From Bradyrhizobium lablabi (GTDB lineage Bacteria; Pseudomonadota; Alphaproteobacteria; Rhizobiales; Xanthobacteraceae): 64,000 nucleotides of DNA. The notes beneath the pieces are model-generated. The model was not told the origin of the DNA and made no database searches. It worked only from the letters and a program-made list of their open reading frames with translations. The number at the start of each line of letters is the position of its first letter. The stretch's first letter is position 1. Positions 1-64,000 of the stretch are shown here, in pieces. Location: NCBI RefSeq assembly GCF_900141755.1, contig NZ_LT670844.1:806001-870000 (forward strand). Direction: 5' to 3'. A program made the position numbers and the translations under genes.

Positions 1-656
1 TCAACCAGCTCCGGGCGGGAGGTCGCGTGAAAAAACGGCGAGGTCTGTCCCGCGCGCTCTAATCGGTCGGTCATGTATTTGATGGCATCATAGCCTTCCG
101 CATGCACCATCACGAGTGCGCGCTCACGGCGCGCCACCTCGAATACTTCGAGCAGTTGCCGGTCGTTCAGCACGAGGTCGTCGTAGGTCATAAACACCTT
201 GAACGATGTGTAGCCGGCCTTCAGCAGCGCCGGCAGCTCCTGTCCGAGAACCTCCGGCGTAGGATCGGAGATGATCAAGTGAATGGAGACATCGATGTGG
301 CATTCGCCCTCTGCCTGACGCACGTAATCCTCGACGCATCGGCGCAAACTCGTGCCGCGCTGCTGCAGGGCGAACGGCATGATGCAGGTATTGCCGCCGG
401 CGGCGGCGGCGGCGGTCGCCGAAGCGAAGTCATCCGCCATCACGACATCGGGCCCGGAAGGCTGGGCGATATGCACGTGGCTGTCGATGCCGCCCGGAAG
501 CACCAGCAACCCGGAGGCGTCGATCTCGCGCGTCGCTCCCTCGATCTCCGCGGCAACCGCGACGATGCGCCCATCGCGAACGCCGACATCGGCGCGAAAT
601 GTGTCGGAAGCCGTGACAACGGTGCCGCCACGAATGGCAAGATCCAGCTTGGTCAT
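1..656 (-). CDS. Dihydropyrimidinase/D-hydantoinase family amidohydrolase, 3' part cut by window edge
   Basis: Hydrolyses cyclic amides (hydantoins, dihydropyrimidines) in related enzymes; cytoplasmic and binuclear metal-dependent. About 218 N-terminal residues of a family usually 460-490 aa long are present. Visible are the metal-binding His60-X-His62 in a GGIDSHVH context, Lys153 in SFKVFMTY (the lysine that is carboxylated to bridge the metals), and His185 in MVHAEG. The start ATG at 656 follows an AGGAG-like site, and the frame stays open to the window edge. It lies 28 bp downstream of the SDR gene and is probably the last or near-last gene of the leftward operon that begins with the importer near 5816. 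The real substrate is unknown; hydantoinase, dihydropyrimidinase and phenylhydantoinase cannot be told apart from this fragment. Confidence 0.88.
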   Translation of the reverse strand, partial: MTKLDLAIRGGTVVTASDTFRADVGVRDGRIVAVAAEIEGATREIDASGLLVLPGGIDSHVHIAQPSGPDVVMADDFASATAAAAAGGNTCIMPFALQQRGTSLRRCVEDYVRQAEGECHIDVSIHLIISDPTPEVLGQELPALLKAGYTSFKVFMTYDDLVLNDRQLLEVFEVARRERALVMVHAEGYDAIKYMTDRLERAGQTSPFFHATSRPELV

Positions 657-684
657 GCGCCTCTCCTGTCGATCCCTGCAACGC

Positions 685-1464
685 TCAGGCCGCGGTCCAT
701 CCACCGTCCACCATCAGATTGACGCCGGTCACAAAACTCGCATCATCGCTGGCAAGAAACAACGCCGCCCGTGCCACGTCATCGGGCAGCCCGAGCCGCG
801 GCCATGGCGTCCGCCGATGCGCACGATCCAGCACCTCGGGATCGATCGCACGGCCGGTGGCGCCGGTCTGGATTTTGCCCGGCGCGACGGCATTGCAGAC
901 GATGCCGTGGGCGGCGTAATCGGCCGCGATTTGCCGGGTCAGGTAAGCAATCGCCGCCTTCGATGTGCCATAGGCAATGTCGGCCGGCGCGGCGATGAAT
1001 CCGTGTTGCGAAGACAGATTAACGATCCGCCCCCGGACCTCGCCGCGCGGCTCCTGAGTTATCATTTGCCTGACGGCCGCGCGACAACACAAATAGGTCC
1101 CCGTCAGATTGACCTTGAGAACGCGCTCCCAATCGCCCTCGTCCATCTCCAGCAGCGGTCTTGCATGACGAATGCAGGCATTGTTGACGATGCCGTCGAG
1201 GCGGCCGTAACGGGAGACGGTCTCGGCGACCGTCGCGTCAACCTGCTCGCGCCGCGAGACGTCGGTCCGAACATAGACGGCCTTGCCGCCCTCCGCCGCA
1301 ATCACATCGATGGTCGGCATGCCGCCCTCGATAACCTGTTGCGTCACATCTGCAACCACGATGCGCGCGCCTTGGGACGCAAATAGCCGGGCGATGGCGC
1401 GGCCGATGCCGGACGCGGCACCGGTCACGATCCACACCTGATCCGCGAGCCTAAGGCCGGTCAT
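685..1464 (-). CDS. SDR family NAD(P)-dependent oxidoreductase
   Basis: Classical short-chain dehydrogenase/reductase of 259 aa, the usual length. The cofactor loop TGAASGIG is at residues 14-21, NNA at about 94-96, and the catalytic Ser151/152, Tyr165 and Lys169 (YGTSK) are all present. The acidic Asp39 after the second beta strand suggests NAD(H) preference (inference). The start ATG overlaps the stop of the upstream epimerase gene by 4 bp (ATGA), so the two are translationally coupled. In the operon it probably oxidises or reduces an alcohol/ketone intermediate of the compound brought in by the importer at 3201-5816. The substrate cannot be named from sequence. Confidence 0.9.
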   Translation of the reverse strand: MTGLRLADQVWIVTGAASGIGRAIARLFASQGARIVVADVTQQVIEGGMPTIDVIAAEGGKAVYVRTDVSRREQVDATVAETVSRYGRLDGIVNNACIRHARPLLEMDEGDWERVLKVNLTGTYLCCRAAVRQMITQEPRGEVRGRIVNLSSQHGFIAAPADIAYGTSKAAIAYLTRQIAADYAAHGIVCNAVAPGKIQTGATGRAIDPEVLDRAHRRTPWPRLGLPDDVARAALFLASDDASFVTGVNLMVDGGWTAA

Positions 1465-2465
1465 GACGGCGTCCCTCCATGCCTGGGAACTGGGTCAAAC
1501 GCTGGACCAAGCCACTGCAGATAATCAGCCAGCGCCTCGTCAAGATTGTAGCGTGGCAGGAAGGCCGTGTCGCCACGCAGGCGATCGATAGCCATGGCAG
1601 CGCGATCGTAGGGCATGTAGTAATCGATGTTGGCCTGCTCGCCGTGCTGGGCGAAACGCCATTCGAAGCCAACGCGGAGTTGTTGCAGCCGCGCGCAGAA
1701 ATCCGCGATCGACCATTTGAACCCAGCTGCCAGATTGTAGACCTGATGCCGACGGGTGCTGGCATACAGCAACTCGAGTACAGCGGCCGCCGCATCCCGC
1801 GCATAGAACCAATCGCGCGGATGCGGGCGCGGCAGGATCGCCGGGATGCCTGATCGGGCGGCTTGCACGATCTGATACGGGGCACTCGGCGTATCCCGCG
1901 CGCTCGTTGCATATTCCCATCGGCCGAAACAGGTGCCAAGACGGCCAATCGAAAGGTCGAGCCGATGCAGATCGGCGAGCCGCAATGCGACCGCCTCGCT
2001 GGCCTGTTTGGTGATGCCATAGAGCTGTTCGGGACGCAGCGGCGTATCCTCCGTGAGCAAGCCGACATCTCGTCCGCTGGCGCCGTAGACCGAGCCCGAA
2101 CTCAGGTGCAGCACGCGCCGGATGCCGCAAGCCGCCGCAGCCTCGACGGTGGCGGCCGCACCTTCGATGTTGACGCGCACGACCCCGACAGGATCGGCGA
2201 TCTCACGGCTCGCACCAGCGGTGACCGCGGCGAGATTGAGGACGCAGTTGGCACCACTCTGACGCAACGCGATTTTCAGGCCTTGGGCATCGCGGATGTC
2301 CCCGATGACCTGTTCGAACCTGCCGGGAAGACCGGCGAACGTGCTCGCCGCATGTTCGGAAACCGGAAAAAGATCGAAGCCGATGACGCGCTCGCCACGC
2401 ATCAGCAGCGCTTCGGTCACCGCCAGACCAACAAAGCCCGCCGCCCCCGTGACAAAAGCAGCCAT
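1461..2465 (-). CDS. NAD-dependent epimerase/dehydratase family protein
   Basis: Extended SDR of 334 aa. The N-terminal nucleotide-binding motif TGAAGFVG is at residues 6-13, and Tyr149-X3-Lys153 (YGITK) with the Ser-rich stretch LSSGSVYG around 122 forms the active site. Members act on nucleotide sugars or on sugar acids (for example uronate dehydrogenases and D-erythronate-type enzymes). An in-frame upstream start at 2531 would run into the preceding gene; ATG at 2465, just after that gene's stop at 2470, places the Rossmann motif at the normal distance and is preferred. It is coupled by ATGA overlap to the SDR gene downstream. The presence of both an epimerase and an SDR hints at a polyol or sugar-acid moiety in the substrate; this is inference. 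Confidence 0.87.
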   Translation of the reverse strand: MAAFVTGAAGFVGLAVTEALLMRGERVIGFDLFPVSEHAASTFAGLPGRFEQVIGDIRDAQGLKIALRQSGANCVLNLAAVTAGASREIADPVGVVRVNIEGAAATVEAAAACGIRRVLHLSSGSVYGASGRDVGLLTEDTPLRPEQLYGITKQASEAVALRLADLHRLDLSIGRLGTCFGRWEYATSARDTPSAPYQIVQAARSGIPAILPRPHPRDWFYARDAAAAVLELLYASTRRHQVYNLAAGFKWSIADFCARLQQLRVGFEWRFAQHGEQANIDYYMPYDRAAMAIDRLRGDTAFLPRYNLDEALADYLQWLGPAFDPVPRHGGTPS

Positions 2466-2469
2466 CGGA

Positions 2470-3198
2470 TCAGGCCGCCTTGCGAAACAGCGTGCCCCAG
2501 CCGGTGACACGGGACGGATCGACGCCTGCAATGATCAGGCTTTTCCAGATCACGGTTGCGATGGTGTCGTAGATGGGAATGCCGACTTCTTGCTCCAGTT
2601 TATCAACCAGCGGCGCCGCATTCAGATTGGTGCAGATCACGGTGATGGCCTGCGGTGCTCCCCGTGCAACCATCCGCGTCATGTCGATGATCTGCTGCGC
2701 CGTGACCTCCGAGAACGAAAAATTGTCTTGAAGTCCGAGATGCCGCTCGCCCCGACAGGCGATGCCCAGTGCGCTATAGTTGGCCAGGATGCGCTCCTGC
2801 ACATCGTCAAGATAGGGCGTCACGAAGCCGAGTTGCTTGACCTTCGTGGCGGCCAGCACCTCGTTCAACGCCAGCATCGATGTTGTCGCGGCAATTCCGG
2901 TCGCGGAGGTGATCCGCTCGCACAGCCTGACGTCGGCTTCGAAACCGAGCCACCCCGAAGACGTGCCGTTCCAGCCGATGACGTCGACCTTCGCGTGCGC
3001 CAACAGTTCGGCCGCGCGCAGGATCTCACTGTCGTCAAATTGCGCCAGCGCGCTCGCGGACAAGGCGATCTCGGTGACCTTGAAGCGGGAAAAATGCACA
3101 CTGACTTCCGGGAGGCCCGCGACCATCGCCTGGGAGACCGGCTCAAGAATGGTGTTGGACGAAGGCGTCAACATGCCGAGGAGAATACGTTTGGTCAT
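2470..3198 (-). CDS. Asp/Glu racemase-fold enzyme (maleate isomerase / arylmalonate decarboxylase family)
   Basis: A 242-aa protein of the family including maleate cis-trans isomerase, arylmalonate decarboxylase (AMDase) and hydantoin racemase. Visible are TPSSNT at residues 11-16, a Gly-Thr-Ser-Ser loop at 78-81, Tyr129 in TPYLDD and Cys189 in VICTN. Maleate isomerases and racemases have a cysteine in both lobes; here the first is replaced by Thr/Ser and only the second (Cys189) remains, the arrangement known from AMDase. ATG at 3198 has a GGA at suitable spacing; an ATG at 3204 overlapping the upstream stop is the alternative. It lies next to a hydantoinase operon, so a racemase role was considered, but the single cysteine argues against two-base racemisation. 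Decarboxylase or isomerase activity is inferred, not shown. Confidence 0.82.
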   Translation of the reverse strand: MTKRILLGMLTPSSNTILEPVSQAMVAGLPEVSVHFSRFKVTEIALSASALAQFDDSEILRAAELLAHAKVDVIGWNGTSSGWLGFEADVRLCERITSATGIAATTSMLALNEVLAATKVKQLGFVTPYLDDVQERILANYSALGIACRGERHLGLQDNFSFSEVTAQQIIDMTRMVARGAPQAITVICTNLNAAPLVDKLEQEVGIPIYDTIATVIWKSLIIAGVDPSRVTGWGTLFRKAA

Positions 3199-3200
3199 GA

Positions 3201-3983
3201 TCATTCCATGGTGAGGTGGCCCGCCTCGGCCCGTTCGGGCCTCAGCAAGTTCAGGATGTGGCGCTTGATGTCGTTGAACCGCGGGCTGGTGATGTCGCGG
3301 GGACGAGGCAGATCGATCGGGATCAACTCGCGGATGCGCCCGGGTCGGGCCGTCATGACCGCGACATGCGTGCCAAGCGTGAGAGCTTCGTCGACGCTGT
3401 GGGTGACGAAGACGATGGTGCCGGCATGTTTTTGCCAGATGCCGACCAGTTCATTTTGCATGTCCATGCGGTTCTGCTCGTCGAGCGCGCCGAACGGCTC
3501 ATCCATCAAGATGACCTGCGGGTTCATGAGCAACGCGCGGGCAATCCCGACGCGCTGGTTCATCCCGCCTGACAGCTCGGATGGATAATGGTTTTCGAAA
3601 CCCGTCAGACCCACCATGTCGATATAACGCTGCGCCGCCTCACGACGCATCAGCTTCTGGCTGCCGCGCAGCAGCAGGTGGAAGGCAACGTTTTCCCACA
3701 CCGGCAGCCATGGCATCAGATTGGCGTGCTGGAACACCATGCCACGATCGGCTCCGGGCGAAGTGATCGCCCTTCCATCGACTGTTACCTGACCTGAGCT
3801 GGGCTTCTCGAAGCCCGCGATCATATTCTGGAGCGTGGATTTTCCACAGCCGGAGGGGCCGAGCAGACAGAGAAATTCGTTCTTCTCAACCGACAGGGTG
3901 ATGTCGTCGAGCGCAATGACATCGGTCTTGCGCTTCAGGTCACGAAAGGTCTTGCTGACGTTCGAGATCTGGATTGTCGCCAT
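3201..3983 (-). CDS. ABC importer ATPase, nitrate/sulfonate/taurine (SsuB/TauB) type
   Basis: Cytoplasmic ATP-hydrolysing subunit, 260 aa. Walker A is GPSGCGKST, the signature is LSGGMNQRVGIARAL, and Walker B is VILMDEPFGALDEQ, followed by the His switch VTHSVDEA. The EPFGALDE wording is typical of the NrtD/SsuB/TauB/ThiZ subgroup. It sits 1 bp from the permease gene and overlaps the racemase-fold gene at 3198-3204, so it forms one transcription unit with them. The imported ligand is unknown. Confidence 0.93.
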   Translation of the reverse strand: MATIQISNVSKTFRDLKRKTDVIALDDITLSVEKNEFLCLLGPSGCGKSTLQNMIAGFEKPSSGQVTVDGRAITSPGADRGMVFQHANLMPWLPVWENVAFHLLLRGSQKLMRREAAQRYIDMVGLTGFENHYPSELSGGMNQRVGIARALLMNPQVILMDEPFGALDEQNRMDMQNELVGIWQKHAGTIVFVTHSVDEALTLGTHVAVMTARPGRIRELIPIDLPRPRDITSPRFNDIKRHILNLLRPERAEAGHLTME

Positions 3984-3984
3984 C

Positions 3985-4794
3985 CTACCCCTCCCCGCCC
4001 TGAATCGTTGTATTGCGCTGCCAGTGCAGGACGCGCGCCATCAGCGCACGAATTGTCAGGTCGCTGAGAAAGCCGAGCAGTCCGATGCTGGCCATGGCGG
4101 CCAGCACGAGGTCGTAGCGCAGGAAATAATAGGAATCCCAGAGCACATAGCCGAGGCCGCTCTTCACCGCGACCAGCTCGGCCGTCACGGTCAGCATCCA
4201 CGCCGAGCCGATACCAATGCGCAGCCCTGCAAATATGCTGGGCAACGCCGCAGGCACGACGATGTACCGCAGCAATCGCCGTTGATCGCCCCCAACCATG
4301 GCGCCGGCCCGGATCAGGTTACGGTCGCAACTCTTCACGCCATGAATAGTGTTCACCAGGATCGGGAAAAACGAGCCGAGAAACACCAGGAAGATGGCCG
4401 GCTTGTTGGCAATGCCAAACCAGATAATGGCAAGGGGAATCCACGATACCGGTGGAATCGGACGCAAAACCTGTAACGTCGGCTCGATGATGGTCTCGAT
4501 CCGCCTGGACCAGCCGATCGCCACGCCAAGCGACACTGCAAGCGCTGTTGCTATGCCGAAGCCAGCCATCACGCGGGTAATGCTGGCCGCGGTATCGAAA
4601 ATCCAGCGACCGCTGTAAGTCTGCGTATTGCCGTCGATCGCGAACACCCAGTCGGCCCATGACCGCAACACGGTCGTCGGCGCGGGGAGCAGGGCTGCCG
4701 GCAGCGTGCCAGAGCGCGAAAAAATCTCCCAGCCCACCAGGATCAGCACCGGAACGATCCATCGTTCCAGCCCCTTCAGTCGCAGCGACTTCAT
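3985..4794 (-). CDS. ABC importer permease, SsuC/TauC type
   Basis: Inner-membrane permease of 269 aa with about six hydrophobic segments. The cytoplasmic EAA-type loop is seen as RAGAMVGGDQRRLLRYIVVP near residues 160-180, and the segment PIPPVSWIPLAIIWFG is characteristic of the NitT/TauT family. It partners the ATPase at 3201-3983 and the binding protein at 4803-5816, separated by 1 and 8 bp. The ATG at 4794 is retained because the first membrane helix starts soon after it. Confidence 0.93.
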   Translation of the reverse strand: MKSLRLKGLERWIVPVLILVGWEIFSRSGTLPAALLPAPTTVLRSWADWVFAIDGNTQTYSGRWIFDTAASITRVMAGFGIATALAVSLGVAIGWSRRIETIIEPTLQVLRPIPPVSWIPLAIIWFGIANKPAIFLVFLGSFFPILVNTIHGVKSCDRNLIRAGAMVGGDQRRLLRYIVVPAALPSIFAGLRIGIGSAWMLTVTAELVAVKSGLGYVLWDSYYFLRYDLVLAAMASIGLLGFLSDLTIRALMARVLHWQRNTTIQGGEG

Positions 4795-4802
4795 GGTGCG
4801 GC

Positions 4803-5816
4803 TCAGTAGCCGAGATCAGACTTCGGCTTTCCGGTCGCAGCCTCAAGAAACCGGTAATCCAGATTCTTTTCCACCGCCGCCGAGACATCCGAGTTGATGT
4901 ATTTCAGGTCGCGCATCATCACCGCGATCGCAAGCGCGGATGCGCGATACATCTTGGGGTCGGGATAAAGGTTGCCGATCGCGTCCGCAGCCACCGACTT
5001 GTCGAGGCCCGTCACCTTGTTGATCACGTCGATCCAGGCCGACTTGTCGCCCGCAATATAGTCGTCGATCTTGACGATCGCCCGCACGGTTTCTTCAAGC
5101 GCCTTCGGCTCGGCGGCAATCACGTCCGAGCGGGTCAGCATCAGATTCGTAAGCTTACCGGCCGCCTGGTCATAGGGATGGGTGAACAGCTTGGCAGCGT
5201 TCAGCTGCACGATCTGCGTCCCGAACGGCTCGACGGTGCAGATCAGCTCGATTTCTCCTCGCCGCAACGCCTGCAGATGATCGGATGGATTCGGAATATT
5301 GATAAACTGAACGTCCTTGTTGACGTCGATACCCTGCTTGGCGAACGCCCCGCGCATGTGGATATCTTGCGCATTGCCGCGCGAGGCGGCGACGCGGAAC
5401 GGCTTGCCCTCCGCCTTGTACTCGGCAATCACCTTCTTCAGGGAACCCCAGTCTTCGGGAGTGACCGGCAGATCGTTGGTCACCAGCATGGTCGATCCGC
5501 CATTCACCTGGCCGGATATCGCAACCACATCGAAACCCTTATCCAGAGCGACCGCATAATGAAGATAAGTAACCTGCCCGACATCGATGCTCTTCGAGAC
5601 CAACGCCGTGAGAACGTCGTTTCCGGTGTTAAAGCCGATTGCCTCGACTTTGACGCCCTTGGCATATTGCGGCAGCAGCGCGAGGGGCGTGCAGTGCGCG
5701 CATTTTGCGTAACCGAGCTTGATGGTCGGCTCCGCCTGAGCCGCCGCGGGCACGTCATTCATGGCCAGCACGGCGAGCGAGGCCATGCCCGCAACGAGGC
5801 AAATCAACTTTTTCAT
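4803..5816 (-). CDS. Periplasmic substrate-binding protein, NMT1/TauA-like, with CxxC near the N terminus
   Basis: A 337-aa secreted receptor for the importer encoded just downstream. The ATG at 5816 is preceded by GGAG at good spacing and starts a Sec signal peptide (KK, a hydrophobic core, then cleavage near AAAQA). A longer frame from 5897 would bury the signal peptide and is rejected. After the first strand the mature protein reads LGYAKCAHCTPLALLP, two cysteines two residues apart where relatives normally contact ligand; they could form a disulfide or bind metal, and this is not a CxxCH heme site. First gene of the operon, divergent from the GntR regulator gene. Confidence 0.9.
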   Translation of the reverse strand: MKKLICLVAGMASLAVLAMNDVPAAAQAEPTIKLGYAKCAHCTPLALLPQYAKGVKVEAIGFNTGNDVLTALVSKSIDVGQVTYLHYAVALDKGFDVVAISGQVNGGSTMLVTNDLPVTPEDWGSLKKVIAEYKAEGKPFRVAASRGNAQDIHMRGAFAKQGIDVNKDVQFINIPNPSDHLQALRRGEIELICTVEPFGTQIVQLNAAKLFTHPYDQAAGKLTNLMLTRSDVIAAEPKALEETVRAIVKIDDYIAGDKSAWIDVINKVTGLDKSVAADAIGNLYPDPKMYRASALAIAVMMRDLKYINSDVSAAVEKNLDYRFLEAATGKPKSDLGY

Positions 5817-5886
5817 GAGAACACTCCGAATAGACGGCACCAAGTTGTCACCTTCACTGCAACTGCTGTGCCAAATTGAATGCGAT

Positions 5887-5909
5887 ATGCAAAGCATCTT
5901 TTCTATAAT
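5887..5909. promoter_or_regulatory. Candidate operator/promoter between the importer operon and the GntR gene
   Basis: The 202-bp divergent spacer holds ATGC-AAA-GCAT at 5887-5897, directly followed by a perfect TATAAT at 5904-5909 on the plus strand. A convincing -35 for that box is not visible (17 bp upstream reads TGCGAT). Position suggests the binding site of the adjacent GntR protein, but no footprint-level consensus supports it. Confidence 0.3.
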
Positions 5910-6018
5910 ATAAGCAGGGAGATATCGAAAATCTGAAGGCTAATTCTGCCACTTTTATGGGCGGCGTGAGGGACAAACGGATGATTATGAGGCACACCGC
6001 TTCGAGCGCGAGATCGAC

Positions 6019-6798
6019 ATGACCGAAACAGCAGCGCGCAACCGCGCCCGTCCGCGCTTCAAGTCTGCTCGGCTGAAGCTGTCAGTAATTCCGCCAAAGC
6101 AAGCTCTGCAACGACACTCCCTGCACGACCAATTGGTCGCGAAGCTGCGTGAGATGATCTTGAACAGCGAACTGCGCCCGGGGTCGGCACTCCCCGAAAA
6201 GATGCTGTGCGAGCGCTTTGGGGTGTCCCGCACGCCGCTTCGCGAAGCTTTCAAGGTTCTGGCATCCGAAGGACTGATCGAGCTGCGACCGCACCGCACG
6301 CCTCAGATCACGTTGATTGAACCCGACGAAATCGCGGCGGTGTTCGAGGTCATGGTCGCACTAGAGCGATTGGTCGGACTTCGTGCCGCGAGCCTTGCGA
6401 CACCAAAAGAGATCGCGGCAATCGACGCGATGCATGCACAACTTGTGGCGCTCCATCGCGACGGTGCGCGCGCCGCTTATTTTCGCATGAACCAGCAAAT
6501 CCATGCGGAAATCGCGCGGCTGGCCGGCAATCCGGTGCTGCAAACGACATGGGCAGCTCTGACAACGAAAATCCTGCGGGCCAGGTCGCTCGCCAATTTC
6601 GACGCCAGGCGTTGGGACGCGTCGATCAACGAGCACGAACATTTCATGGCGCTGTTGCGCGCGGGCGAAGCTGAGGGCTTCGCGGACGCGCTCAGCGAGC
6701 ACATGCGCCGGACCGGCTCCGCCGTCTGTACCATGCTGACGGCACCGCGCATGGCGCCGGAGGGTACGGATCAAGACGACCGTATTCGCCCTACCTAG
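6019..6798 (+). CDS. GntR family transcriptional regulator, FadR/FCD subfamily
   Basis: A 259-aa repressor-type protein. The winged helix spans roughly residues 32-100 (LHDQLVAKLREMIL...GSALPEKMLCERFGVSRTPLREA, recognition helix SRTPLREAFKVLA), followed by an all-helical FCD ligand domain at about 105-235. The histidine-containing FCD positions (for example HAEIARLAGN and NEHEHFMALL) are consistent with a metal-assisted ligand pocket. It is divergently transcribed from the ABC/hydantoinase operon and is the obvious candidate to control it in response to a carboxylate-type inducer (inference). Its stop codon shares the palindrome CTAG with the stop of the convergent small gene. Confidence 0.9.
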   Translation: MTETAARNRARPRFKSARLKLSVIPPKQALQRHSLHDQLVAKLREMILNSELRPGSALPEKMLCERFGVSRTPLREAFKVLASEGLIELRPHRTPQITLIEPDEIAAVFEVMVALERLVGLRAASLATPKEIAAIDAMHAQLVALHRDGARAAYFRMNQQIHAEIARLAGNPVLQTTWAALTTKILRARSLANFDARRWDASINEHEHFMALLRAGEAEGFADALSEHMRRTGSAVCTMLTAPRMAPEGTDQDDRIRPT

Positions 6799-7061
6799 CA
6801 ACCGCGGCAAATGCCGCTGATCATGCGGTCGAGCGCCGCGTTCTCCCGGTTGACTGGATCGTTCGGATCCATCAGGTTTTTCTCCGAGGGCACTTGATCA
6901 GCACGCGGCTGGCGGTGCCCCACCGGTGCCTCCGGCAGCAATTGCTGGGCCGAGTTCATCGACGGGGGTGGGGCTGGATTTCGAGAACCAGCCGGCTGCG
7001 CAATCGCCACTGAACTCTCGACAAGGGCCAGTAGCGCTATCGTCGCGATCAACTTTCGCAT
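6795..7061 (-). CDS. Small secreted hypothetical protein
   Basis: 88 aa, not recognised. It begins with a clear Sec signal peptide (MRKLIATIALLALVESSVAIA), followed by a Pro-rich region and a C-terminal cysteine pair in SGICRGC. ATG at 7061 is preceded by AGGAG; the longer upstream frame to 7124 has no ribosome site. Convergent with the GntR gene, overlapping by the last 4 bp. Probably periplasmic; the two C-terminal cysteines may form a disulfide. No function is proposed. Confidence 0.65.
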   Translation of the reverse strand: MRKLIATIALLALVESSVAIAQPAGSRNPAPPPSMNSAQQLLPEAPVGHRQPRADQVPSEKNLMDPNDPVNRENAALDRMISGICRGC

Positions 7062-7543
7062 CGTGGGTCTCCTAGCTGGGACCCCCCTTCCCACGATCAT
7101 GGTGAGGGGAAGCTCGATCGCCAAGCTGCGGCAAGCCTCACGTTTTGTTTAGATGCTCGGGCGCAGGCCGCACCGGGTGCCTCGCGCGCGCCTGTCGCGC
7201 CAACGGGGAACGCCGCTGAACCGCCCGCCTCGACCGCGCATCGGTCGGCACGTTCGACGATAAACGCATTGCAGCAATGCTCTCGCCGAAGCCCTGGTGG
7301 ATGTGTGGGCAAGGCCCGGCTTGTGCTGAAGCACTGGGCAGCAGCAGCTGAATAGCGCAAAACCGGTGCAATCGCAGCAATCGAACCAAAGTCATTGCAG
7401 TGCGAATGCATACATTTCCGCTCACTCCCGGCCTCTCGCAAACGCAATTCTGTCAACAGACGATGTTGCGAAAGCAAGAGCAACGCGACCGAAGAGCGGT
7501 CGCGCGGCCGGGATCTCAATGTCTCGTCATACAGGAGTAATCC
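7062..7543. other. Intergenic region upstream of catalase, with a palindrome
   Basis: 482 bp without a convincing gene; the open frames here lack ribosome sites and protein-like composition. A perfect dyad GCATTGC-A-GCAATGC lies at 7266-7280, and a hairpin lies next to the catalase start (separate entry). These may be regulator sites for the peroxide-response gene downstream; no OxyR consensus was recognised. Confidence 0.45.
7484..7504 (+). promoter_or_regulatory. Leader hairpin 40 bp before the catalase start
   Basis: Perfect 8-bp stem CGCGACCG/CGGTCGCG with a 5-nt loop, at 7484-7491 and 7497-7504. It ends about 30 nt before the catalase ribosome site, so it would form in the 5' leader of the mRNA. 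It may be an mRNA stabiliser or attenuator, or a protein-binding dyad; nothing distinguishes these. Confidence 0.35.
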
Positions 7544-9007
7544 GTGGCCAAACGCCCTACCCTCACCACCGACAGCGGCATGCCTGTCGCCGACAACCAG
7601 AACAGCATCACCGCGGGCCCGCGCGGCCCGGTGCTGATGCAGGACTTTCATCTGTTGGAGAAGCTTGCGCACCAGAATCGCGAGCGCATCCCGGAGCGCA
7701 CCGTCCACGCGAAAGGCTCGGCAGCTTACGGCACACTGACCATAACCCACGACATCTCGAAGTACACGAAGGCCAAGGTGTTGCAGAAGGGCAAGAAGAC
7801 CGAAGCTTTCCTGCGCTTCTCGACGGTTGCGGGCGAACGCGGCGCCGCCGACGCCGAGCGCGACGTGCGCGGCTTTGCGCTGCGCTTCTACACTGAGGAA
7901 GGCAACTGGGATCTCGTCGGCAACAACACGCCGGTGTTCTTCGTGCGCGATGCGCTGAAGTTTCCTGACTTCATCCATACCCAGAAACGGCACCCGAAGA
8001 CCAACATGCGCTCCCCGACCGCGATGTGGGACTTCTGGTCATTGTCGCCGGAGAGCCTGCACCAGGTCACCATCCTGATGTCGGACCGCGGGCTTCCGCA
8101 AAGCTATCGCAATATCGACGGCTTCGGCTCGCACACCTACTCGTTCATCAACGCGAGGGGCGAACGCCACTGGGTGAAATTCCACTTCAAGACCCAGCAG
8201 GGCATCAAGAACTGGACCAACGCCGAGGCCGCTCAGAAGGTCGCCTACGACCGCGAGACCCATCAGCGCGATCTGTTCGAAGCGATCGAGAAGGGCAATT
8301 TCCCGAAGTGGAAATTTTCCGTGCAGATCATGCCGGAGAGCGACGTCGACAAGCACTGGTACAATCCCTTCGACTTGACCAAGGTGTGGCCGCACAAGGA
8401 TTATCCGCTGATCGAAGTCGGCACGCTGGAGCTCAACCGCAATCCGAAGAACTATTTCGCCGAGGTCGAGCAGGCCGCGCTCGCGCCGTCGAACATCGTA
8501 CCGGGCATCGGCCATTCGCCCGATAAGATGCTGCAGGCCCGCATCTTCTCCTACGCGGACGCGCATCGCTACCGGGTCGGCGTCAACGCGCACCAGCTCC
8601 CGGTCAACCGGCCGCGTGTCGAAGCGAACGATTATCACGCTGACGGGACGATGCGGCTGGAGGGCAAGCCTTACCCGGACGCCTTCTACGAGCCGAACTC
8701 GTTCAACGGTCCTCTCGAGGACCAAAGCTACCGCGACCCGCCGCTCAAGATCATGGGTGACGCGGCCCGCTACAATCATCGCGACGGCAACGACGACTAT
8801 CGCCAGCCCGGAGAGCTGTTCCGGCTAATGAGGCCCGACCAGAAGGAGCAGCTGTTCAATAACTACAAGGCGGCGATGGAGGGCGTACCGGTCGAGATCG
8901 TCACGCGGCAGATCGTCCACTGCTACAGGGCCGATCCCGAATACGGCCTCGGCGTCGCGAAGGCGTTAGGCATCGATTTCAAACCGCAGACGATCGCCGC
9001 CGAGTAG
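7544..9007 (+). CDS. katA: Monofunctional heme catalase, small-subunit clade
   Basis: Decomposes hydrogen peroxide to water and oxygen; cytoplasmic heme tetramer. At 487 aa it matches small-subunit catalases. Key residues are present: distal His55 in RTVHAKG, Asn127/128 in GNNTPVFF, and the heme-ligating Tyr337 in [12 protein letters not shown]. The start is GTG at 7544 behind CAGGAG. Followed after 123 bp by an aquaporin gene, with a strong hairpin between them. A role alongside H2O2-producing oxidases of the surrounding region is possible but not demonstrated. Confidence 0.95.
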
Positions 9008-9023
9008 CGATGCTCGCTTCGCC

Positions 9024-9053
9024 GGCCGACGGCGCTCCCCCGTGCCGTCGGCC
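9024..9053 (+). terminator. Hairpin downstream of catalase
   Basis: Perfect 10-bp stem GGCCGACGGC/GCCGTCGGCC around a 10-nt loop, starting 17 bp after the catalase stop. There is no T-run after it, so it is either a factor-assisted terminator or a 3' stabilising structure. Confidence 0.45.
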
Positions 9054-9130
9054 ATCCCCAAGACCAACGCATTTTTCCCCGGCGCAACCCGGATCGCGCC
9101 GGGCGGTCAATCTCACCTCAGGAGTCAACG

Positions 9131-9874
9131 ATGTCTAACCGGATTGCACCAAAACTCCTTGCGGAGTTCATCGGCACCTTCGCCTTCGTGTTCATCGGCG
9201 CCGGAGCCGCGGCCGTGGTCGGCAGCGGTGTCGGCCTGCCGGGTATCGCTGCGATTGCCTTCGCCCATGGCCTTGCCATCATGGCCTTCGCCTTCGCCTA
9301 CGGCTCCGTGTCAGGCGGGCACATGAACCCCGCTGTCACCATCGGCGTGCTCGCCGCCGGCGCGATGGGCGTTGGCGAGGCGATCGGCTATATCATCAGC
9401 CAGCTGATCGGCGGCATCGCCGGCGCGCTGTTGTTGCGGACTGTTCTGGGCGGAGCCGCCACGGGCCTCGGCATGCCTGCACTCGCGCACGGCCTTGCTC
9501 TGGGCGCCACGACGGTCACGATCACGCCGGAGGCCGGCTTCATGATCGAGGCCTTGCTCGCCTTTTTCCTGGTCACGGTCGTACTCAGCACGGCGGTTGC
9601 GGGCCGCGCCGGCAATCTTGCGCCGCTGGCGATCGGAATGACGCTAACCCTCAATATCATCATGGGTGGGGCCCTCACCGGGGCCCCCTTCAACCCGGCC
9701 CGTGCCCTTGGCCCGATGGTCGCGACCGGCAATTTCAGCGATGCCTGGCTCTACATGACGGCCCCGATCGTTGGCGCCATCGTCGCTGCCCTTCTGCACA
9801 CGGGCCTCGCGCGGCTCGCTCATGAGCGAATGGCAGTCAAGCCGGACAGGGCTGCGCAGACGCCCGCCGAATGA
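9131..9874 (+). CDS. Aquaporin / MIP family channel
   Basis: Six-helix inner-membrane channel of 247 aa for water or small neutral solutes. Both half-helix signatures are intact: HMNPAVT with Asn66-Pro67-Ala68, and FNPARALGP with Asn188-Pro189-Ala190. The loop before the second NPA (GALTGAPFNPAR) differs from canonical AqpZ and is closer to permissive MIP channels, so passage of H2O2 or small carbonyls is conceivable next to catalase and formaldehyde dehydrogenase; that is inference. ATG at 9131 follows a CAGGAG-type site. Ends at a strong bidirectional hairpin. Confidence 0.92.
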   Translation: MSNRIAPKLLAEFIGTFAFVFIGAGAAAVVGSGVGLPGIAAIAFAHGLAIMAFAFAYGSVSGGHMNPAVTIGVLAAGAMGVGEAIGYIISQLIGGIAGALLLRTVLGGAATGLGMPALAHGLALGATTVTITPEAGFMIEALLAFFLVTVVLSTAVAGRAGNLAPLAIGMTLTLNIIMGGALTGAPFNPARALGPMVATGNFSDAWLYMTAPIVGAIVAALLHTGLARLAHERMAVKPDRAAQTPAE

Positions 9875-9899
9875 GTCGCATCGAGACTTAAGGTCAGAA

Positions 9900-9938
9900 G
9901 GAAACGGCGCCGCTCCGGAGGGAAGTGGCGCCGTTTCC
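9900..9938. terminator. Bidirectional terminator between aquaporin and formaldehyde dehydrogenase
   Basis: Perfect 12-bp stem GGAAACGGCGCC/GGCGCCGTTTCC (9900-9911 and 9927-9938) with a 15-nt loop, in the 142-bp gap between two convergent genes. Short A and T stretches on the stem flanks fit termination from either side. Confidence 0.6.
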
Positions 9939-10016
9939 GATTCATCGGCAACGCGGCGGGCGCTCGACAGGTAGTCGCGGCGGACGCAGGTACCAGCAGC
10001 CGCCGCGACGTTGACC

Positions 10017-11225
10017 TCAGGCCGCCTTGGGGAGTTGCCCGTGCGGATCGATGACGAATTTATTTGCGACGCCGGCGTCGAAGGATTTATAGCCTTCCGG
10101 CGCCTGATCGAGACTGATCACCTTCACATTGACGATTTTGGCGATCGGCAGCCGGTCCCAGAGTATCGCCTGCATGAGCTGCCGGTTATACTTCAGCACT
10201 GGCGTCTGGCCGGTGTGGAAGGTGTGGGACTTTGCCCAGCCGAGACCGAGGCGCAGGCTGAGGTTGCCATGCTTAGCTGCTCGCTCCTTGGCGCCGGGAT
10301 CGTCGGTCACATACAGGCCGGGAATGCCGATCGCGCCGGCGGCCCGCGTGATATCCATCAGGCTGTTCAGCACGACAGCAGGCGCTTCGACGACCTTGCC
10401 GTCTGTTCCCTGCGCCTTTGCTTCGAAGCCGACGCAGTCGATCGCGCAATCGACTTCGGGGACGCCGAGGACGTCGGCGACGAGTTCGCCCAGGCGATCG
10501 TGCTTGGTCAGGTCGACCGGCTCGAAGCCGACATTCCTGGCGTGCGCGAGGCGCTCCTGGTTCATGTCTCCGATCAGCACGGCTGCCGCGCCAAGGATGC
10601 GCGCCGACGCCGCGGCCGCAAGCCCGACCGGCCCCGCGCCTGCAACATAGACTGTCGATCCGACGCCGACCTTGGCGGTGACGGCCCCGTGGAATCCCGT
10701 CGGCAGAATATCTGAGAGGCAGGTCAGATCACGGATCTTTTCCATCGCCCGCGCCTTGTCCGGAAACTTCAGCAGGTTGAAATCAGCGTAGGGCACCATC
10801 ACGTAGTCGGCCTGACCGCCGATCCATCCACCCATGTCGACATATCCATAGGCACCGCCGGCGCGGTCGGAGTTGACGTGAAGGCAGACGCCGGTGTCGC
10901 CTTCTCGGCAGGTCCGGCAGCGGCCGCACGCGACGTTGAACGGGACCGAAACGAGGTCGCCGATCTCGAGATACTCGACGTCACGGCCTTTCTCTATCAC
11001 CTCGCCGGTGATCTCGTGCCCGAGCACCATGCCGGCCGGCGCCGTCGTGCGGCCCCGAACCATGTGCTGGTCGGAGCCGCAAATATTCGTCGTTACGACC
11101 TTGAGAATGACGCCGTGGTCGATCGTCTTTCCCGCTGGATTGCGGAAGGTCGGAAAGTCGATTTTCTGAACTTCGACGCTGCCTGGCTTGAGGTAAACAA
11201 CGCCGCGGTTGGAGTTGGAAGCCAT
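10017..11225 (-). CDS. fdhA: Glutathione-independent formaldehyde dehydrogenase (zinc alcohol dehydrogenase family)
   Basis: Oxidises formaldehyde to formate with tightly bound NAD in the Pseudomonas putida prototype; cytoplasmic. 402 aa, the family length. Catalytic zinc ligands lie in NICGSDQHM and GHEITGEV; the four structural-zinc cysteines are in CGRCRTCREGDTGVC; the nucleotide motif is GAGPVGLAAA. ATG at 11225 has GGAG 7 nt upstream, whereas the TTG two codons earlier is too close to it. Divergent from the AraC gene, which may regulate it. Formaldehyde could arise from oxidative demethylation by oxygenases elsewhere in this region, which is speculation. Confidence 0.92.
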   Translation of the reverse strand: MASNSNRGVVYLKPGSVEVQKIDFPTFRNPAGKTIDHGVILKVVTTNICGSDQHMVRGRTTAPAGMVLGHEITGEVIEKGRDVEYLEIGDLVSVPFNVACGRCRTCREGDTGVCLHVNSDRAGGAYGYVDMGGWIGGQADYVMVPYADFNLLKFPDKARAMEKIRDLTCLSDILPTGFHGAVTAKVGVGSTVYVAGAGPVGLAAAASARILGAAAVLIGDMNQERLAHARNVGFEPVDLTKHDRLGELVADVLGVPEVDCAIDCVGFEAKAQGTDGKVVEAPAVVLNSLMDITRAAGAIGIPGLYVTDDPGAKERAAKHGNLSLRLGLGWAKSHTFHTGQTPVLKYNRQLMQAILWDRLPIAKIVNVKVISLDQAPEGYKSFDAGVANKFVIDPHGQLPKAA

Positions 11226-11612
11226 CTTCAATCTCCTTTAGGTCTCACCTGTGCTTCATTTTCAACGTGCTGAGCTTTTGTGGACGGTCAGGAGCAGTTG
11301 CGCGATGGACGCTCTCAGATAGTCCGACTAATTCGGAAATACGGACGGACCTTGAAAATGACTATGGCCGTCTTGCTGCCGTTGGGCCGGCCTTGCGCAA
11401 ATTCTCAGCGGGTCCATGCCTTGGGTCCATGGCGATGGCGCTGTTAGCGCTTACGCCCTGCCAATAAAGATCGACCACGCGAGGCTCAAATCATCGTGAC
11501 GCTCGAGCGTCAACTCGTCGTGAGAGCGGCAGGCTCGGTGTCTTGATCGGTTACGCGATCGCCATATGTCGCATGTGGAAGCCACAAGGCGGGCAGCAAG
11601 TGAGATCGAACA
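11226..11612. other. Divergent spacer between formaldehyde dehydrogenase and AraC genes
   Basis: 387 bp with no supported gene. It contains TCCGA-CTAAT-TCGGA at 11323-11337 (a 5-bp dyad) and a direct repeat GGGTCCATG at 11410-11418 and 11423-11431, 13 bp apart. AraC proteins often bind direct repeats, so the second element is the better candidate for the neighbour's operator. Confidence 0.4.
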
Positions 11613-12605
11613 ATGGCCAGTTCCGCCCAAGCGACGTTGAATCAAGCAACATTGAATCAATCCGCTTCCCTGTCGCCCCCCGCACCTGCGATCCCCCAAT
11701 ATCACCCGCCGGCGCGGCTGCATCCAGGTGTCGGAGTTCGCTCGACCGTCGACTTCTCGCCGTCCGAGATCGTCGGGCGCCATTCCGCGGCTTGGTTGGG
11801 TCTGCACGTGGAAACGGTGCAGGTCATGCGGCACACGCCGTTCGAATATGGATTCCGGGCGCCCAGCCATCTGCTCATTGCGGCCGAGCTGGCGGAGCGC
11901 TACGACGGTGAAACCTTCGTCGAAGGACTGCCCCGATCGACCTTGCGCGATTTCACGCACAAGCTGACCTTCGTTCCCGCCGGGCATGACTTCCGCGGAT
12001 GGCAGAGACCGCGTGCGCTGACGCGTACAACCTATTTCTACATCGATCCGCACGGACCTCTCGCCGATCCCGAATTGCGGTTCGGCGAGATCGAGTTCAA
12101 GCCGCGCCTGTTCTTTTACGATCGCGATCTCTGGGAGACCGCGCTCAAGCTAAAATCGCTGGTCGAGAACCCGGGCTCGATGCAACGGCAATATGCCGAA
12201 GCGCTCGGCATCGTGCTGATGCACGAGCTCGTTCGCATCAACGGTGAGGTTGCACTGCCCGGGCCGGTCAATCGTGGCGGCCTTGCGCCCTGGCAGCAGA
12301 AGCGGGTGGCCGCGTATATCGAGGAGCGCATTACCGACGAGGTTTCGCTCGCGGCCCTCGCCGAGCTCGTGCGGCTGAGCCCGTACCATTTCTCCCGGTC
12401 GTTCAAGCGTTCATTCGGCACACCGCCGCACAGATATCACGCCATTCGCCGAATCGAACGGGCCAAGCAGCTATTGGCGAATCGTGAACTATCCGTCACC
12501 GCGATTGCGCTCGAAATTGGCTTCGGCGGGACGAGCACGTTCACGGCCGCTTTTCATAGACTGACCGGCCAGACCCCGAGCCGTTATCGTCGCAGTCTCG
12601 ACTGA
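11613..12605 (+). CDS. AraC family transcriptional regulator
   Basis: 330 aa. The C-terminal DNA-binding domain covers about residues 235-328, with both helix-turn-helix units visible (LAALAELVRLSPYHFSRSFKR and VTAIALEIGFGGTSTFTAAF) and the closing signature GQTPSRYRR. The N-terminal ~220 residues form a sensor domain not recognised further. The first residues contain a small tandem repeat (ATLNQ twice). Divergent from fdhA across a 387-bp spacer, suggesting control of fdhA and perhaps of itself. Confidence 0.9.
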   Translation: MASSAQATLNQATLNQSASLSPPAPAIPQYHPPARLHPGVGVRSTVDFSPSEIVGRHSAAWLGLHVETVQVMRHTPFEYGFRAPSHLLIAAELAERYDGETFVEGLPRSTLRDFTHKLTFVPAGHDFRGWQRPRALTRTTYFYIDPHGPLADPELRFGEIEFKPRLFFYDRDLWETALKLKSLVENPGSMQRQYAEALGIVLMHELVRINGEVALPGPVNRGGLAPWQQKRVAAYIEERITDEVSLAALAELVRLSPYHFSRSFKRSFGTPPHRYHAIRRIERAKQLLANRELSVTAIALEIGFGGTSTFTAAFHRLTGQTPSRYRRSLD

Positions 12606-12944
12606 AGGAGTCGACGACGGGACTGCCGCTTCGCTCGCCGCTTCCGTTCTGAACCAATCTTGAGCCGGTTCACAACGGAAATCACTCATCGTTGATTGGG
12701 TGAGGCGTTTTGTTGAACTCAATGTTTGAGCAACGCCGCTTTAAATCCGATTTCAGAAGTCTAAATCGGTTTTTAATTGAGAAAGATTGCAGTGCGTCAT
12801 CATGTTGGAGCGGCTCCTGGCCCGGCACGCGGTCTGCATCGTCGGGAATTTCCTTGAGCGAGCTTCCAAGAAGAACATAGGGAACGCGAAAGGCCGGGCG
12901 GTGATAAATCCACGCGCAACGATCGACTGTGTCCGGAGGTTAAG
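12606..12944. other. Intergenic region between AraC and DUF305 genes
   Basis: 339 bp without a supported gene. It is AT-richer than its surroundings around 12680-12790. It contains a GGCGTT/AACGCC dyad (12704-12709, 12732-12737) and then a T-tailed hairpin listed as a terminator. The last ~150 bp should hold the promoter of the DUF305/RND genes; no clear boxes were found. Confidence 0.45.
12747..12774 (+). terminator. Rho-independent-like terminator after the AraC gene
   Basis: Stem CCGATTT/AAATCGG (12747-12753, 12763-12769) with a 9-nt loop and an immediate run of five T, lying 140 bp after the AraC stop. The stem is short and AT-rich, so strength is uncertain. Confidence 0.5.
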
Positions 12945-13472
12945 ATGGTCTTGTTCTCGCGCCGCTTTATCCGCAAACGGGTGATCTCACTTGCGACCAC
13001 GGCTTCGGTGGCAGCGACCTCGTTCGCCTTGGCGCAGGATCCAATGGCGGCGTATCACGTCCGCGGAGCGATGCCGATCCAGTATGTTGCGGATCGGCCG
13101 GACTATACTCAGGAGCAGCCGTTTCTGTCGGAGAACGACGCCGCCATGAACAGGATGATGGCGGATATGACGATCAAGCTGACCGGCGATGTCGACCGCG
13201 ATTTTGTGGCGATGATGGTGCCGCATTATCAAGGCGCGATCGACATGGCGAAGGCTGAACTCAAATACGGCCATAATAAGCAGCTCCGCCGTATGGCCCG
13301 CGAAATCATTGTGTCCCAGCAGCAAAAGATTTCCGAGATGCGGCTTGCCGTCGGCGCGGAATTAGCGCCCTCGGCGCCTTCAGCGATGCAGCCCGGCGCG
13401 ACGGCTTCCTCGACGGCTTCTCACGATGCGACGTCACATGATTCAATGAATATGACGATGGACGTGAAATAG
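12945..13472 (+). CDS. DUF305 family periplasmic protein, Met/His-rich tail
   Basis: 175 aa with an N-terminal signal peptide (RRFIRKR, then a hydrophobic core, cleavage near SFALAQ). The DUF305 core is visible as DVDRDFVAMMVPHYQGAIDMAKAEL and the following REIIVSQQQKISEMR, about residues 80-135. The last ~40 residues are Ala/Ser-rich and end SHDSMNMTMDVK, a possible soft-metal binding tail. DUF305 proteins are often found beside copper and other metal resistance genes. ATG at 12945 follows CCGGAGG. Likely co-transcribed with the RND pump 75 bp downstream, which would suggest a metal or envelope-stress role (inference). Confidence 0.82.
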   Translation: MVLFSRRFIRKRVISLATTASVAATSFALAQDPMAAYHVRGAMPIQYVADRPDYTQEQPFLSENDAAMNRMMADMTIKLTGDVDRDFVAMMVPHYQGAIDMAKAELKYGHNKQLRRMAREIIVSQQQKISEMRLAVGAELAPSAPSAMQPGATASSTASHDATSHDSMNMTMDVK

Positions 13473-13547
13473 CGGTGAAACCTGCGGCGCAGTCTTTTGA
13501 CGGCGGGTTTTCTCGCGGGTGTCGGCTTCGCGCAGCAAGGATAGATT

Positions 13548-16500
13548 ATGGGCATTGTTCGATTTGCGCTGCGGTTTCCGCACACCTTCTACGTGGTGGC
13601 GGCGCTGATCCTGTTTCTCGGTTTCGCCGCGATCCGCTCGATGCCGACGGATATTTTTCCGGAAATCAATATCCCGGTGGTGACTGTCATATGGCAATAC
13701 ACCGGTCTCACCACGCCGGAAATGGAACAGCGCGTCAGCACCTACAGCCAATATTCCATCAGCGCTAACGTCAACGGCATCAAGAATATGGAAGCGCAGA
13801 CCCTCAACGGTCTGTCGATCCAGAAGATCTTCTTCCAGCCGGACGTCAATCTCGACCTCGCTATCGCGCAAATCGTGTCGGCGACCAACGCCATCCGCGC
13901 GCTGATGCCACCCGGCATCCAGCCGCCAATCGTCGTGCAGTTCAACGCGTCGAGCGTTCCGGTCCTGCAACTCAGTCTGAATTCGGATAGCTTGAACGAG
14001 CAGCAACTCTACGATTTCGGCATCTATCGCGTTCGGCAGCAACTGGCGCCGGTTCACGGCGTCACCCTGCCGACGCCGGCAGGCGGCAAATATCGTCAGA
14101 TCATGGTGGATATCGACCCGGACAAGCTGCTGTCCCGGGGACTGACGCCGCTCGACATCGTCAACGCGGTCAATACGCAGAACCTGACACTGCCGTCGGG
14201 GACCGCGAAGATCGGCGACACCCAATACACCGTGCGAACCAACGCGACCCCGGCATCGATCAACGACCTCAACATGATCCCGGTCAAGTTTGCCAACGGC
14301 GCCACGATCTTGTTGAAGGACGTGGCGCAGGTCCGCGACGGATCGCTGGTGCAGCAGAACGTGGTGCGCACGGATGGCCACCGCTCGGTTCTGCTTAGCG
14401 TGATCAAGAACGGCAACGCCTCGACGCTGGCGGTCGTCAACGGCGTGAAGAAAGCCCTGGAAGCGACCCGCGCCGCCGCGCCGGCCGGACTCAAGATCAC
14501 CGAGCTGTTCGACCAGTCGATATTCGTCACGAACTCGGTCACCGGTGTGCTGCGCGAAGGTGCCATCGCGGCTGGCCTCACCGCGCTGATGATCCTGATC
14601 TTTCTAGGCTCCTGGCGCTCGACGCTGGTGGTCATGATTTCGATCCCGCTGGCGGTCCTGTCGTCGCTCGTGGTGCTGTATTTTCTCGGCGAAACCCTGA
14701 ACACCATGACGCTCGGCGGCCTCGCGCTGGCGGTCGGCATATTGGTCGACGATTCGACGGTCACCATCGAGAACACGCACCGTCTGTGGACCGAAGAAGG
14801 CATGCCGCTTTCGGAGGCGACCCTGCACGGCGCCGCTGAAATCGCGGTGCCGACGCTGGTTTCGACGCTTGCCATCAGCTGCGTGTTCACCTCGGTGGTG
14901 TTCCTCGACGGTCCAGCCAGGTATCTCTTCACACCGCTTGGGCTGGCCGTGGTATTCGCGATGCTGGCCTCCTACGGATTGTCGCGTACCCTGACGCCGA
15001 TCACGATCGGCCTGCTGCTGAAGGGTGAACGTCATCACACGGAGGACGGAGCGCCGAGGGGCTTCTTCTCGCGGATGACTGCCGCATTCGACCGCGGTTT
15101 CGATCGACTGCGCGACGGATATGCGAAGCTTCTGGCAATGTTGCTTCGCCGGCGATTGATCGTTCCGATCGTCGCAATGTTGATGCTTGGTCTCGGCGCG
15201 GTGATGTTCTTGCTCGTTGGCCGGGACTTTTTCCCGCTGATCGACGGCGGCCAGATCCAGCTTCACGTTCGCGCTCCCGCCGGCACCCGCATCGAAAGCA
15301 CCGAGGCGGTTTTTCAGGCGGTCGAGGACAAGATTCGCGAGATCATCCCGGAGAAGGACCGCACCTTGATCGTCGACAATATCGGACTACCGGCGCGATC
15401 CTACAATCTGGCATTCGCCGACGGCTCGACCATCGGCGTCAATGATGGCGTCATCCAGGTGGCACTCAAAGAGGGCCACAAGCCGACCGCCGATTACGTC
15501 AAGAAATTGCGCGAGGTACTGCCGGCCGCATTCCCGGAGGACGTGTTTTACTTCCAGGCGGCCGATATCGTGACGCAGATACTGAACTTCGGACTGCCGG
15601 CGCAGATCGACGTCCGGACGGTGGGCTATGATAAGAACAATCTCTCGGTGGCGAGGGAACTCCGTCGACGCCTTGCCGCGATTGCGGGCATCGTCGACGC
15701 GCATCTGCAGCAGGAAGTCGACGCTCCGGCGTTCTACGCCCAGATCGATCGAACCCGGGCCGCGCAGCTCGGCCTCAATGCCAGCACGGTGGCCACCAAC
15801 ATCAATGTCAGCCTGAGTTCGTCGGAGCAGGTGTCGCCCAACTTCTGGACCGACCCGAGCACTGGGATTCCGTATTATCTGGCCGTGCAGACGCCCGAAT
15901 ACAAAGTCAATTCGCTAAATGCGCTCGGAAACACCCCGGTTTCCACCTCGCTGGCGGTCAGCGGTCAAACCGTCCCGGGCATGCTCAGCAATGTCGCGAC
16001 GTTCAAGCGGGACAAGGTCGCGACCAATTCCAACCAGACCAACATCCAGCCGGTCTTTGACATCTATGCCAGCGTGCAGGGCCGCGATCTCGGCAGTGTG
16101 GCAGCCGACATCAACAAGGTCACGACCGAGCTGCAGAAGGAGCTGAAGCCTGGCAATTCAATTCAGGTGATAGGCCAGATCCAGAGCATGAACGACTCGT
16201 TCCGGAATCTGGGCATTGGGCTCGTGTTCGCCGCGGTCTTCGTCTATCTGCTGATGGTTGTGAACTACCAGACCTTTGGCGATCCGTTCGTCGTGATTCT
16301 GGCTCTGCCGGCGACACTCTGCGGCATCGTGACGATGCTGTTCATCACCGGCACCACGCTGAACGTGCCGTCGCTGATGGGGGCGATCATGGCGGTCGGC
16401 GTCGCTTCCGCGAACTCGATTTTGCTCGTGACCTTCGCGCGCGAACAGCAGCTGAAAGGGCACACCGCCTTTGAGGCGGCGCTGAGTGCCGGCCACACCC

Positions 16501-16724
16501 GAATCCGTCCCGTGCTGATGACGGCCGCCGCCATGATCGTCGGCATGATCCCGATGGCGATCGGCGGCGCCGGCGAGGAACAGAATGCGGCGCTTGCGCG
16601 CGCCGTCATCGGCGGCCTCTTGTTCGCGACACCGACAACGTTGCTGATCGTGCCTTACCTGTTCGCCATGCTGCGCAAGGGCAACGATGGAAAGCCTCAC
16701 CATGGCGTGTTCGAGGATGTTTAG
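13548..16724 (+). CDS. RND family inner-membrane efflux transporter
   Basis: Proton-driven export pump of 1058 aa. It has the usual duplicated topology: helix 1 near residues 8-28, a large periplasmic loop, helices 2-6 around 330-500, a second periplasmic loop, and helices 8-12 at the C terminus. An Asp pair in helix 4 (GILVDDSTVTIENTH) fits the proton relay. It works with a periplasmic adaptor, encoded 2 bp downstream, and an outer-membrane channel, none of which is in this window. The sequence style is that of the hydrophobic/amphiphilic (HAE) or MdtB-like class rather than clear heavy-metal CzcA, so substrates are open. ATG at 13548 follows AAGGA. Confidence 0.93.
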   Translation: MGIVRFALRFPHTFYVVAALILFLGFAAIRSMPTDIFPEINIPVVTVIWQYTGLTTPEMEQRVSTYSQYSISANVNGIKNMEAQTLNGLSIQKIFFQPDVNLDLAIAQIVSATNAIRALMPPGIQPPIVVQFNASSVPVLQLSLNSDSLNEQQLYDFGIYRVRQQLAPVHGVTLPTPAGGKYRQIMVDIDPDKLLSRGLTPLDIVNAVNTQNLTLPSGTAKIGDTQYTVRTNATPASINDLNMIPVKFANGATILLKDVAQVRDGSLVQQNVVRTDGHRSVLLSVIKNGNASTLAVVNGVKKALEATRAAAPAGLKITELFDQSIFVTNSVTGVLREGAIAAGLTALMILIFLGSWRSTLVVMISIPLAVLSSLVVLYFLGETLNTMTLGGLALAVGILVDDSTVTIENTHRLWTEEGMPLSEATLHGAAEIAVPTLVSTLAISCVFTSVVFLDGPARYLFTPLGLAVVFAMLASYGLSRTLTPITIGLLLKGERHHTEDGAPRGFFSRMTAAFDRGFDRLRDGYAKLLAMLLRRRLIVPIVAMLMLGLGAVMFLLVGRDFFPLIDGGQIQLHVRAPAGTRIESTEAVFQAVEDKIREIIPEKDRTLIVDNIGLPARSYNLAFADGSTIGVNDGVIQVALKEGHKPTADYVKKLREVLPAAFPEDVFYFQAADIVTQILNFGLPAQIDVRTVGYDKNNLSVARELRRRLAAIAGIVDAHLQQEVDAPAFYAQIDRTRAAQLGLNASTVATNINVSLSSSEQVSPNFWTDPSTGIPYYLAVQTPEYKVNSLNALGNTPVSTSLAVSGQTVPGMLSNVATFKRDKVATNSNQTNIQPVFDIYASVQGRDLGSVAADINKVTTELQKELKPGNSIQVIGQIQSMNDSFRNLGIGLVFAAVFVYLLMVVNYQTFGDPFVVILALPATLCGIVTMLFITGTTLNVPSLMGAIMAVGVASANSILLVTFAREQQLKGHTAFEAALSAGHTRIRPVLMTAAAMIVGMIPMAIGGAGEEQNAALARAVIGGLLFATPTTLLIVPYLFAMLRKGNDGKPHHGVFEDV

Positions 16725-16726
16725 GA

Positions 16727-17995
16727 ATGAGCGAGATTCGTGTGCGGCTAAAAAATGAAGTTGTTGAGGACCGGCCTGATCCTGAAATCGATCGCGTTGT
16801 TACGCTACCGAACGTTGCGCCCAGGCGGCGACGTTACGGAGGCGCGCTGTTCGGCGGAAGCGCGCTGCTGTTGCTCGTGGGTGGCCTTGCAATAGGAGGT
16901 TGGCGCCACTACCAGGCCCAACTCGAGGTCGCGGCCACCGCGCAACAAAGCCGGACTCTTGTTCCCGACGTTCGCGTAGCCGCGGTCCGCGCCAGCGACA
17001 GTAAAATTACCGCCACCTTGCCGGCGACGACGACAGCATTCGAGGCGGCGAATATTTTCGCTCGCACCAGTGGCTACGTCGAAAAGCGCTACGTCGACAT
17101 CGGCGATCGGGTCAAGGCCGGAGCGTTGTTGGCGGACATTACCGCCCCGGAGCTAGACCACCAGATTACGCAGGCCAAGGCGACGCTGACCCAGGACCAG
17201 GCGACATTGCAGCAGACGCAGGCAAGCCGGGACCTAGCCCAGGTTACCAATGCGCGCGACAGCAATCTGGTCAAGCAGGGATGGCTCACGCTTCAGCAGG
17301 GCGACAATGATCGCCTGACCCTGCAGGCGCAACAAGCAGCGGTGGGAGTGGCTCAGTCCAATATTGCCGCCCAGGAAGCCCAGATTCGTATCCTGGAGCA
17401 GGCGAAGGCCTACCAGCGCGTGGTAGCGCCGTTCGACGGTGTGATCACCCAGCGCAACATCGATAACGGCAGTCTGGTGACGTCGGGATCGACCTTCATG
17501 TTCACGCTGATGCACCCCGATGTGATCCGCACCCAGGTGTTCGTCCCCCAGGACGAGGCGTTCGGGCTTGGGCCCGGCGTCGATGCGGTGGTTCGTGTCC
17601 CCGAGATTCCGGATCGGAGCTTTCCGGGCAAGGTCACGCGGATCGCCTCCGCGTTGCAGCCCGGCAGCCGAACGCTGCTGACCGAGATCGACGTGCCCAA
17701 TCCGGACGGCGCGCTCAGTCCCGGGATTTATTGTACCGTCGAGCTATTCATCCCCCGCAAGACTCCATCGATGATCATACCGGCCGACGCCGTTGTCTTC
17801 GATCAGAACGGCCAGCATGTCGCGGTCGTCGAGAACGGCACCGCCCATCTGCAGAAGATCACGGTCGCGCGCGACTTCGGCACGGAAGTCGAGGTGCACG
17901 ACGGCGTCAAGCCCGGCGATCAGGTCATCCTCAATCCGATGGTGAACCTCGTGGAAGGCAGCAAGGTCGCGGTGCGTAAGACGCAGACAAGCTAG
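16727..17995 (+). CDS. RND efflux periplasmic adaptor (membrane fusion protein)
   Basis: 422 aa. A short cytoplasmic N terminus precedes one membrane anchor at about residues 40-60, followed by a barrel-sandwich half (TSGYVEKRYVDIGDRVKAGALLADI), a coiled-coil hairpin (~145-225), the second half (VVAPFDGVITQRNIDNGSLV) and a C-terminal beta-barrel domain. It links the inner-membrane pump to an outer-membrane channel. Unusually it is encoded after, not before, its pump. The start ATG lies 2 bp after the pump's stop codon. Confidence 0.92.
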   Translation: MSEIRVRLKNEVVEDRPDPEIDRVVTLPNVAPRRRRYGGALFGGSALLLLVGGLAIGGWRHYQAQLEVAATAQQSRTLVPDVRVAAVRASDSKITATLPATTTAFEAANIFARTSGYVEKRYVDIGDRVKAGALLADITAPELDHQITQAKATLTQDQATLQQTQASRDLAQVTNARDSNLVKQGWLTLQQGDNDRLTLQAQQAAVGVAQSNIAAQEAQIRILEQAKAYQRVVAPFDGVITQRNIDNGSLVTSGSTFMFTLMHPDVIRTQVFVPQDEAFGLGPGVDAVVRVPEIPDRSFPGKVTRIASALQPGSRTLLTEIDVPNPDGALSPGIYCTVELFIPRKTPSMIIPADAVVFDQNGQHVAVVENGTAHLQKITVARDFGTEVEVHDGVKPGDQVILNPMVNLVEGSKVAVRKTQTS

Positions 17996-18019
17996 ATCGG
18001 CCCGGAAGAGGTAATCGCA

Positions 18020-18787
18020 ATGCGACGCTTGTTATTCACGGCAGCCGCCCTGCTGTTAGGCTGCGACGCCAGCCTGGCGCAGGTCTCCACCATGGGCACC
18101 ACCGCCATGGGCCTTCCATCGACGCCGGGGACGATGCTGTCCTCGCCGCTGAGCGGCCCGGGCCCGTTCTCGGCGGCGACCCAGCCGGGTGCTCCCGCCA
18201 CGACGCTGGCGCCGCTGCCGCTGGCTTCGGACCCCACGACTCCAGGAACTGTCGTGATCTGTTCCACACCATCGGGGCAAATTGCGCCTGCAACTCCGAC
18301 CGTGACTGTAACTGCGATGTCCGCAACCGGCGGCACAACCGGAACGACGCCATCGACGTCCGCGGGCAGCACAGCCACGACGATGTCATCGACCGCGACG
18401 ACGTCAACGGCCCCGTTGGGGACCATTGCCACCCCGCGCGTCGGCAGCACGACAGGGACCATATCGCCACCATCCCTGCTCGGCAGTCCCTCGACCACCG
18501 TATGCAGCTCTACCCCGGGAGGCCCGCCGACAAATGGCGCGGCTTTGCCGCTCTCGACGTCGCAAATTCCGGCGAACCTGCCATTCGGCACCATTCAGCC
18601 TGCTATCACCGAGCTTGGCGGCACCAGCATCGATCCCACAATGACCGTGGTGCCGACGCCGAACACATCGGCATGTGCCGAGGGCATGACGATGAATGTG
18701 GCGACGCCCGGCATGATGACGCCGGCCAATGCGACGGGCGCCCCTGCGACACCCGGCGTATCGCCTCCATCGCCATCGGGCTGCTGA
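18020..18787 (+). CDS. Thr/Pro/Ser/Ala-rich secreted protein of unknown function
   Basis: 255 aa, not recognised. Signal peptide MRRLLFTAAALLLGCDASLA, then a low-complexity mature part dominated by Thr, Pro, Ser, Ala and Gly with few charged residues, and five scattered cysteines including a C-terminal Cys. The LLLGC sequence resembles a lipobox, so a lipoprotein is possible. GAAGAGG precedes the ATG. It lies 24 bp after the adaptor gene, so it probably belongs to the same operon; composition suggests an extended envelope or surface protein. Confidence 0.6.
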   Translation: MRRLLFTAAALLLGCDASLAQVSTMGTTAMGLPSTPGTMLSSPLSGPGPFSAATQPGAPATTLAPLPLASDPTTPGTVVICSTPSGQIAPATPTVTVTAMSATGGTTGTTPSTSAGSTATTMSSTATTSTAPLGTIATPRVGSTTGTISPPSLLGSPSTTVCSSTPGGPPTNGAALPLSTSQIPANLPFGTIQPAITELGGTSIDPTMTVVPTPNTSACAEGMTMNVATPGMMTPANATGAPATPGVSPPSPSGC

Positions 18788-18920
18788 CGGGAAAACTCCC
18801 GCGGCTGGTGAACTCGTCGAGATCAATGGCGCGGACCATTTCACCATTCTGGATGAACTGCGGCGGCCAGATGGAACGCCGGTCAAGCTGACTCGGACGC
18901 TGGAGGAAGGATCATCCTGA
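18788..18920 (+). pseudogene. Orphan C-terminal fragment of an alpha/beta hydrolase
   Basis: In the frame ending with the stop at 18918-18920, about 44 codons read as the end of an alpha/beta hydrolase: ELVEINGADHFTILDELRRP, containing the catalytic His of the GADHF motif known from kynurenine-formamidase and esterase-like enzymes. The nucleophile and acid domains are absent; upstream sequence in all frames belongs to the Thr-rich gene. No start codon or ribosome site lies near the boundary. This looks like the remnant of a gene cut by rearrangement. Confidence 0.5.
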
Positions 18921-18956
18921 ACGAACGATCGCGCGAACAGCGACGTTGGGCCCGAG

Positions 18957-19307
18957 CTACGCCGCAGCGGATTTGACTGCCGCGGCATCGACCCAGATTT
19001 GCCCGTCCTTGGTCCTTACCGGATAGCGCCGCAACGACCGGCTCGGCCATCCCACGGAAACATCACCGTTTTGAAGATCGAACGAGGCAAGATGACGCGG
19101 ACAAAACAAGCGGCCGTCGGCGACACGGCCCCAGCTCAGATCGGCCTGTTCATGCGGACATGCGCGTTCGCAAGCAAAGATCCGATCGCCATGGCGAACC
19201 AGCAACAGATCAATGGCCTCAAACCGCACACAGACGATCGTTTGATCCGCGAGACGTTGCAACGGACAGATCGCAACCCACTCCCCGCCTTCCGGCGTCG
19301 TGGTCAT
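18957..19307 (-). CDS. Small Rieske [2Fe-2S] ferredoxin
   Basis: 116-aa single-domain Rieske protein, probably a soluble electron carrier. Cluster ligands Cys50-X-His52 (CPH) and Cys69-X2-His72 (CPRH) are present with normal spacing. Its start overlaps the stop of the upstream DUF1989 gene by 4 bp, so it is the last gene of the leftward operon. It resembles the NirD/NdmD-like small Rieske components that feed oxygenases; the oxygenase partner could be the one at 34194-35219, but no direct link exists. Confidence 0.88.
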   Translation of the reverse strand: MTTTPEGGEWVAICPLQRLADQTIVCVRFEAIDLLLVRHGDRIFACERACPHEQADLSWGRVADGRLFCPRHLASFDLQNGDVSVGWPSRSLRRYPVRTKDGQIWVDAAAVKSAAA

Positions 19308-19954
19308 AGCGAAGGCGGGTCAGTGATCATGACGCGGATCGGCGTTGGATTGAACCCGTTGCAGGGATTGTTGATCTGGGGACAATTGGAAATGACGAAA
19401 ATCACATCCATCTCCGCGGTGATGTCGACATAATTGCCCGGCGCGGAGATGCCATCGACCACCGTGAAATTTCCGGAGGGGTCGATCGGTACGTTCATGA
19501 AGAAGTTCAGGTTGGCGACGATATCGCGCTTGCTCAAGCCGTACTTCGATAGCTCAAGGATAAAGTTTTCGCGGCAGGCATGCTGGTATTTGGTCGGCTC
19601 GCCAAAGCGCACCGCGTTGCTTTCGCAAGAGCAGCAGCCGGCCGAGGTATCGTGCCGGCCGCAGGAATCAGCCGTAATCCTCGCCATCACGCGGCCCCTG
19701 TTCGAGACCAACTGCGTCCCGAGATCGACATAGGCCGACCCCTGAACGCGCAGCGTATCCTGTGCGCTGTAACGCTCGGCCGGATCGCCGACGCAATAAA
19801 GCAGCGCATCGACCGCCTGCTGACCTTCGCTGTCGATGATCCGCAGCGTCTGTCCGCGCTTGAGCACACGCGACCAGGGCCGCTCCGCCGGTATGTCATG
19901 GGTGTAGGCGGCGACGGAGTCATTTTCCGCAGATGTGGTTGCAAGACTGGTCAT
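19304..19954 (-). CDS. DUF1989 protein, urea-carboxylase-associated type 2 (carboxyguanidine deiminase subunit-like)
   Basis: 216 aa. Core motifs: ERYSAQDTLRVQG, SNRGRVMARITADSCGRHDTSAG, the cysteine cluster CCSCESN and CRENFILELSKYGL. This wording fits the UAAP2 branch of DUF1989. UAAP1/UAAP2 pairs are known to form carboxyguanidine deiminase (CgdAB) in guanidine carboxylase operons, converting carboxyguanidine to allophanate plus ammonia. ATG at 19954 has AGGAGAG upstream; a longer frame to 20038 would overlap the preceding gene and lacks support. No carboxylase gene is in the window, so the substrate may differ. Confidence 0.85.
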   Translation of the reverse strand: MTSLATTSAENDSVAAYTHDIPAERPWSRVLKRGQTLRIIDSEGQQAVDALLYCVGDPAERYSAQDTLRVQGSAYVDLGTQLVSNRGRVMARITADSCGRHDTSAGCCSCESNAVRFGEPTKYQHACRENFILELSKYGLSKRDIVANLNFFMNVPIDPSGNFTVVDGISAPGNYVDITAEMDVIFVISNCPQINNPCNGFNPTPIRVMITDPPSL

Positions 19955-19967
19955 CCTGGCCTCTCCT

Positions 19968-20789
19968 TTAAGCGAATAGCCGGTCGGTGAACGCGAAGGC
20001 GCGAACGATTTCCGGCGATATGGTTCGGCAAACGTCATCCGGCGCGGCCGGCGGGGCGCGATGACGGATCAGCGTTACCGGTCCCGAGAGCGAAGGGCGG
20101 GCAGGATTGAGCGGATGCGCGCAATTCGACAACACGAGGATGACGTTCATTTCCGCACGAAGATCGACAAAATCACCCGGCCGCTTGCGGTCGGCGTTCC
20201 AGAGAAAGCGGCCGTTTGCATCGACCGAGACCGGTGCAAAAAACGAAACGCAGGGCGGGATGTCACGCAGGCCAAGGCCTACCTTGGCGGCGGCTGCGAG
20301 AAAATTCTCATGCGTGTTGCGCGACGCGACCCCGAACGCGGCGAGCGCGGAAGCCGGCGTCGAACCGCCGACGATGGTATCGTGTGCGCCGCTGGTATCC
20401 TCGACCAGCGACACGAATACGCGTCCCATGTCTGAGAGGATCACGCGCCCTTTCGAAAGCGCGGCACTCCATTGCACTTTGACTGTGTCGGCGCAGTTGA
20501 TGCGCTCGGAAGTGTCTTCTTCGCGCCAGCCGATCATCGCGACGCTGGACGTGCCGGACATATCGATGATGCGCAGCGCCTCGCCGCGGCGCAGCCGCAT
20601 GGTCGTGTACCAATCGGCGGGAACTTCTTCGCTGCCGATGACTGTCTCTTTCGCAATCGGTATCGAATTCAGGGCGGTTGGCTCCGGGAGCCCTTTCGGT
20701 CTGGCTTCCTGTCCGGCTGCACGAAGCTGTTCGTAGCGGCGGCGGTTAGCTTCCGAGATTTCTCGCTTTTTTGCTTCTGCCGAGATCAT
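19968..20789 (-). CDS. DUF1989 protein, urea-carboxylase-associated type 1 (carboxyguanidine deiminase subunit-like)
   Basis: 273 aa; longer than its partner because of a ~60-residue N-terminal helical extension (KKREISEANRRRYEQLRAAG). Family motifs: DTVKVQWSAALSKGRVILSD, MGRVFVSLVEDTSGAHDTIVGG and HENFLAAAAKVGL, matching the UAAP1 branch. Expected to pair with the type-2 protein encoded 13 bp downstream. ATG at 20789 is preceded by GGGAG; the frame from 20975 would overlap the third DUF1989 gene. It lacks the cysteine cluster of its partner. Confidence 0.85.
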   Translation of the reverse strand: MISAEAKKREISEANRRRYEQLRAAGQEARPKGLPEPTALNSIPIAKETVIGSEEVPADWYTTMRLRRGEALRIIDMSGTSSVAMIGWREEDTSERINCADTVKVQWSAALSKGRVILSDMGRVFVSLVEDTSGAHDTIVGGSTPASALAAFGVASRNTHENFLAAAAKVGLGLRDIPPCVSFFAPVSVDANGRFLWNADRKRPGDFVDLRAEMNVILVLSNCAHPLNPARPSLSGPVTLIRHRAPPAAPDDVCRTISPEIVRAFAFTDRLFA

Positions 20790-20808
20790 GTTCGTTGCTC
20801 CCTGCGTC

Positions 20809-21411
20809 TCACGTGATGGTAAAGTGCGCCTCGACTGGCCTTCCGGCTTTGCCGTTGATTGGCAGGATGTCCTGCGGACAGGCGGAGAACGCGATGACCA
20901 GGTCCATCTCGGCCCGCAGGCGAACATAGCCGCCGGGCACCGGCCGCGGCGGCGCCGCGAAACCAAGCGTGCCATCCTCCGACCAGGGAATGTTCATGAA
21001 CAGATTGAGCGGGCTCGGCACTTCCTCGGGCTTGAGGCCGAGCTCGGCCATGCCGGCAAAGAGATTATCCGTGCAATTATCGTGATAGCCCTCGACGCCG
21101 AGGAAAGCGTAGCGATAGCGGTCGCAGGCTGCGATCAGCGTGTCGTGAACGCCCCCTGACGTATCGTCGATCAGCGTCAGAATCGGGCGGCGCTTGTTGG
21201 TTCGCAAGATATCGCCGGGCCTCGGAACCATATGCAGGCTGTGGGCGCGCGTATGCTCGTTCGACATGAATTCGGTGAGATCGGTGCGGTTGAACGCCCA
21301 GGTATCGACGACCTGCTCGCCATGGGTGTTGATGACAGTCACCATCTGCCCGGCCGAGACAAAGGCGGCCTTGCCGCGCCGCGCTGGAATTTCGATAAGA
21401 GAGCTTGTCAT
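20809..21411 (-). CDS. DUF1989 protein, third and more generic copy
   Basis: 200 aa. Motifs: DDTSGGVHDTLIAACD, NCTDNLFAGMAELGL, SPLNLFMNIPW and LRAEMDLVIAFSACPQD, the canonical single-subunit DUF1989 pattern rather than UAAP1 or UAAP2. All three paralogues keep the HDT triad and a Glu/Asp-Asn-Phe/Leu block, presumably the active site. It sits 19 bp upstream of the type-1 gene and 9 bp downstream of RidA in one operon. A third member beside a UAAP1/2 pair is unusual and suggests a second amidine- or ureide-hydrolysing step. Confidence 0.84.
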   Translation of the reverse strand: MTSSLIEIPARRGKAAFVSAGQMVTVINTHGEQVVDTWAFNRTDLTEFMSNEHTRAHSLHMVPRPGDILRTNKRRPILTLIDDTSGGVHDTLIAACDRYRYAFLGVEGYHDNCTDNLFAGMAELGLKPEEVPSPLNLFMNIPWSEDGTLGFAAPPRPVPGGYVRLRAEMDLVIAFSACPQDILPINGKAGRPVEAHFTIT

Positions 21412-21420
21412 GTCAGCGTC

Positions 21421-21813
21421 TCACGGCCTGAAGGCAATCATGTCGATCTCGACAATTCCACCGCGCGCCAGCGCCGTCACACCCACCGTGGTTCGGGCCG
21501 GACGCCTGCCGTCAATAAAATAGCCCGAGAAGATTTCATTCATCTTCGCATAGTCGCGGTTGAAGTCGGTCAGGAAAATCCGCGCGCAAACGACATTGGC
21601 GAACGTCATCCCGCACCCCCTGAGCACACGGGCGAGGTTATCCATCACCTTCAACGTCTGCGTCTCGATGCCCTGCGGAATTGGAAGAGCATCGTCGTCC
21701 GGATCGGTCGCGAGCTGTCCCGTCACGAAAACGAATGGCCCGCATTCGACGGCATGGCTGTATGGCGTGACCGGCTTCGGGGCATCGGGCAAAAGGTGGA
21801 ATATCGGCTCCAT
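21421..21813 (-). CDS. ridA: RidA/YjgF family protein, with catalytic arginine
   Basis: 130 aa. Rid proteins hydrolyse reactive enamine/imine intermediates to ketone and ammonia; trimeric and cytoplasmic. The conserved GPFVFVTGQL, the arginine of PARTTVGV (equivalent to Arg105 of RidA) and the closing VEIDMIAF are visible. ATG at 21813 has GGGAGG upstream; the longer frame to 22002 overlaps the ATPase gene. The gene lies between the transporter and the DUF1989 genes, in keeping with removal of an imine or of unstable deaminated products. Confidence 0.9.
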   Translation of the reverse strand: MEPIFHLLPDAPKPVTPYSHAVECGPFVFVTGQLATDPDDDALPIPQGIETQTLKVMDNLARVLRGCGMTFANVVCARIFLTDFNRDYAKMNEIFSGYFIDGRRPARTTVGVTALARGGIVEIDMIAFRP

Positions 21814-21835
21814 GATGGACCTCCCGTGATTTTTT

Positions 21836-22621
21836 TCAGCGCCTACCATTGGCAGTGTCACCCGCATAACGCTGCAGAAACTGGCGCGCGCGTTCTGTCT
21901 CCGGATCGGAGAAGAACCGATCCGGCGATCCCGTTTCCACGACCCGCCCGCGATCAAGAAACAGAACCCGCGTCGCCGCCTCGCGCGCGAATCCCATTTC
22001 ATGGGTCACGATCACCATCGTCATGCCTTCGCGGGCAAGGTCGCGCATCACCACCAGCACTTCACCGACAAGCTCCGGATCGAGCGCACTGGTCGGTTCG
22101 TCGAACAGCAGAAGATCCGGGCGCATGGCGAGCGCGCGCGCGATGCCGACGCGCTGCTTCTGGCCGCCCGACAGCTTTGCCGGAAATGCATCCCGCTTCT
22201 CGAGCAGCCCGACCTTGGAGAGCAACGCCAGCGCCTCGTCGCGGACCTCGGCTTTGGGCCGCTTCTGCACCTGGACCGGTGCTTCCATCAGATTTTGCAG
22301 CACCGTGAGGTGCGGCCACAATGCAAAATGCTGAAATACCATGCCGATACGCGTTCTGATCTTCGACAGGTCGCGGTCGCCCATGACGATTCCGGCGCCG
22401 TTGATGCCGACTTGCTCGCCATTCAGGTAGATTTGTCCGGCGTCCGGCCGCTCCAGCCAATTGATACAGCGCAGCAATGTCGATTTGCCCGAGCCTGATG
22501 GTCCGAGGACGCAGATCGTCTCGCCCTTGTCGACCTTGAAGCTGACGTCGCAGAGCACTTCGACGTCGCCAAACCGCTTCGACACCCCGGCGACATCGAG
22601 AACCTTGCTGGATTGCGCCAT
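21836..22621 (-). CDS. Polar amino-acid type ABC ATPase (HisP/GlnQ family)
   Basis: 261 aa. Walker A GPSGSGKST, signature LSGGQKQRVGIARAL, Walker B LLLFDEPTSALDPE and switch VTHEMGFAREAA are diagnostic of the PAAT family. Powers the two permeases encoded at 22629-23929. The operon order is binding protein, permease, permease, ATPase, RidA, three DUF1989, Rieske. The ligand may be an amino acid or an amidine/guanidino analogue, given the downstream genes. Confidence 0.94.
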   Translation of the reverse strand: MAQSSKVLDVAGVSKRFGDVEVLCDVSFKVDKGETICVLGPSGSGKSTLLRCINWLERPDAGQIYLNGEQVGINGAGIVMGDRDLSKIRTRIGMVFQHFALWPHLTVLQNLMEAPVQVQKRPKAEVRDEALALLSKVGLLEKRDAFPAKLSGGQKQRVGIARALAMRPDLLLFDEPTSALDPELVGEVLVVMRDLAREGMTMVIVTHEMGFAREAATRVLFLDRGRVVETGSPDRFFSDPETERARQFLQRYAGDTANGRR

Positions 22622-22628
22622 CGCCCGC

Positions 22629-23285
22629 CTATCGCCGTGCTTCGGCTACGCGGCCGATCGAACTTACGCCTGCCTCGATCACGAGGCAGAGGCCCCAATA
22701 CAGAAACACCGCCGTAATAAAGGCCGCAAACGGAACGTAGTGCCGCGACTGGATCGAGCTCGCGGCATGGGTCAGTTCCGGCAACGCGATGATGGTCAGG
22801 AAGGCGCTGTCCTTGATGATCTGGATCATCTGATTGCCGATCACGGGACCCGCCGACAGCAACAGCGGCGGCAGAATGATGCGGCGGAACAGCCGCAACT
22901 CCGGAAAACCAAATGCGACGCCTGCCTCGATCGGCTCCCGCGGCTGCGCCGCCCACGCCCCGCGCAGGATTTCGGCCATGTAGGCGGCGTTATAGATCGT
23001 CAGGGCGGCAAGCCCCGAGGTCCAGTTATCCAGCCTGACGCCAAACGATGGGAAACCGTAGTAAACGATGTAGGCAAACAACAGAAAAGGCACGCATCGC
23101 ATGCCGTCGACGAAGGTGCGCGCCGTCCACGAGACGAGTGGTTGTTTTGACATCAGCGCGGGCGTCAAAATCGAGCCCAACAACAGCGCTGCGACGGCCG
23201 AAAGCGTGGACAGGATCGTGGTGTTGGCCAGCCCACTGAGAAGCAGCGAGCGCTCGCTCCAGACGATGCCGAAATCATGTATCAT
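22629..23285 (-). CDS. Polar amino-acid ABC permease
   Basis: 218 aa, about five hydrophobic helices. The PAAT loop is seen as AAYMAEILRGAWAAQPREPIEAG. Its start overlaps the stop of the other permease gene by 4 bp (ATGA). Forms a heterodimer with the 215-aa permease; 7 bp separate it from the ATPase gene. Confidence 0.92.
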   Translation of the reverse strand: MIHDFGIVWSERSLLLSGLANTTILSTLSAVAALLLGSILTPALMSKQPLVSWTARTFVDGMRCVPFLLFAYIVYYGFPSFGVRLDNWTSGLAALTIYNAAYMAEILRGAWAAQPREPIEAGVAFGFPELRLFRRIILPPLLLSAGPVIGNQMIQIIKDSAFLTIIALPELTHAASSIQSRHYVPFAAFITAVFLYWGLCLVIEAGVSSIGRVAEARR

Positions 23286-23929
23286 GCGGCGGCCTCGACG
23301 GCGAGCTGACGCCGCTCAATCCAGCGCTGCAGCGAAACCAGCGCAAAGACGATCGGCGCGTAAAGCGCGATCGCTACCAGAAACGGCGGCAACGGCTCAT
23401 AGGTCTCCGAGCCAATCCTCACCGCAGCGCGGGTGATGTCGACGACGCCGACCACCGCCAGCACCGGCGTGACCTTGATCAGCAACGACATCTCATTGAC
23501 GAGGCCGGGAAGGCTGACGCGGACGATCTGCGGCAGGACGATCCGGCGAAAGCGCTGCCCCGCACGCATCCCGACCGATTGCGCCGCCTCATACTGGTCC
23601 TTCGGGAAACCCATCAGTGCGGACCGCCATACTTCGCAGTTGAAGGCCGAGGTGTTCATGACCAGCGCGAGAATCGCGGCCGAGATCGGATTGATCGGCA
23701 CCCCGATATTGGGGAGTGCGAAAAACAACAGCAACAATAGCGTGACCAGCGGTGTCGCGCGCAGCACGCTGACATAGAGCACCACGATACGAGCAACGAT
23801 CGGAACATTTGCCCAACGAATCAACGCGAGGCCAAGTCCGATCGGCAACCCGATCAGGATACCGACAAGCGACAGCGACACCGTCACGACGGCGCCCCCG
23901 AAAATGGCCGCGATATCGGCACCGCTCAT
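23282..23929 (-). CDS. Polar amino-acid ABC permease
   Basis: 215 aa. First helix from residue ~10, and the conserved loop TSAFNCEVWRSALMGFPKDQ with the following EAAQSVGM. Partner of the downstream permease. Located 29 bp after the binding-protein gene, in the same direction. Confidence 0.92.
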   Translation of the reverse strand: MSGADIAAIFGGAVVTVSLSLVGILIGLPIGLGLALIRWANVPIVARIVVLYVSVLRATPLVTLLLLLFFALPNIGVPINPISAAILALVMNTSAFNCEVWRSALMGFPKDQYEAAQSVGMRAGQRFRRIVLPQIVRVSLPGLVNEMSLLIKVTPVLAVVGVVDITRAAVRIGSETYEPLPPFLVAIALYAPIVFALVSLQRWIERRQLAVEAAA

Positions 23930-23958
23930 GACAGATCATCGCTGTCGGGTGAATACCT

Positions 23959-24816
23959 TCAGAATTCCGGCTCGAACGAAACCGGCAGATCCGGGAACGC
24001 CTCGCCGAACCATTTCTTCTGGAGCTCGGCAAACCTGCCGTTGGCCTTCTCCTTGGCGATGAACTCGTTCAGGAAGGCCAGCAACTCGGTGTTGTCCTTT
24101 GCCACGGCCCAGGCCGGAAACGATTTTCCGGAGACCGCCTGGCCTACTTCGAACACGGCCGGTTTTTCGGCCACCAGCGTCTTCAGATTGATGATGGTAT
24201 TGACGACATAATCGACGCGGCCCAGTGCGAGGTCCTGATAGGCCTCGGGATAGGACGTGTACTCGACGATCTTGCCGAGCTTTCCGCCTTCTTTCTCCAG
24301 CATGGTGTTGAGTTCGGGGAGACGGGCAAGCAGCGCGCTGCCGGCCTGAACGCCGACGATCTTTCCGTTAAGATCCTTGATCGAGGAAATCGACTTGTCG
24401 TCCTTCCGTTTGACATAATAATGCGTCGCATCGGCAATCGGGCTCGTGAAATCAAGCGATTTTTTGCGCTCTTTGGTAATGATCGCTGCGGTAATCGCGA
24501 CGTCGTATTTGCCGGTGCTAACGCCGGCCAGGATGCCGGTCCAGGGCAAGATCTCCTGCTTGATCTCGAACGGCGCGAATTTGCGCAAATCTTCGATCAG
24601 CTCATTGTCAAAACCTGTCGGCTTGCCATCCTTAACAAATTCGAAGGGACGGAAATCGTCCTCGGTCGCAACGATGAGGCCGCGCTTCTTGATCTCATCG
24701 AGGCCCGCGGCCTTGGCGTTTCCGATCAGCATCGGCATGGCGAACAGCGCCGCCAGCGCGCCGAGCATCAGGCGTCTTGACGGGGAATTGGAGCGGAGGA
24801 ACGAATAGTTTGTCAT
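23959..24816 (-). CDS. Periplasmic amino-acid-type substrate-binding protein (SBP family 3)
   Basis: 285 aa. Signal peptide with an Arg pair (SPSRRLMLGALAALFAMP) and cleavage near NAKA. The family-3 start GLIVATEDDFRPFEFV and the second-lobe GKIVGVQAGSA are visible. ATG at 24816 follows GGGAGAG; the open frame continues 130 codons upstream without a ribosome site and is rejected. First gene of the amino-acid importer/DUF1989 operon. The ligand is unknown. Confidence 0.93.
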   Translation of the reverse strand: MTNYSFLRSNSPSRRLMLGALAALFAMPMLIGNAKAAGLDEIKKRGLIVATEDDFRPFEFVKDGKPTGFDNELIEDLRKFAPFEIKQEILPWTGILAGVSTGKYDVAITAAIITKERKKSLDFTSPIADATHYYVKRKDDKSISSIKDLNGKIVGVQAGSALLARLPELNTMLEKEGGKLGKIVEYTSYPEAYQDLALGRVDYVVNTIINLKTLVAEKPAVFEVGQAVSGKSFPAWAVAKDNTELLAFLNEFIAKEKANGRFAELQKKWFGEAFPDLPVSFEPEF

Positions 24817-24907
24817 GCGGACTCTCCCTTTGTGATGGCATGTCATGGCCTGCGAATAGATTTGGCCTGCAAACAGAGTTTTGACGTCGCGTTTGCAACA
24901 GGTCCTT

Positions 24908-25741
24908 TCAATCGAAGCTGAATCCGTGTGAACGCAGATAGGGCGGGAATGCCGCGCCCTCGGCTTTGGCGGCCTGCCGCGCCTTGTCTTCCGACCAGCC
25001 ATAGAAGGACGCTTCGCCAAACTCGGCGTTGGAGCGCTGTTGTTCTCTGGGGATGGCGTGGCGCGCATTGCGGCGCCGATCGTAATCATCGATGGCTTGC
25101 GGAAGTGCTGCGTCATCATAGCGGTTGAGATGCGTGGTCGCGCGACGCGGCAGCCGCAAGCTGACATAGCCTTCCGTGCGCGGGTAGCCGAGACATAGTC
25201 CGGCAATGGGAAACACCAGATCAGGCAATCCCAAAATGCTCGCGACCTTGTCGATCTCGTTGCGGATGACGCTGATGGGACAAACGCCCAGACCAGCGGA
25301 CTCCGCGCACAGGATCATGGTTTGCATCGCCAGCGCGGCGTCGACGGTAGCGTTGAAGAAACCTTCCAGTGTGCCGTTTTTGACCGGCTTGGCGCGCAAT
25401 TCGCCGATCCGTTGCAATCGTCTGGCGTCTCCCAGGAAGACAAAGAAGACCGGCGAAACGCCGATCCATGGCATGCTCTGAAACAGCGCGCCGATCGCCG
25501 CACGTTTTGCGGGATCGACAACGCGCAAGATCGACGCTTGCTGAAAATCAGATTTGGCCGATGTGCTCAAGGCGGCGGCGACCAGCAGATCAAGTAAGGC
25601 TTCGCTCGGGACTGCATCGGCGTATTGGCGCACCGTCTTCCGCGACAGGACGCGCCGGATGAAGTCGCTGTCTTCGACGTCATTCGCCGACGGCCCGCCG
25701 TCGCCAAAACGACGCTCGATCGCCTCTGCATAGGCCGACAT
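24908..25741 (-). CDS. Nitroreductase family flavoprotein
   Basis: 277 aa. FMN-dependent NAD(P)H oxidoreductase fold: the N-terminal SRKTVRQYADAVPSEALLD has the FMN-phosphate-binding Arg/Lys pattern, and the C-terminal half contains SAGLGVCPISVIRN and LCLGYPR. Reduces nitro, quinone or flavin substrates in relatives. The start ATG at 25741 has no good ribosome site of its own, but overlaps (TGATG) the stop of a 28-codon leader, implying coupled translation. Lies upstream of the importer operon with an ~90-bp gap, so possibly separately controlled. Confidence 0.88.
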   Translation of the reverse strand: MSAYAEAIERRFGDGGPSANDVEDSDFIRRVLSRKTVRQYADAVPSEALLDLLVAAALSTSAKSDFQQASILRVVDPAKRAAIGALFQSMPWIGVSPVFFVFLGDARRLQRIGELRAKPVKNGTLEGFFNATVDAALAMQTMILCAESAGLGVCPISVIRNEIDKVASILGLPDLVFPIAGLCLGYPRTEGYVSLRLPRRATTHLNRYDDAALPQAIDDYDRRRNARHAIPREQQRSNAEFGEASFYGWSEDKARQAAKAEGAAFPPYLRSHGFSFD

Positions 25742-25827
25742 CAATGCGAACCCCGAACGGTTGCGCCGCGCGCAACCGGCAAGGCATCGACGATCATTGC
25801 GGGTGTTTGGAAATTTGAGACGTTCAT
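25741..25827 (-). CDS. 28-residue leader peptide coupled to the nitroreductase
   Basis: ATG at 25827 is preceded by GTGGAG at 7-nt spacing, and the frame ends in TGATG so that its stop overlaps the nitroreductase start. The peptide (starting MNVSNFQTPAMIVDALPV) is too short to classify; it has no run of one amino acid as in classical attenuators. It may be only a translational activator of the main gene, or the 3' remnant of a lost gene. Confidence 0.4.
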   Translation of the reverse strand: MNVSNFQTPAMIVDALPVARGATVRGSH

Positions 25828-25858
25828 TTGCCAACTCCACTGAAGGCTCAAAAGTTCG

Positions 25859-25891
25859 GGAATTGGCATGGACCCGAGCGATACCAATTCC
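25859..25891. promoter_or_regulatory. Inverted repeat upstream of the nitroreductase leader
   Basis: Perfect 8-bp arms GGAATTGG (25859-25866) and CCAATTCC (25884-25891) with a 17-bp spacer, about 32 bp upstream of the leader ATG. Arm centres are 25 bp apart, between two and three helical turns. A candidate operator for an unidentified dimeric regulator; alternatively an mRNA hairpin. Confidence 0.4.
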
Positions 25892-26298
25892 TGGCCACTG
25901 AGGTCTCCCGGGATTTTGTCCCGCCGTGCCCTGCGCGGATTTCTCCCGCTCAGGCGGCGGCTCTTGGACCAGCCATCAAAGGTGATGCGGAACCCTAGCC
26001 ACCAACTCAATGACCAAAGCTTCAGCAAAGGACATGCCAGACCAGCCCACCAGCATTATCGTAGGCTTGTGCCTCTCGACTTCGCACCCGTTGAACCCGA
26101 GGTTTTGCCCAAGCGCTTAGGGATTGCGGACAAAAAGCCCTTTCGGCTTGAGCATTTGTCGATTGGAAAAATGCGAAGTATACTTCGCAATGGCGCCAGT
26201 TTTCGCGACGTGGGCGTTCATCGTCTGTCTGCAGCTGCCGTTTTTGAGGCACGCGTTGCACAGATTGTAATCGCCGGGCCGCCCGTCCGATCCGCCGT
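25892..26298. other. Intergenic region between nitroreductase and marR
   Basis: About 400 bp with no supported gene. The short frames on both strands lack ribosome sites. The notable content is an exact copy-like MarR operator at 26172-26189 (separate entry), oddly far from any start codon. The segment may be decayed coding DNA. Confidence 0.4.
26172..26189. promoter_or_regulatory. Palindromic operator copy 1, downstream of marR
   Basis: Perfect 18-bp palindrome TGCGAAGTATACTTCGCA. It matches the site at 26880-26897 in 16 of 18 positions, and flanks also agree (GAAAA on the left, AAT-GC on the right). The two sites bracket marR, so the MarR protein is the natural ligand. This copy lies ~430 bp upstream of the nitroreductase. 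Confidence 0.6.
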
Positions 26299-26784
26299 TC
26301 AATCGGGAGCCGCCCTCGCCTCGTCCTGATCGGAACTCGCAGCCACAATGCGCTGCATCATGGCAATGAACCGCTTTTGATCCGCCTTGCTCAGATCCGC
26401 CACGGTCTCAAGGTGCGCGGCGCGCGCCGCGCCCTCTATGCGCCGCAGCAGTGCCGCGCCTTTCTTGGTGAGCCGGCAAATCTGCGCCCGGCGATCCCGG
26501 TGGTGGATCGTACGTTCGACAAACTTGCGTAGTTGCAAGCGCTTAAGCGCCCCGGTGGTGGTGGTGCGGTCGAGCGCGACATCCGCCGCAAGCGTCGTCT
26601 GGTCGGCGGTTCCACGCTTTGCGAGCGCGGAGAGCAGGCTATACTGCAGCGGGGTGATCTCGAAAGCTGCGCACCTCTTCTGGAACAGGGCGACGTGGAT
26701 CTGATGCAGCCGCCGTATCAGGAAGCCGGGGCGCTGCTCGAGCGGCCAGGCGGCTTCGGCTTTTCGCGGGCGTGTTCTGGCCAT
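26299..26784 (-). CDS. MarR family transcriptional regulator
   Basis: 161 aa winged-helix dimer. N-terminal dimerisation helix (RPGFLIRRLHQIHVALFQKRC), HTH with ADQTTLAADVALDRTTTTGALKRL, wing HHRDRRAQICRLTKKG, and a C-terminal helix. ATG at 26784 follows GGGAG. Divergent from the amidohydrolase/molybdenum hydroxylase operon, with an 18-bp dyad in the spacer; likely represses both directions until an aromatic or heterocyclic ligand binds (family behaviour; inference here). Confidence 0.9.
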   Translation of the reverse strand: MARTRPRKAEAAWPLEQRPGFLIRRLHQIHVALFQKRCAAFEITPLQYSLLSALAKRGTADQTTLAADVALDRTTTTGALKRLQLRKFVERTIHHRDRRAQICRLTKKGAALLRRIEGAARAAHLETVADLSKADQKRFIAMMQRIVAASSDQDEARAAPD

Positions 26785-26879
26785 CGATCACTCCCGGGGC
26801 GCGGGCGACGCGCCGCCGTTCTGCATGAATTTGATGCTGTCTATGGCACGAATGTTGCTGTATGAAAATATGACGAAAA

Positions 26880-26897
26880 TACGAAGCATACTTCGCA
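26880..26897. promoter_or_regulatory. Palindromic operator copy 2, between marR and the amidohydrolase operon
   Basis: TACGAAGCATACTTCGCA, a near-perfect dyad lying 96 bp upstream of the marR start and 64 bp upstream of the amidohydrolase start, where a repressor would block both promoters. Near-duplicate of the site at 26172-26189. Confidence 0.6.
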
Positions 26898-26960
26898 ATT
26901 GCCTCGTAGCTAAGAAATTCGCGGCTAAAGCACGCCGGCGATCGGGAGAGGAGATCGGTC

Positions 26961-28238
26961 ATGTCTGTAAGCACCACATTTGACCTGCTTCTGCGCGGAG
27001 GTCGCGTGATCGATCCGGCATCAGGCATTGATGGGATGAAGGACGTCGCCGTCCGCAACGGCAAGGTCGCCGCGGTTCAGGCGGACATTTTGCCGACCAG
27101 CGCCAAGGAGATTGTCGACGTCACGGGCCAGATCGTATTGCCGGGGCTGATCGATACCCACGCCCATATCTATCAGTATGTAACCGGACGCTTCGGCGTC
27201 AATGCAGACATGGTGGGCGTCCAATCCGGGGTGACTACGCTGGTCGATCAGGGCGGTCCGTCCTGCATGACCTTGCCGGGTTTTAGGCATTTCATTGCCG
27301 AGAAGGCGCAGTCGCGAACCTATGCTTTTCTATCGGCCTATCTCGTCGGCGGTTTGGAAGGGCATTATTACCCCAATCTCTACAGTCCCGACGGCGTCGA
27401 TATCGATGCGACCGTGAAAGCGGCGACCGCCAATCGCGATCTCGTTCGCGGCATCAAGGCGCATGCCGAGATCGGCGGCTTTGCGCGCTGGGGCATCCGC
27501 GTCATCGAGATGGCGGCCGAGATCGGACGCCGCGCCGACCTTCCGGTCTATGTGCACTTCGGACAGCTTTGGGGCCTGCCGGAAAGCGGCACCAACGGCG
27601 AAGATGTCGACACGATCCTGACGCGGGTAATTCCGCTGCTTCGCTCCGGCGATGTTTTGGCCCACCCGTTCACGCGTCATCCCGGCGGCTTCGTCAATCG
27701 CGAAGGCGAAGTGCATCCCGTGATCCAGGCCGCCCTCGATCGGGGCTTGCGGGTCGACGTTGGCCACGGCAGTCACTTCTCGTACCGTCTGGCGCGCAAG
27801 GCCATTGCTGCCGGCATCATTCCGACCACCTTGGGAGCCGATATCCACGGCTACAACACCCATGTGCCGGCGCCGGCAGGCACGCCTGATGAGCATGCCG
27901 ATGACGAAAACCATCCCTTCGCAAGTCAGGCGAAGTTCAGCCTGGTCCAGGCGATGAGTTCGATGATGGCGCTCGGTCTCACGCTGGAACAAGTGGTGCC
28001 GATGGTCACTTCGCACGCGGCTGAAATGCTGGGTCTTTCGGGCACCATCGGAACGTTGCGCCACGGCGTCGATGCCGACGTCACCGTGCTCGCCCAAAAA
28101 CCCGGCCGTTACATTTTGCGGGATAACGAGAAGACGGAAGTGGTTGCGGACCACCTGTTGCAGCCGGCGTTTTGCTTGCGCGCGGGCGTGCGTCACAATG
28201 CCGTCGCTCCTATCCTGCCGCAAGCCGTGGCAGCCTAG
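26961..28238 (+). CDS. Cyclic amidohydrolase, dihydroorotase-like/deacetylase family
   Basis: 425 aa metal-dependent hydrolase of the amidohydrolase superfamily. His67-X-His69 in LPGLIDTHAHIY and the bridging Lys166 in RGIKAHAE mark a binuclear site; later metal ligands are in VYVHFGQ and LAHPFTRHPG, and the catalytic Asp is in TTLGADIHG. Similar to the annotated amidohydrolase/deacetylase group (Atu3266-like, some of which deacetylate N-acyl or O-acyl hydroxyacids) as well as to cyclic imidases. First gene of a rightward operon with the molybdenum hydroxylase; the MarR operator lies upstream. Confidence 0.87.
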   Translation: MSVSTTFDLLLRGGRVIDPASGIDGMKDVAVRNGKVAAVQADILPTSAKEIVDVTGQIVLPGLIDTHAHIYQYVTGRFGVNADMVGVQSGVTTLVDQGGPSCMTLPGFRHFIAEKAQSRTYAFLSAYLVGGLEGHYYPNLYSPDGVDIDATVKAATANRDLVRGIKAHAEIGGFARWGIRVIEMAAEIGRRADLPVYVHFGQLWGLPESGTNGEDVDTILTRVIPLLRSGDVLAHPFTRHPGGFVNREGEVHPVIQAALDRGLRVDVGHGSHFSYRLARKAIAAGIIPTTLGADIHGYNTHVPAPAGTPDEHADDENHPFASQAKFSLVQAMSSMMALGLTLEQVVPMVTSHAAEMLGLSGTIGTLRHGVDADVTVLAQKPGRYILRDNEKTEVVADHLLQPAFCLRAGVRHNAVAPILPQAVAA

Positions 28239-28272
28239 CGCACGCAGCGATCTCGAGTGGAGACGGCGGTGA

Positions 28273-30660
28273 ATGTCTCACGCTGAAAGCGAGCCTCCCT
28301 CGAGCGCGGCAGCCGGCACCGGACAAGGGATCGGGGCACGGCTATCGCGCAAGGAAGATGATCGCTTCATGCGCGGACGCGGCCAGTATGTCGCCGATAT
28401 CCGGCTCGCCGGTCTCAAGGATGTCGCCTTCGTCCGCAGCCCGCTGGCCCATGCGCGGATCAGGGCCGTCCACGTGCCTGAACGCTTTCGCGACGTCGTA
28501 TTCACAGCCGCAGATTTGGCGGGAGTAAAACCGATCCGCGCAGTGTCCGGCCTGCCCGGTTTCAAGATCTCGGAGCAACCTGTTCTGGCGACCGATAAAG
28601 TGCGTCACGTCGGCGAACTCGTTGCCATGTGCGTAGCGCCGACCCGGGCGGAAGCCGAGGATATCGCGGCCTCGGTGACGCTCGACCTCGAAGAGCTCCC
28701 TGCCGTCTACCATATGCTCAAAGCGAGGCAAGCGGGGACGGCGCTGGTCCACGAGCATTGGGGCGACAACGTCTTTCTCGAAAGCGCCTTCGAGGTCGAT
28801 ATCCAGCCTGCCTTCGATGCCCCCATCAAAGTGACGCGCGAAATATCGACCGCGCGCCAATGCATGTCCCCGCTGGAGGGACGCGGCGTGGTCGCGAGCT
28901 TCGACCACCGCCTCGACCAGCTCACGCTCTATACGGGCGCCCAGATGCCGCACATCGTACGCAACGGCCTGTCCGATTGTCTCGGCATGGAGCAGGGCCG
29001 AATCCGTATTGTATCGCCCGATATCGGCGGAGGGTTCGGCCACAAGGGAATCCTGCTGCCGGAAGAGGTCTGCCTTGGCTGGCTTGCCATGCGCAAAGGC
29101 CACGCGGTGCGCTGGATCGAGGACCGGCGCGAACATCTGACCGCGAGCGCCAATTGCCGCGAGCACCACTACAAGATATCAGTCTATGCCGATCGCGACG
29201 GTAGCTTGAGGGGGATCGACTGCGAGGCGACCGTCGATTCCGGCGCATACTCGTCCTATCCGTTCTCCGCCTGCCTCGAGGCCGCGCAGGTGGCGAGCAT
29301 CCTGCCCGGTCCCTACCGGATGCCGGCCTATCGCTGCAAGACCTTCTCGGTAGCGACCAATAAATGTCCGATCCTGCCCTATCGCGGCGTTGCCCGCACC
29401 GGTGTCTGTTTTGCGCTGGAAATCATGCTGGATGCGGTAGCCACAGAATGCGGGATCGAACCTGGCGAAGTCCGGTTGCGCAATCTGGTGAAGCCCGATG
29501 AAATGCCGTTCGACAACATCACAAAAAAACATTTCGACAGCGGCGATTATCCGCAAGCCATGCACCGCGCGCTTACGGCGATCGATGTCGCGGCGGTGCG
29601 GGCCCGTCAGCGCGCGAAAGAACCGGATGGGCGGCTGATCGGCACTGGCCTCTCGATCTATTGCGAGCAGGCCGCCCATGGCACCTCGGTCTATGCCGGT
29701 TGGGGCATTCCAATGGTGCCGGGGCACGAGCAGGCCAATGCGCGCATGACGCCGGATGGCGGGCTCGAAATCCGGGTCGGCGTGCACTCGCATGGTCAGG
29801 GTCTTGAGACCACGCTCGCCCAAATCGCCTATGAAATTCTCGGCATCGACACGGCAAGAGTGCGTGTCGTGCATGGCGATACCGCGATCACGCCTTATTC
29901 GACCGGCACCTGGGGTTCGCGTTCGATGGTGATGGCCGGCGGCGCGGTTGCAACCGCCTGCATCGAGATCGGCGAACGCGCCAAGCGTATCGGCGCCAAG
30001 CTTCTGCAACTCGATCCGGCGATGGTGACATTGCGCGACGGCCGTGTGTGCGGACCGAACAGCAGCATCGGCCTCACTGAGGTCGCCCATACCTGGTACC
30101 GGCGCCCGCAGGATCTGCCGGGAGATGTCGATCCTGCAGGGCTGGAATCGACCAGCGGCTACAAACCGCAGCGCGACAGCGGCACCTTTAGCTACGCCGC
30201 CCACGCCGTTACCGTTGCGGTCGATCCCGATCTCGGTGAAGTCGAAATCCTCGACTACGTCATCGTCGAGGATGGCGGCGTGCTGGTCAATCCAATGATC
30301 GTCGACGGCCAGATCTTTGGCGGCCTTGCGCAGGGGATCGGCACCGCACTCTATGAAGAAATGCCGTTCGATGCCGCCGGACAACCGCTCGCGACCACGC
30401 TTGCCGACTATCTGCTTCCGGGTCCGACCGAAGTTCCGGAGCCGCGTCTCGATCACATGGAGACGCCCTCGCCCTACACCCTGTTCGGCGTCAAGGGCAT
30501 CGGCGAAGGCGGCGCCATCGCGCCGCCGGCCGCTATCGCCAACGCCGTGAACGATGCGCTGCGTCCGCTCGGGGTCGAACTCCTGCATTCGCCGATTTCG
30601 CCACGCCGTGTCGTCGAGGCGATCCTGGCGGCACGTGACGCGCAAAGATCAGCCGCATGA
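28273..30660 (+). CDS. Molybdenum hydroxylase large subunit (xanthine dehydrogenase/CoxL family)
   Basis: 795 aa molybdopterin-cytosine-dinucleotide subunit that hydroxylates N-heterocycles or aldehydes using water. Visible: the N-terminal RFMRGRGQYVADI, the moco loop PDIGGGFGHKG, the variant active-site loop PYRGVARTGVCF (not the AYRCSFR of true CO dehydrogenase, so not CoxL in function) and the catalytic Glu in KGIGEGGAIAPP. ATG at 28273 is 34 bp after the amidohydrolase gene. The next gene overlaps it by 4 bp. Confidence 0.93.
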   Translation: MSHAESEPPSSAAAGTGQGIGARLSRKEDDRFMRGRGQYVADIRLAGLKDVAFVRSPLAHARIRAVHVPERFRDVVFTAADLAGVKPIRAVSGLPGFKISEQPVLATDKVRHVGELVAMCVAPTRAEAEDIAASVTLDLEELPAVYHMLKARQAGTALVHEHWGDNVFLESAFEVDIQPAFDAPIKVTREISTARQCMSPLEGRGVVASFDHRLDQLTLYTGAQMPHIVRNGLSDCLGMEQGRIRIVSPDIGGGFGHKGILLPEEVCLGWLAMRKGHAVRWIEDRREHLTASANCREHHYKISVYADRDGSLRGIDCEATVDSGAYSSYPFSACLEAAQVASILPGPYRMPAYRCKTFSVATNKCPILPYRGVARTGVCFALEIMLDAVATECGIEPGEVRLRNLVKPDEMPFDNITKKHFDSGDYPQAMHRALTAIDVAAVRARQRAKEPDGRLIGTGLSIYCEQAAHGTSVYAGWGIPMVPGHEQANARMTPDGGLEIRVGVHSHGQGLETTLAQIAYEILGIDTARVRVVHGDTAITPYSTGTWGSRSMVMAGGAVATACIEIGERAKRIGAKLLQLDPAMVTLRDGRVCGPNSSIGLTEVAHTWYRRPQDLPGDVDPAGLESTSGYKPQRDSGTFSYAAHAVTVAVDPDLGEVEILDYVIVEDGGVLVNPMIVDGQIFGGLAQGIGTALYEEMPFDAAGQPLATTLADYLLPGPTEVPEPRLDHMETPSPYTLFGVKGIGEGGAIAPPAAIANAVNDALRPLGVELLHSPISPRRVVEAILAARDAQRSAA

Positions 30661-31493
30661 AGGCGGCAGCGTTCGCCTACGAACGCCCCTCCGATTTGAA
30701 GACGGCGCTTGCCTTGACGGCCGACACGAATGGCTCGAGCAAGATCATTGCCGGTGGCCAGTCGCTTGGCCCGATGCTCAATCTGCGGCTGGTCGAGCCG
30801 GATCTGATCATCGATATCGCGGGGCTATCCGAGTTGAAGCACGCGGAACGCAGCGGCAATGAGCTCGTCATCGGCGCTTGCGTCACACATGGCGACATCG
30901 AGGATGGGCGAATACCCGACGTTACCCGCGGCGCCATGCAGCGGGTTGCAAGCGCCATCGCCTACAGAGCGGTCCGTAATCGCGGCACGATCGCAGGATC
31001 GCTCTGTCACGCCGATCCCGCCGCAGACTGGGTTTCGGCGCTGGCGGCGCTTGGTGCAAAGGTCACGCTGCGCAGCCTTGTTGGAACGCGCGATCTCGCC
31101 ATCGAAGACTTCGTGACGGGAGCGCTCGAATCCGCGCTGGTGCCTGGCGAAATCGTCGAAGCCGTCCGCGTGCCCGTGATAACGCCGTCGGCACGCTGGG
31201 GCTATGGCAAGGCCTGCCGCAAGCCGGGCGAATTCGCTCACGCCATCGCCGCGGTGCTGATCGATCCGGAAAAGGCGAGCGCACGCGTGGTCATCGGCGC
31301 CGTGGAGGCAGCCCCGATCGTTCTTGGCGACGCGGCTGAGCTTTTTGGCGGACGGGTTACCGGCGACTTCAAGCGGCAATTCGATGCGCTTGTGGCCGAT
31401 GCGATCCTGCTGAAGGCAGGCATCGTGAATGCCACTGACCGGCACATTCATGTCGCCGTGCTGCGCCGGGCAATCAACGAGGCTGCCGCGTGA
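30657..31493 (+). CDS. Molybdenum hydroxylase FAD subunit (CoxM family)
   Basis: 278 aa. FAD-binding signatures IIAGGQSLGPMLNLRLVEPD and the second loop RNRGTIAGSLCHADPAADW (TxGGSxxxxDPA-like) are clear. Passes electrons between the iron-sulfur subunit and acceptor. Overlaps the large-subunit gene by ATGA and the next gene by GTGA, so the three subunits are made in a coupled manner. Confidence 0.93.
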   Translation: MKAAAFAYERPSDLKTALALTADTNGSSKIIAGGQSLGPMLNLRLVEPDLIIDIAGLSELKHAERSGNELVIGACVTHGDIEDGRIPDVTRGAMQRVASAIAYRAVRNRGTIAGSLCHADPAADWVSALAALGAKVTLRSLVGTRDLAIEDFVTGALESALVPGEIVEAVRVPVITPSARWGYGKACRKPGEFAHAIAAVLIDPEKASARVVIGAVEAAPIVLGDAAELFGGRVTGDFKRQFDALVADAILLKAGIVNATDRHIHVAVLRRAINEAAA

Positions 31494-32686
31494 CCATGAT
31501 CGCGCTCACCGTAAACGCCCGCGACGTCAAGGCTTCCGTGGAGCCGCGCACCCATCTCGCCGATTTCTTGCGCGAAAGTCTCAATCTGACCGGCACGCAC
31601 CTCGGCTGCGAGCACGGCGTGTGCGGAGCGTGCACGCTGTTGCTCGACGATGTGCCGGCGCGTTCCTGCATTACTTACGCGGCCGCCTGCGATGGCGCGC
31701 GCGTTACCACCATCGAAGGCCTCGATGATGACGAAATCACCACTGAGCTGCGTGCGGCCTTTAAGCGCGAGCATGCCCTGCAATGCGGGTATTGCACGCC
31801 GGGGATGTTGATCTCGGCGCGCGATCTCGTGCTTCGCCTGCCCGCCTCCGACGAACGCAGCGTGCGTGTCGGATTGAGCGGCAATCTCTGCCGCTGCACC
31901 GGATATGTCGGTATTGTACGGGCGGTCCGCGCCGTGATCGACGACAGGCGCAAACGAGGGATAAAGCCGGTCCCCGGTGGGGGACGCAGCGCCCTCGGCC
32001 CGGTGGGATCCGGTTACGGCGCGACCGCTTCCACCTCAAATATTGGAACCGCGCCGACGGCAAGGACCGAGCCGCAGCATGAAGTCAACGACGCGATGGT
32101 CGTTGCGGACTTCACGCCCGAAAAGGTTTTTAAGGATCATTTCACGGTCGGTTATCCGCCCGAGCGGGTCTTCGACATGTTCGGCGATGTCGCACGCCTT
32201 GCCGCCTGCCTTCCCGGTGCGTCGCTCACCGGCCTGCCGACCCCGGAGCGCGCGGAGGGCCTGATCCGCGTCAAACTCGGTCCGATCTCAGCGAATTTCC
32301 GTGGCGCCGCGCGGATCGAGCGCGATCCCAGGAATTTGTCCGGCCGGATCGTCGGCATGGGCAGCGATCAGCGCAGCCGGTCTTCCACGCAAGGCGAGAT
32401 CCGCTACCAACTCGTACCAACAGAGCAAGGCGCTGCGACGCGCGTCGAGCTGTCGGTCGGCTACACCTTGCGGGGAATGCTGGCGCAGATCGCCCGTGAG
32501 GCATTGGTGCGCGATCTTGCATCCCGGCTGACCGCCGAGTTTGCGGGCAACCTCGAACGGCATCTCTCGGGCGCTGGGCCAAATGGAGCGGCGGAGGGAG
32601 CCCAAGACCTGAATGCCGCCGCTCTGCTGATGGGGTTTTTGCGCGAACGTGCGCGCAAGGCCCTTCAGTACATCTTGGGTCGATAG
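31490..32686 (+). CDS. Fused iron-sulfur subunit (CoxS) and CoxG/SRPBCC domain
   Basis: 398 aa, about 235 longer than a normal CoxS. Residues 1-150 are the two-cluster ferredoxin subunit: Cys40, 45, 48 and 60 for the plant-type cluster, and Cys99, 102, 134 and 136 for the second. A Gly/Ser/Thr-rich linker (about 160-205) follows, then a CoxG-type SRPBCC domain (PPERVFDMFGDVARLAACLPGA) to about 360. The C-terminal helix (LNAAALLMGFLRERARKALQY) may be a membrane anchor. CoxG tethers CO dehydrogenase to the membrane in Oligotropha, so the fusion may fix the enzyme there; inference. The start is GTG overlapping the previous stop; ATG two codons later is possible. Confidence 0.9.
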   Translation: MTMIALTVNARDVKASVEPRTHLADFLRESLNLTGTHLGCEHGVCGACTLLLDDVPARSCITYAAACDGARVTTIEGLDDDEITTELRAAFKREHALQCGYCTPGMLISARDLVLRLPASDERSVRVGLSGNLCRCTGYVGIVRAVRAVIDDRRKRGIKPVPGGGRSALGPVGSGYGATASTSNIGTAPTARTEPQHEVNDAMVVADFTPEKVFKDHFTVGYPPERVFDMFGDVARLAACLPGASLTGLPTPERAEGLIRVKLGPISANFRGAARIERDPRNLSGRIVGMGSDQRSRSSTQGEIRYQLVPTEQGAATRVELSVGYTLRGMLAQIAREALVRDLASRLTAEFAGNLERHLSGAGPNGAAEGAQDLNAAALLMGFLRERARKALQYILGR

Positions 32687-32755
32687 CAAAGGTATGACTG
32701 GTACGATTCTTGCTCAGTTCACGCCGGAAACGATCTTTTTAGTGGGGGAAGCGTC

Positions 32756-34162
32756 ATGACGGATTCCGAACTACGTGCCGACATCCACAGCATCGAGCCC
32801 ATTCCTGATGCCGACCGGGACTCGACCGGGCTGCAGCAGATGTGGATTTGGGCAGGAGCCAACATCGCCCCGGTCAACTGGGCGCTCGGCGCGCTCGGTA
32901 TCATTCTCAAGCTTGGCTTGTGGGAGACCATCGCGGTCATCGTCGTGGGCAACCTTGTCGGCTGCGCGATCTTTGCCGCCTTCACGGTGATGGGCCACAA
33001 GACCGGCGTCAATCAGATGGTGCTGAGCCGCTCGGCGTTCGGACGCCGCGGAGCCTATCTGCCGAGCCTATTGATGTTCCTGATGACGCTCGGCTGGATC
33101 GGGGTGAATACCTACTTCCCGGTCAAGATCGCGATGGCCATTCTCGCCCAGTTTGGCGTCCCCGACAATTTGGTGACGACCTTCATCGTCATCACCGTCA
33201 TCATGGTGCTGCAGGTCGGGATCGGCATCTACGGCTTCTACGCGATCCGCACCTTCGAGAAGTACACTGTGCCGGTGACCGTGGCCATCATGGTGCTGAT
33301 GAGCGTCCTCGCCTGGAGCCGGCCGGGGGTGGTCAATTGGAACCTCACCAGCACCCTTCCGCCCGGCGCTCATCTGGCGATGCTGACGCTATTGATGTCT
33401 GCGATCGGGGTCGGCTGGGGAATTTCCTGGGTGACGTGGGCGTCGGACTATTCGCGCTTCGTGCCCCGCAACGTCTCTTCCAAATCCGTCTTCTGGTATA
33501 GCTATATCGGAATGTTCGTGCCGACGGTGTGGCTCGCCATCCTCGGCGCGACCATCGCCAGCGTCACGCTCGATACCGACCCGGCCAAGATGGTCAGCGC
33601 CGTGTTCGGCGGCCTATCGAGCATCCTTGTGCTGCTATTGGTGCTGCACGGCCCGATCGCGACCAATATCCTGAACGTGTATTCGGCGACGCTGGCGGCG
33701 CTTAGCATGGGCGTCCGCCTGTCGCGGACCGCGCTGGCGCTGATCGTAGGTATCGCCGGCTATCTCGTCACGATCTACTTCATCTTCGCGCCTTCGTTCG
33801 CCAAGGCATTCGACAACTGGATGATCAGCCTGTTGCTGTGGATGAGTCCTTGGGCAGGCGTCGTGATGGCCGACTTCTTCATCAAGCGGCAGGGCCAGAT
33901 CGATGTCGCCGAACTCTACCGGTCGCCGGAAACAAGCGCCTATGGCGATATCAATTGGGGCGGCATCATCGCGTTTTTGGCAGGCCTCGTCGCCGGCTGG
34001 GCGTTTCAGGACGGCCTCGTTCCGGCGCTCCAGGGTCCGCTCTCCGGGCTTTTGGGCGGGGCGGACCTCAGCTGGTTGTTCGGGATCGTCGTCGCCGGCG
34101 CCGTGTATCTGGCTCTCAGCCGGCGCGCTGTCAGCGCGCCCTCGATTGTCACAACAGGTTGA
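32756..34162 (+). CDS. NCS1 family nucleobase/cation permease (CodB/PurP-like)
   Basis: 468 aa with about 12 hydrophobic helices. The start LQQMWIWAGANIAPVNWALG, then LSRSAFGRRGAYLPSLLM and WVTWASDYSRFVP, are hallmark NCS1 substrate-site regions (cytosine, purines, allantoin, hydantoin). It lies 69 bp after the molybdenum hydroxylase, in the same direction, so it likely imports the heterocycle that the hydroxylase and amidohydrolase act on. Ends 31 bp from a convergent gene. Confidence 0.92.
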   Translation: MTDSELRADIHSIEPIPDADRDSTGLQQMWIWAGANIAPVNWALGALGIILKLGLWETIAVIVVGNLVGCAIFAAFTVMGHKTGVNQMVLSRSAFGRRGAYLPSLLMFLMTLGWIGVNTYFPVKIAMAILAQFGVPDNLVTTFIVITVIMVLQVGIGIYGFYAIRTFEKYTVPVTVAIMVLMSVLAWSRPGVVNWNLTSTLPPGAHLAMLTLLMSAIGVGWGISWVTWASDYSRFVPRNVSSKSVFWYSYIGMFVPTVWLAILGATIASVTLDTDPAKMVSAVFGGLSSILVLLLVLHGPIATNILNVYSATLAALSMGVRLSRTALALIVGIAGYLVTIYFIFAPSFAKAFDNWMISLLLWMSPWAGVVMADFFIKRQGQIDVAELYRSPETSAYGDINWGGIIAFLAGLVAGWAFQDGLVPALQGPLSGLLGGADLSWLFGIVVAGAVYLALSRRAVSAPSIVTTG

Positions 34163-34193
34163 GTGACGCGCGCTGGAATGAATCGCAGCCTAT

Positions 34194-35219
34194 TCAGGCG
34201 ATCTGCTGCCTGGGTTGCTCTTCCTCGTTGTGACTGTGGAGCAAGTCGAGCAGGCGCTTGCGCATGATCATTCCCGGCCGGTCCGAGGGCATGTGCTTTT
34301 CGATCTTGCGGCCCATGTCCACGATGGCATCGGGATCGGTGGATTCCAGCATATCGCGATCTTCGGCGATGATTGCGGCGTCCCAATCGATCAATTCCTG
34401 CGTGGAGCAGTCGGCCTCGGTATCGTTGCGAAAGAGAATCTGAACGACCTGAATCTGGCCGTCGGACACCGGCGTCGCGCAATTGAAAATGATATGCCGG
34501 ATGCCTGACGGATACTCCATGTCGAGCCGCCGGCAGAACGGCATGAACCATTTGTTGCGCTGATGTCTCTTCGTCGTGGGATCGGTCGTTCCGGTGATCC
34601 TGGCGGCGTTGGGCGGGTTCCTGATGGTGATGATTGTTTCAGCATCGAATCCGTAATCGGTTTCGACGATTTCGTATTTTTCGGGCTTTGGTTGATTGAT
34701 GTCGCCAAACGTCCCTTTGTGCACGAAGGCAAAATGGGCGTTGTCGAAGGAATTTTCCATCAACCGAAGCGCGGCCGTATTCCACTTGTCGTAGAATTGG
34801 TGGATGCGGCGGTAACCGGCGGTGCGGTCTTCGGGAATGTCGGGAATGTCGCTTAAGGGTTCATCGAGCGCGACCCAGACGTAACCATAACGGGTCTGGG
34901 CGTGAAACGAGCGCGCCTTGGCCTCGGGTATCGGCTGCTCGAATGGAAATTGCGGAATCATGACGAGCTTGCCGTCGCGGTCATATTCCCAGCCGTGATA
35001 GCCGCAAACGATGTTGCCGTCTTTGCACCAGCCCTTCGACAGCTTGGCGGTGCGATGGCAGCAGCGATCTTCCAGCGCCGCAGGCTCGCCCTTCCCGTCA
35101 AGGAACAGCACGATCGGTTCACCGAGCAGCGTGAACGGCCGCGGGCCGTCTTTGAGGTGATCGACCGGCATCACCGCGTACCAGAAGCGGCGAAGCACGG
35201 GTTGCTTTGTATTCAGCAT
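34194..35219 (-). CDS. Rieske non-heme iron oxygenase, alpha subunit (VanA/NdmA-like)
   Basis: 341 aa. Rieske ligands Cys53-X-His55 and Cys72-X2-His75 (CGYHGW). The mononuclear iron site sits in ENSFDNAHFAFVH with Asp159, His162 and His167. The size and one-component layout resemble O- and N-demethylases (vanillate, methylxanthine) more than ring dioxygenases with beta subunits. It needs a reductase and ferredoxin not encoded next to it; the orphan Rieske ferredoxin at 18957-19307 is a possible donor. Last gene of the leftward operon with a deaminase and an importer. Confidence 0.9.
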   Translation of the reverse strand: MLNTKQPVLRRFWYAVMPVDHLKDGPRPFTLLGEPIVLFLDGKGEPAALEDRCCHRTAKLSKGWCKDGNIVCGYHGWEYDRDGKLVMIPQFPFEQPIPEAKARSFHAQTRYGYVWVALDEPLSDIPDIPEDRTAGYRRIHQFYDKWNTAALRLMENSFDNAHFAFVHKGTFGDINQPKPEKYEIVETDYGFDAETIITIRNPPNAARITGTTDPTTKRHQRNKWFMPFCRRLDMEYPSGIRHIIFNCATPVSDGQIQVVQILFRNDTEADCSTQELIDWDAAIIAEDRDMLESTDPDAIVDMGRKIEKHMPSDRPGMIMRKRLLDLLHSHNEEEQPRQQIA

Positions 35220-35236
35220 GATGTTCTCTCCGGTGT

Positions 35237-36598
35237 CTAAGCAGCCAGCTGCGCGACGACGCGAGCCGCGTCGGATCTCAGTCTTTCAATGTCCAGGCCG
35301 GGTATGGCGTTATTTTCCACGACGATCCGTCCGCCGATCAGCAAATAGCGGACGCTGGCCGAGCCCGCGCAAGTCACCGGCGCAATCAAGGGATCGTGCA
35401 TGCCGAAATGCCGCGGCTGATTCAGATTGAAGATGGCGATGTCGGCCTGTTGCCCCGGCGCCAGTGTGCCGATCTGCGGCAGTCCCAGCACGCGCGCGCC
35501 TCCCGCGGTCGCCCAGTGCACGACGTCCTCAGCCGTCACAGCATCGGCGCCTTTGACAGCCCGATGGGTATGCCAGCAGCTGTGCATTTCGCTGATCATG
35601 TCGGCGGCCTCGTTCGATGCCGCGCCATCCACGCCAAGCGACACCGCGCCGCCGAGGCGCGCCATCGCGTCCGCAGGAGCGACACCAGAGCCGAGGCGGC
35701 AATTGGACTGCGGGCAGTGCGCCATGCCGGTTCCGGTGCTTGCTAGAATTTGCACTTCGTTGGAATCGAGATGGACGAGATGCGCGAACCACACATCCGG
35801 TCCAAGCCAATCATGCTCGGCGAGCCATTCGACCGGCCGCTTGCCGTGCACCGACAGGCAAAAATCGACATACTCGGAGGATTCCGACAAATGGCTGTGC
35901 AATCGCAGCTTCATCCTTCGCGCCGCTGCGATCGCTTCCTTCAGTTCGCCCGGATCGATCGACCAGGTCGGCGTCGTCGGCGCCAGCACAACCTGGGAAA
36001 GGCTGCCCGGCGAGGTATCGTGAAAGCGCTGGGCGCAAGCTTCGACGGATTTGAGCATGTGGTCGAGCTTCTCGATGGGCATCGGAACGAACTCGTCGGT
36101 GTCGAAGTGACGCCCCTTGGTGGCGCCGCCGCGACAGAACACCAAGCGCATGCCTAGGCTGCGGGCGACTTCGAAAATCACCTGCGCGGGATCAAACCTG
36201 AAACTGTCGCTGAAAAGGTAGTGGTGATCGGCGACCGTCGTCGTGCCCGACAGCAGCATTTCCGAGAGCGCAATCCGGGCAGCAACCGCCAGCGCCTCCT
36301 CGTCGATCTTCGACCAAAACGTATAGGGCACCGAGCGCAGCCAGCCGGCGAGCGGCAGGTTGATGCCGGAGCGCACGCCCTTCATCACGCTCTGGAACAG
36401 ATGATGATGGGTCGATATCAGGCCGGGATAGACCACGCAGCCGCTGGCATCGAGCCGGCGCTCCCCCGGCTGCGCCTGCAGCGCGCCGATTTCGACGATG
36501 ACGCCATCGCGAATGCGGATCGCACCGCTGGTCCGCATCGCCGCGCCGGGAAGTCCAGTGAAAATCCCGGTCGCATTCTCGATCAGCATGGCGGTCAC
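35237..36598 (-). CDS. Amidohydrolase of the deaminase/chlorohydrolase branch (TrzN/8-oxoguanine deaminase-like)
   Basis: 453 aa mononuclear-metal hydrolase that removes ring amino or halide groups in relatives. Metal ligands: His64/His66 in ISTHHHLFQ, the histidine of RLHSHLSES, VWFAHLVHLD, and the Asp of LGVDGAASNEA. The start is GTG at 36598 overlapping the permease stop, with GGGAG 7 nt upstream; ATG three codons later is an alternative. Paralogous to the proteins at 53378 and 58560. In an operon with an NMT1-type importer and a Rieske oxygenase. Confidence 0.88.
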   Translation of the reverse strand: MTAMLIENATGIFTGLPGAAMRTSGAIRIRDGVIVEIGALQAQPGERRLDASGCVVYPGLISTHHHLFQSVMKGVRSGINLPLAGWLRSVPYTFWSKIDEEALAVAARIALSEMLLSGTTTVADHHYLFSDSFRFDPAQVIFEVARSLGMRLVFCRGGATKGRHFDTDEFVPMPIEKLDHMLKSVEACAQRFHDTSPGSLSQVVLAPTTPTWSIDPGELKEAIAAARRMKLRLHSHLSESSEYVDFCLSVHGKRPVEWLAEHDWLGPDVWFAHLVHLDSNEVQILASTGTGMAHCPQSNCRLGSGVAPADAMARLGGAVSLGVDGAASNEAADMISEMHSCWHTHRAVKGADAVTAEDVVHWATAGGARVLGLPQIGTLAPGQQADIAIFNLNQPRHFGMHDPLIAPVTCAGSASVRYLLIGGRIVVENNAIPGLDIERLRSDAARVVAQLAA

Positions 36599-37395
36599 GT
36601 CTCCACTCCCATTTCGCTTTCGTGCCAGTTCGATAATGCGAGTTTTGACAGAAAGACCATTGCTCCGAACAACCCTACCCCGGTCAAGGTGATCAGAAAA
36701 AGCGCGGCGAACATGCGGGGAATGTCGAGCGTGAAGCCTGCGTCCAAGATCTCATAGGCCAGGCCCGATGAGCGGCCGCCAGTGCCGGCAACGAACTCGG
36801 CTACGACCGCACCGATCAGCGCAAGCCCGCTCGAAATTCGCAATCCCCCAAAGAAATACGGCAACGCTCCGGGGATCTTGAGTTTTACGAGCGTCTTGAG
36901 ACGACCCGCGCGATTCATGCGGAAGTAATTGGCAAGGCCCGGATCGACGCTTCGCAGTCCGAGCGTGGTATTCGAGATGATCGGAAACAGCGCCACCAGC
37001 GTCGCGCAGATCGTCAGCGAAAGCTGGGTATTCTTGACGAGAATGATGATCAGCGGGGCGATGGCGACGACGGGCGTGACCTGCAGCAGCACGGCATAAG
37101 GAAACAAGCTCACTTCGATCGCGCGGCTCTGCACGAACATGAATGCGATCAGCGTGCCCAGAACAACCGCCGCCGCGAACGCCTGTAACGTCACCCGCAA
37201 GGTTACCATCAGCGCCCGCAGCAATGACGGGCCGTTCTTGATGAGGCTGAGATAGATGTCGCTTGGCTTCGGAAACAAATAGACGGGGATCGACGCCAGC
37301 CGGCAGCCGACTTCCCACATCGCGATCAAAATGACGCCGACGGCAAGAGGCGCCGCGATCCGGACAAAGGTCTCCGACTGCAGCAGCGGCTTCAC
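36595..37395 (-). CDS. ABC importer permease, SsuC/ThiX type
   Basis: 266 aa, about six helices, with LAVGVILIAMWEVGCRLA as the first. The EAA loop near RMNRAGRLKTLVKLKIPGAL is of the NitT/TauT/thiamine-precursor kind. Overlaps the ATPase gene by 4 bp and the deaminase gene by 4 bp. Imports the ligand delivered by the binding protein at 38255-39250. Confidence 0.92.
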   Translation of the reverse strand: MKPLLQSETFVRIAAPLAVGVILIAMWEVGCRLASIPVYLFPKPSDIYLSLIKNGPSLLRALMVTLRVTLQAFAAAVVLGTLIAFMFVQSRAIEVSLFPYAVLLQVTPVVAIAPLIIILVKNTQLSLTICATLVALFPIISNTTLGLRSVDPGLANYFRMNRAGRLKTLVKLKIPGALPYFFGGLRISSGLALIGAVVAEFVAGTGGRSSGLAYEILDAGFTLDIPRMFAALFLITLTGVGLFGAMVFLSKLALSNWHESEMGVET

Positions 37396-38246
37396 AGCAC
37401 ACCTCTCGATGCCTGGGGAAGCGATGCTTCGGCAAGCCAGGTCGAGAGTTCACGGCAGTAAGCGGCGAACTTGGCGCTGCCGCGAAATTCCTCATCGCGC
37501 GGCTGCGGCGCGTCGATCGTCATGGTTCTGAAGATACGCCCGGGGTTTGCGGCCATGACGATGATCCGGGTCGACAGGAATACTGCCTCATAAATCGAGT
37601 GGGTGACGAACACGGTGGTCAGTTTGCGTTCCCACCATAGCCGGACCAGATCGGCGTCAAGCTTGTTCCGGGTGAATTCATCAAGCGCCCCGAACGGTTC
37701 GTCCATCAACAACAGATTGGGGTTCGTGACAAGCGCGCGGGCGATCGAGACCCGCATTTTCATGCCGCCGGATAATTGACGCGGGAAATGCCGCGTGAAT
37801 TTGGACAGACCGACGCGCTCGATCGCCTCAGCCACGATCGACGCCGCTTTTTCCTTTGCAACGTTGGCAAGTTCAAGTGGCAGCCGCACATTGGCATCGA
37901 CCCGGGCCCACGGCATCAAGGTGGGCTCCTGGAACACGAAGGCGAAGCGCCGCCCGTCCTGGCCGACCTGTCCGAAATCGCCGCGCCACCACAACAGCCG
38001 GCCGTCCGACGGCTCGATCAGATTGGCGATCAGTTTGAGAAGCGTGCTCTTGCCGCAGCCGGATGGCCCGATCAACGTCAGGAATTCGCCGTCGGCGATG
38101 GAGAGATCGATCGGCGCCAATCCGCGCGTGCCGTTGGTGAAAACTTTCTCGGCCGAAAGGATTTCAACCGCCGGTGGCTGATCGCCACCGGCCGTCATTC
38201 GGTCCGTGCTTTCGTTGATCGGCTCGCCCGGCACAATGGCGTTCAT
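37392..38246 (-). CDS. ABC importer ATPase, SsuB/ThiZ type
   Basis: 284 aa. Walker A GPSGCGKST, signature LSGGMKMRVSIARAL, Walker B LLLMDEPFGALDEF and switch VTHSIYEAV. About 40 residues precede the ABC core. ATG at 38246 has AGGAT upstream; the longer frame to 38312 overlaps the binding-protein gene and is not supported. Confidence 0.92.
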   Translation of the reverse strand: MNAIVPGEPINESTDRMTAGGDQPPAVEILSAEKVFTNGTRGLAPIDLSIADGEFLTLIGPSGCGKSTLLKLIANLIEPSDGRLLWWRGDFGQVGQDGRRFAFVFQEPTLMPWARVDANVRLPLELANVAKEKAASIVAEAIERVGLSKFTRHFPRQLSGGMKMRVSIARALVTNPNLLLMDEPFGALDEFTRNKLDADLVRLWWERKLTTVFVTHSIYEAVFLSTRIIVMAANPGRIFRTMTIDAPQPRDEEFRGSAKFAAYCRELSTWLAEASLPQASRGVL

Positions 38247-38254
38247 GGCGGATC

Positions 38255-39250
38255 CTATTGCACGCCGACTTTGAGATCCTTGACGAAACGCGCATCGAGA
38301 CCCTTCTGCCAATCCGTCTTTGGATCGAGCAGCCCACCCTCAACCAGGAAGTCATAGATCTTCTTGTAGCGGTCGACGGTGATGATCCCGATGCCCAAAG
38401 TCGCTGCATCGCCGCCATCGATGGCTTTGTTCTCTTTGAGTTTCTCGATCGCGAAGTCGATCTGACCGTCGGTCATCTTGGGATTGTCGGCCTTGATCAA
38501 CGCGTTTCCTGGAGCCGGATTCTTGATGTAGTCGCGCCAGCCCTCGAGCGAGGCCTTCACAAAGCGGGCGACCACATCGGGTTTCTCGGCGATCATCTTT
38601 TCGGTCGTGACAATCGTCGAGCCATAAGGCGGATAGCCCCCATCAGCCAACAGAAAAAATTTCACTTTCTCGTTCTGCTGCTGCGCCTGGTACGGCTCGG
38701 ACGAGGGATAGGCCTGCTGCGCGACATTCTTGTCGGCGAAGAACGGCTGCAGGTTGAAGGTATAGGGCCGTACCTGGTCATCGGTAAAACCATATTTGGT
38801 GCGCAGCCAGGGCCAGAAGGTCGCGTGGGAGGTGCTCGCGATCAGGATCGGCTTGCCCTTCAGCGCCGCGATATCGGTGACGTCATCATGGGTCATCAAT
38901 CCCTGCAGGTCGAACTGGAATGATGAGGCGACCGTCACCAGCGGCAAATTCTGCTCACGCCCTTTCAGCACCTGAATGTCATAGCCCATCATGAAATCGG
39001 TCTCGCCGGCCAGCAACAGCTGAGTGCCATTGACCTGCGGACCGCCCATTTTGATGGTCACGTCGAGACCAGCCTTGTCATAAAGTCCGGTCGCCTTGGC
39101 CTGATAGAAACCGCCGTGCTCGGCCTGGGCGAACCAGCTGGTGAGAAAGGTCACCTTGTCAGCGGCAAGTGCCGGCGCAAGCTGGCCGACCATCATGCCA
39201 GTTCCGATAAGAGCGCACGCGATCATTCGCGGCAGAAACTTCATTGCCAT
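38255..39250 (-). CDS. Periplasmic binding protein, NMT1/ThiY-like
   Basis: 331 aa secreted receptor. Signal peptide from MAMKFLPRMIACALIGTG to about ALAADK. The mature start VTFLTSWFAQAEHGGFYQAKATGLY is the typical NMT1 wording of pyrimidine/thiamine-precursor and purine-like ligand receptors (HGGFYQA). ATG at 39250 follows GAGG; the frame extends upstream to 39373 over the regulatory dyad, which is rejected. First gene of the leftward importer/deaminase/oxygenase operon. Confidence 0.92.
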   Translation of the reverse strand: MAMKFLPRMIACALIGTGMMVGQLAPALAADKVTFLTSWFAQAEHGGFYQAKATGLYDKAGLDVTIKMGGPQVNGTQLLLAGETDFMMGYDIQVLKGREQNLPLVTVASSFQFDLQGLMTHDDVTDIAALKGKPILIASTSHATFWPWLRTKYGFTDDQVRPYTFNLQPFFADKNVAQQAYPSSEPYQAQQQNEKVKFFLLADGGYPPYGSTIVTTEKMIAEKPDVVARFVKASLEGWRDYIKNPAPGNALIKADNPKMTDGQIDFAIEKLKENKAIDGGDAATLGIGIITVDRYKKIYDFLVEGGLLDPKTDWQKGLDARFVKDLKVGVQ

Positions 39251-39355
39251 CTCGGCTACCTCGTTTCGGGCCAGCGCTTCGCCGGCCATCCGTGTTCCCA
39301 GGGCCAAAGCATGACGGGCCAACCCGTCACCTGAAAGCATTTTAATTCGAGCCAT

Positions 39356-39376
39356 CCGTTGCCTTTTCGGCAACGG
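39356..39376. promoter_or_regulatory. LysR-type dyad between importer operon and Rid gene
   Basis: Inverted repeat CCGTTGCC-TTTTC-GGCAACGG in a divergent spacer. The 17-bp core GTTGCCTTTTCGGCAAC recurs, with one change, upstream of the LysR gene at 44060-44076. It matches the T-N11-A form of LysR boxes. Lies 106 bp upstream of the importer start and 113 bp upstream of the Rid start. Confidence 0.62.
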
Positions 39377-39488
39377 TGACTTCGGTTCGGCGCGAAACGG
39401 ATGTGCAAAAAAAGTGCCGTCGCTGCCGCGAGCGTGCCGGGTCCGTAAAATGACGATGACGAGATCGGCAAAGTCGACTTAAAGTCGG

Positions 39489-39920
39489 ATGGAACCGTTT
39501 CGGTTTTCATCCATGAGGCATACCGCTTTGCGCGCGCTTACTCCTGCATCAATTAGAGCCCCCTTTGCGCGCTACAGCCACGGGATCGCGGTGCCCGCGG
39601 GGCACCGGCTGGTATTCACCTCGGGTCAGCTCGGCATCCGCGCCGACCAAGCCATTCCACCAGATTGCGAAGCGCAGGCTGACCTCTGTTTTGCGAATAT
39701 CGCGGCCATTCTCGCCGAAGACGGCATGACGCTAGCCAATATAGTTCGCCTTAACGCCTATGTGACGGATCGCGAGCATGTGCAGGGCTATATGCGCTGC
39801 CGCGACCGGCACTTTCAGGAGACACCGCCGGCTTCGACCCTGATGATCGTGACAGGTTTTACAAGGCCGGAATTCCTGGTGGAAATCGAGGCCGTGGCGG
39901 CCGCGCCCGAGCACGACTAG
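39489..39920 (+). CDS. Rid family protein lacking the RidA arginine
   Basis: 143 aa (or 135 if ATG at 39513 is used; neither has a strong ribosome site). Fold motifs HRLVFTSGQLGI, IAAILAEDGMTLANIVRLNAYV and the closing FLVEIEAVAA are present. Where RidA has PAR (the Arg that binds the imino acid carboxylate) this protein has PASTLM, so classical 2-aminoacrylate deaminase activity is unlikely; it belongs to a Rid subgroup often tied to catabolic operons. Divergent from the importer operon, with the LysR-type dyad between; overlaps the next convergent gene by 4 bp. Confidence 0.85.
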   Translation: MEPFRFSSMRHTALRALTPASIRAPFARYSHGIAVPAGHRLVFTSGQLGIRADQAIPPDCEAQADLCFANIAAILAEDGMTLANIVRLNAYVTDREHVQGYMRCRDRHFQETPPASTLMIVTGFTRPEFLVEIEAVAAAPEHD

Positions 39921-40501
39921 AAGCGCTCCATCTCCCGTCGCACGCTTGCCAAGAAGCCCAGCCGCTTCGCTTTCGACGCGGTGTTCATGTGGTAGAGCGC
40001 GAGATAGCGCACTTTGGCCTTGGAACCGGTGAACCAGGGTAAATAGCGCTTGATGATTTTGCGCGGCGGATCGGCAATGGCGATCGCTTGCCAGCGCGGG
40101 CGGCCGTAAGTCGAGATTCCGGTGATGCGTTCGATGTGAAGCAACATCGGCTTGGCCTGCGCCGGATCGGAAAGGTCCAGCGCAATCCCTGGGCCGAACA
40201 TGCGGTCGAACCAGCCCTTCAACATGGCAGGCGGCCCGAACGACCAGGTCGGAAATTGAACGACCAGCGCGTTCGCGGCCATCAACCGGTCGACATAGGC
40301 CTGATTGTTGGCGCGATTGCGCGCGGGATCATGATAGTCGCGGCGCCGCTGCGCTGACAGTACGGGGTCAAAACCCTCGGCATAGAGGTCAAGCAGGTCG
40401 ATCGTATGTCCCGCTTTTGTCAATCCGGCCAGCGCCTCTTTCCGAATGGCGGCATGAAAGCTGTCGTCGAGCGGATGGCAATACACATAAAGCACGCGCA
40501 T
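39917..40501 (-). CDS. Flavodoxin-fold NAD(P)H dehydrogenase (quinone reductase/KefF-MdaB family)
   Basis: 194 aa, FMN- or FAD-binding. Start RVLYVYCHPLDDSFHAAI, the FPTWSFGPPAMLKGWFDRMFGPG motif and GISTYGRPRW are standard for the Flavodoxin_2 family. Reduces quinones or supplies reduced flavin. ATG at 40501 is 4 bp after the stop of the FAD oxidoreductase gene, so it is last in the leftward creatininase operon. Confidence 0.87.
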   Translation of the reverse strand: MRVLYVYCHPLDDSFHAAIRKEALAGLTKAGHTIDLLDLYAEGFDPVLSAQRRRDYHDPARNRANNQAYVDRLMAANALVVQFPTWSFGPPAMLKGWFDRMFGPGIALDLSDPAQAKPMLLHIERITGISTYGRPRWQAIAIADPPRKIIKRYLPWFTGSKAKVRYLALYHMNTASKAKRLGFLASVRREMERF

Positions 40502-40505
40502 TCGC

Positions 40506-41861
40506 TTAAGGTCTCGTGCTCGTAAAACTGCGCATCTTGCCGGGATTGAGCAAGCCGTACGGATCGACCTCGTGCTTGAAACCTAGTTGATCGGCTTCGA
40601 TGCGCTTGTAGCGGCTACCGTCCTCGACGGTGAAGACGTGCGGGTTCGCGATATAGACCCCTCTCTCCTCGTGCAGCCGGATGATCTCGTTCAATCTGTC
40701 CGCATCCCTGTAGCGCACCACCGGCAATCCGCTACAAGTGACGCGGCCGTTGAAGCGGATGAATTCGAGATGCTGCAGCACTTCGTCTGGAAACAAATCC
40801 CGCATCTCCGCCACCTTCTCCAGCAGGCGGTCGTGCGGATAGAGGCATTGCAGGTAGGTGACGGAGCGGTCGGATTTAAGCACCTGCAGGGTCGTATGGT
40901 TCCAGGTGTATTCGTAGAGCGGAACCTGGCCGGGGCTATCGTCGGTCGGCGTCTCCAGCGTGATCGTACCGCGCCCACCTAGCAGCGACTTGAAGCTTTC
41001 GAGCGAGGGCTCCGCAATCATCGCGATCAGGATGCTTTTGTCATCCGGACAATACGGCTTCAGCGCGCCGAAATACGAAGGCAGCGGCGAGGTAATCGGC
41101 GCAAGCACTTTCTTGACAATGCCGTCGGCAAGCGCCGCTTCGTAGCCGAACGCGGTGGCTTCCATAAAGTCGTCGAACACGACCACGACGTCGATCCACT
41201 TCCACGCCGGCGCCAGAGGCATTTCGAGCGCGGTGATGATCCCGGTTGTGCCGTAGGTGCGGTTGATCTTTTGCGCGGCGTCGCCGCGCAATTCGATGAT
41301 GCGCGGCTCCTCCTCAACCGTGACGACGCGCGCGGCAAGGATGTTACCCGGCTCCCGCAGACCGCCATAATTCACCGAGCCGATGCCACCGGACCCGCCG
41401 GCGACAAAGCCGCCGATGGTGGCGGTCCGCTTGGTGGAGGGATGCATCCGCAACTCCCAGCCGGAGGATTGCAGCTCGGTGTCGATCGCGTTCATCTTCG
41501 CGCCGACGCCGACGCGCATGATGCCGGGCTTGGTCCATTCGATGGTCGCGAGCGCCATGACGTCTAGCAGCACGCCGCCCTCTAGCGGCACCGCCTGGCC
41601 GTAATTGCCGGTGCCGCCGGCCCGCACCGTCAGCGGCACGCGATGGCGCGCGCAGGCTGCCGCCACGCGCACCACATCCGCCTCGTCGCGCGGCGCGACG
41701 ATCAAATCGGCGGACTTGCCGTCGAGCTGTTCGTTCAAAATTGGACTGTACCAGAAGAAATCACGCGAGCGTCGTCGCACGATCTTTGCGTCGGTGACGG
41801 TCGGAATATCGCCGAGATCGGCGATAAGCGAAGCGAGCGTGCTGGATGAAAGAGCGTTCAT
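40506..41861 (-). CDS. FAD-binding oxidoreductase (GlcD/VAO-type)
   Basis: 451 aa. The PCMH FAD domain is visible: VPLTVRAGGTGNYGQAVPLEGG, HPSTKRTATIGGFVAGGSGGIGSVNYGG and the RGDAAQKINRTYGTTGIIT region; a C-terminal substrate domain follows. Relatives oxidise hydroxyacids, sugars or amines to ketones/imines, often giving H2O2. No histidine or cysteine flavinylation site is obvious. Overlaps the cysteine-hydrolase gene by 4 bp. An oxidase or dehydrogenase step on a product of the hydrolases is inferred. Confidence 0.88.
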   Translation of the reverse strand: MNALSSSTLASLIADLGDIPTVTDAKIVRRRSRDFFWYSPILNEQLDGKSADLIVAPRDEADVVRVAAACARHRVPLTVRAGGTGNYGQAVPLEGGVLLDVMALATIEWTKPGIMRVGVGAKMNAIDTELQSSGWELRMHPSTKRTATIGGFVAGGSGGIGSVNYGGLREPGNILAARVVTVEEEPRIIELRGDAAQKINRTYGTTGIITALEMPLAPAWKWIDVVVVFDDFMEATAFGYEAALADGIVKKVLAPITSPLPSYFGALKPYCPDDKSILIAMIAEPSLESFKSLLGGRGTITLETPTDDSPGQVPLYEYTWNHTTLQVLKSDRSVTYLQCLYPHDRLLEKVAEMRDLFPDEVLQHLEFIRFNGRVTCSGLPVVRYRDADRLNEIIRLHEERGVYIANPHVFTVEDGSRYKRIEADQLGFKHEVDPYGLLNPGKMRSFTSTRP

Positions 41862-42667
41862 GTCTCGCGGCCTGCGAGGTTTGCGATTATCTGTTCCGAT
41901 CTAGTGACAAAACCAAAGCATTGGCGAACGTTGTAGATCGTCGCAGCCAGACAATAATCGGGCGAGGTAGTGGCGGCACAGTCCGCCACCAACAAGCAGT
42001 CGTAACCGCGAAAACTGGCATCCTGCAAGGTGCAGAGCACGCACTGGTCGGCGTTGACGCCGGCGAACATCAGGGTGGCGACGCCGAGATTACGCAAAAT
42101 GCTGTCGAGCTCGGTATCCTGAAAGCCGGACATCCGGTATTTTGCCACGTGAATATCCGAAGGATCAGCCGCAAGCTCGTCGACGATCGCCGCGGACCAA
42201 CTGCCGCGCTCCAGAACCTTTGCGCCGGAGCCCGGCAGCGGATCGCCGAGGCCGACGCCGGTGCCCGAGGGCTTGTAGACGTGCAGCAACGCCGGACTGA
42301 GGTTGAGCCTGTCCGGCCGATTGCCCCAATTGAGCCAGATCACCGGAACATCATGATGGCGCAGCACGGGCAGAAGGGCTTGCAGCGGCGCGATCGGAGC
42401 CCGGACCGGCGCGACATCAACGCCGCAATGCGCGAGCCAGCCATCCGGATGACAGAAGTCGTTCTGCATGTCGACGATGATGATGGCGGTGCGCGCAAGG
42501 TCGAGGGTGACGAGCTTGCCTTCGGCCTGCAGCGTCATCGGCCGCGGCGGCATCGGCTGCCTCACCAGATCGGCTCGTGTCTCCGAGACTGACCAGCGGT
42601 TGCGCGGACTTGAGCCCAGCGGTCGCAACCCTTCGTCATCTTTGCTGCAGGTTCCAGCGGCCGTCAT
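41858..42667 (-). CDS. Isochorismatase-fold cysteine hydrolase (RutB/biuret hydrolase-like)
   Basis: 269 aa with the catalytic triad Asp66 (IVDMQNDF), Lys176 (VAKYRMSGF) and Cys209 (VNADQCVL). A cis-peptide-like GVN precedes the Cys. Family enzymes with this N-terminal extension (PMTLQAEGKLVTLDLARTAI) include ureidoacrylate amidohydrolase and biuret/ureide amidases, so hydrolysis of a carbamoyl-amide bond releasing ammonia is likely. ATG at 42667 follows GGGAAAG. Coupled to the FAD oxidoreductase downstream, 3 bp after the cupin gene. Confidence 0.88.
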   Translation of the reverse strand: MTAAGTCSKDDEGLRPLGSSPRNRWSVSETRADLVRQPMPPRPMTLQAEGKLVTLDLARTAIIIVDMQNDFCHPDGWLAHCGVDVAPVRAPIAPLQALLPVLRHHDVPVIWLNWGNRPDRLNLSPALLHVYKPSGTGVGLGDPLPGSGAKVLERGSWSAAIVDELAADPSDIHVAKYRMSGFQDTELDSILRNLGVATLMFAGVNADQCVLCTLQDASFRGYDCLLVADCAATTSPDYCLAATIYNVRQCFGFVTRSEQIIANLAGRET

Positions 42668-42670
42668 GGA

Positions 42671-43090
42671 TCACTTTCCCTGCAGGACGCGGATATCCTC
42701 GGCGTCGAGCTCAACAGGCTCGCCGCCGCGGATCAGTTCGGCAAAGCCCTCGTTCGGGATCATCACGGTGAGGGTATAGAGCTTGCCGGCGCCGGTATTC
42801 TCGATCACATGCTCGGAACCGGGATGCAGCAATAACGAGTCGCCCGTCTTGATCGACAATGTCTTGCCGTCACAGCGAGCGACGCCCTCCCCGTGCAGCA
42901 CGTGAAAGAATTCGTGGGCGCTGGCATGTTCGTTTGGCGGCGTGGCGCCGCCGGTTTTGAAGATTTCGATCACAAAGATGTTGTCGATCGCATCTGTTTC
43001 CTTGTCGAACAGCATCACGAAGTAATTGGTATCCTTGGGCGAAATTCGGAACGCCTTCGCCTTCGCAATGTTTGCGGCGCTAAATGCCAT
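42671..43090 (-). CDS. Single-domain cupin protein
   Basis: 139 aa. Cupin motif 1 appears as HEFFHVLHGEG (with the preceding His in NEHASAHEF) and motif 2 as GDSLLLHPGSEHVIEN, giving two or three His plus a Glu for metal. May be an enzyme, for example ureidoglycolate-lyase-like or an isomerase, or a sensor. Encoded between a creatininase-family and a cysteine hydrolase, it probably acts on their shared intermediate; exact chemistry unknown. Confidence 0.82.
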   Translation of the reverse strand: MAFSAANIAKAKAFRISPKDTNYFVMLFDKETDAIDNIFVIEIFKTGGATPPNEHASAHEFFHVLHGEGVARCDGKTLSIKTGDSLLLHPGSEHVIENTGAGKLYTLTVMIPNEGFAELIRGGEPVELDAEDIRVLQGK

Positions 43091-43117
43091 GCGGAACTCC
43101 CTCCAATCTCCAATTCG

Positions 43118-43936
43118 TTACGGCTTATCGAACGCCGTATCGGCGGCGACCCGCGATAACGGATAGCGGCTGATCTGGTCGATCAGCACGAGTAGCTGCC
43201 CGGCTGCATGCTCAACCGTCAGTTTGCCGAGGTCGGCGCTTGCCTTGGTAGCGTCGCCGCAGGCCCCCTTGGGATGAAGGTCCTGGGCCTGCCAGCCGAA
43301 ACGGGCGCCGCCCTCCGGGCCCAGCATGTCGGACTCGCGCTCGATCGCAACCGACAACGGCACAAAGTTTTCGGCACGCTTCATCTCGACGAGGTCTGGA
43401 TGCAGATGCAGCATGACGCTGGTCTCGCTCTGACCGCCGTGAATGCCATGTTTGTTTTCTTGCCTATCGAAAAATTCGTCCATGTCGATCAAACGCGGCC
43501 ACATTACCGATACCGCGAACATGCCGAGCTTGACGCGCAACTCGCGGCAAACGATGTCCACCAGTTGCGGCTGGCCGCCGTGCGAATTGAAGAACAGAAG
43601 TTTGCGAATCCCGGCGCGATGCACGCTTTGGCCGAGTTCAAACCAAGCGCGCCCCAAGGTCTCGTAGGACATCGTCAATGTGCCCGGGAAAGCGAGGTGC
43701 TCGTCGGATTTGCCGACCGGCAACATCGGCAGCACCAAAGCAGGGCACTCCACCGGCATCAATTCGACCGCGCGCGCAATGATGCCGGCATTGATCGCCG
43801 CATCGACACCGACCGGCAAATGAGGCCCGTGTTGTTCGACCGCGCCCACCGGGAGGATTGCCACGACGCGCTCCGCGTCGAGACCGGTAAAATCCAGCGT
43901 GGTCAGATCCCACCACCAATGCGATTTAAGGACCAT
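43118..43936 (-). CDS. Creatininase family amidohydrolase
   Basis: 272 aa. The metal-binding signature PVGAVEQHGPHLPVGVDA gives Glu34, His36 and Asp45; NSHGGQPQLVDIVCRELR and GIHGGQSETSVMLHLHPDL supply further ligands. Relatives open creatinine or cleave amides such as 3-dehydro-scyllo-inosose-like lactones and FAPy intermediates (ArfB, MftE). First gene of the leftward operon with cupin, cysteine hydrolase, FAD oxidoreductase and flavodoxin-type reductase. Divergent from the LysR gene. Confidence 0.9.
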   Translation of the reverse strand: MVLKSHWWWDLTTLDFTGLDAERVVAILPVGAVEQHGPHLPVGVDAAINAGIIARAVELMPVECPALVLPMLPVGKSDEHLAFPGTLTMSYETLGRAWFELGQSVHRAGIRKLLFFNSHGGQPQLVDIVCRELRVKLGMFAVSVMWPRLIDMDEFFDRQENKHGIHGGQSETSVMLHLHPDLVEMKRAENFVPLSVAIERESDMLGPEGGARFGWQAQDLHPKGACGDATKASADLGKLTVEHAAGQLLVLIDQISRYPLSRVAADTAFDKP

Positions 43937-44050
43937 GCGTCAATCGTCTCCGGTGACCGGCGCGCGAGCGCTTCGGATCGTCGTCTTCAAAGTTCGTCCG
44001 TCAACGCTGATTGAGCACGCAAGCGCCGTCTCTTGAAAGTGCTTTGATTA

Positions 44051-44076
44051 GGCAAAGGCGTTGCCTTTTAGGCAAC
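44051..44076. promoter_or_regulatory. LysR-type operator between creatininase operon and LysR gene
   Basis: GTTGCC-TTTTA-GGCAAC at 44060-44076, matching the dyad at 39358-39374 in 16 of 17 positions. An extra half-site GGCAA at 44051-44055 gives the spacing GGCAA..TTGCC..GGCAA, as in the recognition plus activation half-sites of LysR targets. Lies 50 bp before the LysR start. Confidence 0.65.
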
Positions 44077-44125
44077 ATGAAGCCATCCTGAGAGCTCAAC
44101 GAAAATACTCAGGCGTGGTCCGAAG

Positions 44126-45028
44126 ATGCTGCACAGCCGGTTGTTAACCTATGTCGATGAGGTTGCCAGGACGGGATCAATCCGCAAGGCCGCCAGCCAT
44201 CTGAATGTCGCGGCGTCCGCGATCAGTCGGCAAATCCTGGCGCTGGAAACCCAATTGGGAACGCCGGTGTTCCAGCGCCTGCCGAAAAAGCTGATCCTGA
44301 CGGCCGCGGGCGAGGTTCTGATCGGCCATGTCCGCCAGACCCTGAAGGAATTGACCCGCGCCCAGGCCAAGATCGAGGAGCTTAAGGGCCTGCGGCGCGG
44401 CGAAATCACGGTCGCGATGATGAGCGGGCTGGCGTCGAATCTGGTTCCCGGAACGGTGAAGGAATTCCGTCTCACCAATCCACGGGTCAAGCTGATCCTG
44501 ACCCTTTTCACGACCGGCGAGGAAATCCAGTCCGCGGTGGCGAACGGCGAGGCCGACCTCGGCATCGGGTTCGACTTCACCAAGGACAGCAATCTGAAGG
44601 TGCTTGCCCGCGCGGTCGGAAAGCTCGGCGCGGTGATGGCGCCAAACCATCCGCTCGCGAAGCGCGCCGGCATTCGCCTCAGTGACTGTATGGATTACCC
44701 GCTGGTCGTGGCGGATGGCAGCACGGCGATCAGGCCCTATCTGGACGCGGCATTCACACGCGTCATGCTCGATCTCCAGCCGATCATCGAAACCAACGCC
44801 ATTGAAATCATGCGGCATGCGGCGATCCTGGAAAACGGGATCACCTTTCTCACCCCGTTCGACATTGAATTCGAGCGGCGTGCCGGGCGCCTCGTCTACA
44901 TCCCCGTCCGCGAATTATCTAATGATACCCAGGCGCTGATGCTGATCGGTCACGAGCGGGGCAGCAGCGCAATCGCGAGCGTGCTCGCCGAAATGCTAAA
45001 GGAGATGATGCGGGAGGCTGCTTCCTAG
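44126..45028 (+). CDS. LysR family transcriptional regulator
   Basis: 300 aa. N-terminal HTH with GSIRKAASHLNVAASAISRQILALETQLG (residues ~17-45), a linker helix, then a two-lobe effector domain (GEITVAMMSGLASNLVPG onward). Likely autoregulated and controls the divergent creatininase operon; the shared dyad at 39356 suggests it also controls the Rid gene and the importer/deaminase/Rieske oxygenase operon, which would make blocks 34194-39250 and 39489-43936 one regulon. Confidence 0.93.
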   Translation: MLHSRLLTYVDEVARTGSIRKAASHLNVAASAISRQILALETQLGTPVFQRLPKKLILTAAGEVLIGHVRQTLKELTRAQAKIEELKGLRRGEITVAMMSGLASNLVPGTVKEFRLTNPRVKLILTLFTTGEEIQSAVANGEADLGIGFDFTKDSNLKVLARAVGKLGAVMAPNHPLAKRAGIRLSDCMDYPLVVADGSTAIRPYLDAAFTRVMLDLQPIIETNAIEIMRHAAILENGITFLTPFDIEFERRAGRLVYIPVRELSNDTQALMLIGHERGSSAIASVLAEMLKEMMREAAS

Positions 45029-45090
45029 TCCTGCGCATGCTGGCGCCGAGACTGTTTGAATAAAGGACCGCTAAGTCACATGTCTGCCAA

Positions 45091-45480
45091 ATGATAAACT
45101 TGGATCATACTTTTGCCGCCCTTGCAGACCCTAAACGCCGCGCTATCGTGGCTCGCCTTGTGCGAGGGGATGCAACGGTCGGCGAACTAGCCGAGCCCTT
45201 TGGACTTTCGCTGCTCGCCCTTTCCAGACACCTGAAGGTCCTCGAGGACGCTTCTCTCGTCATCAAGGAGCAGCATGGCAAACATCGCAGATGCCGCCTC
45301 AGGCGCGAAGCGCTTACGAGCGCGGCGGAATGGATCGATTTCCACCGGACATTTTGGAACAGCAATTTCACTCAGACGGACGTGCGCCTGAATCGAACGA
45401 AGAGGAAGAAAAAGAACCGAGAGGGCGGAGAAAGACCGGATCCGCCTTCGCTCATGGGCATGGGGCCAGAAAAGGTATGA
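45091..45480 (+). CDS. ArsR family regulator with Lys-rich tail
   Basis: 129 aa winged helix: FAALADPKRRAIVARLVRGD, GELAEPFGLSLLALSRHLKVLEDASLV and the wing HGKHRRCRLRREAL, followed by the WIDFHRTFWN helix. No metal-binding cysteines are present, so it is of the non-metal-sensing (SdpR/SoxR-like) group. The last ~25 residues (KRKKKNREGG...) are basic, and the gene overlaps the 3' end of the convergent hydrolase gene by 29 bp; the extension may be a recent loss of an earlier stop. Confidence 0.85.
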   Translation: MINLDHTFAALADPKRRAIVARLVRGDATVGELAEPFGLSLLALSRHLKVLEDASLVIKEQHGKHRRCRLRREALTSAAEWIDFHRTFWNSNFTQTDVRLNRTKRKKKNREGGERPDPPSLMGMGPEKV

Positions 45481-46204
45481 TCGCTTCCGCCAGACGTGCG
45501 GTAGCGGAAAGCTGTGGGGCGTGGCCGGTCGGCAAGGAGACGACCGACGCGCCGGGCGCGAGGGCTTGCATGGCGCGCTGCACCGGTAGAATCACGGAAC
45601 GGTCGTCCAGGGTTTCGACGTAGAGGCGCGGGATTCGACCGTAACGTTCGGCTGTAGCAGGCGTCGTCACCGCGCGGCCGCCTTCGCCCTGCGGGGTTAA
45701 TTGCGCGGCGGCAGAAGCAGCATCGCCTTCCGTGCAATCCTGCAGGAAAAACGTGATGGCCGCTTGGGCCGGCACGCTCGATACAAGACGATCTGCCGAC
45801 CATACGAGGTGTGGCCCGATGCCGGAGGCTGCCGGATGCTGCTTGCTGATCGAATTGACGACATCCTGGAAGCTCTCCCCGCCCGGCAGCATCATGCCAG
45901 CGACATACACAAGTCGCGACACGTGGTCGGGCCAACGCTCGGCGAAAGCCGTGATCAGGAGTCCGCCGCCGGAATGACCGACCAGGCTGACCGGACGGCC
46001 GAAGATGCGGACAACGTCATACACATGCCGCAGGCAAGCCTCGAACGTGACGTCGGCAGGATCCGAACCATCGACACCGTTGCCGGGGAGATCGACGGCG
46101 TGGGCTACCAAGCCCGCAGCCTGGAGATAGGGCGTAAATCGCGCCCACGCCCATGACCCCTGCCAGGCACCATGGATCAGAATGACGGGATCGAAGTCAG
46201 ACAT
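45452..46204 (-). CDS. Alpha/beta hydrolase, plant-esterase-like (salicylate esterase family)
   Basis: 250 aa. Oxyanion region LIHGAWQGSWAWARF, nucleophile Ser78 in GHSGGG and catalytic His in PTGHAPQLS; the acid lies in VETLDDRSV. The HGAWQGSWAW wording resembles methyl-ester hydrolases and hydroxynitrile lyases. ATG at 46204 is preferred; the preceding in-frame TTG has no better ribosome site. Convergent with ArsR and 42 bp downstream of the 2-oxoglutarate oxygenase gene. Confidence 0.85.
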   Translation of the reverse strand: MSDFDPVILIHGAWQGSWAWARFTPYLQAAGLVAHAVDLPGNGVDGSDPADVTFEACLRHVYDVVRIFGRPVSLVGHSGGGLLITAFAERWPDHVSRLVYVAGMMLPGGESFQDVVNSISKQHPAASGIGPHLVWSADRLVSSVPAQAAITFFLQDCTEGDAASAAAQLTPQGEGGRAVTTPATAERYGRIPRLYVETLDDRSVILPVQRAMQALAPGASVVSLPTGHAPQLSATARLAEAIIPFLAPCP

Positions 46205-46246
46205 GTAAGCCGGCAAAGCAGAAAAGCGCGGATAAGTGTTGAAGTT

Positions 46247-47227
46247 TCAACCGTAGGTCCGCCGATACATTTCCTTTAGATGGCCCTCGACTGTCGTAGG
46301 TGGATATTTCGGCGCTTCGCCGCTCGCCAAACAAGAAGGCAGACATTCCACCACCTGGTCCGGATTGCCGGAAAAGAAAAACGGTACGGAATAGCGCTCG
46401 CGGCCGGAGGCATTGACGACCCGGTGCACGGTCGAGCGGAAGCGATCATTGGTCCAGCGCGCGATCAAGTCGCCGAGGTTGACGACGAAGGCGCCTGGGA
46501 TCGGGGTTGCATGAATCCAATCGCCCTCGGTCTTGCCTTGAACCTGGAGGCCGCCGACCTCATCCTGCAAGAGCAGCGTAATGCCCCCGAAATCGCTATG
46601 CGCGCCGGCGCCCTTCTCGCCGGGGGCGGCATTTGCCGGCTGCGGGGGATAATGCAGGAGTCGCAGCGTGGCATGCGCCTTGGTGCAATAGGGCACGAAA
46701 TATTCCTCATCAAGGTGCAGTGCCAACGCCAATCCCCGCATCAACGTCCGGCTCAGATCAAGCATGGTGCCAAAGTAGGCCTCGGTCACCGGCCGGAAGC
46801 TTTCCATGCCAACCGGCCAAAGGTTTGGGCCGTGATTGAAACGTCGCGCCACGACCCGGGGGTCGTCGAGCGAAAGCTCCGGCCCAATATAAAAGCTCTC
46901 CTTGAGATCGGGCGGCGCGCCGGCCTCCAACCTCTGCGCGCGCATCGGTTCGAACCCGCGTTGACAAAACGATAGGCTTTTGTCGACGGCGCTCTTTACC
47001 GCGACAGGGCTATCGAAGAAGCGCCTGGTCTCATCGAACAGAGCCGCGACCAGCCGCTCCGGCACGCCGTGATTGACGACGTAGAAGAACCCATTATCGA
47101 GGCAGGCCTCCCGAAGGCGCTCGGCGACAGCTTTCCGTTCGGCTACCGATGGGGATGAAAGGCCGCCGATATCGATGATCGGCAGCGCGGAACTCGATAC
47201 ATGGATGGCTTCAAGTGTGGATGCCAT
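46247..47227 (-). CDS. 2-oxoglutarate/Fe(II) dioxygenase, isopenicillin-N-synthase-like
   Basis: 326 aa. DIOX_N domain at about 14-130 (LPIIDIGGL, DNGFFYVVNHGVPERLV), then the jelly-roll core with iron ligands His210, Asp212 and His268 and the 2-oxoglutarate Arg278 (RERYSVPFFF). ATG at 47227 is preceded by GGAGG; the TTG at 47242 is not supported. Related microbial enzymes hydroxylate or demethylate small molecules, including plant hormones and purine-like or thymine-type bases. Follows the BMP importer, 126 bp downstream. A paralogue begins at 63763. Confidence 0.9.
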   Translation of the reverse strand: MASTLEAIHVSSSALPIIDIGGLSSPSVAERKAVAERLREACLDNGFFYVVNHGVPERLVAALFDETRRFFDSPVAVKSAVDKSLSFCQRGFEPMRAQRLEAGAPPDLKESFYIGPELSLDDPRVVARRFNHGPNLWPVGMESFRPVTEAYFGTMLDLSRTLMRGLALALHLDEEYFVPYCTKAHATLRLLHYPPQPANAAPGEKGAGAHSDFGGITLLLQDEVGGLQVQGKTEGDWIHATPIPGAFVVNLGDLIARWTNDRFRSTVHRVVNASGRERYSVPFFFSGNPDQVVECLPSCLASGEAPKYPPTTVEGHLKEMYRRTYG

Positions 47228-47353
47228 GGCGGCCTCCAACAAAACGTATGTTTTCCAATCCCGACTGCCGACCTACCGCTTGATGTGCCGGCGTCTCGCT
47301 CCTCGATACGCCGGCACAGAAATCTCGCTTCTAGCGGTAGGCTTAGATACGGC

Positions 47354-48445
47354 TCATTTGGGAACGCTACCTTCGATGCCATCGACATACCAATTGAGCG
47401 AGCTGAAGGTGGCGTCCGGCATCACGCTACCTGCGGCAACCATTTCCTTACCCGTATTGTCCTTGATCGGTCCGGCGAAGGGGTTCAGCGTGCCGGCGAT
47501 CAGCTTGGCCTTGGCGTCTTCGAACACCTTGACGGCGGCCGGCGGAATATCCGGATTGAGCGGCGCCATCACCACCAGTCCCTCCTTGAGACCCCAGCGC
47601 GTGTGCCGGTTTCCGGTCCATGTGCCGTCCAGCACCTTCTTGGTTTCGGCGATATAATAGCCGCTCCAGTCTTCCGTCGTGCCCGAGAGCTGCGCCTTCT
47701 TGCCGAAGCTCGACATATCCGCATCGATCGAGAATGCGTAGGTGCCCTTTTCCTGCGCCGCCTGAATCGACGCCGGCGAGTCCGTGTTCTGCGCGACGTT
47801 ATCGGCGCCTTGCGCGATCAGTGTATCAGCGGCCTGACGCTCCTTGCCCGGGTCATACCAGGTGTTCACCCAGATCGCCTTGGTCTTGACCTTGGGATTT
47901 ACCGCCTGCGCGCCAAGCGTCATGGAATCGATATTGCGAACGACGCTGGGGATCGGGAAAGACCCGATGAAGCCAAGCGTGTTGGACTTTGTCATCTGGC
48001 CGGCGATGGTGCCGATCAGATAAAAGCCTTCCTCAAAGCGCGGTTCGTAGACGGAGATGTTGGCCGCGGTCTTGAAGCCGTTGACGTGCTCGAATTTCAC
48101 GTCCGGGAACAGCTTGGAGACCTTCTGCAGCGGCTCCATGTAGCCAAACGAGGTTGCGAAGATCAGCTTGTTGCCATCGGCGGCAAGCTGACGAAAGACG
48201 CGTTCGGAATCGGCGGTCTCGGGGACGTTTTCCACGAACGTGGTCTTGATCGCGGAGCCGAGCGCCGCTTCCAGCTTCAGGCGGGCTACATCGTGCTGTT
48301 GCGTCCAGCCGCCGTCGCCGCGCGGGCCCAAATATACAAAGGCGACCTTTAGCGGCTCGGCCGCAAAGGCCGCCGTCGTTGCTGTCACCATCAAGCCGGT
48401 TGCAATGCATAGAGGTAAAGATTTCAAAGTTTTGCTTAGCTGCAT
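47354..48445 (-). CDS. BMP/Med family substrate-binding protein (nucleoside/purine type)
   Basis: 363 aa. Signal peptide MQLSKTLKSLPLCIATGLMV to near AAFAAE. The mature part LKVAFVYLGPRGDGGWTQQHDVARLKLE and ATSFGYMEPLQKVSKLFPDVKFEHVNG is the BMP (PnrA-like) pattern. These proteins bind nucleosides or purine-like ligands. Works with permeases and a double ATPase encoded upstream at 48500-52093 in the same direction. Confidence 0.92.
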   Translation of the reverse strand: MQLSKTLKSLPLCIATGLMVTATTAAFAAEPLKVAFVYLGPRGDGGWTQQHDVARLKLEAALGSAIKTTFVENVPETADSERVFRQLAADGNKLIFATSFGYMEPLQKVSKLFPDVKFEHVNGFKTAANISVYEPRFEEGFYLIGTIAGQMTKSNTLGFIGSFPIPSVVRNIDSMTLGAQAVNPKVKTKAIWVNTWYDPGKERQAADTLIAQGADNVAQNTDSPASIQAAQEKGTYAFSIDADMSSFGKKAQLSGTTEDWSGYYIAETKKVLDGTWTGNRHTRWGLKEGLVVMAPLNPDIPPAAVKVFEDAKAKLIAGTLNPFAGPIKDNTGKEMVAAGSVMPDATFSSLNWYVDGIEGSVPK

Positions 48446-48499
48446 GACGCTTACCTTTTGGTTAGAGCTACTTGTGATGCGACTTAGACCGCGAAGCCC

Positions 48500-49420
48500 T
48501 CACGCGGCCGAATGGAAGCTGTGGCCGAGAGAGGCCGGTTGGTTGAGCAGGATCGTCTTCGGATCACGACAGATGATGACCAGGACGATGATCGTCGCCG
48601 CGTAAGGCAGCATCGACAGAAACTCGGTCGGGATCGGCAGACCGAAGCCTTGCGCGAACAGCTGAAACTGCGTGACGCCGCCAAACAGATAGGCGCCGAC
48701 GACGACACGCGTCGGCTTCCACGTACCGAACACGACAAGCGCGAGCGCAATCCAGCCTTTGCCGGCTGACATGCCTTCGACCCACATCGGGGTCTGCACC
48801 AGCGAGAGATATGCGCCGGCAATGCCGGCGGTCGCGCCACCAAACATCACGGCGAGGTAACGGGTGGTCAGGACCGGCTTTCCGATGGCGTGGGCGACTC
48901 CAGGCGATTCGCCGATCGCCCGCAGCGTCAGGCCTGCGCGGGACTTTGTCAGGAACCATTGCACGCCGATGAATAGCGCGACCGAAAGATAGACCATGAT
49001 GTCGTAGTGAAATAGCAGCTCGCCCAGAACGGGGATGGCGGTCAGCCCGGGAATGGTGATCGGCGCCAGCCGGTTGACCGGCAGACCGGCGAGATTGTAG
49101 CCGACGAAGGCCGACAGGCCGATCCCGAACAAGGTCAGCGCGAGACCGGTCGCTACCTGATTGGTTTGCAGGTTGAGCGTGAGAAAGCCAAACACCAAAG
49201 ACAGCGCGATGCCGGCGAACGCCGCCGCGACAAACCCGAGGATGTCGCTTCCAGTTGCAAGCGTCGCGGCAAAGCCGGACACCGCGCCGATCAACATCAT
49301 CCCCTCAATACCGAGGTTGAGGACGCCGGACCGTTCGACAATGGTTTCGCCAAGCGCCGCGTAGATCAACGGCGTGGCGGCTACCACGGTAGAGGCAATC
49401 ATCGGAACGAGCGGATTCAT
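48500..49420 (-). CDS. ABC permease, nucleoside type (YufQ/NupQ-like)
   Basis: 306 aa, about eight helices. The core AALGETIVERSGVLNLGIEGMMLIGA is the diagnostic start of the BPD_transp_2 branch for BMP systems, and the segment LTLRAIGESPGVAHAIG is the coupling loop. Overlaps the second permease gene by 4 bp. Confidence 0.93.
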   Translation of the reverse strand: MNPLVPMIASTVVAATPLIYAALGETIVERSGVLNLGIEGMMLIGAVSGFAATLATGSDILGFVAAAFAGIALSLVFGFLTLNLQTNQVATGLALTLFGIGLSAFVGYNLAGLPVNRLAPITIPGLTAIPVLGELLFHYDIMVYLSVALFIGVQWFLTKSRAGLTLRAIGESPGVAHAIGKPVLTTRYLAVMFGGATAGIAGAYLSLVQTPMWVEGMSAGKGWIALALVVFGTWKPTRVVVGAYLFGGVTQFQLFAQGFGLPIPTEFLSMLPYAATIIVLVIICRDPKTILLNQPASLGHSFHSAA

Positions 49421-50523
49421 GCGGCGTTCTCCAACGTGGTCACAGCCTTCGGTGCAGGGTTTTCGGCAACGCTCACTCGCTTCAGCCGGAACGCGATGAA
49501 CAGATCGGCGGCCAAGAGATAGAACAGTAACAGCCCCTGGAACATTCCGGTGATCGCCGACGGCAAACCCATCCCCATCTGCGCCGCCTCACCGCCGAGA
49601 TAAAGCAGTGACATCAACAATGCGCCGAACACGACACCGATCGGATGCAATCGCCCGATCCAGGCGACGATGATCGCCGCAAAACCATAGCCCGGCGAAA
49701 TCTGCTGCTGTAGCCGGCCGATTGGCCCTGCGACTTCGCAGATCCCGGCAAGGCCGGCGGTCGCTCCGCACAGCATCAGCGCGATCCAGATGTTTCGCTT
49801 TTCCGAAAAGCCCGCATAGGCCGCAGCGGCGGGTGCAAGCCCCGCCACCTGCATCCGGAAACCCGCGAAGGTCTTCTGGGAGAATACCCAGGCGACCACC
49901 GCCAGCACGAGGGCGTAGACGATGCCCCAGGTCACGCGGGTTCCGTTGATCAGAACCGACATGGTTTCGGCGTCACCGAAACCCTGGGATTGCGGGTAGT
50001 TCTGTCCCTGCGGATCGCGCCAGGGGCCATGCACCAGCCAGGACAACACCAGCTGGGATATGTACACCAGCATCAGCGTCACAAGAATTTCGTTGGTGTT
50101 GAATCGGGTACGCAGGAAGGCCGGGATCGCGGCCCAGGCCATGCCGCCGAGCACGCCGGCGACCAGCATCAGCGGCATCGCGAGGCTGGAATCGCTGTCG
50201 CCGAACCACAGCGCAACGCCGCCGCCGGCGATCGCGCCCATCGTGAGCTGCCCTTCCGCGCCGATATTCCAGACATTGGCGCGAAAACCGAGCGCCAGGC
50301 CGAGTCCACAGAGCAACAGCGGCGTCGTCTTGAGCAGCAATTCGCCGATGCCATAGGCGCTCGACAATGGTTTGACAAAGAACAGATAGAACGCTTCCAT
50401 CGGATCCTTGCCCAGCGCGCTGAACAGCAAGAATCCGGTCACAAGCATGCCAAGCGCCGCCAGCACCGGCGAGGCAATGCGCATCGTCGAAGATGGCGTG
50501 GCGCGCCGCTCAAGCCTGAGCAT
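49417..50523 (-). CDS. ABC permease, nucleoside type (YufP/NupP-like)
   Basis: 368 aa. TTPLLLCGLGLALGFRANVWNIGAEGQLT is the matching motif of the partner permease class. ATG at 50523 has GGAG 7 nt upstream; the longer frame from 50556 overlaps the ATPase further. Forms a heterodimer with the 306-aa permease. Overlaps the ATPase gene by 14 bp. Confidence 0.92.
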   Translation of the reverse strand: MLRLERRATPSSTMRIASPVLAALGMLVTGFLLFSALGKDPMEAFYLFFVKPLSSAYGIGELLLKTTPLLLCGLGLALGFRANVWNIGAEGQLTMGAIAGGGVALWFGDSDSSLAMPLMLVAGVLGGMAWAAIPAFLRTRFNTNEILVTLMLVYISQLVLSWLVHGPWRDPQGQNYPQSQGFGDAETMSVLINGTRVTWGIVYALVLAVVAWVFSQKTFAGFRMQVAGLAPAAAAYAGFSEKRNIWIALMLCGATAGLAGICEVAGPIGRLQQQISPGYGFAAIIVAWIGRLHPIGVVFGALLMSLLYLGGEAAQMGMGLPSAITGMFQGLLLFYLLAADLFIAFRLKRVSVAENPAPKAVTTLENAA

Positions 50524-52093
50524 CAGCCGTCTCCAAATCCGAATTTGCGGGTACAACGCGGTCGGGCGCCTTGTCGCCGAATTTGCCGCTCATCCATGTC
50601 CCGATTTGCTCGATCGACGTCTCGGCGGGTCGAACCGACGGCGACAGCCGCCCCTCCGCCAGCACCGCAATCCGATCGCTGATCGTGAAGAGCTCATCGA
50701 GCTCTTCTGAAATCACCAACAGCGCCACGCCCTGGTCGCGCAGATCGATCAGGGCCTGCCGGATCAGCTGCGCCGCGCCGACATCCACACCCCAGGTCGG
50801 CTGGGCCACGATCATCATTTTGGGCTGCAGCATGGTCTCTCGACCAACGATGTATTTCTGCAGATTGCCGCCCGAGAGGCTCGAGGCAACCGATTGCTCG
50901 TCGCCGCATTTGACCTTGAAGCGCTCGATCACGGACTTGGAAAAGGTCCGCATCACGGCAGGATGGATCAGGCCCTTCAGCACCATGCCCTTTCGCGCTC
51001 CGGTCAAAAGGGCGTTGGAAGCAAGGCTCATCGGCGGCACCGCCCCTCGCCCCAGCCGCTCTTCCGGAACGAAGGTCAGCCCGATCGCACGGCGCTTCGC
51101 CGGGTTGAGATCGCCGACCGGCTGCCCCAACAGCTTGATCATCGAGCCCGGACTGCTCAAACGCTCGCCCGAGAGCGCCGTCATCAATTCCTTCTGGCCG
51201 TTTCCGGAAACGCCGGCGATCCCCAAAATCTCGCCGCTGCGCACCGTCAGGCTGATGTCCTTCAGCGAAGTGCCGAACGGATCAGGCGAGGCCAGCTTGA
51301 GGTGCTCGACCTCGAGCCGTACTTCCTGGGGTTCGCGCGGGGTCAGATGGCACTCTGCCAGCTCGCCGCCGATCATCATGCGAGCCAGGCTCTCATTGGT
51401 TTCGTTCTTGGGGATCGCTGTGCCGCTGACCCTCCCGCCGCGCAGCACCGTTGCGGTGTCGCAGAGCGCGCGGATTTCGTCGAGCTTGTGGCTGATGTAG
51501 AGGATGCTGCACCCTTCGGACGCCAGGCGCCGAAGGGTCTTGAACAATACCAGGACAGCTTGCGGCGTCAGCACGGATGTCGGCTCGTCCATGATCAGAA
51601 GCTTGGGCTCCTGCAGCAGACAACGCACGATCTCGACGCGCTGCCGCTCGCCCACGGACATGCTGTGAACGAGACGGTAGGGATCGATCGGAAGCCCGTA
51701 TTTTTCCGACACCTCGGTAATCTGCGCCGCCAGTTGCGCGGTCGGGACGTGCTCGTCCAACGCCAACGCGATGTTTTCCCAGACGGTCAGCGTCTCGAAC
51801 AACGAAAAATGCTGGAACACCATGCCGATGCCCATGCGCCGCGCCTGCGCGGGGGTGACGATGGTCTCATACTGATCGTTCCACAGGATAGTGCCGGCAT
51901 CCGGTTTGGTGACGCCGTAGATGATCTTCATCAGGGTGCTTTTGCCGGCACCATTCTCGCCCAGCACTGCGTGAATTTCCCCCGGGCGGACGCTCAAGGA
52001 GACGCCATCGTTGGCCACCACGCTTGGGTAACGCTTGGTAATGCCGGTAAGCACCAACCGCGGCTTCTGATGTTCAAATCCCAATTGATCCAT
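50510..52093 (-). CDS. ABC ATPase with two nucleotide-binding domains, nucleoside type (YufO/NupO-like)
   Basis: 527 aa. First domain: Walker A GENGAGKST, signature SVGERQRVEIVRCL, Walker B LLIMDEPTSVLTPQ. Second domain has the degenerate P-loop GVSGNGQKE, signature LSGGNLQKYIVG and a degenerate Walker B, as usual for this family and for sugar importers. ATG at 52093 fits the family N terminus; a frame extending to 52279 lacks ribosome sites. Leads the leftward importer operon (ATPase, permease, permease, binding protein, 2-oxoglutarate oxygenase, hydrolase). Confidence 0.92.
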   Translation of the reverse strand: MDQLGFEHQKPRLVLTGITKRYPSVVANDGVSLSVRPGEIHAVLGENGAGKSTLMKIIYGVTKPDAGTILWNDQYETIVTPAQARRMGIGMVFQHFSLFETLTVWENIALALDEHVPTAQLAAQITEVSEKYGLPIDPYRLVHSMSVGERQRVEIVRCLLQEPKLLIMDEPTSVLTPQAVLVLFKTLRRLASEGCSILYISHKLDEIRALCDTATVLRGGRVSGTAIPKNETNESLARMMIGGELAECHLTPREPQEVRLEVEHLKLASPDPFGTSLKDISLTVRSGEILGIAGVSGNGQKELMTALSGERLSSPGSMIKLLGQPVGDLNPAKRRAIGLTFVPEERLGRGAVPPMSLASNALLTGARKGMVLKGLIHPAVMRTFSKSVIERFKVKCGDEQSVASSLSGGNLQKYIVGRETMLQPKMMIVAQPTWGVDVGAAQLIRQALIDLRDQGVALLVISEELDELFTISDRIAVLAEGRLSPSVRPAETSIEQIGTWMSGKFGDKAPDRVVPANSDLETADAQA

Positions 52094-52507
52094 GGTTTCA
52101 ATCAGTCCCGGCCGCCAGGCAGCGGCCTCCATCGCTTGCAAAGCACAAGCAATCTGCGCGCCAAGTCGGCAAAGCCGACCTTCGGAGCAGCAAAAATCAG
52201 CATTTTCGTTCGATTTTTCCGCGCCTCTGCGGTCATGACGGATGGAGCAAAGACCGACTTTACCGTCCGCGGCTGGCACGCCGGCCGACGGTCAATCGGT
52301 CGGCAGTCGCCGGCCTCGCGGTCCATCGGTGCAACTTGAGGCAGCGCGACCGACGGATGCACACCGGATATCAAAAACCGAACGAGCGCTTCCAAGCATC
52401 ACGGGTCCGCCGCAGGAGAGCGCCCGGCGCAATTTGTTGCGGAAGCCGAAGATGCCAACTAGCATCCTGTCACGCAGATGAAATTCCTCTGGGCTTACGG
52501 AGGCCGA
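52094..52507. other. Divergent regulatory region between nucleoside importer and block H
   Basis: 414 bp without a supported gene. Two dyads share the half-site GTCGGC: GTCGGC-AAA-GCCGAC at 52165-52179 and GCCGAC-N9-GTCGGC at 52284-52304. They may be operators for a regulator that controls both directions; no regulator gene lies adjacent. Confidence 0.4.
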
Positions 52508-53368
52508 ATGCCTTTTATCCAAGCGCCTGACCGCACCAAGCTTTATTATGAAGAGGTCGGGACTGGAAGCGCTATGGTTTTCGTGCACGAGTATGCCGGC
52601 GATTACCGCACCTGGGAACCGCAGCTCAGACATTTCGCTCGTTCGCATCGATGCATCACTTTTAGTCAGCGCGGCTATCCGCCATCGGAGGTGCCCGAAG
52701 ATCCTGCGCGCTACAGCCAGGAGATTGCGCGCGACGATGTAATCGCACTCCTTGATGCGTTGGGGATCGATAAAGCGCATATCGTCGGCCACTCGATGGG
52801 CGGCTACACCGCGCTGCATGTCGGCATCCGTGTGCCGCAGCGCTGTATTTCGGTGGTGGCCGCCGGTTGCGGCTTCGGTTCATTGCCGGATGCCCAGCGC
52901 GTCGCGGCCATGAAGCAGCAGGTGGCCGAGACCGGCAAGATGTTTGCCGAAGAAGGCATCAAATCCGCGGCGGCGAAATACGCCGACGCGCCGATGCGTC
53001 AGGCGCACAAGAACAAGGATCCCCGCGGCTGGTCGGAGTTCGCGCACATGCTCAGCGAGCATTCGGCGCTGGGTCATGCGAACACCATGTTCGGCGTGCA
53101 GCTCAAGCGTCCGACGCTTTACGAAATGGAAGCCGATCTCAAGCGCTTCACCCCGCCGCTGCTCGTGATCGTCGGAGATGAAGATGAACCGTGTCTTGAA
53201 GGTAGTTTCTTTCTGAAGCGCGCGGCGCCGACCGCCGCTCTCCTGGTCATTCCTCGCACCGGTCATAACGTCACCAGCGAAGAGCCGGCCGCGTTCAATG
53301 CAGCGCTGGCCGACTTGTTTTTTGCAGCCGAGTCGGGCCGCTGGGTCGCACATAAGAAGGCGACCTGA
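52508..53368 (+). CDS. Alpha/beta hydrolase
   Basis: 286 aa. Nucleophile Ser96 in GHSMGGYTALH, acid in VIVGDEDEPC, catalytic His in PRTGHNVTSEEP. The oxyanion HEYAGDYRTWEPQL follows VFVHE rather than the usual HG, a minor variation. ATG at 52508 follows GGAGG; the earlier ATG at 52478 is less supported. Nine bp from the 8-oxoguanine-deaminase-like gene, so the two are co-transcribed. Substrate unknown; carbamate, ester or C-C hydrolysis are all possible. Confidence 0.87.
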   Translation: MPFIQAPDRTKLYYEEVGTGSAMVFVHEYAGDYRTWEPQLRHFARSHRCITFSQRGYPPSEVPEDPARYSQEIARDDVIALLDALGIDKAHIVGHSMGGYTALHVGIRVPQRCISVVAAGCGFGSLPDAQRVAAMKQQVAETGKMFAEEGIKSAAAKYADAPMRQAHKNKDPRGWSEFAHMLSEHSALGHANTMFGVQLKRPTLYEMEADLKRFTPPLLVIVGDEDEPCLEGSFFLKRAAPTAALLVIPRTGHNVTSEEPAAFNAALADLFFAAESGRWVAHKKAT

Positions 53369-53377
53369 GCGGGATCG

Positions 53378-54718
53378 ATGAAAACCTGGATTCGCGATCC
53401 GATCGCAATGCTGGCCGATGGAGGCCCGCGCGGGCTTGTGGTGGAAGGGGGCAGGATCATCGAACTTGTCGGCCAGCAAGGGCCGACGACACCTTGTGAC
53501 GAGGTGTTCGACGCCAGGCGGCACGTCATCATCCCAGGCCTCGTCAACGCACATCACCATTTCTTCCAGACGCTCACGCGCGCCCATCCGCAAGCCATCA
53601 ACAAGCCGCTGTTTCCGTGGCTCAAGCAGCTTTATCCGATCTGGGGTGCGCATCTCGATCGCGATCGCTTTCGTCTCGCCGTGCGCGTCGCGCTCACCGA
53701 ACTCCTGATCTCGGGCTGCACCACGGCGTCGGACCACCTGTTTGTCTTTCCCGACGATATGGCCGACGCCGTCGACATCGAAGCGGAAGAAGCCACAAAA
53801 TTGGGAATGCGCATGACGCTGACACGCGGCGCCATCAATCTCGGCTTTTCCGATGGCGGTCTCGCCGACGAACGATTGATGCAGGACTATGACGCGATCA
53901 TCCGGGATTGCGAACGGGTGCTGAAAAAATATCACAATTCCAGCGAGGGCTCTTTCCTGCGCGTCGCGCTGGCCCCGTGCGCCCCTTTCAACGTCACCAA
54001 GCAGCTGATGATCGATACGGCCGATCTCGCCGCAAAGCACGATTGCCTGCTTCACACGCACCTGGGAGAAACCCGCGATGAGGACGACTACTGTCTGCAT
54101 CACTATGGTTGTCGACCGCTCGACTATCTGGAAGAGGTAGGTTGGCTGAACGAACGTGTTTGGCTCGCTCATGGCATTCACTTCAACGATGCGGAGGTAA
54201 AGCGGCTCGGCAAGCATGGCATGGGGATTTGCCACTGCCCGACATCGAACATGATGCTGTCCTCAGGCGTCTGCCGAACCAAGGATCTGGAAGCCGCGGG
54301 CGTGACGGTGGGACTAGGCGTCGATGGCTCCGCCTCAAACGACAGCTCGAATTTGATGGAGTCGGTCCGCCACGCTTTCCTACTGGGACGCCTCGCCTAC
54401 GACGCGTCGGAGGTCACCCATCTGGACGCGTTCCGCTGGGCGACCGAAGGGTCCGCCAAGTGTCTCGGGCGAAGAGATATCGGCAAGATCGAAGTCGGAC
54501 GCCAAGCGGACCTTGCGTGCTTCACCTTGGACGAATTGCGGTTTTCCGGCGCCGGCGATCCGATTGCAGCCCTCGTGCTCTGCGGGGCGCATCGGGCGGA
54601 CCGGGTGATGATCGGCGGCGAATGGCGCGTTACCGAGGGCGTGCCGGTCGGAATGGACCTTGCGCGGCTGCGTCACGAGCACGGCGTCGCGGCGGCGGCA
54701 TTCATGACGAGCGCCTAA
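53378..54718 (+). CDS. 8-oxoguanine deaminase-like amidohydrolase
   Basis: 446 aa. The start WIRDPIAMLA, His59/His61 in VNAHHHFFQTLTRAHPQAIN, LFPWLKQLYPIWGAHLD, LLHTHLGET, WLAHGIHFND and Asp in LGVDGSASND are the set seen in experimentally defined bacterial 8-oxoguanine deaminases (Pa0142 type), which turn 8-oxoguanine into uric acid. Divergent purine/nucleoside importer genes next door agree with a purine-like substrate. Isocytosine or pterin deaminase remain alternatives within the subgroup. Confidence 0.85.
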   Translation: MKTWIRDPIAMLADGGPRGLVVEGGRIIELVGQQGPTTPCDEVFDARRHVIIPGLVNAHHHFFQTLTRAHPQAINKPLFPWLKQLYPIWGAHLDRDRFRLAVRVALTELLISGCTTASDHLFVFPDDMADAVDIEAEEATKLGMRMTLTRGAINLGFSDGGLADERLMQDYDAIIRDCERVLKKYHNSSEGSFLRVALAPCAPFNVTKQLMIDTADLAAKHDCLLHTHLGETRDEDDYCLHHYGCRPLDYLEEVGWLNERVWLAHGIHFNDAEVKRLGKHGMGICHCPTSNMMLSSGVCRTKDLEAAGVTVGLGVDGSASNDSSNLMESVRHAFLLGRLAYDASEVTHLDAFRWATEGSAKCLGRRDIGKIEVGRQADLACFTLDELRFSGAGDPIAALVLCGAHRADRVMIGGEWRVTEGVPVGMDLARLRHEHGVAAAAFMTSA

Positions 54719-54816
54719 GGCCAGTCGCGGAATCTCCGCGCCTCAGCCGCCATGGTATGCAATTGCCCAATTTTCGAGTGTCTTTGCTTAATCGTTGATC
54801 ACGTCGGCCGATCCGG

Positions 54817-54850
54817 GCACAAAAACCCCTTCCGGCGGCGGTTTTGGTGC
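54817..54850 (+). terminator. Imperfect hairpin after the deaminase gene
   Basis: GCACAAAAACC (54817-54827) pairs with GGTTTTGGTGC (54840-54850) with one mismatch and a 12-nt loop, about 100 bp past the deaminase stop. No T-run follows. It may separate the two-gene unit from the HpaB operon. Confidence 0.3.
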
Positions 54851-54863
54851 TCAATCGATCAGC

Positions 54864-54893
54864 TTGACCGGAAATCTTCGCCAACCCTAGTCT
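54864..54893 (+). promoter_or_regulatory. Possible sigma-70 promoter for the HpaB operon
   Basis: TTGACC at 54864-54869 and TAGTCT at 54888-54893 with an 18-bp spacer, 70 bp before the HpaB-type start codon. The -10 is weak; offered only because the 244-bp spacer needs a promoter if the hairpin before it terminates. Confidence 0.28.
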
Positions 54894-54962
54894 TGCACAC
54901 AATTCCGGCTGCAATGGGTAAGTGCCTGGCGTCGGATTCCGGCACGCTTTGCGGAGTCCTCC

Positions 54963-56447
54963 ATGGCCAGAGACGGAAACAGCTATCTTGCAAGCCTGCG
55001 CGACGGCCGTTCGATCTATATCGACGGCCGCAAAGTCACCGATGTCACCACGGACCCCTGCTTTCGCGGCGTAGTCGCCACCGCCGCCGGCCTCTATGAT
55101 TTCCAGGCCGCGCCGGAAAATCTCGAACAAATGACGTTCCCGTCGCCGACCAGCGGCGAGCGCGTCAATCTGGCGTGGCTGCTGCCAAAGACCTATGGCG
55201 ATCTCGTCAGGCGCCGTCAGGCCATCGAACGATGGTCGGAGCTTTCGTGCGGCATGATCGGCAGGTCACCGGATCATGTTGCCTCGACGCTGGCAGGCTT
55301 CCGGATGGGGCTCGCGGCGTTTCGCGATTACGACCGGGCCCGCGCCGCCGCTTTGGAATCCTATTTTCAGTACGCCCGGGACAACGACCTTTTCCTGTCC
55401 TACGTCATCATCAATCCACAATCGGACAAGGCGAGATCAGCAGGCAACCAACCCGATCCGCATCTGGTGGCTTCCGTCGTCGACGAGGACAGCGAGGGTA
55501 TCACCATTCGCGGTGCAAAAATGCTGGCCACCAGCGGCGTCATGGCGAACGAGCTTTTGGTTTCGGGCTTTCAGGCATTGCAGGCCGGCGACGAAGCCTA
55601 CGCTTTCACCGCCGTGGTCCCACTCAGCGCCAAGGGTCTGACCCTGATGTCGCGCCGCAGCTACGAGCAAAACGCGACATCCGTATTCGATTATCCGCTT
55701 TCGTCCAGATTCGACGAGAACGACGCCGTCGTCCACTTCAACGACGTCAAGATCCCCTGGGATCGCGTCTTCGTCTGCAAGGACCTGAAGATGGCGCAGG
55801 CCCAGTGGCACGACACCAGAGCCCACGTCTTACAGAACTATCAGTGCATCGTCCGGTTGATGGTAAAGTTGAAGTTCATGCTCGGACTGGCGCGCAAGAT
55901 CGCCGAAACCAACAACATCATCAACTATCCCCAGGTGCGCGAAACCCTGGGCTTAATGGCCGCGAAGGTCTCAAACATCGAAGCGCTTGTGATCGCGATG
56001 GAGCTCAAGGGCGAGAATTTTGGCGAATTCTACGTTCCCGATCGAGCGATGCTTTGCGCGGCCCAGGTCATCGCGCAGACCACTTATCCCGAGATCGCGG
56101 AAGCCATTCGCTCGCTTTCCGGCGGCGGCATGATCATGGTTCCTTCGTCCTACGCCGATTTTGCGACGGCGGAAACCAACGCCATCATTCATAAGACGCA
56201 GCGGTCGACGGTTGCGACATCGGAAGAGCGCGTCAAGTTGATGAAGCTTGCATGGGACGCCGTCGGCTCCGAATTCGGCTCGCGTCATCTGCAATATGAA
56301 ATGTTTTATTCAGGCGCTCCCTTCGTGACGCGCGGAAATTCCTTCCGATTCTTCGATTGGGACGGCGCCAAGGGAGCCGTCGAGCAATTCATGAGCTCCT
56401 ATGGTTTGCCCGAAACCAATCTGAAGCTCCCAAATGCGGCGGAGTGA
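54963..56447 (+). CDS. HpaB/PvcC-type FADH2-dependent monooxygenase
   Basis: 494 aa, close to the ~480-520 of 4-hydroxyphenylacetate 3-hydroxylase. Visible are the N-terminal YLASLRDGRSIYIDGRKV, the flavin-site region SYVIINPQSDKARS, ITIRGAKMLATSGVMANELL and the C-terminal half with IWDRVF-like PWDRVFVCKD. It hydroxylates a phenol-like or enol ring using reduced flavin from a separate reductase; none is adjacent, but flavodoxin-fold and nitroreductase genes exist elsewhere in the window. ATG at 54963 follows GGAG. First gene of a tightly packed operon running to at least 63546. Confidence 0.9.
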   Translation: MARDGNSYLASLRDGRSIYIDGRKVTDVTTDPCFRGVVATAAGLYDFQAAPENLEQMTFPSPTSGERVNLAWLLPKTYGDLVRRRQAIERWSELSCGMIGRSPDHVASTLAGFRMGLAAFRDYDRARAAALESYFQYARDNDLFLSYVIINPQSDKARSAGNQPDPHLVASVVDEDSEGITIRGAKMLATSGVMANELLVSGFQALQAGDEAYAFTAVVPLSAKGLTLMSRRSYEQNATSVFDYPLSSRFDENDAVVHFNDVKIPWDRVFVCKDLKMAQAQWHDTRAHVLQNYQCIVRLMVKLKFMLGLARKIAETNNIINYPQVRETLGLMAAKVSNIEALVIAMELKGENFGEFYVPDRAMLCAAQVIAQTTYPEIAEAIRSLSGGGMIMVPSSYADFATAETNAIIHKTQRSTVATSEERVKLMKLAWDAVGSEFGSRHLQYEMFYSGAPFVTRGNSFRFFDWDGAKGAVEQFMSSYGLPETNLKLPNAAE

Positions 56448-56455
56448 TTTCGATC

Positions 56456-57649
56456 ATGTACAGTCCCGATGAAATTAAGCGTCTCGCCTTTGTCGAGCAC
56501 GGCCGGCGATCGCTAAGGCTGGTGCAGGACGGACCGCTCGCAGACCTGTCATTTGCGGCAAAAGACCTGATTGATATCGCCGGGTACAAGTCGGCCTGGG
56601 GCAACCCGGATCGGCTGCGCGAAGCCGATCCGGCCACAGCCACCGCGCCTGCCGCGCTAGTGCCGCTGATGGCAGGTGCCTATTTGGTCGGAAAGACCCA
56701 GACCGATGAGGTCGCTTGCGGGATGTTTGGAATGAATCCGCATTTCGACACGCCGATCAATCCGAAGGCTCCGAGCCGCGTTCCCGGCGGATCTTCGAGC
56801 GGCTCTGCCTCAGCGGTAGCGGCAAATTTTTGCGATTTTGCGCTCGGCACCGATACCGGCGGATCGATCCGCGTTCCCGCGAGCTTTTGCGGCCTTTATG
56901 GTTTGCGCACGACGTTCGGCCGCTTGTCGGTTGCAGGGATCATGGCGATGGCGCCAAGCTTCGACACCGTCGGCTGGCTCGCGCGCGACGCTCGTACGCT
57001 CAAGCGCGTAGGCGAACTCTACTTTGGCCCGATTGAAAATTATAAGCCGGCACGGCTGTTACTGGCACGTGACGCGTTCGATATCCCCCCGCGCCACATC
57101 GCGGAGACCCTGTTACCGGCGGCGAAATCGCTGGGACACATGACCGAGGTGACGTTGTTTGCGGAAGGCATCGAATATTGGCTGGAGACCTTCAGGCCAC
57201 TGCAGCTCAGTGATCTCTGGTCGACGCTCGGCGCCTGGGGCAAGAAGCCCGGGCGAACCCTCAGCCCTGCGGTAGCGGAACGTATCGATCTGGCCTCACG
57301 CGTCGATCCGGCAAAATTCGCTGCCGCGGTTGTCCAGCGCGAATCCCTGACCGACCGGTTGGTGGCGCTGCTTGGCAACGACGGCGTGTTGGTCCTGCCG
57401 ACGGCGCACGATCTTCCGCCGTTCCGCGACGCGCCGGTGTCGGCGCAGGTCGAATTCCGGGAAAAGACGCTCGCCCTCACCTGCATTGCCAGCCTTTGTA
57501 GATTGCCGCAGATCAACATCCCGGCCGTGACCGTCGATGATTGCCCCGTCGGCCTGTCCTTCATCGCCGGCCCGCGCGGAGACCAACTGCTGCTGGACCT
57601 TGCCGAGAAGATCGGAAACGCCTTGCCTGCGGCTGCGGTCGAAAAATGA
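56456..57649 (+). CDS. Amidase signature family enzyme
   Basis: 397 aa, somewhat short for the family. Catalytic Lys36 (FAAKDLIDI), cis-Ser at 113-115 in GGSSSGSASAVAANF and nucleophile Ser137 in DTGGSIRVPA are all in place. Hydrolyses amide or carbamoyl-amide bonds; an allophanate-hydrolase-like role was considered because of the ureide theme, but the C-terminal allophanate hydrolase domain is missing. ATG at 56456, 8 bp after the preceding stop; overlaps the next gene by 4 bp (ATGA). Confidence 0.9.
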   Translation: MYSPDEIKRLAFVEHGRRSLRLVQDGPLADLSFAAKDLIDIAGYKSAWGNPDRLREADPATATAPAALVPLMAGAYLVGKTQTDEVACGMFGMNPHFDTPINPKAPSRVPGGSSSGSASAVAANFCDFALGTDTGGSIRVPASFCGLYGLRTTFGRLSVAGIMAMAPSFDTVGWLARDARTLKRVGELYFGPIENYKPARLLLARDAFDIPPRHIAETLLPAAKSLGHMTEVTLFAEGIEYWLETFRPLQLSDLWSTLGAWGKKPGRTLSPAVAERIDLASRVDPAKFAAAVVQRESLTDRLVALLGNDGVLVLPTAHDLPPFRDAPVSAQVEFREKTLALTCIASLCRLPQINIPAVTVDDCPVGLSFIAGPRGDQLLLDLAEKIGNALPAAAVEK

Positions 57650-58560
57650 AGACCAATAACGAGCGGGATTTCATCGGCTACGGCAGCAGCCCGCCGGATT
57701 CACGCTGGCCGAACGGCGCTCGCCTCGCGCTCGTTGTCGTTCTCAATGTCGAAGAGGGTGCGGAACCCTCGATCCCCGACGGCGACGATGCCACGGAGAC
57801 TGCGCTGACCGACGGCATTCCGGAGGAAGTGCCCGCAGGCACTCGCGATTTCGTCGCTGAGTCACTTTTTGAATATGGTTCGCGCGTGGGCTTTTGGCGG
57901 ATCGTCAACTTGATGAGGGAGCGCAACCTGCCGGTCACGGTCAACGCGTGTGCCCAGGCGTTTTCACGCAATCCTCAGATCGCGGATGCGATCAAGGAGT
58001 TCGGTCTCGACCTTTGTTGTCATGGCGACCGTTTCGTCAGGCATTTCTTGCTGACCGAAGAGCAGGAACGAGAAATCATCGCGCGCTCGGTTGCCGGCAT
58101 CGAACGGGCGATCGGCCGTCGTCCGCTGGGCTGGCAAAGCCGCTACTCGCCTAGTCAAAACACCCGCGCGCTCCTCGTCGAGCACGGTAGCTTTCTCTAC
58201 GATTCGGATAGCTATGCTGATGACTGGCCCTATTGGGTAAAAGTCGGCGAGAAGGCGCACCTCATTATTCCGCACAGCTTTACCAACAATGACAACCGGC
58301 TGGCGACCGCCAAACTCGGCACCGCAAACGATTTCTTCGATCATCTCTCCTCGGCGTTGCGCGTACTCTATGCGGAGGGCGTGACTCACCCGCGGATGAT
58401 GACGGTCAGTCTTCACAGCCGAATTTCGGGCCAGCCCGCCCGGTTCGAGGCCGTCATGAGGTTTCTCGATCTCGCGGCGAAGCATGACGGAATCTGGTTC
58501 GCCAGCCGCGCCGACATCGCCCGGCATTGGATGCATATCCACCCTGCGGAGCGGTTTTGA
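57646..58560 (+). CDS. PuuE-like allantoinase / polysaccharide-deacetylase-fold hydrolase
   Basis: 304 aa. The NodB-homology fold is seen in GARLALVVVLNVEEGAEPS, the histidine-aspartate pair in LCCHGDRFVRHF, GWQSRYSPSQNT and MTVSLHSRISGQPARF. Close in layout to PuuE, the metal-independent allantoinase of urate catabolism, including DSDSYADDWPYW. Where PuuE has HGWRW this protein has HGDRF, so substrate specificity may differ. ATG overlaps the amidase stop; its own stop overlaps the next ATG (TGATG). Confidence 0.87.
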   Translation: MKTNNERDFIGYGSSPPDSRWPNGARLALVVVLNVEEGAEPSIPDGDDATETALTDGIPEEVPAGTRDFVAESLFEYGSRVGFWRIVNLMRERNLPVTVNACAQAFSRNPQIADAIKEFGLDLCCHGDRFVRHFLLTEEQEREIIARSVAGIERAIGRRPLGWQSRYSPSQNTRALLVEHGSFLYDSDSYADDWPYWVKVGEKAHLIIPHSFTNNDNRLATAKLGTANDFFDHLSSALRVLYAEGVTHPRMMTVSLHSRISGQPARFEAVMRFLDLAAKHDGIWFASRADIARHWMHIHPAERF

Positions 58561-60065
58561 TGAAGGCCCGCGAAAGCCTCCTCTTCACCGGAGGGCTTGT
58601 CCTCGATTCAGAATTAGGCACGGCCGATCGCAAGGACCTTTTGATCGAGGATGGAAAGATCGCCGCGGTCGGCGCGCCCGGCACGTTGGCGGCCACAACC
58701 ACCGCAAAGCGCGACGCAAGTGATCGCCTGATCATTCCCGGTCTCGTCAATGCCCACACCCATGGCCACGCCAATCTCATGAAGGGCGTGGCCGAAGCGT
58801 GGACGCTCGAGGCCTCCCTGACCAACGGACCCTGGCTCGCCGGGACGCGTGATCCCGAAATGATTTACCTGTCCACGCTGCTCGGCGCCATCGATATGCT
58901 GTCGAAGGGCTGCACGGCCTGTTTTGATCTTTTCTACGAATTTCCTCGGCCGACCAGAGAGGGTTTTGCGGCCGCTGCAAAAGCCTATGCCGACGCCGGC
59001 ATGCGCGCGGTGCTTGCGCCGATGGTCGCCGATCAGAGTCTGTTTCAGTCAATTCCGGGATTGGTCGACGCATTGCCGCAGGATCTGCGCGATACGGTCG
59101 GCAATTTCGCCCTTGCAAGCGGAGACCGGATTATTGCGGCCGTCGAAGCGATCGCAGCGGCGCGAATGGAAATGCCTGACACCGTCACGCTCGCCATCGC
59201 CCCCACGATCCCGCATCACTGCTCCGAACGCTTTTTGCGGGACTGCCTGGATATCGCGGACCGTCATGAGCTTCCAATCCACATGCACATCGCGGAGTCC
59301 CGGCTGCAGGCTGTCGTCGCGCGAAAGATCTATCAACGTTCCGCGGTCCGTTATCTTGCCGACCTTGGAATGCTCCGGCCGAACTTCACCGCCGCACACT
59401 GCGTCTGGCTCGACAAGGACGATCTCGATCTGCTTGCCGAACATGGCTGCTCCGTCGCTCACATTCCGGCCAGCAATTTCAGACTTGGATCCGGCGTTGC
59501 CCATGTCAGGCCGATGCTGGAGCGCGGCATCAATGTCGGTTTGGCAACCGACGGCGCCAATTCCTCGGATTCACTGAGCATGTTGCAGGCGATGCGGCTC
59601 GCATCCTTTGGCGCACGGATGTTTACCGGCCCGCGCGAGGACTGGCTGCATGCTCACGAAGTCGCCAGGCTCGCGACGCTCGGCGGCGCAAAACTTCTGG
59701 GGCTCAAATCATGCGGCCGAATTGAGCGGGGGGCTTGTGCCGACCTCGCCCTGTTCGATCTTAACCACGTCGATTTCATCCCCGGCAATGATTCGATCAA
59801 CCAACTGGTGAACTGCGCCGATTCTGCAGCGGTGACTGACGTGATGGTAGGCGGCACGTTCACGGTCCTCGATCGGAAGATCGTTTCAGTCGACACAATC
59901 GACCTGCGCAGCCGCGTCGCCGATTGCGTCGCCAGACTTACCGCAGCCACGAGCCAGGCGCGGACCCTGGCCGGTCGGCTCGAACCGCACGTCGTTGCCT
60001 TTGCCCAATCGATGTCGCACGAGCCGCTCTCGATCGAGCGACGGATCAGGCCGGAGCCGAGGTGA
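58560..60065 (+). CDS. Amidohydrolase of the nucleobase deaminase branch
   Basis: 501 aa. Metal site His66-X-His68 (VNAHTHGHANLMKG), His in IHMHIAES, AAHCVWLD, and Asp in LATDGANSSDS; similar to methylthioadenosine/S-adenosylhomocysteine and guanine deaminases and to TrzN. The C terminus carries an extra ~50-residue tail. Starts within the TGATG that ends the PuuE-like gene. Third deaminase-type paralogue in the window. Confidence 0.88.
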   Translation: MKARESLLFTGGLVLDSELGTADRKDLLIEDGKIAAVGAPGTLAATTTAKRDASDRLIIPGLVNAHTHGHANLMKGVAEAWTLEASLTNGPWLAGTRDPEMIYLSTLLGAIDMLSKGCTACFDLFYEFPRPTREGFAAAAKAYADAGMRAVLAPMVADQSLFQSIPGLVDALPQDLRDTVGNFALASGDRIIAAVEAIAAARMEMPDTVTLAIAPTIPHHCSERFLRDCLDIADRHELPIHMHIAESRLQAVVARKIYQRSAVRYLADLGMLRPNFTAAHCVWLDKDDLDLLAEHGCSVAHIPASNFRLGSGVAHVRPMLERGINVGLATDGANSSDSLSMLQAMRLASFGARMFTGPREDWLHAHEVARLATLGGAKLLGLKSCGRIERGACADLALFDLNHVDFIPGNDSINQLVNCADSAAVTDVMVGGTFTVLDRKIVSVDTIDLRSRVADCVARLTAATSQARTLAGRLEPHVVAFAQSMSHEPLSIERRIRPEPR

Positions 60066-60069
60066 TCTG

Positions 60070-61533
60070 ATGATTGCGACGAAAGCGACAAATCCCGGCC
60101 TCGCCGAGCTTGAGCAGCGCGTTCGTTTCGAGCTCGACTGTCTCGGATACCCGACACGGCAATGGATGGTCCCTCGCCGCCGCAACGGCACGCTTGTGCA
60201 TGATGTCGTCATTGTCGGCGGCGGCCAGAGCGGAATATCGATTGCCTTCCGGCTGATGCGCGAGCGAATAACCAATCTGCGCGTGCTCGACCGGAATCCG
60301 GAAGGTTTTGAGGGACCATGGCTGACCTTCGCCCGCATGCGTCAGCTGCGGACGCCCAAGATCGTGACAGGGCCCGATCTCGGCATCCCCGGCCTCTCGG
60401 CGCGCGCCTGGTGGCAGGCGCAGTTCGGCGAACGCTCCTGGGAAGGATTGGACAAGATCCCGCGCGAGTTGTGGCAGGCCTATCTTTTGTGGGTCCGCAA
60501 GACCGTCGGCATTGAAGTCAGCAACGAAACCGAGGTCACCGACATCGAGCCGCTGGATGACCTGCTCGTCGTCCACGCAAGACGAGGCAGCGAAACGGAG
60601 AGGCTCCTTGCACGCAAAGTCGTGCTTGCGACAGGAATGGAAGGGTCCGGGCGTTGGGTGGTGCCAGCGGCAATCGCCGAGGCGTTGCCCCGAGACCGCT
60701 ATGCCCACACCTCGGATCAAATCAATTTTGCTTCGCTTGCGGGAAAGTCGGTCGCGGTGATAGGCGCCGGCGCTTCTGCGTTCGACAACGCCGCGATGGC
60801 ACTCGAGAATGGCGCGGCGTCGGTCGAGCTATTTGTCCGCCGCAAGCAGCTTCCAACCGTCAATCCGAACCGATGGATGGAGTTTGCCGGCTTCCTTCGC
60901 CATTTCGGCGATCTGGACGATGCGCGAAAATGGCGGTTCATGAAACTCATTTTCGACATGAACCAGCCTCCTCCGCAAGAAACCTTTGTCAGATGCACTC
61001 GCTTCAAGAACTTCTCCATACGTCTCGGCTGTCCAATTGAACGCATCCGTTTCGACGGGGACAAGATTGCGCTCACGGCTTCGCAGGGGACGAAGGCCTT
61101 CGATTTCCTGATCGCCGGCACCGGCTTCGCCGTCGATCTCGCGGCGCGCCCTGAATTGGCGCGTTTCCATGACAAGATCGCTTGCTGGTCCGATCGCTAT
61201 CATCCGCCCGACGGCGAGGAGCATCCGCTGCTTGGTGCCTACCCTTATCTCTCTCCCAATTTTCAATTCACTGAAAAGACTGAGGGAGCAGCGCCATATC
61301 TCGCCAATATTTTCAGCTACACATTCGCGGCGATGCCGAGCCTTGCCTGCTCTGCAGGCATTTCCGCGCTCAAATTCGGACTGGACCGGATCGCGACCGG
61401 AATGAGCCGCCGGCTGTTCATCGAGGACGCCGACGCTCATCTGCAATCGCTTCGCGACTATGATGAGCAGGAGCTTGACATCACCGCCGGTAGCGAGCCA
61501 CAGAAATTTTCGCGGAATAATCAAACATGGTGA
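60070..61533 (+). CDS. FAD/NAD(P)-dependent monooxygenase (flavin-containing monooxygenase-like)
   Basis: 487 aa. Residues 46-56 carry the FAD motif VVIVGGGQSG, and a second dinucleotide motif VAVIGAGASAFDNAAMALE lies about 230-250. The FMO-type linker and LIAGTGFAVDLAARPEL, near the C-terminal third, support class B flavoprotein monooxygenase (N- or S-oxygenation, Baeyer-Villiger) over a plain reductase. An N-terminal ~45-residue helical extension precedes the FAD domain. Overlaps the next gene by 7 bp. Confidence 0.87.
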   Translation: MIATKATNPGLAELEQRVRFELDCLGYPTRQWMVPRRRNGTLVHDVVIVGGGQSGISIAFRLMRERITNLRVLDRNPEGFEGPWLTFARMRQLRTPKIVTGPDLGIPGLSARAWWQAQFGERSWEGLDKIPRELWQAYLLWVRKTVGIEVSNETEVTDIEPLDDLLVVHARRGSETERLLARKVVLATGMEGSGRWVVPAAIAEALPRDRYAHTSDQINFASLAGKSVAVIGAGASAFDNAAMALENGAASVELFVRRKQLPTVNPNRWMEFAGFLRHFGDLDDARKWRFMKLIFDMNQPPPQETFVRCTRFKNFSIRLGCPIERIRFDGDKIALTASQGTKAFDFLIAGTGFAVDLAARPELARFHDKIACWSDRYHPPDGEEHPLLGAYPYLSPNFQFTEKTEGAAPYLANIFSYTFAAMPSLACSAGISALKFGLDRIATGMSRRLFIEDADAHLQSLRDYDEQELDITAGSEPQKFSRNNQTW

Positions 61534-62600
61534 GCGTTGAAGATCGACCCAGGCGGCTGCTCGAATCGGCGCTCAAGATAGAGAAGCCGTTTCGGCTCGA
61601 TGAGACCTTGTGCCTTTATTCCCCCCAGGACAATGTCGATTCCTTAAAACACCCGCGGATCGCCGAGTGGCTGGAGTTCATTCAAAAAGAATACGAACCC
61701 GAGCTTCCCGACGCAGAACGTCGCGTGCTGTTGTTCATGCCTTGCACCAAAACAAAACCCTATCCTTTTTCCTCCGAGCATATGGCGATCAATCAGCGGC
61801 TGTTGGACGAAGGATACCGGCCGACCCGCCGGTCCTATCTCCCCCAAGGGCTCCTGGCGCGGCTTGAACCGTGTTTTTCGCCTGATGTTTTGAACTTGTC
61901 GCCGCTCCTCGACAACAACGGGACGGTCGTGCACCGCATGGTCATTTCGGAACCCATGGCGGTCGTTCCCTACGAGCATATCGCCGAATTTCGCGGCAAG
62001 GCTTCTCCCGCGGTCGCCTATGATGATCCCGGACTGTTCGAGAACAGGGGCAATGCGGTATCGCCATGGCGACGGGACTCGACTGCGACGCGCGTGTCGG
62101 CGACGCAATGGAAATGGGGCGATGAGGAGCGCCGGCAATACGTCGTCATGCATAATGAGATGGCGCGAATATTGGCTAACGTCGTCGCGCGGATCGGACG
62201 AAGCTATGCCGACGTGATTTCCTGGGTCGCCCCAGGGCTCACCCATCGAAGCTTTGTGCTGGCGCGCGGCGAGCGCGCCCTACACCACGTGCCGGCGTCG
62301 CGAAAAGTCGGCGCCAAGCGGATCGAGCTCGTGGGCGCCAACGACCACCTCCCGGCAGAACTTCGGATCGCCTGCCTTCCTCTCCCCGACGACTGCAAGA
62401 ACGCGATCGCGCGTTTGTCCCGTCGCCTCAAGGTCGACCTTCCGCGCGCAACGGCGATCTACGCACGCGGCGGCGTCAACGCGACCCCGCTCGCGCTGCC
62501 GGAGCTTCTGGATGTTCTGGTGAAGCGGCTCGTCTACAACACTCTCAGCGTCGAAGGAAAGCGAAGTCATGGCCGCGTTGTCACTGAAAATAGGCGTTAG
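61527..62600 (+). CDS. Protein with the archaeosine-synthase (ArcS, DUF5591-type) catalytic motif
   Basis: 357 aa, not a standard bacterial enzyme. Residues 72-85 read PCTKTKPYPFSSEH, an exact match to PC-X3-KPY-X2-S-X2-H, the motif reported to define the core of archaeal archaeosine synthase, which adds a nitrogen donor to the nitrile of preQ0 in tRNA. VISEPMAVVPYEHI further on resembles the SPLGxVPREL segment of that domain. The TGT-like and PUA domains of archaeal ArcS are not seen. It lies inside a catabolic operon with amidases, deaminases and monooxygenases, overlapping both neighbours, so a small-molecule substrate is more likely than tRNA (inference). Confidence 0.7.
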   Translation: MVSVEDRPRRLLESALKIEKPFRLDETLCLYSPQDNVDSLKHPRIAEWLEFIQKEYEPELPDAERRVLLFMPCTKTKPYPFSSEHMAINQRLLDEGYRPTRRSYLPQGLLARLEPCFSPDVLNLSPLLDNNGTVVHRMVISEPMAVVPYEHIAEFRGKASPAVAYDDPGLFENRGNAVSPWRRDSTATRVSATQWKWGDEERRQYVVMHNEMARILANVVARIGRSYADVISWVAPGLTHRSFVLARGERALHHVPASRKVGAKRIELVGANDHLPAELRIACLPLPDDCKNAIARLSRRLKVDLPRATAIYARGGVNATPLALPELLDVLVKRLVYNTLSVEGKRSHGRVVTENRR

Positions 62601-63546
62601 CGACTCCGATCGGACCAGGCCGATCGCCAGTGGCGAGGTTGCGATCGAAGGCGTCGCCGCCGAGGTGACGCTGATGGGTGTACAGGCGCTGTTCAACCAG
62701 CAGCTGACCGAGCACACTTTTGACTGTTGCGAATTCCCTCTCTCCTCCTACCTGCGATCGCTGGAACGCCCGGAGCGACCATATGTGGCAGTACCGGTAT
62801 TCCCCTCGCGCCACTTCCGGTTCTCGAGCGTCTTCGTCAATACCGCAAAAGGAATACAAAAGCCTGCCGACCTTGCCGGCAAGCGCATCGGAGTTCCCGT
62901 GTTCGACATGGCCGCCGCGGTCTGGCTGCGCGGCATCTTTCAAGATCATTTTGGACTATCACGCACCTCGCCGATTTATGTTGCCGGGGGGCTGGAGGCC
63001 GCGCGCACCGGCGACGAGCATCCGCAATTCTATCCCGGTCACTTCAAGCACGAGCAGAGAAACGACAAGAGCCTCGCCGTGCTGCTGGCCGAGGGCGAAA
63101 TCGATGCGTTGTATACGGCGCGCGCACCCAGCACCTGGCCGTCGGCTTCGGTGACCCGTTTATTCGCGGACCCGATGCAGGTGGAGCTCGATTATTTTTC
63201 GAAGACCGGCATCTTTCCGCCCATGCACGTCGTTGCGGTCAAGCGGAAGCTTGCCGAGGCCAATCCCGGTCTGACGTTGGCCATCTTCAATGCTTTCGCG
63301 CAGGCCCAGAAAATTGCCCGAGAAAGACTGTTCGACTCGGCCGCCTTGTGCACGATGCTGCCTTGGCAGCTCGAAAGCCTTCTTCTTACCGAGCAGCGGC
63401 TTGGCAAGGATTACTGGCCGGTGGGCTTGGCGAAAAACCGCGCAACGCTTCAAGTCATTATTCGCTACATGACCGAGGATGGTCTGATCGCGAAGGTAGC
63501 TTCACCCGAGGAGTTGTTTTCTGGCGCGGACATCTTGGAGACGTAG
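62569..63546 (+). CDS. 4,5-dihydroxyphthalate decarboxylase-like protein with periplasmic-binding-protein fold, no signal peptide
   Basis: 325 aa. The start ALSLKIGVSDSDRTRPIASG matches the Pht5/4,5-dihydroxyphthalate decarboxylase family, which reuses the NMT1-type binding-protein fold as a cytoplasmic enzyme. KGIQKPADLAGKRIGVPVFD and the EIDALYTARAPSTW segment fit. No signal peptide is present, arguing for an enzyme rather than a transport receptor; no ABC genes are adjacent. ATG at 62569 follows GAAGGAAAG and overlaps the ArcS-motif gene by 32 bp. Confidence 0.82.
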   Translation: MAALSLKIGVSDSDRTRPIASGEVAIEGVAAEVTLMGVQALFNQQLTEHTFDCCEFPLSSYLRSLERPERPYVAVPVFPSRHFRFSSVFVNTAKGIQKPADLAGKRIGVPVFDMAAAVWLRGIFQDHFGLSRTSPIYVAGGLEAARTGDEHPQFYPGHFKHEQRNDKSLAVLLAEGEIDALYTARAPSTWPSASVTRLFADPMQVELDYFSKTGIFPPMHVVAVKRKLAEANPGLTLAIFNAFAQAQKIARERLFDSAALCTMLPWQLESLLLTEQRLGKDYWPVGLAKNRATLQVIIRYMTEDGLIAKVASPEELFSGADILET

Positions 63547-63686
63547 AGAGCAGTTTCGTCGCGGGGTGCGTCTTCCCAAAAGAAATGCAGGCAGCCCGTG
63601 ATGGCGAGCGAAGCCACCGTCGCGACGACCGCCGCGCCGATATTGGCTTCCACGAGTTCAAACAGGTGTTCGATCGTTCGGCGCAC
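63465..63686 (-). CDS. Possible small membrane protein antisense to the decarboxylase end
   Basis: 73 aa starting with GTG at 63686, which has GGAGG at 8-nt spacing. It has one likely transmembrane helix (IGAAVVATVASLAITGCLHF) and an N-terminal amphipathic part. Its last 82 bp overlap the 3' end of the decarboxylase-like gene on the other strand. Good ribosome site and hydrophobic helix favour a real gene; the overlap and lack of recognised relatives are against it. Confidence 0.35.
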   Translation of the reverse strand: MRRTIEHLFELVEANIGAAVVATVASLAITGCLHFFWEDAPRDETALYVSKMSAPENNSSGEATFAIRPSSVM

Positions 63687-63762
63687 GGTAAATGCCTCCA
63701 GTTTTGCAAAGCTTGAGGCACAAATATTGCTTTTGGTTTAATGAGCGCCTGAGGAGAAAGAC

Positions 63763-64000
63763 GTGAGCACCATTCCCGTGATTGACATCGCCCCGCTAGT
63801 GAAGGGCTCGCCGGAGCAGGCCCACGCCATCGCAATGGACTTGGGCCGTGCATGCCGCGAGGTCGGTTTCTTCTATATTACGGGACATGGGGTCCCAAAG
63901 GCATTGATGGATGCCGTTTTTGATAGCTCGGCCGCGTTCTTTACCGGTCCGGCTACGATCCGGGAGGCTGCAACTTTCACCGGCCCCGGCGGCAACCGTG
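63763..64000 (+). CDS. 2-oxoglutarate/Fe(II) dioxygenase N-terminal part, cut by window edge
   Basis: 79 residues of a DIOX_N domain: IPVIDIAPLVKGSPEQ, CREVGFFYITGHGVPKALM and a following helix. The iron-binding core lies beyond the window. The start is GTG at 63763 with GAGGAG upstream. Paralogous in its N-terminal part to the oxygenase at 46247-47227. It lies 216 bp past the block H operon and is probably its continuation or a separate unit. Confidence 0.82.
   Translation, partial: MSTIPVIDIAPLVKGSPEQAHAIAMDLGRACREVGFFYITGHGVPKALMDAVFDSSAAFFTGPATIREAATFTGPGGNR

Follow-up and report, generated by a model that had tools for sequence, protein, structure and literature searches.

A stand-alone DUF5591 (ArcS-core) protein encoded in a catabolic-type operon of Bradyrhizobium lablabi

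The motif PC-X3-KPY-X2-S-X2-H, which is reportedly traced to the 2010 paper on ArcS, raises a question when it is met in a bacterial gene: what does the core of a tRNA-modifying enzyme do among genes for an amidase, deaminases and monooxygenases? In this study, we analysed a window, that is, a whole stretch of 64,000 nucleotides of B. lablabi DNA, in which a first-pass annotation had reported such a gene, with the exact motif at residues 72-85, no TGT or PUA domain in the product and catabolic-looking neighbours. The reading frame was present and open, the motif could be read from the bases, and the neighbouring amidase, deaminase and monooxygenase genes proved to be real by Pfam and NCBIfam (Table 1). 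The window sits in a 7.9-Mb single-contig genome.

Table 1. Coordinates of the importer, operon and motif features in the window
Feature	Position	Strand	Basis
PnrA/BMP-type substrate-binding protein	47354..48445	-	PF02608; AtzT 6pi5 E 1.6e-132
ABC importer permease 1	48500..49420	-	NF047928-like, below cut-off; PF02653
ABC importer permease 2	49417..50556	-	NF047929-like, below cut-off
ABC importer ATPase (RbsA/BMP-system type), divergent to operon	50510..52279	-	NF047930-like, below cut-off
Alpha/beta hydrolase, first gene of run in window	52478..53368	+	PF00561
Putative 8-oxoguanine deaminase-type aminohydrolase	53378..54718	+	NF006055 (PRK08203) 611 bits, cut-off 532
HpaB-type flavin-dependent aromatic hydroxylase	54963..56447	+	PF11794, PF03241
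Amidase (amidase-signature family)	56357..57649	+	PF01425; NF006169 421 bits, cut-off 391
Allantoinase-like (PuuE-type) polysaccharide-deacetylase-fold hydrolase	57541..58560	+	PuuE allantoinase 3cl6 E 5.6e-80
8-oxoguanine deaminase / triazine hydrolase group aminohydrolase	58527..60065	+	Amidohydro_1
FAD/NAD(P)H monooxygenase	59995..61533	+	Pyr_redox_3, Lys_Orn_oxgnase
Stand-alone DUF5591 (ArcS-core) protein gene	61527..62600	+	open ORF, ATG start, 357 aa
Codons of residues 72-85, PCTKTKPYPFSSEH	61740..61781	+	exact PC-X3-KPY-X2-S-X2-H, read from bases
Putative 4,5-dihydroxyphthalate decarboxylase homologue	62569..63546	+	9jp7 E 4.5e-61
2OG-Fe(II) dioxygenase gene start	63763..64000	+	PF14226, PF03171

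Family, fold and motif

The protein is a bacterial DUF5591 family member built of this one domain, and both its family and its fold are secure. The match to PF17884 (DUF5591) scored 27.6 bits and passed the gathering cut-off of 26, with an alignment covering only 43 of the 150 profile positions (1-43). Because Pfam at E <=1 gave DUF5591 alone in the 357-aa protein, TGT and PUA domains are absent, as had been claimed. All 29 members of alignment A1 matched DUF5591 at E <=0.1 (best 6.3e-9), and hhalign against AF0587 together with six phage-type proteins paired 125 columns; when hhalign was run against a single sequence, 47 columns were paired with the phage-type and 23 with the archaeal protein, and the global mode failed. 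In the scan of its own genome, the DUF5591 domain was found with E 0.0018 and was missed at 1e-3. The search of the PDB by sequence gave nothing convincing with the protein as query (two chains, E 0.21 and 0.65) and no match with alignment A1. Foldseek alone gave no match at E 1e-3; structure comparison with a second-look alignment, the only step from which 2q07 emerged, indicates that the fold is that of this solved DUF5591 member. The predicted fold matches the ArcS core, and the different fold that had been named as a counter-indication was not found. Locus L002 is absent from alignments A1, A2 and A4, and A4 consists of 88 sequences (the query, 12 of the 13 named loci and 75 of the 120 listed matches).

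The first-pass reading also depended on conservation of the motif in close homologues, which turned out to be invariant: the exact motif was present in 170 of 170 family proteins, a set made up of the query, the best 120 of 612 matches and 49 more among the best 120 of 639. The best-120 matches listed in the two protein searches all had at least 64% identity to their query. Under the composition of 12 ORFs of the window, with positions taken as independent, the motif would be expected by chance approximately 9e-5 times per 2.6 million residues. The A. fulgidus ArcS core AF0587 carries the same motif exactly (PCTARKPYLTSRTH). In the structure model, the motif forms a single loop that links strand 65-72 to helix 83-94. 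Cys73 is invariant across the 170 family proteins, AF0587 and the six phage-type proteins, and it is therefore the candidate nucleophile.

ArcS proper was tried as an identity of the protein and was excluded by domains, NCBIfam cut-off and partner. The scores on the two ArcS NCBIfam models were 26.9 and 23.6 bits, and the cut-offs were 440 and 600 bits, respectively. The protein of Vibrio phage nt-1, which is called ArcS in print, scored 30.0 bits on the ArcS model, so a low ArcS score is not unusual for a stand-alone relative. TIGR01210, which we take to be RaSEA, had no match in the genome at E 1e-3; among the 14 controls, it matched in 6 (three archaea among them) and passed the cut-off in 3. 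The genome encodes one TGT and has a best QueC match of 238.8 bits with two marginal matches, and ordinary queuosine metabolism in the host is therefore very probable.

Compared with ArcS (NF040592; core in AF0587 / PDB 2q07), the protein has the same DUF5591 fold and the exact motif. It differs in that it is a bacterial protein without a TGT-like or PUA domain, far below the ArcS cut-off, and in that it belongs to a catabolic-type operon in a genome unmatched by the RaSEA model, whereas ArcS serves tRNA modification. In Vibrio phage nt-1, a DUF5591 protein that likewise stands alone (VPFG_00169) is named ArcS in PMC6884629. This protein and five relatives resemble the bacterial protein in being single domains (215-257 residues) with no room for TGT or PUA, and in the nt-1 model the helices and core strands follow one another as in the bacterial one. 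Unlike the bacterial protein, the phage-type proteins have the motif altered to LCTTTRPYENSRKW and do not have its two insertions. The nt-1 gene, unlike the bacterial operon, lies near 6-pyruvoyl tetrahydropterin synthase-like, GTP cyclohydrolase I and ExsB annotations. Genes of deazaguanine biosynthesis commonly bear these names.

Gene neighbourhood, importer and distribution

The catabolic setting of the DUF5591 gene is well supported. Its first 7 nt lie within the end of the FAD monooxygenase gene, and its last 32 nt are shared with the start of the decarboxylase gene. In Pfam, the putative decarboxylase gave a sub-threshold match to the transport-type family NMT1 alone (19.1 bits, cut-off 20.5). 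The FAD monooxygenase has homologues in 12 of the 13 named loci, 11 of which have it directly upstream of DUF5591, and the L004 homologue (45%) is located elsewhere. The true start of this gene is probably downstream of the given TTG, and that of the amidase gene is probably downstream of the annotated one. Both aminohydrolases have triazine hydrolases among their solved relatives. The one encoded further from DUF5591 matched 7ww2 with E 2.3e-107, and the nearer one remained under every NCBIfam cut-off shown. The allantoinase-like hydrolase scored 324.7 bits on TIGR03212, below the cut-off of 424.6, and the solved relatives of the HpaB-type hydroxylase are 4-hydroxyphenylacetate 3-monooxygenases. 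The alpha/beta hydrolase is probably not part of the core, because it is present in only one of the 13 named loci (L001). The dioxygenase gene continues past the window, to G000:C1:870716, and has homologues in L001 (86%), L003 (79%) and L006 (38%). Rfam, run on the window and six loci, gave no riboswitch near the operon at gathering score. The sole Rfam match of the window lies 25.9 kb in.

The operon was found in 12 of the 13 named loci, with L007, a short contig, carrying part of it; the nearest named loci are from Bradyrhizobium, with 85% and 78% identity. L010 is the exception, where the DUF5591 gene lies outside the operon, after a cytidine-deaminase-type gene. At the loci from other genera than Bradyrhizobium, further genes occur in varying combinations: HpaC-type flavin reductase, AMDase/EutA-type protein, AraC-type regulator, class III aminotransferase, aldehyde dehydrogenase, HDAC-like amidohydrolase, asparaginase, CobW GTPase and ABC ATPase.

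An ABC importer is encoded divergently to the operon. Its ATPase gene was found at the same place in the Bradyrhizobium loci L001-L003, with 87-88% identity and cut by the ends of these stretches, so that the comparison covers the ATPase gene alone. The closest solved relative of the importer binding protein is AtzT, for which PMC6834077 gives affinities of approximately 110 nM for guanine and 2.2 uM for 2-hydroxyatrazine. Of the seven guanine contacts named for AtzT in that paper, the window protein keeps four (Ser97, Phe98, Trp194 and Asn218) and has Trp in place of Tyr45; the two that are clearly changed are Glu165, now Ser, and Asn220, now Asp. Judged from these residues, a guanine-like compound other than guanine would fit as the ligand. 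The locus thus resembles the AtzT and s-triazine-purine systems in its AtzT-type binding protein and in the triazine-hydrolase relatives of both aminohydrolases; it differs from them in the changed ligand contacts and in the addition of a DUF5591 enzyme and a decarboxylase homologue.

DUF5591 of the operon type was found in 1 of 398 phylum-sample genomes (the window's own), 4 of 100 relatives and 8 of 397 order genomes, with the own genome counted in the latter two as well. It is rare, patchy and accessory. The first-pass annotation had suggested looking for co-occurrence with the neighbours, and this was observed: 25 of the 397 genomes had a match to the decarboxylase at E <=1e-60, and a decarboxylase with at least 70% identity occurred in 8, which are exactly the genomes with DUF5591, the next best being 43%. 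The other 17 of the 25 genomes had less than 44% identity. Six of the eight DUF5591 genomes belong to one genus, and these cases therefore represent fewer than eight independent events; the sample also appears to overlap the named loci in part (G710 ~ L006, G542 ~ L011, G444 ~ L001). At eight lower-identity decarboxylase loci (six with 42-43% and two with 38-39%), no HpaB, amidase, aminohydrolase or DUF5591 was found. These eight loci had scattered matches only, up to 40%, to the CobW protein, alpha/beta hydrolase, aldehyde dehydrogenase and ABC ATPase, and other binding or decarboxylase-like proteins were also present, likewise up to 40%.

Among 72,556 plasmid records, one had a DUF5591 relative, a Rhizobium plasmid with the same operon. 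A viral origin was rejected: no relative was found in phage records (tblastn, E <=1), none was confirmed in IMG/VR, and BFVD gave no structural match at E 1e-3. With the AF0587 piece as tblastn query, no archaeal ArcS was found in plasmids, and the eight phage records retrieved were all from Vibrio or Sulfolobus viruses.

Proposed function and alternative explanations

We speculated that the protein is a free-standing ArcS-core enzyme which acts on a small molecule, not on tRNA, and carries out a step in the degradation of a purine-like heterocycle through nitrile chemistry between Cys73 and C7. This proposal is tentative, and we rate it at somewhat under an even chance. From the first-pass suggestion of a free-standing ArcS-like enzyme, the ArcS-core structural family and the degradative-looking operon stood, and the amidinotransferase-like or nitrile/amidine-processing activity proposed there is conjectural; the substrate, the role of Cys73, the reaction and the order of steps are what we infer. 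The purine-like degradation gene set hints at an undescribed pathway. A 7-deazaguanine is the most economical guess for the substrate, because the importer contacts, a deaminase and an allantoinase-like hydrolase are found together with a domain that acts on 7-cyano-7-deazaguanine. Nitrile chemistry combined with a 7-deazaguanine substrate is a guess, between doubtful and tentative. It is rather unlikely, though worth stating, that we have here the first pathway by which 7-deazaguanines (preQ0, queuine-type or related pyrrolopyrimidines) are degraded as a nitrogen source. In that case, an ArcS core would have switched from making archaeosine on tRNA to opening the nitrile or amidine of a free base, nucleoside or nucleotide, ahead of deamidation, decarboxylation, deamination and ring opening. 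The production of 7-deazaguanines for tRNA and phage DNA modification is widespread, and the compounds must have some fate.

In the proposed route, Cys73, which lies in the PCTKTKPY loop where the first core strand ends, would attack the C7 nitrile of a preQ0-type 7-deazaguanine, which may be present as base, nucleoside or nucleotide; alternatively, an amidine made from the nitrile could be the substrate. Water, ammonia or an amine would free this covalent adduct from the enzyme as an amide or an amidine. In the next step, the amidase might form the carboxylate, which the putative decarboxylase encoded by the overlapping gene would remove, while the 8-oxoguanine-deaminase-type enzyme could strip the 2-amino group, and the flavin monooxygenases with the allantoinase-like hydrolase would open the rings. 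Several observations speak against the preQ0 proposal, namely the partial Pfam match, the weak ArcS score, the E 0.0018 of the domain in the genome scan, the absence of a match by Foldseek alone, the few columns that hhalign paired with single sequences, the lack of a RaSEA-model match, the placement in L010, the lack of a riboswitch, and the inability of the T. kodakarensis ArcS to use the free base or to act without RaSEA (PMC11298593). A preQ0 route would also have no obvious use for the class III aminotransferase, aldehyde dehydrogenase, HDAC-like amidohydrolase and asparaginase found at other loci.

Studies on known enzymes set some bounds. According to PMC11298593, the T. kodakarensis ArcS transfers lysine to preQ0 in RNA, does not use the free preQ0 base, accepts the nucleoside as the minimum (very slowly), requires a 5'-phosphate for efficiency and is inactive without RaSEA, and the M. 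jannaschii ArcS reportedly uses ammonium, asparagine or glutamine. Since the T. kodakarensis enzyme refuses the free base, the operon enzyme must differ from it if the base is the substrate; a nucleoside or nucleotide is as possible a substrate as the free base. In QueF and QueF-L, a Cys attacks the preQ0 nitrile to form a thioimide absorbing at 376 nm, as described in PMC5485725. The conserved Cys acting on this nitrile offers a possible analogy only, and the QueF-type proteins are T-fold enzymes (same source), unlike the DUF5591 protein.

The main competing explanation is that the ArcS-core fold was taken over for a different reaction on some other small N-heterocycle, such as an s-triazine, a pterin or a modified purine, with amide or amidine hydrolysis or the removal of sugar from a nucleoside as examples; the motif would then be a family signature without nitrile chemistry. 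We consider this plausible, if somewhat short of an even chance, and the argument against it is that the ArcS motif residues are exact in all 170 proteins, more than a fold alone should need. The operon may also build or modify a 7-deazapurine-like natural product or signal, and the QueC encoded in the genome agrees with this. The enzymes of 7-deazaguanine are known mainly from biosynthesis, which was counted in favour of the same idea. However, the genes resemble importers, deaminases, amidases, ring hydrolases, an aminotransferase, an aldehyde dehydrogenase and an AraC-type regulator, and QueC, QueD and QueE are not among the annotated operon genes, so a biosynthetic role seems improbable.

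Modification of tRNA or DNA, as by ArcS or the phage ArcS, would be in line with the fold common to the protein, ArcS and the phage nt-1 protein, and with the preference of known ArcS for preQ0 in RNA or with a 5'-phosphate (PMC11298593). We believe this to be very improbable in view of the absent TGT and PUA domains, the RaSEA model unmatched in the genome, the patchy, accessory occurrence of the gene in the three genome samples and the catabolic-type operon in 12 of the 13 named loci. Coincidence of the motif could draw only on the 43 of 150 positions aligned by Pfam, but it is opposed by the fold match, the 29 of 29 Pfam matches, the 170 of 170 motifs and the 125-column profile alignment. 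A chance match was excluded by fold, profile alignment and conservation, and we give it practically no credence.

If the protein is indeed a free-standing ArcS-core enzyme acting on a small molecule, a stand-alone bacterial ArcS core would be handy for work on the ArcS mechanism, as it may be independent of both tRNA and RaSEA. Even with another heterocycle as substrate, a tRNA-modification core in catabolism would be a new role for the fold. The first-pass annotation had called the chemistry undescribed for bacteria. This holds in so far as no report of DUF5591 in a catabolic operon was found in the accessible portions of the open-access literature; it has to be narrowed, because the phage nt-1 ArcS is in print (PMC6884629) and the bacterial QueF handles the preQ0 nitrile (PMC5485725). 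Within the same accessible literature, no breakdown pathway for deazaguanine, queuine or preQ0 was found, and the gene combination of the operon gave no report (one result, on another subject). The term DUF5591 was absent from the open-access literature searched; some relatives are already labelled 'DUF5591 domain-containing protein' in UniRef.

Genes near and within the operons

The archaeosine synthase (ArcS) of M. jannaschii reportedly draws its nitrogen from asparagine, glutamine or ammonium (PMC11298593), which makes a connection with the asparaginase-family genes found in some of the operons conceivable. The creatininase-family gene near the operon possibly indicates further N-heterocycle metabolism. 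The nucleoside 2-deoxyribosyltransferase-family gene lies a short distance downstream of the operon. At the end of the Parvibaculum operon (L004), the weak ureidoglycolate-lyase-like gene comes after an FAD monooxygenase homologue (45%). The Kaistia operon (L006) has one 2OG-Fe(II) dioxygenase. The minus-strand ORFs downstream of the guanidine-I riboswitch matched nitroreductase, SBP_bac_3 and ABC permease.

Features in the window, on its contig (G000:C1; L015 extends past the window) and in other loci
Feature	Coordinates	Strand	Remark
2OG-Fe(II) dioxygenase	window 46247-47242	-	adjoins AtzT-like importer
Second 2OG-Fe(II) dioxygenase	G000:C1:869763-870716		after operon
Creatininase-family protein	window 43118-43936	-	PF02633, 238.5 bits
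Nucleoside 2-deoxyribosyltransferase-family gene	L015:2787-3446 = G000:C1:870787-871446		PF05014
Ureidoglycolate-lyase-like gene	L004:18874-19395		30 bits, cut-off 230
Asparaginase-family genes	L006:5053-6042; L004:6385-7401		
Guanidine-I riboswitch	window 25903-26009	-	78.6 bits, cut-off 63
DUF5591 / cytidine-deaminase-type gene pair	L010:9199-9792 and 9989-11035		

DUF5591 and ArcS-core-like stretches elsewhere

L010 was the sole named locus with a DUF5591 gene outside the operon, and its partner gene there is of the cytidine-deaminase type (PF00383, 39.5 bits) and adjoins a hydroxypyruvate-isomerase-like gene. The Sulfolobus viruses JQ287645.1, OP999027.1 and AJ783769.1 encode a stretch resembling the ArcS core of A. 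fulgidus AF0587, with approximately 40% identity over approximately 72 residues.
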